Assembly (NCBI RefSeq): GCF_000172555.1 | Contig: NZ_ABOX02000056.1 | Location: 1-41,883 of the forward strand | DNA from: Pedosphaera parvula Ellin514 | GTDB taxonomy: Bacteria; Verrucomicrobiota; Verrucomicrobiia; Limisphaerales; Pedosphaeraceae | Direction of reading: 5' to 3' | Length of the DNA: 41,883 nt | Part shown: positions 1-41,883 of the stretch, piece after piece | How the letters are laid out: every line of letters begins with the position of its first letter | Numbering within the stretch: the stretch's first letter is position 1 | Notes under the pieces: model-generated | The model's input: only the letters and a program-made list of their open reading frames with translations | What the model was told of the DNA's origin: nothing | The model's database searches: none | Translations under genes and position numbers: made by a program

Positions 1-40
1 TGCAAATGCAGGGTGTGTGCGATCTGATCAAGGCAGTAAA

Positions 41-71
41 TCCCAGATCGGTTCAAATCCCCCGGCACCGA
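41..71 (+). other. tRNA 3'-end-like fragment (possible attachment-site remnant)
   Basis: A GGTTCAAATCC T-loop-like string followed by CCCGGCACCGA resembles the T-arm and acceptor end of a tRNA. The would-be T stem pairs at only about two of five positions and no convincing D or anticodon arm can be folded from bases 1-40, so this is not a functional tRNA. It could be a decayed tRNA or the tRNA-derived half of an old integration site. The window starts here, so the 5' part cannot be examined. Confidence 0.2.
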
Positions 72-124
72 ATTGGTGCGCCAGCAGTCCTCAATGAAAG
101 TTGAACACTGAACCAGGAGAAAAA

Positions 125-1336
125 ATGAAAGCGCTTGTTTATAACGGACCGAGAGATGTCCAAATCAAGGAAGTCCCAGAAGCGAAAATCGAAAAGCCCA
201 CGGATGTGTTGGTCAAGATCACCAGCACGAATATCTGCGGTTCTGACCTGCACATGTATGAAGGCCGCACGAATGTCGAGGTAGGCAAGGTTCTTGGCCA
301 TGAAAATCTTGGGGAGGTGGTTGAGGTGGGGAAGGCCGTGGAGAAAATCAAGATGGGTGACATGGTTTGCCTGCCGTTCAACATCAGCTGCGGACATTGC
401 AAAAACTGTGAGCGCGGACTCACCGGGTTCTGCCTGACGGCGAATCCTGGCACTGCTGGCGCGGCTTATGGTTATGCGGGAATGGGGCCTTATAACGGAG
501 GTCAGGCTGAATATTTACGGGTGCCGTATGCTGATTTCAATTGTCTGAAGCTGCCCGAGGATGCCCGGGACAAGGAGGCGGATTACGTCATGTTGTCGGA
601 CATTTTTCCGACCGGTTGGCATGCCACGGAACTTGCGGGGCTGCAGCCGGGCGAATCTGTGGTGATTTATGGATGCGGACCGGTTGGCTTGATGGCGGCG
701 CATTCGGCGATGATCAAGGGCGCGAGCAAGGTCATGATCGTGGATCGTCATCCCGACCGGTTGCGGCTGGCCGAAAAGATTTGCGCAATTCCGATTGATG
801 ATTCGAAGGAAGAGCATGTTGAAAAGATCATGGAATTGACGAATGGCGAGGGTGCGGATCGGGGTTGCGAGTGTGTGGGTTATCAATGTCATGATCCGGC
901 GGGGCATGAGGTGCCAAACATGACGATGAATGACCTGGTGAAATCCGTGCGGCCTACTGGCGGAATTGGCGTAGTGGGGGTGTTTATGCCGGAAGATCCG
1001 GGCGCGGCTGATGAACTGGCAAAGCATGGAAAGATAGCCTTTGATTTTGGAAAGTTCTTCGAGAAGGGATTGCACATGGGAACCGGCCAGGCGAACGTGA
1101 AAGCATACAACCGTTATCTGCGCGATCTCATTCATCAGGAGCGGGCGAAGCCGTCGTGGATTGTTTCGCACGAACTGGCTTTGGACGAAGCGGCGGACGG
1201 TTATAAACACTTCGACGCCCGGGACAAGGGGTGGACCAAGGTGATTCTGCATCCCGGCATGCACAAGCGAACCGCTCAGAAGCACGAGGAGAAAAAAGCA
1301 GCACCGCGGTCGCAAAGACTCGCGCATGCGCATTGA
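125..1336 (+). CDS. Zinc-dependent alcohol dehydrogenase, formaldehyde dehydrogenase-like
   Basis: A 403-residue medium-chain dehydrogenase of the zinc type, expected to oxidise an alcohol or aldehyde with NAD(P) in the cytoplasm. Catalytic-zinc residues are C38 (NICGSD) and H59-E60 (GHEN). The structural zinc lobe is C89, C92, C95 and C103. A GCGPVG Rossmann loop for the cofactor follows near residue 190. The long segment with GCECVGYQCHD and the FDFGKFFEKG region resemble the glutathione-independent formaldehyde dehydrogenase branch. The last 25 residues form a basic tail beyond the usual family end. The ATG at 125 is chosen because CCAGGAG lies just upstream; the frame is also open from 101. 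The gene stands alone, ended by the terminator at 1376. Exact substrate is not decidable from sequence. Confidence 0.9.
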   Translation: MKALVYNGPRDVQIKEVPEAKIEKPTDVLVKITSTNICGSDLHMYEGRTNVEVGKVLGHENLGEVVEVGKAVEKIKMGDMVCLPFNISCGHCKNCERGLTGFCLTANPGTAGAAYGYAGMGPYNGGQAEYLRVPYADFNCLKLPEDARDKEADYVMLSDIFPTGWHATELAGLQPGESVVIYGCGPVGLMAAHSAMIKGASKVMIVDRHPDRLRLAEKICAIPIDDSKEEHVEKIMELTNGEGADRGCECVGYQCHDPAGHEVPNMTMNDLVKSVRPTGGIGVVGVFMPEDPGAADELAKHGKIAFDFGKFFEKGLHMGTGQANVKAYNRYLRDLIHQERAKPSWIVSHELALDEAADGYKHFDARDKGWTKVILHPGMHKRTAQKHEEKKAAPRSQRLAHAH

Positions 1337-1375
1337 GGCGCGGGGACGGTTGTCCGGAAGCAAGATTGATGATGG

Positions 1376-1403
1376 CGGCACAGTCTCACTGTGCCGTCTT
1401 TTT
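1376..1403 (+). terminator. Rho-independent terminator after the dehydrogenase gene
   Basis: A perfect 8-bp stem (CGGCACAG / CTGTGCCG) with a 5-nt loop is followed directly by TCTTTTT. It lies 40 bases after the dehydrogenase stop and separates it from the copper operon promoter. Confidence 0.85.
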
Positions 1404-1454
1404 AACGTTCGGCAGGCTCAAGGAAAAGAAGACTCTGCTCAAGGGCGCAGTGGA

Positions 1455-1483
1455 TTGACAGATACCCTACGGGGGTATATGGT
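1455..1483 (+). promoter_or_regulatory. Copper-operon promoter with a CsoR-type operator in its spacer
   Basis: TTGACA at 1455-1460 is a perfect -35 box; after 17 bases comes TATGGT (1478-1483) as the -10. The spacer holds ATACCCTACGGGGGTAT (1462-1478), a C-tract/G-tract pseudo-palindrome of the type bound by CsoR/RcnR repressors. Placing the operator between -35 and -10 would block RNA polymerase until Cu(I) releases the repressor. The start codon of the repressor gene is 11 bases further on, so the operon is probably autoregulated. Box positions are read from sequence; the regulation is inferred. Confidence 0.75.
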
Positions 1484-1493
1484 ATCTTACATT

Positions 1494-1783
1494 ATGAATG
1501 CAAAGGCGCACGCTAAAGTTAAGTCCAGGATTAACCGTGTTGCGGGGCAAATCGGGGCGGTCCAGCGGATGGTCGAGAAGATCGCTATTGTGTGGATATC
1601 CTCACGCAGATAGCGGCGATTCGCTCCGCGCTGGATGCCTTGGGCGTCGAGTTACTTACCAACCATATCGAATCATGTGTGCTGGGCCACGGCAGCCTCA
1701 GTGAGCATAAATGCGCCAGGCCGATGAACCAGGCGCAGCTTTTGGCAGAAGTCCAGACCACCCTTTCAAGGTTCTTAAAATGA
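1494..1783 (+). pseudogene. csoR: CsoR-family copper-sensing repressor, frameshifted
   Basis: The reading frame starts as [23 protein letters not shown], the first helix of the CsoR/RcnR (DUF156) fold. After MVEK it shifts at about 1580/1581: one extra G there would restore [12 protein letters not shown] and continue without a stop to the end at 1783. The downstream frame carries the rest of the family, with the Cu(I) ligands in the expected order: the Cys of YCVDIL, then the His and Cys of NHIESC. Restored length is about 96 residues, normal for CsoR. The stop overlaps the ATPase start as ATGA, implying translational coupling. The break is either a real recent inactivation or a sequencing error; the intact second half and operator favour a recent event or an error. 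Confidence 0.85.
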
Positions 1784-4254
1784 GCACAGCCATCGATCCC
1801 ATTTGTGGAATGGCGGTGGATACGCAGACGAATCTCAAGGTCGAGCGTGAGGGCAAGACTTTCTATTTTTGCAGCACTCACTGCCGACAGGCGTTTCTGG
1901 GGCGAACAGCTCCACCAGTGTCACGCGGTTGCTGTGGTGGCAAGGCGGAGGTTTCGCAGGAAACATCAGGTGATTGTTGCCATGGCGATCATGATGCAAA
2001 GGCAGTGACACCTTCAGCCACGGCAAAATATTATTGCCCCATGTGCCCAGGCGTGGAATCGGACAAGCCGGGAAATTGTCCGAAATGCGGCATGGCAATG
2101 GAACCGGTCGCTTCGGCCATCACGGCTTCCAAAACGATTTACACCTGCCCCATGCACCCGGAAGTGCAGGAGGAGCATCCCGGGAATTGCCCCAAATGCG
2201 GGATGGCTTTGGAGCCGAAGGAGATTGTCAGTGAGGCTGAGGAAGTAAGTGCCGAAGCCAGAGATATGTCACGCCGGTTCTGGATTGGATTGTTGCTTGG
2301 TTTTCCGGTCCTCATCCTGGCGATGGGAGATATGATTGGGTTGCCGATCAACCAGTGGATTCCTCTAAAAGTAAACCAATGGCTTCAATTCGTCCTGACG
2401 ACCCCGGTCGTACTTTGGGCCGGTTGGCTCTTGCTGCAGCGAGGATGGCACTCCGTAGTTACGTGGAATTTGAACATGTTTACCCTGATTGGCATGGGAG
2501 TTGGCACGGCCTACCTGTTTAGCGTGGTGGGATTATTGTTTCCCGGTATTTTTCCACATTCCTATCGGCATGGTGGTGGTGTTCCTCTCTATTTTGAAGC
2601 CGCAGCCATAATCACTGTACTCGTGTTACTGGGACAGATGTTGGAAGCCAAGGCGCGCAGCCGCACCGGACAGGCGATCAAAGCCCTTTTAAAACAGGCA
2701 GCGAAGACCGCCAGAGTGGTGCGGGATGGCGAGGAAACCGAAATCCCGGTTGCTGAGGTTAAGCATGGCGATCTCCTGCGCGTGCGTCCGGGCGAAAAGG
2801 TGCCGGTGGATGGAACCGTCGTCGAAGGCCAGAGCAACGTGGATGAATCAATGATCACCGGTGAGTCAATGCCAGTCGGGAAAGCTGCGGGAGATGAGGT
2901 GACAGGGGCAACCCTCAACCAGACCGGTTCGTTTTTGATGCGAGCGGAGAAGGTGGGCAAAGAAACGATGCTCTCACAAATAGTGCAGATGGTGGCGGAT
3001 GCCCAGCGCACCCGCGCGCCAATACAACGACTGGCTGACACAGTCTCCAGCTATTTCGTTCCCATTGTGGTGGTGATTTCAGTCGTTGCGTTTGGCTTGT
3101 GGATGTGGCTGGGGCCGCAGCCGAAGCTGGCTCATGCCCTGGTGGCGGCGGTGGCAGTGCTGATTATTGCCTGCCCTTGTGCGCTTGGTCTCGCGACTCC
3201 TATGTCGATCATGGTCGGCGTAGGCCGTGGCGCTCACGAGGGCGTGCTGGTAAAAAACGCTGAAGCCTTGGAGGTTTTAGAGAAGGTGGACACCATCGTA
3301 GTGGACAAAACCGGCACGCTCACTGAAGGAAAGCCAAAGTTGACGCGGATCATTACCCGGCCCGGGATTGACGAGCAGGAAGTCTTAAAACTCGCAGCAT
3401 CATTGGAACAACAGAGTGAACATCCGTTGGCAGCAGCCATCGTTCAGGCGGCAAAAGAGCATCGCCAGTCCTTGGAGCAACCCGAAACATTCGATTCCAT
3501 TACCGGCGGCGGAGTAACGGGCCGGATTCAAGGGCGAAGCGTGTTGATTGGAAAACCTGAACTGCTCACCGGGAAAGGTGTGCGTGGACTGGAATCATTG
3601 CTTGAGCAGGGGAGAACGTTGCAGAACGAAGGACAAACGGTCGTGTTCGTCGCGCGAGATGGAGAAGCCATTGGAGCGCTTGCCGTGGCCGATCCGATAA
3701 AGGAAAGCACTCCAGCAGCCATTGCGGAACTGCACCGAATGGGACTGAAAGTGGTGATGCTGACGGGGGACAACGAACAGACGGCCGGGGCGGTGGCGGC
3801 GAAATTGAAGATCGATGAAGTGCGCGCCCAAGTAGAGCCCCGTCAGAAACAGGAAGAGGTGCGCCGACTGCGGAGCCAATCACATGTTGTGGCCATGGCG
3901 GGTGACGGCATCAACGATGCTCCGGCCCTGGCCGCCGCCAACGTGGGCATCGCCATGGGAACGGGCACGGACGTCGCAATCGAGAGCGCCGGGATCACGC
4001 TCGTCAAAGGCGATTTGCGTGGCGTGGTCAAAGCGATTCACCTCAGCCGGGCCGTGATGCGCAACATTCGACAGAATCTTTTCTTTGCGTTTATTTACAA
4101 TGCGCTGGGAGTTCCCATTGCCGCAGGTGTGTTGTATCCAGCCTTCGGTATTGTGTTGAGTCCGATCATTGCGAGTGCGGCAATGAGTTTTAGCTCGGTA
4201 TCAGTTATCACGAATGCGTTGCGACTGCGAGCAACCAGCTTGAAAGTTTCGTAG
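1780..4254 (+). CDS. copA: Cu(I)-exporting P1B-type ATPase with YHS and heavy-metal-binding domains
   Basis: An 824-residue inner-membrane copper pump. In order: a YHS domain (DPICGM, then C31 and C35), Cys pairs at 51-52 and 66-67, two heavy-metal-binding domains (YYCPMCPG...CPKCGM near 85-106 and YTCPMHPE...CPKCGM near 121-144), then the P-type core. The core shows TGES (360), the metal-gating CPC (465-467) in the membrane, the phosphorylated D509 in DKTGTLT, SEHPL (546) and GDGINDAP (708). YN in the seventh and MSFSS in the eighth metal-site helices fit the Cu(I) subgroup P1B-1. The usual N-terminal HMA (GMTCxxC) domain is absent, replaced by YHS and HMBD. Start at 1780 is fixed by the ATGA overlap with csoR; the frame is also open upstream. 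Confidence 0.95.
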
Positions 4255-4310
4255 AGCGGAACTGTTTGACAGAATTGCAGGTTCGAGCATTCTTTGAATA
4301 CGGATTGCCA

Positions 4311-4730
4311 ATGACACTGAACGGACAAAAGCAGCTTCGCCCCAGTCTCCGCATTCTCGCGGCGGCGTGCCTGGTTGGCTGGTTGGTGGCGATGGGTGTT
4401 TGCTCGGCGCATTGTTCACTCGGTTTTCTCACGACAAAGTCTCCAGGCAAACGTCCATGCTGCCAACATGAAGGCGGCAAGCAGGAGTCCGGCAACAGTT
4501 CCTGCCTGATCAAGAAGTCAGCATTGACCACGGTGACCGCTCACTTGCAGTTTAAACCGGAACTGCGTCCCCTCCACGTTCCAATCACCAGCGAACCGGT
4601 TCAGGAAGCAGTCCTGACCCAGACACTGATTTCTCCATTTCGCCAAGGGCTGCCGACCGACCGGCCAGCCACGCCTGAGGTGTATCTGGGTGCGGCCACT
4701 TTCAGTCTTGCTCCCCCTTTCCGTAGCTAA
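4311..4730 (+). CDS. Small exported Cys-rich protein of the copper operon
   Basis: A 139-residue protein of unrecognised family. Residues about 14-32 (ILAAACLVGWLVAMG) form a hydrophobic export or anchor segment after a basic start. Cysteines and histidines cluster right after it (CSAHC, then CCQHEGG), a pattern that could bind a soft metal outside the membrane. The C-terminal half is Pro-rich and featureless. It starts 56 bases after the ATPase stop on the same strand, so a role in copper handling is inferred from position and composition only. A TTG codon at 4266 in the same frame would add 15 residues; the ATG at 4311 places the hydrophobic segment nearer the N terminus and is preferred. 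Confidence 0.6.
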   Translation: MTLNGQKQLRPSLRILAAACLVGWLVAMGVCSAHCSLGFLTTKSPGKRPCCQHEGGKQESGNSSCLIKKSALTTVTAHLQFKPELRPLHVPITSEPVQEAVLTQTLISPFRQGLPTDRPATPEVYLGAATFSLAPPFRS

Positions 4731-4876
4731 TCAACTGCCTGTTTGATGGCTTAGGTTTTTCTTTGGTACCTGTTCAGGGCGAACTCTCACCATCGGATGG
4801 AATGCTGCTTGCGCTTACGTAATTGCGCTCATGAGGGCATAGCGGAATATCATGTAACTTTTGGAGTACTCAGAAA

Positions 4877-5113
4877 ATGAAATCAGTTCAAATAATCTCC
4901 TTGTTGGGCGCTGCCGGACTGCTTGCCAGTTGCGCTTTTCATACGACGCCGCTACCCGCAAATCATCCGGCGGACCCGAATGCCGCGGAATCGGTAATGC
5001 CTGCCGCAATGCCAATACTGACGGGCGAGGAACAAACGAATTCAATGCCGGTAGGAAAGGATACGATGCCGGACGAACATCAGCATGTGCATGGGAAGGG
5101 CTCAGCGAAATGA
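4877..5113 (+). CDS. Small Met/His-rich lipoprotein of the copper operon
   Basis: A 78-residue protein beginning MKSVQIISLLGAAGLLASC, a type II signal peptide with lipobox LASC. The mature part is short, Pro-rich, with spaced methionines (VMPAAMPI, TNSMPVG, DTMPDEH) and ends in DEHQHVHGKG. Met and His residues in a disordered exported protein are typical of periplasmic copper-binding proteins. GGAG lies 11 bases before the ATG. Its stop overlaps the next start (ATGA at 5110), so it is translationally coupled to the outer-membrane efflux gene. No named family was recognised; function is inferred from composition and operon. Confidence 0.75.
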   Translation: MKSVQIISLLGAAGLLASCAFHTTPLPANHPADPNAAESVMPAAMPILTGEEQTNSMPVGKDTMPDEHQHVHGKGSAK

Positions 5114-6537
5114 GAACATTACTATCACTCTCATTACTCGGCGCGGCAGCGTTCACCGGTTGCGCAACCCATCCGAATCAGGCGCTGCAAGAAAGTGAAC
5201 GTTCCCTGTCCGACAGAACGGGCGCGGAAGTCCGCTGGATTCGACAGGAAAAAGATCGCGAGGAGATTGAGAAATTAATCGCACCCTTGTTGCAGCAGGA
5301 ATTGACGGCTGAATCGGCGGTGCGGATCGCGGTGCTGAATAATCGCAGTTTGCAGGCCGAGTTTGAGGAGGTTGGGATTTCACAAGCCGAGCTAATTCAA
5401 GCCGGGCTATTGAAGAATCCGCAATTTGCGGCGAGTTGGCGATTTCCAGATCGACCGCATGCGGGAGTGGATGCCGAGTACTCGCTGGCGGGGGATGTAT
5501 TGGAACTAATTGTACTGCCTTTACGCAGGAAAGTGGCAGCGCGCAATCTCGAGCAAACGGAGTTGAGAGTCTCGGATGCTGTGCTGAAGCTGGCGGCGGA
5601 GGTGGAGACGGCGTTTTACGAACTGGAAGCGAGCGAACAATTGCTCAAGCGGTTTAGGGCGATTAGCGAAGTGAATGAAGCCGCTGCGGAGCTTTCCAAG
5701 CGCCAGCATGAGGCGGGAAATATCACCGATCTGAATCTGGATCAGCAGCAGGCCATGTATGCGCAATCACGGGTGCAAATCTCCCAGACGACCCGCTCCA
5801 TCCGCCAGCAGCGTGAACGACTGAACCGGCTCATGGGTTTGTGGGGAAAGGATCTTGGCTGGAAGATCGCGGATCAGCTGCCGGAGATTCCCGAACAGGA
5901 AATTGCCTTGGAACATCTTGAAAAGGCAGCCGTTCAACAGCGAATGGATTTGGCCGCGTTGAAGCGGCGGGTGGATAATACCGGTTACGCATTGTCGCTG
6001 CGGAGCAAGACGCGGTTTGTTCCTTCCGCCATTAATCTCGGTGTGGATACCGAGCGCGATCCGGATGGCACGCGCATTACCGGGCCGACGCTCGACCTGG
6101 AGTTGCCGATCTTCGATCAGGGCCAGGGTGCGGTGGCGAAGCTGCAGGCGGAGTATCACAAGGCGCAAAGGGAGTTGGAAGCGATGGCGGTAAACATTCG
6201 CTCGGAAGTGCGGGAAGCCAGGGATTTACTGATCATGAACCGGGATCTGGCGCGGTATTACGGCCAAACACTGCTGCCACAACGGATGCGCATCGTGAGT
6301 GAAACCCTGGTGCAATACAACGCGATGCAGGAAGGAACTTTTGAATTGCTGACAGCGAAGGAGCAGGAGATTCAGGCGGAACGCGAATACGTGGAGGCGT
6401 GGCGGGATTATTGGATTGCCAGAGTTGAGTTGGCGCGGGCGGTGGGAGGAAAATTGAATTTCAAAAACGACGCGCCGCTTACGAATCAGAAGGAGAAGGC
6501 CAATTCGACGGAAACGGAACATAACCATCATCATTAA
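5110..6537 (+). CDS. TolC/CusC-like outer-membrane efflux lipoprotein
   Basis: A 475-residue member of the outer-membrane efflux protein family, which forms the outer-membrane channel of tripartite exporters. It begins with a lipoprotein signal peptide (LLGAAAFTGC, Cys 18) and continues with long amphipathic alpha-helices in two repeats (for example ESAVRIAVLNNRSLQAEFEE and the QAEREYVEAWRDYWIARVEL segment), as expected for OEP repeats. The end is His-rich (TEHNHHH), unusual for the family and consistent with metal binding. Coupled to the upstream lipoprotein gene and followed after 9 bases by the multicopper oxidase. No matching RND pump or membrane-fusion protein is present in the window, so its inner-membrane partner is unknown. 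An in-frame upstream extension to 4861 overlaps the previous gene and is rejected. Confidence 0.9.
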   Translation: MRTLLSLSLLGAAAFTGCATHPNQALQESERSLSDRTGAEVRWIRQEKDREEIEKLIAPLLQQELTAESAVRIAVLNNRSLQAEFEEVGISQAELIQAGLLKNPQFAASWRFPDRPHAGVDAEYSLAGDVLELIVLPLRRKVAARNLEQTELRVSDAVLKLAAEVETAFYELEASEQLLKRFRAISEVNEAAAELSKRQHEAGNITDLNLDQQQAMYAQSRVQISQTTRSIRQQRERLNRLMGLWGKDLGWKIADQLPEIPEQEIALEHLEKAAVQQRMDLAALKRRVDNTGYALSLRSKTRFVPSAINLGVDTERDPDGTRITGPTLDLELPIFDQGQGAVAKLQAEYHKAQRELEAMAVNIRSEVREARDLLIMNRDLARYYGQTLLPQRMRIVSETLVQYNAMQEGTFELLTAKEQEIQAEREYVEAWRDYWIARVELARAVGGKLNFKNDAPLTNQKEKANSTETEHNHHH

Positions 6538-6546
6538 ATTTGTTTT

Positions 6547-7956
6547 ATGATTACGCGAAGAAAATTTGTGGTTGGAGCGGCGGCGATTACCGCCAGCTCG
6601 GCGGTGATATCGAAATTAGACGCGACCGCGACCAATGCACCTCATGCTGAGAGAGCGCCGCAAGGAGAAAGTGTAAGTCAGGAGTCGTTGCCGCCCGGCG
6701 AACCGGGCAGGGACTATACGCCGGTGATTACGCCCAACAATGTGAGCCTGCCGTGGAAGTTGGTGGATGGCGTGAAGGTATATCACTTGATCGCAGAGCC
6801 GGTGAGACATGAGATTGCGCCGGGGTTGGTGATTGAGGGTTGGGGTTACAACGGGCGCATCCATGGGCCGACGATTGAAGCAGTGGAAGGGGATCGGGTG
6901 CGGTTTTACGTGACGAACAAACTGCCGGCACCGACATCGATTCATTGGCATGGGATTTTGCTGCCCAATGGGATGGATGGCGTTTCGGGATTGACGCAGA
7001 AAGGGATTCAACCGGGGGAGACTTTCAAATACGAGTTCACGCTGCGGCAGCATGGAACGCATATGTATCATCCGCACCATGACGAGATGACGCAGATTGC
7101 GATGGGGATGATGGGGCTGTTTATCATTCATCCGCGTCATCCCCAGGGACCGCGGCCAGATCGGGATTTTGCCCTGCTGACGAGTGAATGGCGCATCGAT
7201 GTGGGAACGTCGCGCCCCAATCCGAATGAGATGACCGACTTCAATATTTTCACCTTCAACGCCAAAGCATTTCCGGGGACCGAACCATTGGTGGCGAAAT
7301 TGGGGGATCGTGTTCGCATCCGGTTGGGCAACACGGGGGCAATGAGTCATCATCCGATTCATCTGCACGGGTATCAATTCAAAGTGACGGGAACGGACGG
7401 TGGGCAGACTCCGGAGTCCGCACAACGGCCGGATACCACGACGCTGGTGCCGGTGGGGACGACGCGGACGTTGGACTTCGTGGCGAATGCGCCGGGCGAT
7501 TGGGCGCTGCATTGTCACATGACGCATCATACGATGAATCAAATGGGGCATCGTTTCCCAAATTTGATCGGGATCAACACTGAGGGTTTGGGCAAAAAGA
7601 TTGGCCGACTGTTGCCGGGTTATATGACCATGGGAACTGAAGGGATGGGTGACATGGGAGAGATGGGGATGAAAACGCCGAAGAACAGCATCCCGATGGT
7701 CGGGGCGGATGGACCATTTGATTACATCACGATGGGAGGTCTCTTTACCATGCTCAAAGTGCGTGAAGGAATTGCGAGCTATGCTGATCCGGGCTGGTAT
7801 CAGCATCCACCGGGAACGGTGGCGGAGATCGCTTCGGATGAAGATTTAAAAAAGGATGGCATCGAAATGGGAGTGGCAATGAAAACGGCTGCGCTTCCAG
7901 TCAAGGACGATGCCTGGTGTGATACAAAGGCATTTGCACAAGCTCGCGTCAAATGA
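6547..7956 (+). CDS. Two-domain multicopper oxidase, Tat-exported, copper resistance
   Basis: A 469-residue periplasmic oxidase expected to convert Cu(I) to less toxic Cu(II). A twin-arginine signal (TRRKFVVGAAAI) starts the protein. Copper ligands are visible: H133-W-H135, H175-P-H177, H269/H272/H274 (HPIHLHG) and H322-C323-H324 with H328 and M333 (the type 1/type 3 bridge motif HCHxxxHxxxxM). Only two cupredoxin domains (about 73-198 and 206-345) are seen, fewer than the three of CueO/CopA. They are followed by a Met-rich stretch at 359-376 (MTMGTEGMGDMGEMGM), a typical Cu(I) delivery element, and about 90 residues of unclear fold. Last gene of the copper operon; no terminator is obvious after it. 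Confidence 0.93.
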   Translation: MITRRKFVVGAAAITASSAVISKLDATATNAPHAERAPQGESVSQESLPPGEPGRDYTPVITPNNVSLPWKLVDGVKVYHLIAEPVRHEIAPGLVIEGWGYNGRIHGPTIEAVEGDRVRFYVTNKLPAPTSIHWHGILLPNGMDGVSGLTQKGIQPGETFKYEFTLRQHGTHMYHPHHDEMTQIAMGMMGLFIIHPRHPQGPRPDRDFALLTSEWRIDVGTSRPNPNEMTDFNIFTFNAKAFPGTEPLVAKLGDRVRIRLGNTGAMSHHPIHLHGYQFKVTGTDGGQTPESAQRPDTTTLVPVGTTRTLDFVANAPGDWALHCHMTHHTMNQMGHRFPNLIGINTEGLGKKIGRLLPGYMTMGTEGMGDMGEMGMKTPKNSIPMVGADGPFDYITMGGLFTMLKVREGIASYADPGWYQHPPGTVAEIASDEDLKKDGIEMGVAMKTAALPVKDDAWCDTKAFAQARVK

Positions 7957-8018
7957 GCGGCGGGTCATACCTGAAATAAAACGAACCAGATCCGAGGCGG
8001 AACCAACGCCGGGCATAT

Positions 8019-8277
8019 TATACCGAATGCCAAAATTAATTTCCGGAATGGGGAAAAGAACTGGATGGCAGGAGGCGATAAGCCTGATGAAGGTGGAGAC
8101 TGAAAAAGCCATGGCCTTGGGGAGGAGGAACTTCGTTAGTCATTGGTACAGGGTGCTTTTGATTTGAGGCGGCGTTGTCGGTCTGGTCGCTATCTACGGA
8201 TAGCGCCTGCGACCTCCGCCTTGCCTCAAACCAAAATCCCTCCTGCCATCCGGAAATTTCTTTTGGCATTCGGTATA
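8019..8277. mobile_element. MITE-like repeat with terminal inverted repeats
   Basis: A 259-bp non-coding element. Its left end reads TATACCGAATGCCAAAATTA and its right end is the inverted complement of nearly the same string; similarity continues inward through TTTCCGGA and GGATGGCAGGAGG. Inside, TTTGAGGC...GCCTCAAA and GCTATC...GGATAGC form a further nested hairpin. It encodes no protein. The left half (8019-8147) recurs at 28231-28357. Structure fits a miniature inverted-repeat transposable element; no certain target-site duplication could be seen at the edges. Confidence 0.7.
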
Positions 8278-8389
8278 GGATATGGCTCTGTCCGGAGAGT
8301 CTGGGATTTGGTTTAAGTAACCGGTGACCTTGCAATTCTGACGAAGGCACGCTTTAAGCTTCTTCAACAACTACATAATTTTATCATTT

Positions 8390-9403
8390 ATGGGAAATAA
8401 CTTTTTGGGGACGGGATTCCAGAAGTGGTTGCGAGGGGTTGCAGTGTGTCTTGGGCTGGGTCTCTGTGCGGGACAAGCGTTTCAAATTACCTCCACAGAT
8501 TTTGCCGGAGGAGGACATTTCCGGATGGAACACGAGGCAAATACGAATTCGTATTACATTCTCTATCGCGGGACCACGCTGACTAACATTGATACCCCGG
8601 TGAGCATGGCGTTGGGCGTGGGGGTGACAGGGCAACTGGTTGATACGAATGTCAATTTGATGCTGTCAAATGAGATGGCATTTTATCGAGTCCTGGAGGT
8701 GCCGCTCACCGATCCAATGGATATGGATGGCGATCTGATTGATGATGCGTATGAGCTCATGCATGCGCCGTGCCTTAATCCGCTGGATCCGACGGATGCG
8801 CTGGCGGATTGTAGCGGCAGCGGCCATACCAACCTGCAGGTTTATCTTTCGCAGTTTAATGGCTTGCTGATCAATGAAGTTGATTACGACTCGGTGGGAA
8901 CTGATACCGGCGAGTTTGTGGAGATCTACAATGGTTCCACCAACACGATTTCGATGACCGGGCTGGCGTTGGTTTTCATTAATGGCGCGAATAATCTCGA
9001 GTATCGACGGGTCAAGCTTACCGGAGCGTTAACACCGGGACAGTATCTGGTGGTGGCGGACAATGCCGTGACCGTGGCTGCGGGAGCGGCAGTGATCCGG
9101 TTTGCCGGCGTTCAGGATAATATCCAGAATGGTGCGCCGGATGGCATCGCTCTCTTTCATGTGATATCGCACACGGTTTTGGATTCGCTGGCGTATGAGG
9201 GCGGGATGACTGCGGCGTTGATCGATGGTGCGCCCGGAACTTACAACTTTGTGGATGGAACAGCTTTATCCGCTTCGGTCGCGGATTCCAATACCGTGGC
9301 CGGCTCACTGGCTCGTTTACCCAATGGCGGCGACCTGCATAATGATAGTGTGGATTGGCAGTTTTCAAGCACGCCTACTCCCGGTGCGGCCAATGTGCCG
9401 TGA
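8390..9403 (+). CDS. Secreted protein with a lamin-tail domain
   Basis: A 337-residue exported protein. A signal peptide spans about residues 11-30. Residues 32-105 form a beta-rich region with YYILYRG and FYRVLEV. DPMDMDGDLIDDAYEL (about 108-123) resembles a thrombospondin type-3 calcium repeat. From LLINEVDYDS (159) to about 310 it matches the lamin-tail domain pattern (GEFVEIYNGS, LTPGQYLVVADNA), common in bacterial extracellular nucleases and adhesins. No nuclease motif is present. It ends with a short TPTPGAANVP tail. Convergent with the next gene, only 27 bases between stops. Exact role unknown; surface display or matrix binding is inferred. Confidence 0.8.
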   Translation: MGNNFLGTGFQKWLRGVAVCLGLGLCAGQAFQITSTDFAGGGHFRMEHEANTNSYYILYRGTTLTNIDTPVSMALGVGVTGQLVDTNVNLMLSNEMAFYRVLEVPLTDPMDMDGDLIDDAYELMHAPCLNPLDPTDALADCSGSGHTNLQVYLSQFNGLLINEVDYDSVGTDTGEFVEIYNGSTNTISMTGLALVFINGANNLEYRRVKLTGALTPGQYLVVADNAVTVAAGAAVIRFAGVQDNIQNGAPDGIALFHVISHTVLDSLAYEGGMTAALIDGAPGTYNFVDGTALSASVADSNTVAGSLARLPNGGDLHNDSVDWQFSSTPTPGAANVP

Positions 9404-9430
9404 TTGAGGGTGGGGGCGGGATTGATGCCC

Positions 9431-11770
9431 TTACTGCGGGCTGATCGGCATGGTGCTTTGGATTGGGGTTTCGCCGCGCAACATTTTGCCGGCTTCGTTG
9501 GCCAGCTTGAGATACCAATCGCTGGGGAGATTGGTTCCGTCAATGTTCAACGGCACGAAGGTGCCCTGAGCAGGCAACTGGGCGGGAGTTGGTGCGATTT
9601 TGAACATGGCGGTGCCTTCGTCCACTTCGTCAAACATCGCACCGTAGATCATCGTGCAGCCGGAGCGAACGGCGTTGTAAGCCTGCCGCCAGTAGAACGT
9701 GCCGCCGTTGCGCGGAATCTGGTTGAAAGGGCCACTGTTTAAATTGGTCCAGGAGAAGCCGGGGAAAATCACGGGCATGTATTCGCGGCCAGCACTGGTG
9801 GCAGCGGCCAGATCGGGCACAATTTGGTTCAGGCGAAAATTGTCCGCGCCCGAGTTGTCGCCATAACGTCCGACGGACCATGGGCTGATGATGTCGAAGG
9901 AGCGAAACACGGGCGACCACGCGGCATTGGTCTGAGTATCATTGTTGAGCGTTCGCCAATAGGTGGGCAATCCGCCCATGACCGTGCAGCCAGCGGATTT
10001 GAAAAAGTTGATGGCTTGCTGGCCCTGTTGCGGCGTGTCGTCACGACCGGAAAAACCGAATCCCCAAATGGCGATTACGGGCTTGCCGTTGTGCTTGAGA
10101 TAAAACGGGCTGTCGGTGATATGCAGGTTATTGACCAGATAAGTCCAGTCATTAGTCAACTGGCTGACGAGCGTATTGGTGGGCTGCCCCGAAATGTCAT
10201 ACATGATGGCAAAGACGCGTCCGTGGGCTTCAGCGCCGGCGCGGACATTGGCCGTCACCTGATTGCGCAAGGCAAAGAACGCGGGATCGGAAAGTTCCCC
10301 GGTGAAACGTTGGAGAAAAACACCGTCGAGATGATTGTCCTGCATCCATTTGAAATGCCGCATCACGGTTTTCTGATTGAAGGCGGAATAAAGTTTTGCG
10401 GGCGAACCGTTGGAATAGGTCAGGCTCGTGGCGAAGAGCTCGTCCGGGTCCAGTTCGGAAGTATCGGGCCACAGGTCGAAGGTGGCATTGGTCGCGGCGG
10501 GGTTGTTGTTGCGAAACCAATGGACCCAGCGATTGGGGGCCGAGCCATCGTTGGGACAGGCGAACCAGCCTTGATAACCCATGAGCAGTTTGTGGTACAT
10601 GGTGGTGGGGTCCACTTCAGAAACGAGTTGGAAGAATTGCCGGGTGTTGTTTGCCGGCAGGATCCATGTGTTCGGATTATTGGTGACCACGGTGGCATTG
10701 GTCACGTTCCGCCAAAGGATAGGCGTGGAAAGGTTGGAAGAGGCCTGGACGATCATGGGCGCGGCATTGGACGGCCAGGAGAGCAACACGTTGGTGCCTG
10801 CCGGGCTAATGCTCAACGAGAATGAGGCAGACGTGGAAACTGAAGAGGAAACGGAAACGGGAGCAGAGAGCGTGGTTGCGCCGGAGTTGTCGGTGGCAAG
10901 AACGGTCAGTACACAAGTGCCGGAAACAGGATTGCTCCACGTGACACTCCAAGGGTTGCTGCTGCGCTCGCCGATTTTGGTGGGGCCGACGAAGAATTGA
11001 ACATTGGTGATCGTGCCGTCCAAATCCGTGGCGCTGGCAGTAATGGTGAGGGTGGGATTTTGATTGTTGAAATAAAGCAACGCACCATTGGTGGGGCTGG
11101 TAATGGTAACGAGGGGACGGAGCGTGGCGGTGGAGTTGCTGGCCTGGGGCGCGATGAAATCTGTGGCTCTGGTAATGGCGAGGTTATCCCATTGTGCAGC
11201 GACGGGGAAATATCCCGGCGCGGTTCCTGTGCCGACCAGGCCGTCGTAAAATGCGCGTACCACAATGTTTGTGCCGGTGGTCGACGTGTTGAAGCTGTTG
11301 TAAACGAAGTAACCCTTGTCCGCCTCGGAATCGGAGTAGGAGAGAATGACCTGCGGTTCACTGGGCGCGTCGTTGAAGTCAATGACGGTATTTACATGGT
11401 TGGCTGCGTTGCCCAGATTCCATAAATACGCGCTGAAGACGTAGGCCGTGGCGGGTTCCAGGGTGACCAACTGATTGTAGCCGCTGACAGGAGCGCCGCC
11501 ATCCACCTGTGCCTTGGCCACGACGTTGCCGTTGACGGGCACAGTGTTTGATCCGGCGGTGGCAAAAATATCGCCGCTCCGACTCCAGCCGATTGGCGAG
11601 GGATAATTCGTGTTCACCAGCGGGCCCTGGAACTGAAAGTCGCCGTTGGAGATTAACTGCACACGTTCCGTTCCCGGCTTGATAGCGGAGATTTTTAGCC
11701 GGGTTTGAGCGGGGGCAGAAAAACAGATTCCGAACATCAGCCCCGTTAAAAGCACCAGATTAGATTTCAT
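9431..11770 (-). CDS. Secreted GH71/GH99-like glycoside hydrolase
   Basis: A 779-residue exported enzyme. A signal peptide (to about residue 21, ending SAPAQ) is followed by a carbohydrate-binding-like beta region (about 35-205), a bacterial Ig-like domain (about 219-310; VTITSPTNGALL) and a short repeat module (about 318-386). The C-terminal catalytic part from MYHKLLMGYQGWF (391) to about 765 carries landmarks of the GH71/GH99-like clan (YQGWF, HWF, the GVFLQRF and KPVIAIWGFGFSGR strands, and MFDEVDEG near the end). These families act on alpha-mannans or alpha-glucans; the true substrate cannot be read from sequence. The start is the ATG at 11770; a GTG two codons upstream is possible. Confidence 0.82.
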   Translation of the reverse strand: MKSNLVLLTGLMFGICFSAPAQTRLKISAIKPGTERVQLISNGDFQFQGPLVNTNYPSPIGWSRSGDIFATAGSNTVPVNGNVVAKAQVDGGAPVSGYNQLVTLEPATAYVFSAYLWNLGNAANHVNTVIDFNDAPSEPQVILSYSDSEADKGYFVYNSFNTSTTGTNIVVRAFYDGLVGTGTAPGYFPVAAQWDNLAITRATDFIAPQASNSTATLRPLVTITSPTNGALLYFNNQNPTLTITASATDLDGTITNVQFFVGPTKIGERSSNPWSVTWSNPVSGTCVLTVLATDNSGATTLSAPVSVSSSVSTSASFSLSISPAGTNVLLSWPSNAAPMIVQASSNLSTPILWRNVTNATVVTNNPNTWILPANNTRQFFQLVSEVDPTTMYHKLLMGYQGWFACPNDGSAPNRWVHWFRNNNPAATNATFDLWPDTSELDPDELFATSLTYSNGSPAKLYSAFNQKTVMRHFKWMQDNHLDGVFLQRFTGELSDPAFFALRNQVTANVRAGAEAHGRVFAIMYDISGQPTNTLVSQLTNDWTYLVNNLHITDSPFYLKHNGKPVIAIWGFGFSGRDDTPQQGQQAINFFKSAGCTVMGGLPTYWRTLNNDTQTNAAWSPVFRSFDIISPWSVGRYGDNSGADNFRLNQIVPDLAAATSAGREYMPVIFPGFSWTNLNSGPFNQIPRNGGTFYWRQAYNAVRSGCTMIYGAMFDEVDEGTAMFKIAPTPAQLPAQGTFVPLNIDGTNLPSDWYLKLANEAGKMLRGETPIQSTMPISPQ

Positions 11771-11905
11771 TGCCACAAGATTCCAGCCGTTGATTTTTGA
11801 TCAATAAGGCATTTGGGAAATAACTATTCTGACGAACAACCCTCCCGGGGTCGATACTGAATTGCCTCCCCACTTTCGGGGATGGCACGCGGCAAGGCAA
11901 GATGA

Positions 11906-12079
11906 TTAGTATTCAGCCCAATCACCCGTGCCTTGTCCCGGTGCGGGGGGCAAGGTCGTCGGCTTCGTGACATCCGCGATCTGCGTGATCTGGCGTTTGT
12001 TGCAGCCAGTGAGGAGCATCAGGAGCACTGTCAGGAATGTTGCTGCACTGCACAGGTTGGCCACGTCTGTTTCATCCAT
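11906..12079 (-). CDS. Tiny lipoprotein, 57 residues
   Basis: A short ORF whose ATG at 12079 directly follows the TAA stop of the ORF 12080-12259. It reads MDETDVANLCSAATFLTVLL then MLLTGC, a hydrophobic segment ending in a proper lipobox (LLTGC, Cys 26). The mature peptide is about 32 residues with TKPTTLPPAPGQG and an acidic-aromatic end (DWAEY). The lipobox and its place at the end of a same-strand string of genes argue for a real gene. No family recognised; function unknown. Confidence 0.55.
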   Translation of the reverse strand: MDETDVANLCSAATFLTVLLMLLTGCNKRQITQIADVTKPTTLPPAPGQGTGDWAEY

Positions 12080-12259
12080 TTATTTGCCGATGCTGCGCAT
12101 GCGGGGGAACATAGGAAATAACCTCGCCACTGTCACGGAGAACCATATTGATACTGTCTCCAAGGGTGTTGAGTGGGTATGCACTAAGGCGACGACCACC
12201 CAGACGTCGTTGGTGTGCTGTTGGATCCGGCCTATGTCTTTGTCAGGCGGTGTCATCAT
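12080..12259 (-). CDS. Possible 59-residue protein coupled to the serine hydrolase
   Basis: A short ORF beginning MMTPPDKDIGRIQQHTND; its ATG overlaps the TGA stop of the serine hydrolase gene (ATGA at 12259-12256). Its own stop abuts the start of the tiny lipoprotein ORF. Residues about 19-28 are hydrophobic (VWVVVALV) and the end is basic (PRMRSIGK). No family recognised. The close packing on both sides supports translation, but the same frame is open by chance for a long way upstream inside the hydrolase gene, so open frame alone is weak evidence. Confidence 0.35.
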   Translation of the reverse strand: MMTPPDKDIGRIQQHTNDVWVVVALVHTHSTPLETVSIWFSVTVARLFPMFPRMRSIGK

Positions 12260-13371
12260 GGCACGGGAACAGTGGCGAAGGTTGCGGTGAGGGTGGCGAG
12301 AGTGGCGAGGTTGGTTTTGTCGAAGGGGGTGGAGGTGCAGTTGGCGGTGAGGGCGAGGACGAGGTGGGTGTCGGGAAATAGTAGCAACACGGAGGTGCCG
12401 CCAATGGAGCCGCCAGTGTGCATGAAGATGGGATGGCCTTGTTTGTCTTTCATAAGATACCAGCCGATGCCGTAGCCGGTCGGTTTGCCATCGGTGGTTT
12501 TTTGAGAGGTGAACATGGTGTCGAGTGTTTGGGCTTTGAAGAATCCGGGGTGGAGGTGCATGGAGCCGAAGCGGACGAGGTCTTCGGGGGTGGAAAGGAA
12601 TCCACCGGCAGCCCATTTGTAACTGTTGTCGATAGTGGGCGAGAGTTTGAAGCCGCCGTCGCTGTTGGTGTCGTAGAATTGAGTGCGTTGGGGGATGTCG
12701 CGGTTGGCGTAGTCGGGCATGGTGTTTGTCATTTCGAGGGGAGTGAAAACGGCCTTTTCCATGTAGGTAAGGAAATCCTTTTTAGCGGCGGATTCCATGA
12801 TCCAACTGATTAGACTCCAGCCGTGGCTGGAGTAGGAAAATTTTTCGCCGGGTTTGGAGAGGAGGGGATCGTCCTCGAAGAGTTTGACGCCGTCGCGGAC
12901 GGTGGCGAAGTGTTGGTTGATGAAGAGCTCTTTTCCCTGACTGCCGCGGGAGATGCCGGCGAGGTGTCCGGCCAGCTGACGGGTGGTGATGCATTGGCCT
13001 TTGTCGGGAAAGTCGTGGACATATTGATGGATGTCGGTGTCAAGGTCGAGCTGGCCGTGTTCGACGAGGAGCATGAGTCCGGCAGCGGTGAGCGGTTTGG
13101 AGATGCTGCCAATGCGAAAGAGGGTTTGGGGTGTGACCGGCTTTTTGGTTTCAAGGTCGGCATAGCCAAAGCCTTCGGACCAGAGGATTTTGCCGTCGCG
13201 ACCGATCGCGATGGAGAGGCCGGGGACTTTGGGAGCGATTCTTTCGCGGATTTGGGTGCGGGTGTCCTTGATGGCGTCGTCGAGGGATGCGGCGAGCGCG
13301 GAGGAAGCGAGGAGCAGGATTAGACAGATCAGGTGTTGCAGGTGGAACGGGCGCGGAGTGGGGCGGAACAT
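12256..13371 (-). CDS. Serine hydrolase of the beta-lactamase/class C (LACTB, esterase) family
   Basis: A 371-residue exported enzyme. A signal peptide lies at about residues 10-28 (LICLILLLASSALAA). The active-site set of the penicillin-recognising fold is present: S89-I-S-K92 (nucleophile and general base), Y180-S-S182 in place of YxN, and H318-T-G320 in place of KTG. YSS plus HTG is usual for esterase/peptidase-type members such as LACTB and EstB rather than true beta-lactamases, so D-amino-acid peptide or ester hydrolysis in the periplasm is the likely role. The ATG at 13371 is preferred over the in-frame start at 13491 because it puts the signal peptide near the N terminus and leaves the upstream repeat outside the gene. 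Confidence 0.85.
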   Translation of the reverse strand: MFRPTPRPFHLQHLICLILLLASSALAASLDDAIKDTRTQIRERIAPKVPGLSIAIGRDGKILWSEGFGYADLETKKPVTPQTLFRIGSISKPLTAAGLMLLVEHGQLDLDTDIHQYVHDFPDKGQCITTRQLAGHLAGISRGSQGKELFINQHFATVRDGVKLFEDDPLLSKPGEKFSYSSHGWSLISWIMESAAKKDFLTYMEKAVFTPLEMTNTMPDYANRDIPQRTQFYDTNSDGGFKLSPTIDNSYKWAAGGFLSTPEDLVRFGSMHLHPGFFKAQTLDTMFTSQKTTDGKPTGYGIGWYLMKDKQGHPIFMHTGGSIGGTSVLLLFPDTHLVLALTANCTSTPFDKTNLATLATLTATFATVPVP

Positions 13372-14160
13372 GGGGATAGGGAAGAGGGAAAATGGAGGAC
13401 AGGCAATGGAAAATTTAGTTAAACCGCAGATGGACGCGAATGAACGCGGATGGGGAATGGAAATGACCGATGGCAAATGTTCAATGCTCAAAGAATGATC
13501 AATTTTTCAAGGTCTTGTGAGGCGTGGTGTTCCCGCAGGCGGTTCGTATTTGGCAGTGATCGCGCGATTGCTATCGTGAGATCTCTTGGTGGGGAGGATC
13601 AGACGAATCGGCACACAGTCCATGCAATCGTTCACTTGTATAGACAATACTGAGGAGACACGCGGAATGGTTTGTTCCGCTTTTGAAGATCAGGTTTTGG
13701 TCTGTGATTGATGCACTGGATAGGTAATTCGCCATTTTGGATGTCCGGACTTAGCGAGTAACTAGTTTGAAGGCGTTCATCTAAACCCTGGACTTGGGAA
13801 ATACTAAGTAGGTGGCAAGATGTTCGATCACATTTCCGGAATCGCCGAGTCAAAGAAACCCTTTATTCTCACGGTTTTCGTCGCTCGAAGTGCATGATTT
13901 GTGACCGAATTTTTTGCCGACTACTTAAGTCCCGCTCCCTTTGCCTCTAATAAGTCAGACACGAGGCTTCCAATTTACTGTACATTTTAGTCTTGCTTTA
14001 TCTTCGCGAACTGACTTATACAACTTACGTTCCCTTAAAAATGTCACGGCGCGATGCCTTACCGTTTTTGCGTCGGGTAATCCAGGAGTCGACGTGTTGC
14101 CTTTTACTGAAAGCCATTGGAAGCCCGAGTAAATCAAACCAAGTCTCAGCATAATCTCGT
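13372..14160. other. Long non-coding stretch
   Basis: The first part (to about 13535) holds a repeat described separately. The rest is less GC-rich than the flanking genes, with stop codons in all frames at short intervals and no domain-like peptide. ORFs such as 13941-14132 have no support. It probably contains the promoter of the large gene at 14161, but no convincing -35/-10 pair was found. Confidence 0.5.
13420..13535 (+). repeat. Interspersed repeat, copy 1 (second copy at 23738-23853)
   Basis: Begins with ACCGCAGATGGACGCGAATG and ends with GGTCTTGTGAGGCGTGGTG followed by TTCCCG. The second copy has the same start, middle (AATGCTCAA...AATGATCAAT) and end with scattered changes. It encodes nothing and sits between genes in both places. 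Confidence 0.65.
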
Positions 14161-17100
14161 ATGAACTCTAAAAACAACTTTACCCTTCCGCCCAATGGTC
14201 TGAAATCCATTGGCGGCAGGATGTTCCTCAGCGCCGTCGCTGCCATGTCGCTTGCGGGTGCGGCTTTAGGATCTCCAATCGGAATGAATTTCGTGCGTGG
14301 TCCCGGTGGTGATGTCGCCGGCGTTGCCAACGCTACTGCGAACTCATTGGCTCCGACCGACACGGCCGGGGCGCCTGGTTTCACTCAGGCTAATTGGAAC
14401 AACCTCGGCTTCGTGGGAACGAACATCAATGTCCTGGACAGTTCGGGAGTGCCGAGTGGAGTGGTTGTCAGTTGGGTCTCCGCCAATATGTGGAGCCAGT
14501 CCGGTGGGGGAAACCCGGGCACCCAGGGAGGGCCCGATGCCAACCTGATGAATGGCTACCTGGATTCCAACGCCGGGGCCAACACCACCATGCAGGCCAA
14601 CATGTTCAACACCGCTGCCAACAACAACCGCAACTGGCCATTGGTCTACTTTACCGGTTTGAGCGCCTGGATGGCGGCGCAGGGTGTGACGGCTTACGAT
14701 CTGGTTATTTATGCCGACGGTGACGACTCCGGGAATGCACGCACAGGGGAATATTGGACCATCGATGCCAGTGGTTCGCCCACGGCCTTGACCTACGGAG
14801 GCGACCAGGTAAGCCATGTGTTTATCTGCGACCGGGCCAACTTCACCACCACTGGTGCGTACGCCCAGGTTCCGCTGTTTGTTCAGAGCGGCGGGGGCGC
14901 TCAATTTGGAAATTTCCCGGGGAACTATGCCGTTTTCACGAGTCTAACGAATGACACTTTCATGTTGCGGGACGAAGAGTTCAACACCCGTAGCGTCATC
15001 AATGCCATTCAAATCATTCCCCGCGCCACGGCTGGGCCTGCGACCATTGCTCCGCTGCCCGACGCGCCGACCCTCGCCCATGGAACGGTGCAGCTTCGCG
15101 GGGTGGTAGCCGGTCGCCTGCCGTTTAGTTATCAATGGAAGAAGAATGGCGTCAATCTCGCCAACGTCGGCAACATTTCCGGCGCCAACACTGCAACCCT
15201 GACCATTTCCAATGTTACGGCCGCCGATGTTGCCGGTTACACGCTGGTGGTCACCAACCCCGGTGGCGTCGCCACGAGCAGTGTGTCAGCGTTGACAATT
15301 GTGAATCCGACCGCGGGCAGTTACGCCGAAAAGATTGCCACCAACAATCCCTACGCCTATTGGAGGTTCAATGAGGCCAATGATCCCTCCACAAATTACG
15401 CTCCGGCCTATGACATTGCGGGCGGTTTCACTGGCATTTACGGGAATGCTGCTTTGAATGGATACAACGGAGTCACCGGTCCGCAACCGACGGATTTTCC
15501 CGGATTTGAAAATGGAAACACGGCTCTGCAGTCCGCCAGCACGGCGATGCGCACGTGGGTCACAGCTCCAGCGCTGAATCTCAATACGAATGCAGTGACG
15601 ATGTGCGGATGGATTTATCCGACAGCCGCTCAGGGAGGTGCAACGGCGCTGCTGTTCTGCCGGAACGGCAACGACGTCGCCGGTCTCGGCTATGGCAATA
15701 ACAACAACTTGGGATATACCTGGAACAGCAACAGCGCAGCCACCTATAACTTTGCGTCCGGCCTGGTGCCCTTGACGAACGCCTGGTCATTTGTGGCGCT
15801 GACGGTCAGTCCGACGAATGCCGTCCTCTACCTTTACAACACCAATGGTCAACTCTCGGTAACCAATGCCATCAACCATACCAATCAAGCGTTCAGCGGC
15901 CTCACCTACATTGGATGTGATCCCAGTTCTGCCGCCACGCCGCAAGGCCGTTCTTTTACCGGTATGATTGATGAAATGGCGGTCTTCAACCGCACGCTGC
16001 CGCAGACTGAAATCTATAATCTCTACAAAAAGGGACTGGGCCTCGCGGCCATTGCGCCGGTGATCCCAATTCAACCGCAGTCGTTGGCGCTATTTGAGGG
16101 GCGAACTGCCAAGTTCAATGTCACTGCTTCGGGTGATGCACCGCTCTCTTTTCACTGGCGGAAGAACGGCGTGAACTTGTCCAACGGTGGCAATATTTCC
16201 GGCGCGACCACGCCGTCCCTGACCATCAGCAATATCACCATCGCCAACGATAGCGCGAGTTACGACCTTGTGGTGGGTAACATCGCTGGTTCACTCAACA
16301 GCAGCGTGGTCACCTTGACGGTCGTGGCTTCCAACAGCGCACCCACCGCTTATGAAGCCAAACTGCGGACCGCGAACCCCATCTCCTATTGGCGCTTAAA
16401 TGAAGCCAATGGCAGCCCTTACTCCTACGATTATTGGGGCGGCATCATCGCCACCAACGAAAATGTCACCCTCGGCGTATCCGGGCCGCTGCCGCCTGAT
16501 TATAAAGGTTTCGAAGCTGGCAACACCGCAGCACAGTATGACGGCTTAAGCGCGGCCACCGACAGCAGTGCCGTCGGCCTGCTGAACAACCGCTCCCAAT
16601 TCTCGGTCGTTGGGTGGTTCAACACCGCGGGACCCATTGGACTGCGCGTTGGTCTGTTTGGGCAGAATGATGTGGTCGAATTCGGTTTTCATGGTCAAGA
16701 CCCAGACAGTCCGACAGGCCAGGGCATTCTTGGCATGTGGACACCGGGCGGAGCGGCCTTCCTGTCCCAGACCAATGTGATACCGGGTGTATGGTATCTG
16801 ATCGCTGGTGTGGGGAGTGGCACGAACGTCAGCGTCATTCTGCTCTCCACGAATGGTGGCGGCGGATTCCAGGTGGTGCAAGCCTCCACCAGTGGCACTA
16901 CCACGAATTATGGCAGTTCGGCTGATTCATTCCGTATCGGTGGTGGCGGCATCCTGGATACTCCCGGTGTCAACGGCAATTTCTTCACTGGCATCATTGA
17001 CGAAGTGGCGGTGTTTGACCGTGCCCTGTCAGTAGGTGAACTCTCCGACCTGTTCGGCGCTGCGTTTACTGGTGGTGATCTGCCGCCTGGGATCTCCTCG

Positions 17101-18258
17101 CAGACTGGATCGCTAACCTTGTATGCCGGCCGGACCGCCACATTCAGCGTGAATGCGGTTGGTACTTCGCTCCAATATCATTGGCGCAAAAACGGAGTGC
17201 CGTTGGCTGACAGCGGCAATCTCTCCGGCTCTTTGACCGGGACCCTGACCATAACAAATGTGTCGGCTGCGAACATTGCCTCGTACGATGTGGTGATCAC
17301 AAACAGTGTCGGCAGCATCACCAGCAGCGTGGTCACATTGGGAGTCATTACTCCGGCAGCAGGTGGTTACGAAGCAGCCGTGATTGCTGCCAATCCGCTC
17401 GCTTACTATCGGTTGAACGAAACCAACGATCCATCTTCAGGCACCGTGGTCGGCCACGATTATTGGGGCGGGCACAACGGAGTATACGGAGTTGGCGCAC
17501 TGAATGGTTTCAATGGCATCCTGGGTCCGGTGCCGCCGATCTTCACCTTTGAGACCAATAACACTGGCATAGCTGTCTCTGCGAATACCGTCAGTTCGCA
17601 CGTGACGGCTCCATTTGGAAGTCTAAGCACGAATACCGTAACGATGACCATGTGGATTCAGCCGACGGGAACCTTCGATGTCTTTGCAGGGCTCCTGGTA
17701 AACCGCAATAGCGGCATAGGCGGCGGGTTTGGGTATACCGGCGGTCAACTTGGTTATACCTGGAACAACGACAGCGGGGCCACCTGGGGTTTCAGATCTG
17801 GATTGGTGCCGCCATTGAACCAGTGGTCCTTTGTGGCCCTGGTTGTTGAACCGACGCAGGCCACGTTGTACATGATCAATCCGGATGGTGTGCAATCTGC
17901 CACCAATGTATTGGCACATACCAGTGACGTGTTTGGTAATAATTGGCGGATAGGGACTGATGACCTGAATAATGACAACAGCGGCGCCCGTGATTTCACT
18001 GGCCTGATCGATGAAGTGGCGGTATTCAACTACGCCATGACGCCGGCACAAATCAAAGGTCTTTATAGCGCTGGTGGTCCGCCTTCGGTGACCTTGAACA
18101 TCCAGTCCTCCGGGGCAAACGTGGTCCTGACCTGGGCACAAGGGACGCTCCTGCAGGCCACCAGTGTGGCCGGACCATGGACGACCAATAACGCCACCTC
18201 TCCTTACACGACCTCGCCCGCCGGAGCGCAAAAGTTTTACCGGGTGATCGTGAAGTAG
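14161..18258 (+). CDS. Large secreted protein with three alternating Ig-like and LamG modules
   Basis: A 1365-residue exported protein. A signal peptide covers about residues 20-38. Residues 39-300 form a head region of unknown fold. Then three Ig-like domains (about 308-382, 630-722, 974-1064), each with the core WKKNG/WRKNGV...GNISGA...LTISNV...YxLVVxN, alternate with three LamG/concanavalin-like domains (about 389-627, 729-967, 1069-1302), each opening with NPxxYWRxNE and closing with GxIDEVAVFxxAL. A C-terminal module of about 57 residues (TLLQATSVAGPW...FYRVIV) is of a kind shared by many verrucomicrobial surface proteins. LamG domains bind glycans; binding or sorting of extracellular polysaccharide is inferred. 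No catalytic motif was seen. Confidence 0.85.
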   Translation: MNSKNNFTLPPNGLKSIGGRMFLSAVAAMSLAGAALGSPIGMNFVRGPGGDVAGVANATANSLAPTDTAGAPGFTQANWNNLGFVGTNINVLDSSGVPSGVVVSWVSANMWSQSGGGNPGTQGGPDANLMNGYLDSNAGANTTMQANMFNTAANNNRNWPLVYFTGLSAWMAAQGVTAYDLVIYADGDDSGNARTGEYWTIDASGSPTALTYGGDQVSHVFICDRANFTTTGAYAQVPLFVQSGGGAQFGNFPGNYAVFTSLTNDTFMLRDEEFNTRSVINAIQIIPRATAGPATIAPLPDAPTLAHGTVQLRGVVAGRLPFSYQWKKNGVNLANVGNISGANTATLTISNVTAADVAGYTLVVTNPGGVATSSVSALTIVNPTAGSYAEKIATNNPYAYWRFNEANDPSTNYAPAYDIAGGFTGIYGNAALNGYNGVTGPQPTDFPGFENGNTALQSASTAMRTWVTAPALNLNTNAVTMCGWIYPTAAQGGATALLFCRNGNDVAGLGYGNNNNLGYTWNSNSAATYNFASGLVPLTNAWSFVALTVSPTNAVLYLYNTNGQLSVTNAINHTNQAFSGLTYIGCDPSSAATPQGRSFTGMIDEMAVFNRTLPQTEIYNLYKKGLGLAAIAPVIPIQPQSLALFEGRTAKFNVTASGDAPLSFHWRKNGVNLSNGGNISGATTPSLTISNITIANDSASYDLVVGNIAGSLNSSVVTLTVVASNSAPTAYEAKLRTANPISYWRLNEANGSPYSYDYWGGIIATNENVTLGVSGPLPPDYKGFEAGNTAAQYDGLSAATDSSAVGLLNNRSQFSVVGWFNTAGPIGLRVGLFGQNDVVEFGFHGQDPDSPTGQGILGMWTPGGAAFLSQTNVIPGVWYLIAGVGSGTNVSVILLSTNGGGGFQVVQASTSGTTTNYGSSADSFRIGGGGILDTPGVNGNFFTGIIDEVAVFDRALSVGELSDLFGAAFTGGDLPPGISSQTGSLTLYAGRTATFSVNAVGTSLQYHWRKNGVPLADSGNLSGSLTGTLTITNVSAANIASYDVVITNSVGSITSSVVTLGVITPAAGGYEAAVIAANPLAYYRLNETNDPSSGTVVGHDYWGGHNGVYGVGALNGFNGILGPVPPIFTFETNNTGIAVSANTVSSHVTAPFGSLSTNTVTMTMWIQPTGTFDVFAGLLVNRNSGIGGGFGYTGGQLGYTWNNDSGATWGFRSGLVPPLNQWSFVALVVEPTQATLYMINPDGVQSATNVLAHTSDVFGNNWRIGTDDLNNDNSGARDFTGLIDEVAVFNYAMTPAQIKGLYSAGGPPSVTLNIQSSGANVVLTWAQGTLLQATSVAGPWTTNNATSPYTTSPAGAQKFYRVIVK

Positions 18259-18288
18259 TTGGGCCGAAGTGTTGGCTTTAATCAAGCG

Positions 18289-18311
18289 GCCGGGGGCGTG
18301 GAGCCTCCGGC
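18289..18311 (+). terminator. Probable terminator hairpin after the LamG protein gene
   Basis: GCCGGGGGC and GCCTCCGGC pair over 9 bp (one G-U) around a 5-nt loop, followed by TGTTTGAG, so the T-run is weak. It lies 30 bases past the stop of the large gene. Confidence 0.5.
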
Positions 18312-18373
18312 TGTTTGAGTTGGCCGGTGAAGATTGCGTGTTCAACATAGTGCTCACTTAAAAGAAAGTTAAC

Positions 18374-21300
18374 GTGCGTAAATCAGCAATAAGTTCCCCC
18401 GCGCAGCCTGCTGGTTGCCGGGATCGTCGGTACCTTCGCCCCCGTTCCGTTTGCCGCCTGGGAAATCTTTTCACCATCGCGCTCGCATTGATCTTCTGCG
18501 CCGAAATCCGATCCACACTGGCCGATAACCTTTTGACCGGGACCATCATTGGCACCAGCGGTTCCTGGAACAATAGCGGCAACACCAAGGAAAAGGCGAT
18601 GGACGGCAGTCTGACCACGTTCTTTGATGCGCCCACCGGCAATGGGGATTGGGTGGGACTGGATCTGGGCACGAACGTCAGCAAGGTTATTTCGCAAGTG
18701 CGGTATTGCCCTCGCAGCAGCAATGAAGCGAGAATGGTGGGTGGCAAATTCCAGGGAGCCAACGCGGCGGACTTTAGTGGCGCGGTGGATTTGTACACGA
18801 TCACCGCGCAGCCAGTGACCGGCACGTTGACGACGCAATCAATAAGCGTGACCAACGCTTTCCGCTATGTGCGTTATCTTTCGCCGGACGGTGGTTTTGG
18901 CAATGTGGCCGAAGTCCAGTTTTACGAAGCTGGTGTGGTCCTGCCGCCGCCGACATTCGGCGTGTACCGGGAGTTGTGGACGAACTTGAACTCAGGTGGA
19001 GGTGCTACACTGGACATGCTGACCAATACGGCCGTGAACCCGAATTGGCCAAGCAATCCAGCCACGGTCTATACAAAGATTTATACCAACTTTGAAACTG
19101 AGGCGGGCACCGGGATGAACAATTACGGGCAGCGGTTGCGCGCGTTTGTTGTGCCACCAAACAATGGGGTTTACACCTTTTGGATTGCCAGCGATGACGC
19201 ATCGAAACTTTCGTTGAGCAGCAATGAGAGTCCAGGCAACTGCGTGGGAGTGGCCTGGGTCAATGCGTGGACAGATGCCCGGGAGTGGACGAAAGAGGCA
19301 AACCAGAAGTCGGGAGCCATTTATCTGGAAGGCGGGAAGCGTTATTACCTCGAGGCCTTGATGGTGCAGGGAGGCGGAGGGGACAATCTCTCGGTGCGAT
19401 GGCAGTTGCCCGATGGGAGCATCGAGGAACCGCTCGGTGGGACGAGGTTGATTCCATATACCGGGTTGAGCAATACGCCAGGAATTTATGTGCAACCAAC
19501 GAATTTAACCGTGACGGAACATGGGAGCGCAGCCTTTTCGGTGCTGACGACCAACCAGTCGGAGATGACGTATCGATGGCGGGTCAATGGGGTGAACCTT
19601 AACACGGCTCAGGCCAGTCAATCGGTTTATACCGTCAGTAACGCGAGCGTGACACTCAACGGACAAAGCTATAGCTGCGTTCTCTCCAACAGTTCCGGCG
19701 CGATCACCAGTGCTCCGGCAGTCCTGACGATCATCGGAGATACAACGCCGCCGACGCTCGTTTCAGCAAAAAATGGTTCGTTGACGAATATCATTATCCG
19801 CTATTCGGAACCGGTTGAGCCGACATCGGCGACGAATCGGTTGAATTATGCGATTAGTCCGAGCGCGACGGTTTCGTCGGTTTTGATGTTCGATTCGCAG
19901 AGTGTGCTGCTGCTGGTTTCGTCGCTTGCGCCGAACACAGGCTATACGGTCACGGTAAATGGGGTGCGCGACCTGGCCTCGACACCAAACATGATTGCGG
20001 CAAATTCGAAGATCAGTTTTACGGCGAGTGCTTACGGTCTTGGTCTGCGTCCGGCGTTCGGGCCTTTTCTAAACAATCAAATGCCGGAAACAGCGCCGGT
20101 CATTTCCGGAAACTGGTCGGCAGTCGTGGCTTTTACGAACCTTACTTTTACGAATGCGCTTGGTTTGGCTTCGGTTCCGGGTACGGATAAATTGGTGGTA
20201 TGGGAACGGGAGGGGCGGGTCTATTCATTCACCAACGATCCGGGTGCGAGTTCCAAGACGCTGGTGTTGGACTTGAGCAATCAATGCCAGGGGTGGGATG
20301 ACTCGGGACTTTTGAACCTGGTGTTTCATCCGGGATTTGTGACGAACCATTTTGTCTTCGTTTATTACACGTGGGTGACACCGGGAACAGTGGTGGGGAG
20401 TCCAACGGTGAGGCCGCCGACATTTGTGACGGGGGCGTACCATGACCGGCTTTCGCGATTTACGTTGGATGCGAATGGGGTGGCGATTCCCGGTTCGGAA
20501 CTGGTGTTGGTAGATCAGGCTGGGGATTGCGTGTGGCATAACGGGAGTGGAATGTTCTTTCATCCGACGAATGGTTTTCTCTATGTCACGGACGGGGATG
20601 ATGAGAATACGTCGAACACTCAGATTATTGATCGAGGCCTTTTCTCCGGCGTGTGGCGACTGGACGTGGATATGCGCGGAGGCGCGATCAGCCATCCGAT
20701 TCCGCGGCAGCCTGTGAACGGAGTCACGGCGAATTATTATATTCCCAACGACAATCCATTTGTGGGTGTGCCCAATGCGCTGGAGGAATTTTACGCCATC
20801 GGGCTGCGGAGTCCGCATCGGATGACATGTGATCCGGTGACGGGAAGGATTTTTATTGGCGATGTGGGCAATGCTTCGTGGGAGGAGTTGGATGTGATTG
20901 AGCCCAATGATCCGCCGGGATTGAATTTTCAATGGAGTGTCATTGAAGGGTTGAATGGAGATTTGACGCCGCCGTACATCGGTGTGAACAGGCGTCCGAT
21001 CCTCAACTACAGCCACAGCGAAGGCCAGGCGATCATTGGTGGTTATGTCTATCGCGGGAGTCAGTTTGCAGCGGATTTGGGCGGGAAATATATTTTTGGC
21101 GACAACGTGCAAAAAAAGATTTGGGCGTTGGATGAATCGACAACGCCCGCAGGCAAGATTCTGCTTTGCACGATGCCGACGGGGGCGGGGCCGAATTCGG
21201 GGAGTGATTATACCGGATTGTCCTCGTTTGGCTTGGATAAGAATAACGAGTTGTATCTTTGTCAGATGAGCAGTGTGGGAGGTCATATTTTCAAGCTGGC

Positions 21301-23692
21301 ACGATCCGGACCGCCTCCCGTCAATCGCCCGATACCGGCGACGCTCTCGGCAACCGGGGCGTTCAAGGATTTGAGCACGCTGGCGGTGAGTGATGGTTTG
21401 GTTCCTTATACGGTGAATTCGCCGCTTTGGTCGGATGGGGCGGCGAAGCAGCGCTGGATTGGTTTGCCGACAAATAGTTTTGTTCATTTTGCGCCGACGG
21501 GTGAGTGGGCGTTTCCCAATGGGACGGTGTTGGTGAAGCATTTTGATCTGCCGGTGGATGATACGAATCCGAATGTTTTGAGACGGCTTGAGACGCGGTT
21601 GCTGGTGCGGGATACGAATGGAGTGGTGTATGGAGTGACGTATAAGTGGCGGACGGATTATTCGGACGCGGACATAGTCACGAATGGGATCAGTGAAAAT
21701 ATTGTTATCAACACGGCTTCGGGCACGCGCACGCAGACGTGGTATTATCCGGGGCCGTTGGATTGTTTGCGGTGTCACACGGCGGCGGCGGGTTATGTTT
21801 TGGGGGTGAAGACGAGGCAATTGAACGGCAATCTCAGTTACCCGGTTTCAGGCGTGACGGACAATCAATTGCGTGCGTGGAATCATGCGGAGATGTTTGA
21901 TACGAATATCGTTGAAGCGAATATCAGCGGGTATTCGAAACTGGTGAAGGTCAGTGATACGTCGGCGTCGTTGGAATTGAGGGTGCGGTCGTATTTGGAT
22001 GCGAACTGCTCGCAGTGTCATCGGCCGGGTGGGGCACCGGCGTTTTGGGATGCGCGGTTTGATATTCCGCTGACGAATCAGAATATTATTAATGGTGTTG
22101 TGGGTGATACGTTAGGAATTGCCGGGGCGAAGGTGGTGGTGCCGCAGGATCTCACGAAGTCGGTGATGTATTTGCGGGTGAACAGCCTGGGCACTTACCA
22201 GATGCCGCCGCTGGCGCGGAATACGATTGATTCATCGGCGGTTACTGCGCTGGCGGAGTGGATAACGACGTTGCCGTCGCCGCAGATTTCTGCGATTGCG
22301 GATGTGTTGATGGATGCGAATAGTTCGACGGGGCCGATTGGTTTCACGGTGAGCGATGGGGCGATGTCGCCTGACCAGTTGATGGTGAGCGCGAGTTCGT
22401 CGAATCCATCGTTGATTCCGAGTAATCACATTGTCATTCAAGGGAGCGGGAATAATCGCACCATCACCGTCACTCCCGCAGCCAACCAAACGGGTTCGGC
22501 AATTATCTCCATTGTGGTGAATGATGGAACGGTGGCGACGACGGGGAGTTTTACGGTGACGGTGAGGGGAATGCTGGCCGCTTACTATAAGTTTGAGGGG
22601 AATGCACAGGACAGCAGCGGACAGGGGAACGATGGGGTTTTGAATGGCGGGGTCACGTTTGTGCCCGGCAAGGTTGGCGCGCAGGCGGTTCAATTGGATG
22701 GGAGCACGGGGTATGTGCAGATTCCGGTTTCGGCCATCGATGATTTTACCATTTCGCTTTGGTTGAAGACCACGGATACGGGCGGAACAGGTCAATGGTG
22801 GGCGGGCAAAGGATTGGTGGATGGCGAGGTGAGCGGTGGATCCGCAGACTTTGGCACCACGCTCGTGGGTAATCAATTCGCGCTGGGTGTGGGCGGTTCC
22901 AATGGGAATCCTGATGTGACGATTCTTTCGAGCACGGCGGTCAATGACGGTGTGTGGCATCATTTGCTGGCGACAAGAAATTCCACGACCGGCCAGATGG
23001 CGGTTTACGTGGATGGTGGCCTGGAATCGACCGGCACTGGGTCGGTTGGTCCGCGAGTTGGTCCTCCGGCACTTCGCATCGGCGGTATCCAAACTGGAAC
23101 TGCCACGGGATTCCTGGCTGGCACGGTCGATGATGTCCGGATTTACAATTATGTGCTCAGCAGTAGTCAGATTTCCTCGCTGGCCACGCGTGCGCCGGTG
23201 CTGGCACCGATTCCGAATTTCAGCATGGTGGCGGGTGCGACGCTCAGGTTGACGAACAGTGCGGTGGATGCGGCTATTCCGCCGGAGACGTTTGCGTTCA
23301 GCCTGTTGAGTTCGCCTGCGGGTGCGAATTTGAATGGGACGAATGGGGTGCTGACGTGGCGTCCGACGATGGCGCAGGCGAATACGAGTAATCAATTCGC
23401 GATCAAGGTGAGTGATAGTGGTTCGCCGAGTACGGGGGCGACGCAGAGTTTTTGGGTGTCGGTGGTTCAACCTGTCAGGCCGAACCTGGGTGGGTTGAGT
23501 TCTGATCATGGGATGATTCGGTTTTCGATTTCCGGGGATTTGGGGCCGGATTACACGGTGCTGGGTTCGACGAACCTGCTTGATTGGGTTCCGATTGTGA
23601 ATACGAATCCGCCGATCATGCCGTTCTTGTTTGTGGAGCCGAATAATACAAATTATGGCCGGAGGTTTTATCGGGTGCTGCTTGGGCCGTAG
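18374..23692 (+). CDS. Giant exported fusion: discoidin-like, PA14, sugar-dehydrogenase propeller, dihaem cytochrome c, LamG
   Basis: A 1772-residue protein. After a long signal sequence (hydrophobic part about 32-50) come a discoidin/F5/8-like domain (52-187), a PA14 domain (195-365), an Ig-like domain (372-455), a Big-5-like domain (455-552) and a glucose/sorbosone dehydrogenase-type beta-propeller (about 590-975; motifs WEREGRVYSF, GLRSPHRM, IFIGDVGNASWEE). The next region (about 984-1306) resembles the HNE_0200 family of secreted cytochromes and has two haem-binding CxxCH motifs, CLRCH (1131) and CSQCH (1212), with YQMPPLA as a possible Met ligand near 1284. A LamG domain (about 1397-1600) and a C-terminal FYRVLLG module follow. 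A plausible role is carbohydrate oxidation with electrons passed to the attached haems. The start is GTG at 18374; no better start exists before the signal sequence. Confidence 0.85.
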   Translation: MRKSAISSPAQPAGCRDRRYLRPRSVCRLGNLFTIALALIFCAEIRSTLADNLLTGTIIGTSGSWNNSGNTKEKAMDGSLTTFFDAPTGNGDWVGLDLGTNVSKVISQVRYCPRSSNEARMVGGKFQGANAADFSGAVDLYTITAQPVTGTLTTQSISVTNAFRYVRYLSPDGGFGNVAEVQFYEAGVVLPPPTFGVYRELWTNLNSGGGATLDMLTNTAVNPNWPSNPATVYTKIYTNFETEAGTGMNNYGQRLRAFVVPPNNGVYTFWIASDDASKLSLSSNESPGNCVGVAWVNAWTDAREWTKEANQKSGAIYLEGGKRYYLEALMVQGGGGDNLSVRWQLPDGSIEEPLGGTRLIPYTGLSNTPGIYVQPTNLTVTEHGSAAFSVLTTNQSEMTYRWRVNGVNLNTAQASQSVYTVSNASVTLNGQSYSCVLSNSSGAITSAPAVLTIIGDTTPPTLVSAKNGSLTNIIIRYSEPVEPTSATNRLNYAISPSATVSSVLMFDSQSVLLLVSSLAPNTGYTVTVNGVRDLASTPNMIAANSKISFTASAYGLGLRPAFGPFLNNQMPETAPVISGNWSAVVAFTNLTFTNALGLASVPGTDKLVVWEREGRVYSFTNDPGASSKTLVLDLSNQCQGWDDSGLLNLVFHPGFVTNHFVFVYYTWVTPGTVVGSPTVRPPTFVTGAYHDRLSRFTLDANGVAIPGSELVLVDQAGDCVWHNGSGMFFHPTNGFLYVTDGDDENTSNTQIIDRGLFSGVWRLDVDMRGGAISHPIPRQPVNGVTANYYIPNDNPFVGVPNALEEFYAIGLRSPHRMTCDPVTGRIFIGDVGNASWEELDVIEPNDPPGLNFQWSVIEGLNGDLTPPYIGVNRRPILNYSHSEGQAIIGGYVYRGSQFAADLGGKYIFGDNVQKKIWALDESTTPAGKILLCTMPTGAGPNSGSDYTGLSSFGLDKNNELYLCQMSSVGGHIFKLARSGPPPVNRPIPATLSATGAFKDLSTLAVSDGLVPYTVNSPLWSDGAAKQRWIGLPTNSFVHFAPTGEWAFPNGTVLVKHFDLPVDDTNPNVLRRLETRLLVRDTNGVVYGVTYKWRTDYSDADIVTNGISENIVINTASGTRTQTWYYPGPLDCLRCHTAAAGYVLGVKTRQLNGNLSYPVSGVTDNQLRAWNHAEMFDTNIVEANISGYSKLVKVSDTSASLELRVRSYLDANCSQCHRPGGAPAFWDARFDIPLTNQNIINGVVGDTLGIAGAKVVVPQDLTKSVMYLRVNSLGTYQMPPLARNTIDSSAVTALAEWITTLPSPQISAIADVLMDANSSTGPIGFTVSDGAMSPDQLMVSASSSNPSLIPSNHIVIQGSGNNRTITVTPAANQTGSAIISIVVNDGTVATTGSFTVTVRGMLAAYYKFEGNAQDSSGQGNDGVLNGGVTFVPGKVGAQAVQLDGSTGYVQIPVSAIDDFTISLWLKTTDTGGTGQWWAGKGLVDGEVSGGSADFGTTLVGNQFALGVGGSNGNPDVTILSSTAVNDGVWHHLLATRNSTTGQMAVYVDGGLESTGTGSVGPRVGPPALRIGGIQTGTATGFLAGTVDDVRIYNYVLSSSQISSLATRAPVLAPIPNFSMVAGATLRLTNSAVDAAIPPETFAFSLLSSPAGANLNGTNGVLTWRPTMAQANTSNQFAIKVSDSGSPSTGATQSFWVSVVQPVRPNLGGLSSDHGMIRFSISGDLGPDYTVLGSTNLLDWVPIVNTNPPIMPFLFVEPNNTNYGRRFYRVLLGP

Positions 23693-23737
23693 AAATGGGG
23701 AATGGCCACGAAGAGGCACAAAAAGCACAAACGGAAT

Positions 23738-23853
23738 TTAACCGCGGACGAACGCAGATGAACGCGGATGGGGAAGGGAATGATCAATGGCCAATGCTCA
23801 AGGCCTCCAAGGAATGACCAATGATTAAGGTCTTGTGGGGCGTGGTGTTCCCG
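23738..23853 (+). repeat. Interspersed repeat, copy 2 (see 13420-13535)
   Basis: Matches the repeat upstream of the serine hydrolase gene from ACCGCGGACGAACGCAGATG through AAGGTCTTGTGGGGCGTGGTG. It is preceded by CACGAAGAGGCACAAAAAGC. It lies between the giant fusion gene and the GH43 gene and codes for nothing. Confidence 0.65.
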
Positions 23854-24000
23854 ATGGCGCATTGTGTTTGGAGGTATCTTCACTCATCCCGGGCTTCTCC
23901 CATGCGCAAGGTTGGGGATGGCGCTGTCCTGTTCCGCTTCGGATGGCGAGGGTTGAAGAGTTTGCATCGTGGGCCGAAGCGGATTCTTTTTGGGGAACGT

Positions 24001-24063
24001 GTTCCCAGACCTGCGCCTGCGGCTTCGGTCTGGGCTAAAATAAACCGGGCCCGTTGGGCCTAA
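24001..24063. repeat. Compound intergenic hairpin repeat
   Basis: Three small inverted repeats follow one another: GGGAAC/GTTCCC just before and at the start, CCCAGACC...GGTCTGGG with a GC-rich inner part, and GGCCC/GGGCC. It lies just downstream of the GH43 gene (minus strand) and could end its transcript, though no T-run follows. Similar CCCAGGGC-type hairpins occur at 37318 and 40351. Confidence 0.45.
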
Positions 24064-24074
24064 ACGTATGGTGG

Positions 24075-25091
24075 TTAGGGCTTGGCGGGGGGGACGGCTT
24101 CGAAGGTGATTTTTACGGGTTTGATGTGGTCTTGGGTGTCGAATTCCATGTGGTCGATGCAGGTGACGCGGTGGTTGCCGTCGGTTTCGCCCAAGGGGCG
24201 GCGGTGGTAGACGATGTACCACTCGTCCTTGCCGGGGAGTTGGATGACGGAATGATGGCCGGCGCCGGTGGCGACTTTGGGATCTTGCTGGAGGATTTTG
24301 CCGATGCGCTTGAAGGGGCCGAGCGGGGAATCGGCCATGGCGTAGGCGACGGAATAATTCGGCCCGGTCCAGCCGCCTTCGGACCACATGAAATAATACT
24401 TCGCGCCGCGGCGGAACATGACGGAGCCTTCGACGTAACCTTCGGGTGTGATTTCCTTGTAGGTGGTGCCGTCGGCAAAGGGTTCGAGGCCGCGAAAGTC
24501 ATTTTTGAGGCGGCAGATGTTGCAATGACGCCAGCCGCCGTAGATGAGGTAGTATTGGCCGTCCTGATCTTTGAAGACGAATTGATCGATGGGTTGCGCG
24601 CCGTTGTGGAACTGGCCAATCAGCGGTTTGCCGAGATAGTCATTGAAGGGGCCGGCGGGTTGATCGGCCACGGCGATGCCGATGCCGCCGAGTTGGTGGT
24701 CGTTCTGGATGTCGTTCGCGCCGAAGAAGAGGAAGTAGCGTCCGTTGTTTTCAGCGACGGCGGGTGCCCACATGGCGCGACGCGCCCAGGTGACGCTGTT
24801 GGTATCGAGGACGCGGGTGTGTTTGGTCCAATGCACGAGGTCGGGCGAGGAGAAGGCATCGAGAAATACCTGTTCGTCGTATTTGGCGGAGTAGGTGGGG
24901 TAGATCCAGAATTCCTTGCCGAATATTTTGGCCTCAGGATCGGCATACCAGCCGGGGAAAATGGGGTTGCCGGAGTGTTCGGGCGTGGCGGTTTGATCGG
25001 CGGCGTGGAGGGGGCAGAGGGCGGAGAGGCTGAGGGCGACAAGCAGGGTGAACAAAAGCTTTCGGGGTTGCGCGAACGAATGGCGTTTCAT
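24075..25091 (-). CDS. Glycoside hydrolase family 43 (arabinosidase/xylosidase-like)
   Basis: A 338-residue secreted enzyme with a signal peptide ending near residue 31 (ALSLSALCPLHAADQ). The five-bladed propeller of GH43 shows its three catalytic acids: D51 in WYADPEAKIF (general base), D169 in IDQFVF (pKa modulator) and E221 in EGSVMFRRG (general acid). The length is that of a single catalytic domain without a binding module. Expected to cleave arabinose- or xylose-containing plant polysaccharides outside the cell. Its own 5' end (signal peptide and leader DNA) is copied twice more at about 30.05 and 33.64 kb as dead fragments. Confidence 0.9.
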   Translation of the reverse strand: MKRHSFAQPRKLLFTLLVALSLSALCPLHAADQTATPEHSGNPIFPGWYADPEAKIFGKEFWIYPTYSAKYDEQVFLDAFSSPDLVHWTKHTRVLDTNSVTWARRAMWAPAVAENNGRYFLFFGANDIQNDHQLGGIGIAVADQPAGPFNDYLGKPLIGQFHNGAQPIDQFVFKDQDGQYYLIYGGWRHCNICRLKNDFRGLEPFADGTTYKEITPEGYVEGSVMFRRGAKYYFMWSEGGWTGPNYSVAYAMADSPLGPFKRIGKILQQDPKVATGAGHHSVIQLPGKDEWYIVYHRRPLGETDGNHRVTCIDHMEFDTQDHIKPVKITFEAVPPAKP

Positions 25092-25316
25092 CGGGTGAGT
25101 TTAGCGGGAGGGGGTGGGTTTGTCAGCACTGAGGAATGAGGGTGGACCAAAATTAACAGGAGTGAAACGGAGAGAACGGAGGTTTGATTTACTTCCCGAT
25201 TTAAATTTTCCACGAAGTTATCGTAGCTGGCTGGCAGTTACCTGGATTTAGGTGAGCCATTTACTTTGTGGCGAGTGTTTAAATTTGGCTGCGGCTTGTA
25301 TACTCTCGCTTGCGGC

Positions 25317-26042
25317 ATGAACAAATTCACATCGATAAGAAAAATTGTAGCTCTTACTTCGTGCGCCATCTTAATGGCAATTCTTGCCTCGTGCGTCACC
25401 TCGCGAAACATCCAGCCCATTCGCGAAGCGGATTATTCCGGTCGCATTCGGGTCGCGTGCATCGGTGACAGCATCACCTACGGACATGGAATAAAAGACC
25501 GTGAGCATGACAGCTATCCGGCGCATTTGGGAGTTAAGCTTGGCAATAAATGGGAAGTGAGGAATTTTGGCGTCAACAGCGCAACCGCACTCAAGACCAG
25601 CACACGTCCGTATCTTGGTCAGAAATCTTTTCAGGATGCGCTTGCATTTGAACCCGATGTGGTTGTGATCGAACTTGGCACCAACGACACCAATGCCAAA
25701 AGCTGGCCGTCGCACAAAGAGGAATTTATTTCTGATTACCTGGAAATCATCGACAGGTTGCAGAAGCCCAAAACCAAACCGCGGATTTATCTCTGCCTGC
25801 CGGTCCCACTTTTCCGCGACCGCGGCAAGGATTACGACACGGACAAAATTTTGACGGAAGAAGTCATTCCGAAAATCAAGGAAGTTGCACGGAGGAAGCA
25901 TCTGCCGGTCATCGATCTCTACAGTGCATTTGCAGATAAAGCCGCGTTATTTCCCGATGGCGTTCATCCTGACGCCACTGGTGCGGGCATCATGGCGGAG
26001 AAGATATTCACTGCGCTTACCGGGGTGCCGGTCAGATCGTAG
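25317..26042 (+). CDS. SGNH/GDSL hydrolase lipoprotein
   Basis: A 241-residue esterase of the SGNH fold. It starts with a lipoprotein signal peptide (CAILMAILASC, Cys 26). The four blocks are present: G50-D51-S52 in ACIGDSITYG (nucleophile Ser), the Gly of NFGVNSAT, G121-T-N123-D, and D214-G-V-H217 closing the triad. The nearest functional relatives are acyl-hydrolases and sialate or acetyl-xylan esterases, so deacetylation of polysaccharides together with the adjacent divergent GH43 is plausible (inference). The ATG at 25317 is chosen over the in-frame TTG at 25266 because it gives a standard lipoprotein signal. Confidence 0.88.
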   Translation: MNKFTSIRKIVALTSCAILMAILASCVTSRNIQPIREADYSGRIRVACIGDSITYGHGIKDREHDSYPAHLGVKLGNKWEVRNFGVNSATALKTSTRPYLGQKSFQDALAFEPDVVVIELGTNDTNAKSWPSHKEEFISDYLEIIDRLQKPKTKPRIYLCLPVPLFRDRGKDYDTDKILTEEVIPKIKEVARRKHLPVIDLYSAFADKAALFPDGVHPDATGAGIMAEKIFTALTGVPVRS

Positions 26043-26153
26043 GTGTAGCGGTGCTGAGGGTCAGATTGGCGGAAACTACTTGATAAAAGGTTCGGAAACA
26101 TTCTCTCGGGCAAGCATTGACGATTGCGAGGCGCGGCCTCATTCTTCCGGCCA

Positions 26154-28187
26154 ATGAAAATACTATGGGGAAGGGCCACGGTTCTGGCCACTGCGCTGGC
26201 TTTGTTTTTGGGGGCGGACACCGGGTTGCAGGCTCAAGGCACTGCCTTCACTTACCAAGGGCGGCTGAACCTCAACGGTTCACCTGCCAGCGGCACTTAT
26301 GATTTCCAATTCATTTTGTTCAACGTGAACCAGTTTGGATTCCCAGCCGCGCCCATCCTCACCAATACGAGTGTGGCCGTGAACAACGGCCTGTTCACCA
26401 GCCTGCTGGATTTTGGCGGGGGGATTTTCACCGGGAGCAATTACTGGCTCGAGATCGGCGTGCGCACGAATGGAGCCGGCGCGTTTTCCACGCTCGCACC
26501 GCGTCAAGTTTTGACGCCGTCGCCCTATGCGGTTTTTGCGAACACGGCGAGCAACTTGAGCGGCGTCCTGCCCACTGCGCAACTGAGCGGAACCTTCCCG
26601 GCCAGCCAGTTGAGCGGCACGGTTCCCCTGGGACAACTGCCCGCCGCCCTGGTGACCAACAATGCGAGCAGCGTGAATTTGAACGGCTCGTTCGCCGGCA
26701 ATGGCGGCGCGCTGACCAACCTGCAAATTGCCGCCCTGAACCCGCCAGGCACCTTCAGCCTGTTGCCACTGTATTTCGCACCCGCCATCTCCTATGGGGT
26801 GGGATTCGCGCCCAGCCACGTTGCAGTGGCCGACGTCAACAATGATGGCAAACTGGATTTGATCAGTGCCAATTTGAACTCCAGCACACTGACGATCCTG
26901 ACGAACAATGGGAGTGGCGGCTTCGGCTCGAATGCCACATTGAACACGGGCAACAGCCCGAATTTCGTCGTGGCAATCACGAACGTGGACGGGCTCGGCC
27001 ACATGGCCCTGGTCAGCGCAAACAACGGTGCCAACACCCTCACCGTGCTGACCAACAACAGCAGCGGTGTCTTCGGTTTCAATGCCACGCTCCCCGTGGG
27101 AACCCAACCGGAATGTGTCCTGGTCGTGACGAATTTCGACAACCATGGGCACCTGGCGCTGGTGAGCGCGAATTCCGGCGCCAACACCCTCACCGTGCTG
27201 ACCAATAACGGGAGCGGCGTCTTTACTTTCAGTGCCACTCTCAACGTGGGCAACCTCCCGTGGAGCGTCATCACGGCGGACGTGAATGGCGACGGCAAAC
27301 CGGACTTGATCACCGCAAATCTTTTCGGTGCTTCCCTGACGATCCTGACGAACAACGGCAGTGGCACGTTCGGCTCCAACGCCACAGTGAGTGCGGGCGA
27401 TCAGACCTATTCTGTCGCGGCGGGGGATATCAATGGCGATGGTAAAGTGGATTTGATCTGCACGGAGTATAACAGCGCCGCACTGACGATCCTGACGAAC
27501 AACGGGAGCGGACAGTTTGTTTTTAATGCCACGGTCCCCGCAGGAAGCGGGCCCACTTACGTTGTGACGGCGGACATTAATGGCGACGGCAAAACTGATC
27601 TGGTCAGTGCGAACTATGGCGCCAGCACGGTGTCCGTGCTGACCAACAACGGCAGCGGCGTATTTGGGTCCCTGGCCACGCTGAATGCGCTGGCCCACCT
27701 TCAATCCGTCTCGGCGGCTGATCTGAATGGTGATGGGAAAGTCGACCTGGTCACGGCAAATTACTCCGGCTCGACCACGTTATCCGTTCTGCTGGCCCTG
27801 CCTGCGCCGGTGCCCGCTTTGAGCATCAATGGCGGCATCAACTCTCCGATGTGGCGGCTGACGAGTGTCATCAGTGGCCAGGGCGCGCTGCCCCTCACTG
27901 GAAATTTCACCAGTGGCGGCGGCACCTTGATGATTTTCGTCTCCGGTTCCGGCTATTCGCCGTCAGCGGGTGCGCTCATCGGCATGGACATCGTATTGGA
28001 CGGCAACCCGATTGATTCGTGCTTTATTTTCGCGAACCCGGCGGTGACACATCTCGCTTTCGTACCGATCACGGTCAGGGCCGGCGCGCTCGCGGGCGCA
28101 CACACCATCAAGCTGGTTCCCCGCGCCGGCACGACGACGGACGGCACTGATTATTTCCGCGTCACCGTGCAGGAGCTGCCTTTCTAA
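26154..28187 (+). CDS. Secreted FG-GAP/VCBS repeat protein
   Basis: A 677-residue exported protein. The signal peptide is about residues 1-27 (ALALFLGADTGLQAQG). Residues 30-130 (FTYQGRLNLNGSPASGTYDF...LTPSPYAVFA) form a domain common in Verrucomicrobia. Next comes a short LSGT-rich repeat (LSGVLPTAQLSGTFPASQLSG) of helical-spike type. Seven FG-GAP-like repeats of about 49 residues follow (about 222-545), each with a DxNxDGKxDL calcium loop and LTILTNNGSG...FGFNAT. In repeats 2 and 3 the loop has decayed to NVDGLGHMAL and NFDNHGHLAL. The last 120 residues form an Ig-like end domain. Probably a calcium-stabilised beta-propeller for surface binding. ATG at 26154 gives the correct signal peptide. 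Confidence 0.85.
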   Translation: MKILWGRATVLATALALFLGADTGLQAQGTAFTYQGRLNLNGSPASGTYDFQFILFNVNQFGFPAAPILTNTSVAVNNGLFTSLLDFGGGIFTGSNYWLEIGVRTNGAGAFSTLAPRQVLTPSPYAVFANTASNLSGVLPTAQLSGTFPASQLSGTVPLGQLPAALVTNNASSVNLNGSFAGNGGALTNLQIAALNPPGTFSLLPLYFAPAISYGVGFAPSHVAVADVNNDGKLDLISANLNSSTLTILTNNGSGGFGSNATLNTGNSPNFVVAITNVDGLGHMALVSANNGANTLTVLTNNSSGVFGFNATLPVGTQPECVLVVTNFDNHGHLALVSANSGANTLTVLTNNGSGVFTFSATLNVGNLPWSVITADVNGDGKPDLITANLFGASLTILTNNGSGTFGSNATVSAGDQTYSVAAGDINGDGKVDLICTEYNSAALTILTNNGSGQFVFNATVPAGSGPTYVVTADINGDGKTDLVSANYGASTVSVLTNNGSGVFGSLATLNALAHLQSVSAADLNGDGKVDLVTANYSGSTTLSVLLALPAPVPALSINGGINSPMWRLTSVISGQGALPLTGNFTSGGGTLMIFVSGSGYSPSAGALIGMDIVLDGNPIDSCFIFANPAVTHLAFVPITVRAGALAGAHTIKLVPRAGTTTDGTDYFRVTVQELPF

Positions 28188-28230
28188 AGGCGCAAGGGAT
28201 CCACAAAATTCACAGCGAGGATGGCCGGGA

Positions 28231-28357
28231 TATACCGAATGCCAAAATTAATTTCCGGAATGGGGAAAAGAGCCGGATGAAAGGAGGCGATAAGTCTGAT
28301 GAAACCAGGGACTGAAAAAGCCATGGCCTTGGGGACGAGGAACTTCGTTAGTCGTTG
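28231..28357 (+). repeat. Half copy of the MITE-like element
   Basis: Matches 8019-8147 with few changes: TATACCGAATGCCAAAATTA at the start, AAAAAGCCATGGCCTTGGGG in the middle and AACTTCGTTAGTC near the end. The right-hand inverted half found in the first copy is missing. It sits between the FG-GAP gene and the sigma factor gene. Confidence 0.7.
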
Positions 28358-28440
28358 GTTGGCCACAGTTACTGACACCTAATCTGATGGTTTTCTCCTT
28401 TTTCTGTCCGATTTGAGCGGTGGCGGCTAACATAGAGACA

Positions 28441-29868
28441 GTGAACGATCAGACAGACTCACAACTACTGCATGCCTATGCGGAAAACCGTTCCGAAGCG
28501 GCCTTTACCGAATTAGTGCGCCGCCACGTGGATTTCGTCTATTCCGCCGCACGACGAATGGTGCATGACCCGCATCTCGCCGAAGACGTGACTCAGGGTG
28601 TGTTTGTCGCGGTTGCCAAAAACGCACGCCAACTCACCAATCGCGCCGTGGTTTCCAGCTGGCTGCATCGCACAGCACAGAACATCGCCGCTCAAACCGT
28701 CCGCACCATTGAGCGCCGTCGGGCCCGCGAACAGGAGGCCGTCGCCATGAATGAATTGCTCGCCCACGAACCCGATGCCGTCTGGGAAAATGTCGCTCCA
28801 CATCTCGATAAAGCGCTCGGCGAATTGAGCGAACCGGATCGGGACGCGCTGCTACTTCGCTACTTTGAACGCAAATCCGCTCGTGAGATGGCCCAAGCCC
28901 TCGGCGTTAGCGACGAAGCGGCGCAAAAGCGGGTGAATCGTGCGGTAGAGAGGCTGCGCGAACTTTTCTCGAAACGAAATGTGACGATTGGTGCGAGTGG
29001 CCTGGTAGTTTTGATTTCGGCAAATGCCGTTCAAGCCGCGCCTGCAGGTTTGGCCACCACGATTCCCACCTCTGTCGCAGCCGCAACAATAACCATCGCA
29101 ACCCATACAACTATGCAGTGGATCAACCTTAAATCGGCCGCCATGATTCTTGCCACCGCCCTCGCCGCGAGCACAGTCACACACCTCGTGGAACAGCAGG
29201 GAGCAAATCGTCTGCGAAGTGAGAACCAAAACCTGGCAGATACAAATCGGTTACTGAGCAAGGAGCGTGACGCAGCTTTGTCCGCATCCACGGCTAACAA
29301 CGACGAACTCGGACGCTTGCGAAAGGAAAAAGGCGAATTACTTCGACTACGGAGCGAGGTGGGGATGCTCCGCAAGCAAGCATCCGAACTCGCCAACTTC
29401 AAGGAGGAAACCCTGCGGCTTCGCGCCGTCTCATCAAACCCGCAAAACAAGCAGGTGATTCAAGCTCAGCCTGCGGGACAAACAAATTTCCCCAAGGAAT
29501 CCTGGGCGTTCGCTGGTTACGCAACACCGGAAGCGGCGCTACAATCCTGGGTGTGGGCGATGAGCAAGGGGGACAAACAGGCCATGCTAGGCAGTTTGGT
29601 TCCTGAGGCTCGAAAGGAGTGGGAAAAGATATTCGGGCAAACATCGGACAGTGAATTTGCAGCCGACGTGGCAAAAGGATTTAAAAACATTGTTGGCTAC
29701 AAGATTGTTGAGCTGCAGGCTAGTTCTGATTCAGAGGTCGAGCTGAGAATGGAAATGTCCACGACAAACGAACAGAATAACAAGGATAAGATGGGGAAGG
29801 CGGAGAAGATGACGCTCCAAAAGGTTGAAAACGAATGGAAGTTGGCCGGCCCATCTAAGAATCAATAA
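28441..29868 (+). CDS. ECF sigma factor fused to a membrane segment and C-terminal domain
   Basis: A 475-residue protein. Region 2 of an ECF sigma-70 factor covers about residues 5-85 (ELVRRHVDFVYSAARRMV, HLAEDVTQGVF, VSSWLHRTA) and region 4 about 120-175 (LLRYFERKSAREMAQALGVS then AAQKRVNRAVERL). Instead of ending there, the chain runs on through a membrane-like helix (AMILATALAASTVTHLV, about 234-250), a coiled coil rich in L-R-E (about 255-330) and a C-terminal domain (about 345-475; SWAFAGYATPEAALQSWVWA). This fits ECF factors with built-in C-terminal control domains. No separate anti-sigma gene is next to it. Start: GTG at 28441, giving the usual (M)NDQTDSQLL start; GTG at 28420 is an alternative. 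Confidence 0.85.
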   Translation: MNDQTDSQLLHAYAENRSEAAFTELVRRHVDFVYSAARRMVHDPHLAEDVTQGVFVAVAKNARQLTNRAVVSSWLHRTAQNIAAQTVRTIERRRAREQEAVAMNELLAHEPDAVWENVAPHLDKALGELSEPDRDALLLRYFERKSAREMAQALGVSDEAAQKRVNRAVERLRELFSKRNVTIGASGLVVLISANAVQAAPAGLATTIPTSVAAATITIATHTTMQWINLKSAAMILATALAASTVTHLVEQQGANRLRSENQNLADTNRLLSKERDAALSASTANNDELGRLRKEKGELLRLRSEVGMLRKQASELANFKEETLRLRAVSSNPQNKQVIQAQPAGQTNFPKESWAFAGYATPEAALQSWVWAMSKGDKQAMLGSLVPEARKEWEKIFGQTSDSEFAADVAKGFKNIVGYKIVELQASSDSEVELRMEMSTTNEQNNKDKMGKAEKMTLQKVENEWKLAGPSKNQ

Positions 29869-29948
29869 CCATGCGGTGCAGCGACCCCGGCCCTGACGCT
29901 TTGGTTGCAATCGGACGCCCTCGTTGGTCGGGTGGCGGAGTTGATGGA

Positions 29949-30255
29949 GATGCTCGCGTGCGCTCGCGCCTTCGGCAAAGTGTGGTGAAATGGGGATGTG
30001 GTACCTAGGGCTCGGAAATTTCGAATGGGGGATTTGTGGTGTGTTGCGTGAGGTGGTTTGATCGGCGGCGTGGAGGGGGCAGAGGGCGGATAGGGTGAGG
30101 GCGGTGAGCAGGGTGAACAAACGCTTTCAGGGTGGCGCGAACGAATGGCGTTTTATGGGTGAGTTTAGCGGGAGGGGGGTGGGTTGGTCAGCACTGAGGG
30201 CGGGTAGAGCACAATGTTTGAACAGGAGGGAACGAAGGTTTGATTTGGTTCCTGA
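29949..30255 (+). repeat. Chimeric repeat A, copy 1
   Basis: Two parts joined: GATGCTCGCG...GGCAAAGTGTGGTGAAATGG...CTCGGAAATTTCG...GGATTTGTG (an intergenic repeat also seen at 41.2 kb), then the leader and first codons of the GH43 gene (matching 24987-25200). The same joint recurs at 33556-33778, so the chimera was copied as a unit. Similarity to the GH43 upstream DNA continues to about TTCCTGAT at 30255. Confidence 0.7.
30054..30156 (-). pseudogene. Dead 5' fragment of a GH43 gene
   Basis: The minus strand still reads LLFTLL-like text, LSALCPLHAADQT, the end of the GH43 signal peptide, but the start codon has become ATA, and after AADQT the frame runs into unrelated repeat DNA. No catalytic part remains. 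Paralogous to the first 34 codons of the gene at 25091. Confidence 0.75.
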
Positions 30256-30298
30256 TTGTAATCGAGAAACTGCGCCAGTGTTTAATTTCGCGGCACGT

Positions 30299-30465
30299 GC
30301 TGATGCCGAACTGCTCGCACAGTTCCGTCACCGTAAAGCGCGCGCTCCGCGCCAACATCACAAAGCGAATAATCTCTTCCATCGGGGTTACAGTTTTCCA
30401 AGCCATAGTGCTCGAAAGTGTAACCTATCACTCCGGATTGTTTGTTACCCATCACTCCGGTTCAT
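30299..30465 (-). pseudogene. Stump of an IS481-family transposase with its terminal repeat
   Basis: From an ATG at 30406 the minus strand reads MAWKTVTPMEEIIRFVMLAR and then SARFTVTELCEQFGIS, the N-terminal helix-turn-helix of IS481-type transposases. After about 36 residues the match stops. Upstream, CACTCCGG occurs twice in the form TAACCTATCACTCCGG and TTACCCATCACTCCGG, like the double motif at IS481 ends. The DDE catalytic part is gone. Confidence 0.75.
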
Positions 30466-30470
30466 ACCGT

Positions 30471-30640
30471 CCAAGTTAGCCTGTTTGGAATGGTGAAAGC
30501 TGTGCTTTTGCTCAGGATTTGAAGTGCGCTGAGCCGCTTTCAAAAACAGGTTGGCTGGCCCATGAACCAGAAGTAGGTCAATCAATTATCCCTTTAAATA
30601 CGCAGTAAAACTGCGCTTACCCGATGAGTTCAAGATTCTA
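30471..30640 (+). repeat. Repeat B, copy 1 (second copy at 33285-33435)
   Basis: Shares GGAATGGTGAAAGCTGTGCT, ATGAACCAG and ATCCCTTTAAATACGC with the second copy in the same order and orientation. A frame reads YPFKYAVKLRLPDEFK here and YPFKYALKWALPGEFQ in the other copy, so it may stem from a coding sequence. Here the short ORF starting ATGAACCAG stops after four codons. Confidence 0.65.
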
Positions 30641-30837
30641 TTTTGGACAGTACTAATAACGCTGAACTGATTGAGAGTTTGTCCCGTCTGGCCGATGCTG
30701 GGCTTGCATTACGAATTGCCGAACGTGCCAGCTTGAGCCTGAATTGACCATCAGAGGCGCATAATATACCCCTTCTCTTGCAGGGTTGGGCGAATGGCTT
30801 ACATTGGACTGGGTCTACCTCCCCCGACAGAAAGATT

Positions 30838-31326
30838 ATGGATCGCAATCTCACAATTCTAATCGCCGAAGACAATCCAGACGACGTTATGTTGTTCAAA
30901 CGGGCGCTGCTAAAGGCCGGGATAAACAATCCGGTGCAGGTGGTTCAATCAGGCAGAGAAGCGATTGAATATCTGCAAGGCTCCGGCAAATTTGCTGATC
31001 GCAATGAGCATCCCTTTCCAAGTGTCCTATTCACCGACCTGTCGATGCCCTCGATGAATGGCTTCGAATTATTGCGGTGGTTGCGGGCGCATCCTGTATG
31101 TTTCGTTTTTCCCGTGGTCGTGCTGACCAGTTCCGAAATGGATATTGATGTGAAGCAAGCCTACCAGTTGGGGGCAAATTCTTACATGGTCAAACCCAAT
31201 TCCTTCAATGACTTGGTACAGATGGTTCGTGCGACCTACGAATACTGGTCCTGGTGTGAAAAGACGGGGTGTGCCGGTGAATTATTGAAGGACACAGATG
31301 CCGCTACAGACGTTGCGCGGTCATAG
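30838..31326 (+). CDS. Single-domain response regulator, Rcp1 type
   Basis: A 162-residue receiver domain with no output domain. The acid pocket is E11-D12 (IAEDNPDD), the phosphorylated residue is D67 (LFTDLSMP), the signalling Thr is in VVLTSS and the conserved Lys in YMVKPNS. The NPDD and TDLSMPxMNGFE signatures are those of Rcp1-like regulators that work with phytochrome-type kinases. It faces a kinase of that type encoded convergently, so they probably form a pair. It ends in a short hydrophilic tail. ATG at 30838 begins the domain cleanly; an upstream in-frame start at 30778 would add 20 unlike residues. Confidence 0.9.
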   Translation: MDRNLTILIAEDNPDDVMLFKRALLKAGINNPVQVVQSGREAIEYLQGSGKFADRNEHPFPSVLFTDLSMPSMNGFELLRWLRAHPVCFVFPVVVLTSSEMDIDVKQAYQLGANSYMVKPNSFNDLVQMVRATYEYWSWCEKTGCAGELLKDTDAATDVARS

Positions 31327-31364
31327 CATGTCCACCGAAGTTTTATTCTTCAAAGGAGAGTATT

Positions 31365-31463
31365 ATGAAAGTCAAAGTCAACCATCTCTTCTTCCCACCA
31401 ATTTCGAGATTAGGGTTCTCAATGCCCTCGGCTTGCCAGCAGCACGGTGCTTTACATAATTGA
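31365..31463 (+). CDS. Possible 32-residue peptide with strong ribosome-binding site
   Basis: AAAGGAGAG, an unusually good Shine-Dalgarno for this window, is 5 bases before an ATG that opens MKVKVNHLFFPPISRLGFSM and stops at 31463. It follows the response regulator by 38 bases on the same strand. No family recognised. It may be a real small protein or the decayed start of a longer gene. Confidence 0.35.
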   Translation: MKVKVNHLFFPPISRLGFSMPSACQQHGALHN

Positions 31464-31506
31464 AAACGAAGATTCATCCCTCTGAATGCAATTGCTGCCG
31501 TCTATA

Positions 31507-33114
31507 TTATGTCGCCTTTCGAAGTTCGACCCAGAAGCGGCTACCTTTGCCGGATTCGGATTCAAACCCCACTCTGCCTTTAATGCGCTCGACCAGTTTT
31601 TGCACGATTGCCAATCCGATGCCAGTGCCTTCATACTTTTGGCTCAATCCTTCAAACATCACAAAGATACGTTGTTGCTGGTCTGGATTAATGCCAATGC
31701 CGCTGTCTTTAAACCACAGCCGCACCCATTCGCCGCGCGGTTCCGCCCAGACACGCACTCGGGGTATTTTGTCGGGGTCAACAAACTTTACGCCATTGCT
31801 GAGCAGGTTGGAGAAGACTTGAGTCAGGGCTGCTTTGTTTCCGATGACCAGCGGGAGCGTTCCTTTGATATATATTTCGGCCTGCGGTATGTGAAATTGG
31901 GGATAGGAATCAATGATGCCACGCAGTAATGCATCCGGGTCAACTGGTTCCAACGGGAATTCCCCCCGAACCACTTTGCTGTAGTTGAGTGCGTCAGTAA
32001 TTAGATTGTCCATCCGGGCGGCTGACTCCCCGATGCGATGGAGGTAATCGCGGCCCACAACATCAAGGCGGTCATTGTATTCTTCCCACAGAAATTGTGC
32101 AAAACTTCGCATCGCCCGAAGCGGCGCGCGCATGTCATGGGTAATGCTGTAGGAGAAATGTTCCAGCTCACCAATCGTGTCACGGAGTTTGGTGGTGCGT
32201 TCCTCGACGCGTTGTTCCAGTTCCGTATTGATGTTCGCAAGCTCATCGCGCATCTGGCGCATGGTTTGTTCCGCGCGTTTGAGTTCCGTAACGTCTGAGG
32301 CAAAGACGAACACTCCGCGCGTCTCTCCATTTTTCGTCTTGTCGGGAATAAATGTTATTTCCGCATCGCGCAGGCCGAATCCACTTCGATAGAACGATCC
32401 ATCAAATTGCAACCATTCGCCTTCCAATGCTCTGCGCAGGAAAGATTCGCGATGACGAAAGAGTGCTTCGCCCAAAAGTTCCCTGACTGGCACGTTGGTG
32501 GGATCGCGACCGAACCATTCCGCGTAAGCACCGTTGCCAAACCGGTAAACCCAGTTGGCATCCATATAGCCAATCAAAAGCGGCGCATTGTCGAAAACCA
32601 GGTGGAGGCGGTGTTCACTTTCGCGTAATGCCGCCTCCGATTTTCTTCGCACAGTAATGTCAGTGACAATGACGCCAACTTTTCGTTCTTCGGGCCGACC
32701 CAGGCGAAACGCATTCACCTCAAACCAACGATGATTGAGTTGCGACACCTCATTTACGTACCGGATCGGTGCGCCAGTCTCGGCAACTCTGCCATAAAGA
32801 TCGAACCAATGTTGCTCAAGCTGCGGCACCAGTTCACGAACCCTTTTTCCTACCGCCGCTTTCAATCCGGTTTGTGTTTCAAAAGCCGAATTGGCTTCCA
32901 GATAACGGAAATCATTGGGCCTGCCATGCTCATCAAATAACAGCTCAATGATACAGAAACCCCGATCCATCGATTCGAGCACGGCACGGAAAAGTTCTCC
33001 AGATGGGGTCGCATTGGATCTGTCCGCAGGCAACGCCTTTTCGATTTGCCCGGACATTTGCTTGCCGCCTTTTAATCGGCGGTTCGTCCCTTTTGGTTGG
33101 TGTCGAGTGATCAT
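31507..33114 (-). CDS. PAS-containing sensor histidine kinase, phytochrome-kinase type
   Basis: A 535-residue kinase without membrane segments, so cytoplasmic. Two PAS domains (about 40-155 and 165-280; the second with FDNAPLLIGYMD and a PAC-like end VFVFASDVTELKRAE), a coiled coil (about 280-318), then a HisKA domain with H326 in FSYSITHDMRAPLRAM as phosphorylation site. The ATPase domain has an N box (FSNLLSNGVKF), G1 (DSGIGI) and G2 (GTGIGLAI). The HisKA sequence is that of bacteriophytochrome-like kinases, but no chromophore-binding GAF domain is present; the PAS domains must sense the signal. Likely partner is the convergent Rcp1-like regulator. A Met at residue 20 (33057) is an alternative start. 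Confidence 0.92.
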   Translation of the reverse strand: MITRHQPKGTNRRLKGGKQMSGQIEKALPADRSNATPSGELFRAVLESMDRGFCIIELLFDEHGRPNDFRYLEANSAFETQTGLKAAVGKRVRELVPQLEQHWFDLYGRVAETGAPIRYVNEVSQLNHRWFEVNAFRLGRPEERKVGVIVTDITVRRKSEAALRESEHRLHLVFDNAPLLIGYMDANWVYRFGNGAYAEWFGRDPTNVPVRELLGEALFRHRESFLRRALEGEWLQFDGSFYRSGFGLRDAEITFIPDKTKNGETRGVFVFASDVTELKRAEQTMRQMRDELANINTELEQRVEERTTKLRDTIGELEHFSYSITHDMRAPLRAMRSFAQFLWEEYNDRLDVVGRDYLHRIGESAARMDNLITDALNYSKVVRGEFPLEPVDPDALLRGIIDSYPQFHIPQAEIYIKGTLPLVIGNKAALTQVFSNLLSNGVKFVDPDKIPRVRVWAEPRGEWVRLWFKDSGIGINPDQQQRIFVMFEGLSQKYEGTGIGLAIVQKLVERIKGRVGFESESGKGSRFWVELRKAT

Positions 33115-33284
33115 GCCAGTTTGCCCAACATAACATCGAGATTTGTTTTGTTCTATCGGGTTAAAGAACTGATAAAAAATTGCTTTTTGCGCGCCTGTTT
33201 CTACTCCACGGCAACGCTAGCACTGTACTTCAGAGCGTCAATATCCTTGTAATATGCGCAGCGATAACTATATGCACTGCTGTC

Positions 33285-33435
33285 CAAATTAGCCGGTTTG
33301 GAATGGTGAAAGCTGTGCTTTTTCTGAGGATTTGACGTGCGATGAGCCAGTATGAACCAGCTGCATACCAACCAATATCCCTTTAAATACGCATTAAAAT
33401 GGGCTTTGCCCGGTGAATTCCAGTTTCTACAGCGT
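33285..33435 (+). repeat. Repeat B, copy 2
   Basis: Second copy of the segment at 30471-30640, in the same orientation. In this copy the short ORF from ATG at 33352 stays open for 32 codons (MNQLHTNQYPFKYALKWALP...), ending at 33450. The two copies flank the response-regulator/kinase pair. Confidence 0.65.
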
Positions 33436-33555
33436 GGATGGTCGGGATAGTGCACGTTAACCACGAATAATGTGGTTGTGTGAGTGAAGGAGTGCGGGAG
33501 TGCGCCAACGAGAAATTAAAATTGGGAGCGATGGTGCGGGTTGCGGAGTCGGGAG

Positions 33556-33778
33556 GCGGCAAAGTATGGTGAAATGGGGATGTGGTACCCAAGGCTCGGA
33601 AATTTCGGGTGGGGGATTTGTGGCGTGTTGCGTGAGGCGGTTTGATCGGCGGCGTGGAGGGGGCAGAGGGCGGAGAGGCTGATGGTGGCGAACAGGGTGA
33701 GTAAAAGCTTTTGGGGTTGCGCGAACTAAAGGCGTTTCATGGGGTGAGTTTAGCGGGAGGGGGTGGGTTTGTCAGTAG
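33556..33778 (+). repeat. Chimeric repeat A, copy 2
   Basis: Repeats the joint of copy 1 at 29949-30255: GGCAAAGTATGGTGAAATGG, GGGGGATTTGTGGCGTGTTG, then GTTTGATCGGCGGCGTGGAG from the GH43 gene. Similarity ends at TTTGTCAGTA, earlier than in copy 1. Confidence 0.7.
33639..33740 (-). pseudogene. Second dead 5' fragment of a GH43 gene
   Basis: Covers the same signal-peptide codons as the fragment at 30054-30156. Here the ATG at 33740 is kept but the fifth codon is a stop (MKRL then TAG), so no product can be made. After the AADQ codons it joins repeat DNA. Confidence 0.75.
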
Positions 33779-34107
33779 CAAGGAAGGTGGAATGGGTCAA
33801 TCGATGCGCGAAATTGTTCTGCCATGGACTGTTTGGCTCAAACGACCACAATGAAAATATTGGCGTGAACGTATGCCTGAGTCTCCGGTCCGCGGGCTGT
33901 TCAGTTTTCGGAGGCAAGTCAACTTCTGATTGCTGAGCCTCATTGGGCAGAGCCACTCTTTTTGGCACTTGGATTTGTGTGAGCAACTTACTTTACTGCG
34001 ACCATCTAAACTTTGTGCTTGTGTAAAAATAACCAGGGCCGCCCTTTTTCTCCTAGAAACTGAATGGCTAATTTGTCTCGTGAGTGCTAAATTCAAAAAT
34101 AGTTAGT
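33779..34107. other. Non-coding stretch at the left edge of the AT-rich island
   Basis: About 330 bases without a supportable gene. ORFs on the minus strand (for example 33797-34096) have no domain-like content and cross the end of repeat A. Base composition turns AT-rich toward the right end. Confidence 0.45.
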
Positions 34108-34350
34108 TGTATTTTTTTCTTTACACCAAATGAAATCGCCATTACTTCTGAAGCCGTTCTACGGCTTCAGAAGTAATGGGTTCCCAGTCGCGCGATTTGC
34201 ATAGCAAATCGCGCGACTGGGAACTCTGAGAATGAGCTAAAAAACATCCTCATAATAGTGCTCATTTTATTTTAATTATATTATTTAACATGTTGTCCAT
34301 TAATGGGTTAATTAATAAAAAAATCCTCGTAAAGATCGGTGCGTTTTATA
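34108..34350 (+). repeat. Twin-hairpin direct repeat, copy 1
   Basis: A 243-bp AT-rich segment that returns at 34505-34747 with the same length and few base changes. It holds two perfect back-to-back hairpins: 34139-34179 (19-bp stem, 3-nt loop) and 34180-34224 (21-bp stem, 3-nt ATA loop, including GTCGCGCGATTTGC). An AATGAGC...GCTCATT pair and a run of A/T follow, then CCTCGTAAAGATCGGTGCG. Confidence 0.9.
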
Positions 34351-34504
34351 TCTATTTTGTCTTTGTGGTCTATGGAAGCATGTTATGTTTCTATTAATTT
34401 CAATTGTGACACTCAATATGCTGGAAGAAATAATTTTAGCTAGGCAAGTAATCAAATCCAAGCGGCTTTGCCTCACTGATGTTACTTTATTAAAAGGGTC
34501 TGCG

Positions 34505-34747
34505 TGTATTTTTTTCTTTACACCAAGTGAAATTACCATTACTTCTGAAGCCGTCCTACGGCTTCAGAAGTAATGGGTTCCCAGTCGCGCGATTTGCATA
34601 GCAAATCGCGCGACTGGGAACCCTAAGAATGAGCTAAAAAACATCCTCATAATAGTGCTCATTTTATTTTAATTATATTATTTAACATATTGTTCATTAA
34701 TGGGTTAAGTAAGAAAAAAATCCTCGTAAAGATCGGTGCGTCTTATA
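34505..34747 (+). repeat. Twin-hairpin direct repeat, copy 2, next to fic
   Basis: Second copy, 397 bp downstream of the first with no insertions or deletions. Hairpins lie at 34536-34576 and 34577-34621. Loop bases differ slightly (CCT for TCT) while both stems stay perfect. It ends 13 bases before the fic start codon, so it would form the promoter or the untranslated leader of that gene. Confidence 0.9.
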
Positions 34748-34760
34748 CCGTATTTACCCT

Positions 34761-35951
34761 ATGAGTTTAAATCCCGCGTTAATGGAGCCCCTTTTACCTT
34801 CCGAAGGGAAATATGTTCTTTCGGACTTGAGTAAGGAAATTTTCATTCATGCAGGATCATTAAATGCACAGTTGCCAGCCGAGAAAACCCGTCAAAGCGT
34901 GGTAGAGGTTGTGAGGATAATGAACAGCTATTATTCAAATCTGATCGAGGGGCATAAAACGTTTCCGCGAGAGATTGAAAAGGCATTAAATGATAAATTT
35001 TCACTAAATGCCGAAGAAAAAAATAACCAACTGCTCTCCGTTTCTCATGTTAAAGTTGAAAGGCTAATGGAAAGGAGGATTCGCGAAGAAAATCCAAATG
35101 TTTATTCACGCGAGTTTCTTTGCTGGATCCACAGAGAGTTTTACGAGCGATTGCCAAAGGCCTTAAGGATTAGTTACACAAAAAGCGGAAAACCTTATGA
35201 AATAGTGCCTGGTGAAATAAGGAATTTCAATGTGGACGTTGGTCGACATGTGCCTCTCGACTTTAATGACTTACCTAAATTTTTGACAATGTTTGAACAA
35301 AGGTATAGTAGTCAAAAAATACTCCCGACTAATAGGTTGATTGCCGCTGCTGCCGCTCATCATCGATTACTCTGGATTCATCCATTCGGAGATGGTAACG
35401 GACGTGTTGCCCGTTTATTTTCACATGCTGTGATGCTTCAAGAGAAAGTTGGTGGTTATGGTCTTTGGACACTATCTCGTGGTTTAGCTCGAAATAAAAA
35501 AGATTATTTTGCTTGTTTAAATAATGCCGATTTCCCAAGGGTTAACGATTTAGATGGCAGGGGAAATCTTTCTGAAAAATACTTGGCAGAATTTTGTGAA
35601 TTCTTTTTAAAAACAGTTTTAGATCAGATTCAATTTATGGAGAAGGCTCTTAGCCTTAACGAGCTTGAAAAAGGAATATTATTTTATATTTCCCGAATAG
35701 AGCGAGTTTTTAAAAAGGACGAATCTTCTGGTTTCCAATTGCTTGCTGCGGTTTTGCGTGAAGGTGAAATTCAAAGAGGAAGTGTGCCTACCATAACATG
35801 CAAAAAGGAAACTGCTGCTCGGAAAATCTTACAGCTAGCATTGGATGCTCATCTGCTTGAATCCGATACGCCTAAAGGGCCGGTTAGACTGGCTTTTCCC
35901 GCCAAGGTGCTTGAAAGTTATTTTCCAAAATTGGCTCAGGAATTAGAATAG
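34761..35951 (+). CDS. fic: Fic-domain protein, class II (built-in inhibitory helix)
   Basis: A 396-residue protein expected to attach AMP (or another nucleotide part) to target proteins. The Fic motif H207-P-F-G-D-G-N-G-R215 is complete. An N-terminal inhibitory motif S59-N-L-I-E63-G64 ([ST]xxxE[GN]) places it in class II, where the same protein holds its own antitoxin-like helix. The C-terminal third (about 300-396) looks like a winged-helix domain (KKETAARKILQLALDAHLLE), usual in stand-alone Fic regulators. The gene is clearly more AT-rich than its neighbours and uses A/T-ending codons, pointing to recent transfer. It is preceded by the duplicated twin-hairpin block and no separate antitoxin gene is seen. 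Confidence 0.93.
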   Translation: MSLNPALMEPLLPSEGKYVLSDLSKEIFIHAGSLNAQLPAEKTRQSVVEVVRIMNSYYSNLIEGHKTFPREIEKALNDKFSLNAEEKNNQLLSVSHVKVERLMERRIREENPNVYSREFLCWIHREFYERLPKALRISYTKSGKPYEIVPGEIRNFNVDVGRHVPLDFNDLPKFLTMFEQRYSSQKILPTNRLIAAAAAHHRLLWIHPFGDGNGRVARLFSHAVMLQEKVGGYGLWTLSRGLARNKKDYFACLNNADFPRVNDLDGRGNLSEKYLAEFCEFFLKTVLDQIQFMEKALSLNELEKGILFYISRIERVFKKDESSGFQLLAAVLREGEIQRGSVPTITCKKETAARKILQLALDAHLLESDTPKGPVRLAFPAKVLESYFPKLAQELE

Positions 35952-36016
35952 CTATTTGTGTTTTTTGGCTTTGAACAGTTCGATCCTATTCGTCGCTGAT
36001 TCATGATAGGAGAGCC

Positions 36017-36661
36017 GTGCCGAGACGCTCCGAGGATTTTTCATTGGGGAGAGTGTGTCTATTTATCGAAAAGGCACATAGCAAACAAGGATGGCGCTGG
36101 TTGTCTGCATTCTTTATTTTCAAGCGCATGAGTGCATTCAAAGGAACATTAATTGCCGCTGAGTTGCCGTGGATGATTTCTCCATCCGTATCTGATTTAC
36201 GAATTAAGGTGGTGGAAAATGGGGATGCCGTTGTGTCTGCCGAGGTGGCTGTACTGCCAGAGAAGAATCCTGAATCTGCCGGGCTCGAAAACAAGAGGGT
36301 CTTGATCACTTTCAAAGGCGGGCAATGGGTAAGCACCGAGCCAGCGTTTGCTGACAGGGAAACAATCCCTCCGGAACTTTTCGAGGAGTGTCCTCAAGTG
36401 GAATTTGATGGGGGGAAGGACTATCTCATTCGCTTTAGAAGGAAATGGTGTTCTTCTGGTCTGTGTCCCGATCCTCGCGTTTATGAGGTTCACAATTCGG
36501 TCTGGTCGAAAGAGAAAAATGCCGCACGGTTCGGGTGCAGGCATTATGTCGTGGAGGGACATGATATGTGGCTTCAGGTGATTGCGAAAGGGTTTGATTG
36601 GAAGTTGGATGGGCCCTCGAGCGCAGAATTTATTGATCCGACACGGCTGCCAGTTTTGTAG
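36017..36661 (+). CDS. Unrecognised 214-residue protein
   Basis: No family recognised. AGGAG stands 6 bases before the GTG at 36017, supporting this start; an internal ATG at 36128 (MSAFKGTLIAAELPW) is the alternative, and from there the protein looks like a compact beta-rich domain. Visible motifs are VLITFKGGQWVS, VEFDGGKDYLIRFRRKWCSSG and a C-terminal WLQVIAKGFDWKLDG. No signal peptide or membrane segment. It lies between fic and a Sel1-like gene; such small orphan cytoplasmic proteins next to repeats are often immunity or decayed toxin-system genes, but nothing here proves that. Confidence 0.6.
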   Translation: MPRRSEDFSLGRVCLFIEKAHSKQGWRWLSAFFIFKRMSAFKGTLIAAELPWMISPSVSDLRIKVVENGDAVVSAEVAVLPEKNPESAGLENKRVLITFKGGQWVSTEPAFADRETIPPELFEECPQVEFDGGKDYLIRFRRKWCSSGLCPDPRVYEVHNSVWSKEKNAARFGCRHYVVEGHDMWLQVIAKGFDWKLDGPSSAEFIDPTRLPVL

Positions 36662-36707
36662 AGGTGGTGGTATTCTCTCGTCGGGTCTCGGTCAGTGTCG
36701 TCGTCGT

Positions 36708-37193
36708 ATGGATATAACATCTAAAATGTTAACTGAGGCGGATTCTGTGGAGCAGTTGGAGCTCTTAATGCAATCGCTTGAGCGGGAGCTTGCGAATGGC
36801 AATGGGCGGGCGGGGTTTCTTTTGGCCAACGCTTATGGCCTGGATAATTCGTTTTTTAAACATGAGCTCGGAGCGCCATTGAAACCGGATTTTGAGAAGG
36901 CGCTTCATTTTTTTAAATTGTCGTTTCCCGCTCTCTGCAAAGAAGCAGAGTTGGGTAATGGGGAGGCGATGCATCTGGTGGGGATTTATTACCAGGGCGG
37001 GACGCCTCCGGTTGCCCGTGATAGTGCGCAGCACATGGTTTGGTCTCACCGAGCTTTTGAAGCGGGTTATATACCGGCTGCTAATGATCTGTATTCGTAT
37101 TATTCCAATAAAAATAGCGAGGTTTATGACCAGGAGAAGGCGGCGTATTATTTGAAGATTCTTACGGATACGGGGACAAGGTTTGTGGTTTGA
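36708..37193 (+). CDS. Small Sel1/TPR-like repeat protein
   Basis: A 161-residue all-helical protein. Repeated patterns NGNGRAGFLLANAYG, LGNGEAMHLVGIYYQGG and AGYIPAANDLYSYY are of Sel1-like (tetratricopeptide-related) type, with insertions between repeats. Such proteins serve as adaptors in protein contacts. It starts 46 bases after the previous gene; the ATG at 36708 is chosen because the in-frame stretch before it overlaps that gene out of phase. No signal peptide. A partner is not evident. Confidence 0.6.
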   Translation: MDITSKMLTEADSVEQLELLMQSLERELANGNGRAGFLLANAYGLDNSFFKHELGAPLKPDFEKALHFFKLSFPALCKEAELGNGEAMHLVGIYYQGGTPPVARDSAQHMVWSHRAFEAGYIPAANDLYSYYSNKNSEVYDQEKAAYYLKILTDTGTRFVV

Positions 37194-37261
37194 TTAAATA
37201 TGGTGGGGTGGTGGTTGTGAAGGAATGGCGAATCGACGAGTGGCAGCTTCTTTGATCCTTG

Positions 37262-37396
37262 CGATGCTCGCTTGGCTCGCGCCTTCGGCAAAGTGTGGGT
37301 GTGTTGGGAGACGGGGACCCAGGGCGGCACGCGCTTTGCGCGTTTGCCCTGGGCTGTTTTATGTCGTGCTTTCAGCACTTTCTATAGAGCCTCGGG
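37262..37396 (+). repeat. Intergenic hairpin repeat (CCCAGGGC family), copy 1
   Basis: GATGCTCGCTTGGCTCGCGC and GGCAAAGTGTGGGTG are followed by a hairpin at 37318-37353 (CCCAGGGC / GCCCTGGG with an inner CGCGC/GCGCG), then GTCGTGCTTTCAGCACTTTC and TATAGAGCCTCGGGG. The same string occurs at 40305-40430. It encodes no protein. Confidence 0.65.
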
Positions 37397-37503
37397 GGTG
37401 AGGATGGAGGATGGAAAGCCACTGCGAGGATGGAGGATCGATGATGGAGGATGGCGAAAATTAAAAACATCGAACATTCAACACTGAACATTGAACGTCC
37501 AAT
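37397..37503 (+). repeat. Low-complexity GAGGATGGA and AACATT-type repeats
   Basis: Short near-tandem units: GAGGATGGAGGAT several times with changes, followed by GAACATTCAACACTGAACAT and similar AACATT/AACGTC steps. No coding content. Confidence 0.45.
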
Positions 37504-37596
37504 GGAAGGAAAAACGGCGAGGGGAAATGGCGGTTTGTTGTGGATGGTGCGGGTTAAGCCAACATCTGAGGACAACCGCGCAACATAATTTTTAAT

Positions 37597-38889
37597 TCAA
37601 GAGGCCATTTGTTTGGCGAACTGGCGGGCCAGGGCGGCAATGGGTGAGCGGCGTTGTTCGAGTTGACGCAGATATTTTTCTTCCTCGTAGGCTTCGGATT
37701 TCTGCCAGCAGCGCCACAGGATGCGCAGCCACTTGAACGCCAAGGCGCGCAGGATCGCCCAGTGGCCGACCCGTTTGCCGCGCTGTTGCTCGTAATAGGC
37801 CTTGGCCCACGGGCAATAGACCACCGTTTGTCCGGCCCATTCGACCAGGGTTTGGCGCACAAAGACCGGCGCGTTCCAGCGCCAATGCACCCAGACCCGT
37901 CCGCCGCTTTTTTCGGTCACCGGCGCGACGCCAAAGTAACGCTGCATGGCGCCCGCATCGGCAAACCGGTCGCGCAGCGTGCCAAAGGCGACCAACAGCC
38001 GCGGGGCCAGCACCGCGCCGGCCCCGGGCAGTTCCCGAAAAAGGTTTTTCTCCGGATGCGCGGCAAAGGCCTGGGCAATGGCCGTTTCAAAGGCGGCAAT
38101 GTGTTCCTGGAGCACGCGCAACTCGGCCACGAGCAGCCGCACCGTGCGCACGGCCACTTCGGTCACGGCGGCGTCGCGCGTGAGCAGACGGGCCGAACGG
38201 ATGCGTTGCACCCGGCTTTCAATCAGTTCGGGCCGGCGCACATTGTGGCGCTGATAGAAGCTTTTGAGGGTGGCGTTCCTGGCGGCCTGCACGTCCGTCA
38301 GACGGGGCCACCTTTCCAGAAAGTCCAAAGCCAGCGGCGCAGCCAGGTTGTCGCCAACCAGCTCGAGGGCTTGGGGAAAATAATCGCGCAGTGTGCTTTG
38401 GAGCTGGTTGGACAGGAGCGTGCGCCGGTCCACCGCCTTGCGGCGGGCCTCAACCAGGCGGGCCAGCGTGCGGGTGGCTTCATCATCCAGTTGCAGCGGA
38501 CGCAGGCGGTCGCGGTGATGTTGCAGGAGACTCAAAAGCACCAAGGCATCCGGCGTGTCGTCCTTGGCGCCGGAGGGCCGGAAGGCGGCTCTGGTGCGCG
38601 TGCTGGTGGCCGGGTGGATCGGGTAGACCGTGATCCAGGGCCGTTCCAGCAAGGCGTAAACGGCGGCGCCTTTGCTGGCCTCGATCGCGACGGCAACCGG
38701 CCTGCCGCCGCAGCGCTTTTCCAGTTGATCAAGCCACTGATGGAGATTTTCAGCGGAATGCTCCAGCGTGGAGGTTTCGGTGTTTGCGCCGCTGATCTCC
38801 AGGGCGATGGCATGAGCGCCGTGGCCCCAGTCCAGTCCGATCAGGGCGGCAAACCCGGTGAGGGTGGCGTCAGAGGATTGGTTTTTCAT
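37597..38889 (-). CDS. IS110-family transposase (DEDD recombinase)
   Basis: A 430-residue transposase. The N-terminal RuvC-like domain shows the DEDD residues: D19 in GLDWG, E70 in AIEASKG, and the pair in GAKDDTPDA (about 107-113). A coiled-coil middle follows, then the Tnp_20 domain with ELPGAGAVLAPRLLVAFG and the serine region PVTEKSGGR (about 325-333). Full length with no frameshift, so possibly active. IS110 elements use a DEDD/serine mechanism guided by a bridge RNA transcribed from their non-coding end; in the IS110 subgroup that end is upstream of the gene, which here is the structured DNA at 38938-39061. No inverted repeats were found at the borders, as usual for this family. Confidence 0.92.
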   Translation of the reverse strand: MKNQSSDATLTGFAALIGLDWGHGAHAIALEISGANTETSTLEHSAENLHQWLDQLEKRCGGRPVAVAIEASKGAAVYALLERPWITVYPIHPATSTRTRAAFRPSGAKDDTPDALVLLSLLQHHRDRLRPLQLDDEATRTLARLVEARRKAVDRRTLLSNQLQSTLRDYFPQALELVGDNLAAPLALDFLERWPRLTDVQAARNATLKSFYQRHNVRRPELIESRVQRIRSARLLTRDAAVTEVAVRTVRLLVAELRVLQEHIAAFETAIAQAFAAHPEKNLFRELPGAGAVLAPRLLVAFGTLRDRFADAGAMQRYFGVAPVTEKSGGRVWVHWRWNAPVFVRQTLVEWAGQTVVYCPWAKAYYEQQRGKRVGHWAILRALAFKWLRILWRCWQKSEAYEEEKYLRQLEQRRSPIAALARQFAKQMAS

Positions 38890-38937
38890 CGTTTTACTTT
38901 GTTAATGAAGCGGCAGGCTGCAGGTCGTATAGTGCGA

Positions 38938-39061
38938 GGCGTGGTGACGCCGGCATCTGAGGATGCATGGCTGCTGCTCTCTAGTCCGGTCGCCGTCGAA
39001 AAGTCGGCTTAAGTTCGTTTCGCAAACGGTTTGGATCATTCGTACGGCGGCCGGACTAGAG
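38938..39061 (-). ncRNA. Candidate IS110 bridge RNA region
   Basis: Upstream of the transposase, transcribed in the same direction, lie three hairpins in a row: 38938-38951 (GGCGT/ACGCC), 38953-38966 (GCATC/GATGC) and a large one at 38979-39061 with an 18-bp stem (one G-U) enclosing 47 bases that hold a smaller CGTTT/AAACG hairpin. A stem with a big internal loop is the kind of fold bridge RNAs use to expose guides. The second hairpin contains CATCTGAGGA, which also occurs at 37563-37572 just past the transposase stop. Fold and match are seen; the bridge-RNA role is inferred from the family. Confidence 0.45.
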
Positions 39062-39087
39062 GGTAGCAAATCTCTGGGCCCGCGGGC

Positions 39088-39153
39088 GGAGTTATTCACG
39101 GGCTCAAAGTCCGGGCAGCACAGAAGGCCCGGCCTTCGCCCGTGAATAACTCC
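39088..39153. repeat. Long nested inverted repeat beside the IS110 element
   Basis: GGAGTTATTCACGGGC and its exact complement GCCCGTGAATAACTCC form a 16-bp stem; within it CCGGGC/GCCCGG form an inner 6-bp stem. No T-run. It may belong to the IS110 end or be an independent intergenic repeat at its border. Confidence 0.7.
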
Positions 39154-39281
39154 GGAGCACCTATACGGTTTGGAAACCAGCGCTCCGGGAAGGAGGGGGC
39201 TTGGCGTCTTGATACGGGACCGCAGTTGGCTATACTGGGCTCAAGGGAAAATGGGGATGAACGAAGGTTGGGGTGCACGTT

Positions 39282-39974
39282 ATGGCTGATCAAGAGATTT
39301 CGAAACCGTCCAAATGGAAGCTTGGTGACATCACGCTGGAGATGGATGGTGGCGGTGAAGTCCGGGGGTTAAAGCAACAAAACCCGGAGCTTAATTTGTT
39401 GTACACCCTGGCGAGGGCGAAAATCGATGGTTTGGCTCAGTGTGCGTTGGATCTTATCTTTTGCTGGGGGCACAAAACTTTCGATACTGAGGATGCTCTT
39501 GCGGCTTATTCGGAAAATCCTTTGGAGAATCCTCCGGAGCGATATCTTTCTCTTTTTAAAGAGGTTGATTGGACGTGTAATGGACCGCCTCATGCTTTGA
39601 GAGTGATCCTGCTCGCAGGTTCGAAGGGTGAGTCTGACAAGCAGCTCTTGTTGCAAATCCTGAATACGTTGTCGGAGGATTTTCGGGATGCGGCTGTTTA
39701 TGCGGCTTCCAGTTTTCGTGACAGGGAGTTTGTGGAAGCGGTTTCGCGCATTGCCATGTCAGTGACGGAGCAGAGTGCAATGGCAACTGGTGAGATGAGG
39801 GCGTTTGTCATCTGCTTTAAACGATGGATGGAGCGGGAGGTTGTTTCGTTGGAGGATATAGAAAGGATGTTGATATCGTTTGAGCAGCCGGGTTCAGATT
39901 TGATGAGCGCACGGAGGTTGATAAATCATATTGTGTGTCTGGGGTGGAATCGGGTGCCGTATACGCAAGGTTGA
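39282..39974 (+). CDS. Unrecognised 230-residue cytoplasmic protein
   Basis: No family recognised. It opens MADQEISKPSKWKLGDITLEMDG, then is mostly helical, with paired helices such as SEDFRDAAVYAASSFRDREF and FVEAVSRIAMSVTEQSA that could be a short HEAT-like array. No signal peptide or membrane segment. Codons and composition look like the host's. It stands alone between the IS110 element and a repeat cluster. A GTG at 39273 in frame would add three residues. Confidence 0.6.
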   Translation: MADQEISKPSKWKLGDITLEMDGGGEVRGLKQQNPELNLLYTLARAKIDGLAQCALDLIFCWGHKTFDTEDALAAYSENPLENPPERYLSLFKEVDWTCNGPPHALRVILLAGSKGESDKQLLLQILNTLSEDFRDAAVYAASSFRDREFVEAVSRIAMSVTEQSAMATGEMRAFVICFKRWMEREVVSLEDIERMLISFEQPGSDLMSARRLINHIVCLGWNRVPYTQG

Positions 39975-40044
39975 TTTGTGCTGGTGAAGAGGCGGTGAGC
40001 ACGGGCAGTTGTTGGTGGGGCGTTTGGTTGTGGAGTTTGGGGGC

Positions 40045-40353
40045 GATGCTCGCTTGGGCTCGCGCCTGCGGCAGTCAGTTGATTATTAGTTGATGGATTA
40101 CCTGGGGCTCAGCGGTCCTTCCGGACTGGAACCACGCTTCACCCCAGGCTTTAACATGGCAGGCTTTCAGCCCTTAAGAGTAAGGGCCAAAGCGGAGGGA
40201 TGCGGCAAAGTGGATGGTTGAGGGGAGGGAAAATAAATGGTTCGGAGAATTGGGGCGGGCGAGCGTAATGAAGATGCTCGTGGGGCTCGCGCCGGGTGCT
40301 TGCGCACGGCCATCATTCCGGCAAAGTGTGGGTGAAATCGGGACGTGGTACCC
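40045..40353 (+). repeat. Long intergenic repeat, copy 1
   Basis: About 305 bp: GATGCTCGC..., GCGGCAGTCAGTTGA, a CCTGGGG...CCCCAGG hairpin (about 40108-40149), GGCTTTCAGCCCTTAAGAGT, GGCAAAGTGGATGGTTG, GGGCTCGCGCCGGGTGCTTG and GTGGTACCCAGGGC. The second copy (40990-41293) follows in the same orientation on the other side of a small lipoprotein gene. Confidence 0.7.
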
Positions 40354-40430
40354 AGGGCGGCACGCGCGTTGCGCGTTTGCCCTGGGCTGGTTTAGGTCGT
40401 GCTTTCAGCACTTTCTATAGAGCCTCGGGG
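40305..40430 (+). repeat. Intergenic hairpin repeat (CCCAGGGC family), copy 2
   Basis: Matches 37262-37396, including the hairpin at 40351-40386 and the GTCGTGCTTTCAGCACTTTC tail. It overlaps the right end of the long repeat at 40045. Confidence 0.65.
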
Positions 40431-40457
40431 AATGAGGCGGAGAAAGGGAAATGGATA

Positions 40458-40853
40458 TTAGCGGGTTCTGCTTTCTATAATTACATCAGGCTTCTGCGGC
40501 CAGTCTTGAGGTCTTCCCCATTGTACGAGTTGGTCGGAATAGAAATAAAACCACAGGCTTTGGTCGCTGATAATGTCTTTTGGTTGGTAGAGTCCGAGGT
40601 GGGCATCGACGGGACGTCTTCGATCCCGCAGAATCTGTTTGAGGGTGAGTTCGTAAGCCGTGGTGCCTCCGCTTTGTCCGGTTGGATAGGCTTCGGGGAA
40701 TTTCTGTCTGAACTCGGATGTGGTCATGCCGATTTTTAGTCCGGCCAGGCGGTCGGCATAGACAGCCTGGATGGGTTTAATGTCGGCGGGGTTTGGACCT
40801 GCGCATCCGGCCACGAATGCGGCGAATAGCGCAACAATTGCCAAGTTTTTCAT
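40458..40853 (-). CDS. Small lipoprotein, 131 residues
   Basis: Begins MKNLAIVALFAAFVAGCAGP, a lipoprotein signal peptide with Cys 17. The mature part is a small domain: IQAVYADRLAGLKIGMTTSE, then FRQKFPEAYPTGQSGG, LTLKQILRDRR and DQSLWFYFYSDQLVQWGRPQDW. The LKIGMTxxEFRQKFPEA pattern recalls the BamE/SmpA-like small lipoprotein fold, which assists outer-membrane assembly, but the likeness is faint. The ATG at 40853 is preferred to the in-frame TTG at 40871. The gene is bracketed by two direct repeats of about 305 bp. Confidence 0.75.
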   Translation of the reverse strand: MKNLAIVALFAAFVAGCAGPNPADIKPIQAVYADRLAGLKIGMTTSEFRQKFPEAYPTGQSGGTTAYELTLKQILRDRRRPVDAHLGLYQPKDIISDQSLWFYFYSDQLVQWGRPQDWPQKPDVIIESRTR

Positions 40854-40989
40854 TCGTGGGTTGGTTTTCAATCGGATTGCAGGTCACATAAGCAACAAAT
40901 GTTTGGCGGGGCAATATGTTTTGTTGGTGCGAATGGTTGGGGGACGGTTTGATTTGGTAAGCAGAATTGTGGTTAGGCAGGAAGGTTAA

Positions 40990-41293
40990 GATGCTCGCGT
41001 GGCTCGCGCCTGCGGCAGTCAGTTGAGTTGAAAATGAAAGGTTACCTGGGGCTCAGCGGTCCTGCTGGACCCGCTTCACCCCAGGCTTTAACGAGGCGGG
41101 CTTTCAGCCCTTAAGAGTTAGCGCCAAAGCGGAGGGATGCGGCAAAGTGGATGGTTGTGGGGAGGAAAATAAATGATTCGGTGAATGGGGGCGGGTGAGT
41201 GGGATGAAGATGCTCGTGGGGCTCGCGCCGGGTGCTTGCGCACGGCCACCATTCGGCAAAGTGTGGGTGAAATGGGGATGTGGTACCCAGGGC
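40990..41293 (+). repeat. Long intergenic repeat, copy 2
   Basis: Second copy of 40045-40353 with the same order of parts. After GTGGTACCCAGGGCTCGGAA it continues as the GAAATTTCGAATGGGGGATT repeat (to about 41320) that also forms the left part of chimeric repeat A at 29949. Confidence 0.7.
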
Positions 41294-41320
41294 TCGGAAA
41301 TTTCGAATGGGGGATTTGTT

Positions 41321-41590
41321 GCGTGTGGTGTATGGGCGGGTGGTTGCAGGGAAATTCTTTTGGACTGTCGCCCGCGGTGGGGCTGATTTTTGTTTTGGGG
41401 CATGGTCCAGGGGCTGACGCGCCCTGGCTATTGACGGTCGTGCCGTTGGCACTGGTATTTTGCGAATGGGGATTTTGTGGAGTGTTGCGTGTGGGGGCGG
41501 TGAAGTCGCAGGCGATGTTTGTGCGGCGCGCAAGGGATTGGTCATTCCGGACGGGCATCAGCCTTACCAGCGGTGCTGGCGCGGAGGGTT
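41321..41590. other. Repeat-derived non-coding DNA
   Basis: No supportable gene. Short stretches echo the neighbouring repeats (TTTGCGAATGGGGATTTTGTGGAGTGTTGCGTG-like text in pieces). Open frames on both strands are chance products of GC-rich repeats. Confidence 0.45.
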
Positions 41591-41811
41591 AGATCGTGGG
41601 CCGCATCCGCGGGAACGGGTGAGGGTTGGATTGGATCGCTGGCATTTTTAGGGAACGCGCGGCAGCGCATCCTTACCGATTGGAACGTGCCTGGCGGTTG
41701 TGGGGTGAGGTCGTGGGTCGCGTGCGCGGGAACGGGTGAGGGTTGGATTGGATCGCGGGCATTATTAGGGACGCGCGGCAACGCATCCTTACCGATTGGA
41801 ACGTGTGAGGA
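41591..41811 (-). repeat. Two tandem 116-bp units
   Basis: Unit 1 (41591-41706) and unit 2 (41707 to about 41811) share GATCGTGGGCCGCRTSCGCG-like starts, GGGAACGGGTGAGGGTTGGA, the GCGCGGCARCGCATCC stretch and CTTACCGATTGGAACGTG. The last piece holds, on the minus strand, the final codons and stop of the gene entering from the right, so the gene's tail and downstream DNA have been duplicated. Confidence 0.75.
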
Positions 41812-41883
41812 GTTGGGTGTAGAGGGTTTTGAGTTGTTGGGCGACTTGGAGCCAGGTGAGGGGTTTGTCGGGTAGTGGATGGG
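41789..41883 (-). CDS. C-terminal end of a probable glycosyltransferase (partial)
   Basis: The minus strand from the window edge reads HPLPDKPLTWLQVAQQLKTL and then YTQLLTRSNR before a TAA at 41789. A Trp-x-x-Val-Ala-x-Gln...Leu-Tyr helix is the common last helix of GT4-type glycosyltransferases (SWxxVAxxxxxLY). Only about 30 residues are inside the window, so the call rests on that helix alone. Confidence 0.4.
   Translation of the reverse strand, partial: HPLPDKPLTWLQVAQQLKTLYTQLLTRSNR

Follow-up and report, generated by a model that had tools for sequence, protein, structure and literature searches.

Work on P460 haems has mainly treated them as an uncommon chemistry found in ammonia and methane oxidisers. 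A 2025 review describes the P460 fold as unique to the P460 and c'-beta proteins and makes no mention of fusions, diheme proteins or Verrucomicrobia; it also gives P460 haem potentials of -300 to -424 mV and reports that NsP460 without its distal carboxylate is inactive and that NeCP-beta, a c'-beta protein whose distal residue is Arg, has peroxidase-like activity (PMC11928373). In McP460 of Methylococcus, Lys78 is the residue cross-linked to the haem (PMC6427953). For a second family, SO2930 (TIGR03806, HNE_0200), SO_2930 appears among outer-membrane or extracellular c-type cytochromes, without a function in the part of the paper that names it (PMC4837345), and no paper on HNE_0200 was found in the open-access literature searched. 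That literature likewise yielded no link between SO2930/HNE_0200 and P460 and no description of a fusion of this dihaem region to a propeller.

Two described proteins resemble the one reported here in overall plan. The pyranose dehydrogenase of Coprinopsis cinerea (CcPDH; AA8-AA12-CBM1) is likewise secreted and joins a GSDH-fold propeller, a cytochrome and a CBM in one chain, but its cytochrome is b-type and of another fold; its authors described the bacterial relatives as lacking the cytochrome domain (PMC4133262). Cbp2D of Cellvibrio japonicus is likewise bacterial and combines a CBM and a c-type cytochrome tied to polysaccharide use, but it carries a YceI-like quinone-binding domain and different cytochrome domains and is a proposed LPMO partner (PMC8981238). 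A role as LPMO partner was rejected for the protein studied here, no match to PF03067 (AA10) having been found in the genome.

The window, a 41,883-nucleotide stretch of DNA from Pedosphaera parvula Ellin514, encodes this protein of 1,772 amino acids in a single frame (18374..23692, +; all coordinates within the gene are on the + strand), with an A/G-rich stretch directly upstream of the GTG start. The N-terminus (18374..18523) contains, by eye, a signal-peptide-like hydrophobic stretch at residues ~30-50, and the protein is apparently secreted. The next module had been called discoidin-like in the preliminary description. A module is indeed present, matched by F5/8 type C at residues 64-180 below the Pfam cut-off, but it is better named CBM62 (residues 52-185, 18527..18928): residues 52-185 matched CtCBM62 at 3.3e-50 in a search of solved-structure sequences, and the domain alone matched it (2yb7, phmmer) at 1.7e-52 over 132 residues. 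It is the only CBM62 match in the genome. CBM62 modules bind L-arabinopyranose. They have also been linked to D-galactose-bearing xylan side chains (PMC5063996). Pfam also recovered the PA14 (residues 249-353, 19118..19432, 3.5e-9) and LamG-like modules (Laminin_G_3, residues 1442-1601, 22697..23176, 3.3e-22) named earlier, and placed Ig-like (Ig_3, below cut-off) and Big_5 (residues 456-550) spacer domains at residues 369-550 (19478..20023). The central part consists of a six-bladed GSDH-family propeller of HHIP type (residues ~575-982, 20096..21319) and a dihaem region. The earlier proposal that a single chain combines a GSDH-type propeller and two c-type haem sites with modules for glycan binding was upheld.

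The chain ends in a module (23471..23689) common to other proteins of the genome, with 25 matches, itself included. The proteins that share this module of ~60 residues, which often has a final RFYR-like motif, are large; it stands at the very C-terminus in L050, L052 and L053, and may serve for sorting or anchoring. The same-strand gene upstream (14161-18258) encodes 1,365 amino acids, including three stretches each of LamG and Ig type, and its C-terminus looks similar by eye.

The dihaem region had been described as HNE_0200-like with two CxxCH sites, in agreement with a full-length match to TIGR03806 (residues 988-1300, model positions 2-314 of 314), which stayed below the curated cut-off (211.1 vs 313.3 bits). 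Residue counts were made on 117 non-redundant family sequences, the window's own included, after removal of near-identical rows (98%). Both motifs were kept throughout, in 115/115 aligned sequences for haem 1 (CLRCH, residues 1131-1135, 21764..21778) and in 114/114 for haem 2 (CSQCH, residues 1212-1216, 22007..22021), and thus do not occur by chance.

The haem-1 half of the SO2930/HNE_0200 region is homologous to cytochromes P460/c'-beta (residues 984-1150, 21323..21823). A separate model of residues 984-1303 (pLDDT 95.5, pTM 0.92, 88 sequences) was compared with solved structures by VIA-align, and the six best rows were all P460/c'-beta proteins (Z 5.2-6.3, rmsd 3.3-3.9, 119-125 aligned), a Z range that is modest by itself (the tool warns below 8). 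This superfamily accounted for 10 of the 50 rows listed, and the absence of other folds from the VIA-align list is no evidence. With Foldseek, nothing matched the same model at E <= 0.001, a P460 chain ranking second (E 0.098). Sequence comparison supports this modest structural signal. Using hhalign, 50 haem-1 halves aligned with 11 PF16694 proteins from the phylum at a probability of 92 (E 6.7e-7), and at 95.7 (E 1e-8, score 56.5) when two Methylococcus structures, McP460 and McCP-beta, were added. With the CxxCH and everything beyond it removed, the score was still 38.7 (probability 86), whereas none of 200 column-shuffled controls scored above 21.7; an earlier CxxCH-free alignment without the two Methylococcus structures had given 31.1 vs a maximum of 20.2 (100 shuffles). 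The haem-2 half, CxxCH included, aligned with the P460 set over 12 columns (score 25.3, probability 21). Other searches weigh against the relationship: PF16694 matched 4 of 50 single members, all below the Pfam cut-off (best E 0.099), and had no match in this genome at E <= 0.01, and when the haem-1-half profile was run against solved-structure sequences, P460 proteins were missing from the matches at E <= 10 (best E 2). The position of the haem motif agrees with the relationship, as CLRCH follows the final main strand in the model and so closes the beta-sheet domain in the same way as the CxxCH of P460/c'-beta proteins.

Individual residues of P460 could be traced through the same alignment. 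P1048, G1050, K1055 (21536..21538) and W1092 aligned in hhalign with Pro71, Gly73, the cross-link residue Lys78 and Trp117 of McP460 (the Trp in the chain numbering used here; the paper prints another number). K1055, E1073, T1074, Y1090 and W1092 were each present in 116/116 aligned sequences (one of the 117 rows was gapped), and also in Pseudoalteromonas and Sandaracinus members. They recur in a Novosphingobium protein scoring above the TIGR03806 cut-off (351.5 bits) and in three proteins for which no propeller was matched. The protein thus shares with P460/c'-beta (PF16694) the beta-sheet domain ending in CxxCH, a P-x-G-x4-K motif with the cross-link lysine position, and a conserved Trp. It differs in its sub-cut-off sequence, in the fused class I-like cytochrome c, in a cross-link that is putative only, and in the distal carboxylate, since Asp102, the proton acceptor of McP460, aligns with R1075 (Arg in 113/116). 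R1027 may correspond to the capping Arg50 of McP460, judged by spacing alone in a region without a confident hhalign alignment; this position is Arg in 115/116. That K1055 is covalently cross-linked to haem 1 is a guess to which we give slightly less than an even chance; the lysine could stay un-cross-linked. Among verrucomicrobial PF16694 proteins, the cross-link position is Arg, Ala, Phe or Leu at L159-L163, and Lys at L164-L168 and L171.

Haem 2 looks like that of an ordinary His/Met class I cytochrome c (residues ~1186-1302, 21929..22279), as delimited by Pfam, TIGR03806 and the model, with Cytochrome_CBB3 matching residues 1209-1297 below the cut-off. Its likely distal ligand is M1277 (22202..22204; 113/113 aligned). 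Among 88 sequences, no invariant Met or His was found beyond M1277 and the CxxCH histidines, as would be expected if haem 2 has His/Met ligation and haem 1 is five-coordinate. Haem 1 is probably five-coordinate with the P460 lysine beside it. Because its domain is P460/c'-beta-like and keeps the cross-link lysine, haem 1 is probably not a simple electron wire, a point absent from the preliminary description, which had the electrons move through the haems. The SO2930 family has the same full-length domain, two CxxCH and a Met after haem 2; the protein here differs from it in scoring below the cut-off and in being fused to a propeller and glycan-binding modules.

The fusion is widespread in Verrucomicrobiota and also occurs in Bacteroidota and Pseudomonadota. 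When 288 genomes of the phylum were searched with residues 575-1310, 68 of them held matches, and propeller and dihaem parts were found in one frame in at least 30 of the 288, with at most three candidates scored per genome. A scan of a GTDB collection returned 136 stretches encoding relatives; in the best 80 of these 136 loci, the dihaem part accompanied the propeller in 84 of 85 propeller-bearing frames, and by record title members were mostly Verrucomicrobiota, with some others labelled Planctomycetota, Saprospiraceae, Cyclobacteriaceae, Maribacter, Bacteroidia, Cellvibrionaceae and Granulosicoccaceae. The architecture is therefore not new, and each of its parts is covered by an existing family model; the P460 relationship together with the conserved lysine does appear to be new.

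The accessory modules vary among relatives. One of them (L078) closely matched the whole architecture, CBM62 included, and two others (L126 and L127) carry CBM62 twice within their C-terminal part. In 34 complete relatives scanned, out of 69 available, DUF1349 was found at E <= 0.001 in 18 and Por_Secre_tail in two. In L054-L057, a DUF1349-like domain, above the Pfam cut-off in L054 only, interrupts the dihaem part immediately ahead of the haem-1 motif, and the same kind of split was observed at several other loci. In a Pseudoalteromonas megaplasmid protein of 2,157 amino acids (L173, 2613-9083), three CBM26 starch-binding modules share the chain with a GSDH propeller and a dihaem part of SO2930 type, along with planctomycete-type (PSD/PSCyt) domains. 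The CBM62, CBM26 and DUF1349 partners speak for a link to glycans, and Por_Secre_tail speaks for secretion. Rows for the minus-strand loci L002, L004 and L006 were left out.

From the sequence we infer secretion, glycan tethering, the haem coordination given above and the following electron flow. In our preferred reading, which we consider about evenly poised, the protein is a secreted enzyme, tethered to plant polysaccharide, with a reactive P460-type haem 1 and a relay haem 2, and with a propeller that either holds a cofactor or serves for docking. CBM62, PA14 and LamG would, by homology, hold it on galactose- or arabinopyranose-bearing glycans; haem 1 in its P460/c'-beta-type domain would be the reactive site, and haem 2, in the class I cytochrome c directly behind, would relay electrons. 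The potentials of P460 haems are too low for electron uptake from PQQ or a typical class I cytochrome, so that a reactive role makes better sense for haem 1, with haem 2 as partner. Dihaem peroxidases show a comparable division of labour between two haems, but the fold here is different. Since Arg replaces the proton-accepting carboxylate of active P460s, peroxide chemistry at haem 1 would be likelier than hydroxylamine oxidation; peroxide as the co-substrate is nevertheless a tentative guess by analogy, and a glycan-tethered pair of P460-type reactive haem and relay haem is the likelier part of the proposal. The propeller would keep the catalytic face of sugar quinoproteins without the known PQQ anchors, and might either bind a cofactor differently and feed electrons to haem 2 or act as a docking module.

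Extending this reading to the whole SO2930/HNE_0200 family, which occurs in several phyla and has been described as dihaem cytochromes, as P460-type enzymes with a lysine-cross-linked haem and a class I cytochrome c that Verrucomicrobiota and Bacteroidota export on polysaccharide-binding scaffolds, is speculative, and we would put it below even. If it holds, P460 haem chemistry would operate outside nitrogen metabolism, in extracellular carbohydrate oxidation. If a common, secreted and polysaccharide-linked family carries a P460 domain with the cross-link lysine conserved, many P460-like enzymes that have so far gone unexplored could be tested at once.

GSDH (PF07995) matched in two stretches, the best at residues 595-753 (73.1 bits vs a cut-off of 25), which supports the GSDH-type propeller named in the preliminary description, here corrected to the HHIP type. 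The model of residues 575-1310 had a mean pLDDT of 89.5 and a pTM of 0.65, so the placement of its domains relative to each other is uncertain. HHIP, an animal hedgehog-binding protein without a cytochrome, was the best sequence match among solved structures, shares the GGxVYRG...GD motif, and also headed the structural comparison (Z 38.9, 27% identity), level with aldose/glucose dehydrogenases of bacteria (Z 38.0-38.2). The PQQ-bound structure 3das scored Z 35.6, and AA12 structures Z 29.3-30.4.

A rather unlikely alternative, which is compatible with the preferred reading, is that the propeller is non-catalytic as in human HHIP and serves for docking, so that the two-haem unit alone is enzymatic. 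The closeness to HHIP is consistent with it, as are L050 and L052, two further proteins of this genome, in which the same dihaem domain follows PA14 and other modules without a GSDH match. However, R812 at the quinone side is invariant (117/117), whereas HHIP has His at the aligned place, and this invariance argues for chemistry in the propeller. The catalytic His (H722) was likewise present in 117/117, and its partner D742 was Asp in 112/117 and Glu in 4 more; G832 and E837 were invariant across the 117 sequences.

The conserved catalytic His, its partner Asp and the Arg also speak for an AA12-like quinohaemoprotein, in which the propeller would use externally scavenged PQQ to oxidise a sugar end or side chain and both haems would only carry the electrons onward. 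The fold is as close to the aldose dehydrogenases (Z 35.6-38.2, one of them PQQ-bound) as to HHIP, and fungal CcPDH binds PQQ despite missing residues of the bacterial site (PMC6881789, PMC4133262). Several findings nevertheless make this alternative unlikely. The Arg-x-Arg that helps to grip the PQQ carboxylates, present in all four enzymes compared (YliI, 7cdy, 2ism and 3a9g), occurred in 0/117 family sequences, a lone Arg standing at one or the other of its two places in 2 and 1 rows. The sGDH positions used for comparison are H144, D163, R228, N229, R406 and G247. The numbering of sGDH Lys377 and Arg408 follows PMC6881789. A Lys at the K377 place was also found in 0/117, which is a weak marker because this place is Lys, Ala, Arg and Arg in the four enzymes; direct alignment with YliI confirmed the absence of both Arg-x-Arg and Lys. 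Moreover, a P460-type haem is low-potential, which would make haem 1 ill suited as acceptor. As to AA12 itself, judged from the description of CcPDH, its PQQ anchors (a His/Trp/Asn loop and an Arg) were not recognisable, and the stretch that may correspond to them reads GDN-like.

The genomes point in the same direction. No pqqC match was found in this genome, and no pqqE over the cut-off, the latter being a weak negative given sub-cut-off pqqE matches in all 14 control genomes. Among the 288 phylum genomes, taken as the identical sample for the fusion and pqqC searches (handles agree where both are given), pqqC exceeded the cut-off in six, which serve as the positive control, the control genomes giving no pqqC match. 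All six lie outside the 30 fusion-bearing genomes counted, among which pqqC over the cut-off was found in none and a weak 55-bit match in one (G166). A conventional PQQ sugar dehydrogenase is thus doubtful, with Arg-x-Arg absent family-wide and no pqqC found, and a simple PQQ dehydrogenase with a haem wire was demoted to a rival on the same grounds. PQQ binding as such is doubtful but may still occur, because fungal AA12 uses a partly different set of residues (PMC6881789). The original proposal that the propeller oxidises a polysaccharide with its own cofactor therefore lacks support in that form. A loss of cofactor ligands was to speak against it, and the ligands turned out to be divided, the Arg-x-Arg for the PQQ carboxylates having gone and the catalytic His, Asp and Arg being kept. 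More generally, a GSDH-type propeller should not always be taken for a PQQ sugar dehydrogenase, as here the Arg-x-Arg is gone and the sampled hosts are without pqqC over the cut-off.

That haem 1 instead oxidises hydroxylamine or binds or scavenges NO, with the glycan modules merely positioning the protein on cell surfaces or particles, would fit the P460/c'-beta homology and the conserved lysine, but is very unlikely given that the carboxylate required by active P460s is replaced by Arg (R1075, 113/116) and that the frequent sugar-binding partners do not suggest nitrification.

The genome has cytochrome c assembly genes, with three PF01578 matches over the cut-off, as the preliminary description suggested checking. 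Of the neighbouring genes that it read as suiting polysaccharide use, GH43 was confirmed (24075-25091, -) and the supposed esterase is a PF00144 beta-lactamase-like protein (12256-13491, -). For the GH71/99-like neighbour (9431-11776, -), Pfam showed only Big_7 (E <= 0.001), and NCBIfam had no match (E <= 0.01). Elsewhere in the window, a heavy-metal P-type ATPase, an outer membrane efflux protein and a multicopper oxidase are clustered at 1711-7956, probably for metal handling. A factor of the Sigma-70 family, comprising regions 2 and 4 and a weakly DUF4878-like C-terminal part, is encoded at 28420-29868, a Fic/DOC family protein at 34761-35951 and an IS110-type transposase at 37597-38889. 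PATR repeats (PF12951) are common in the genome.
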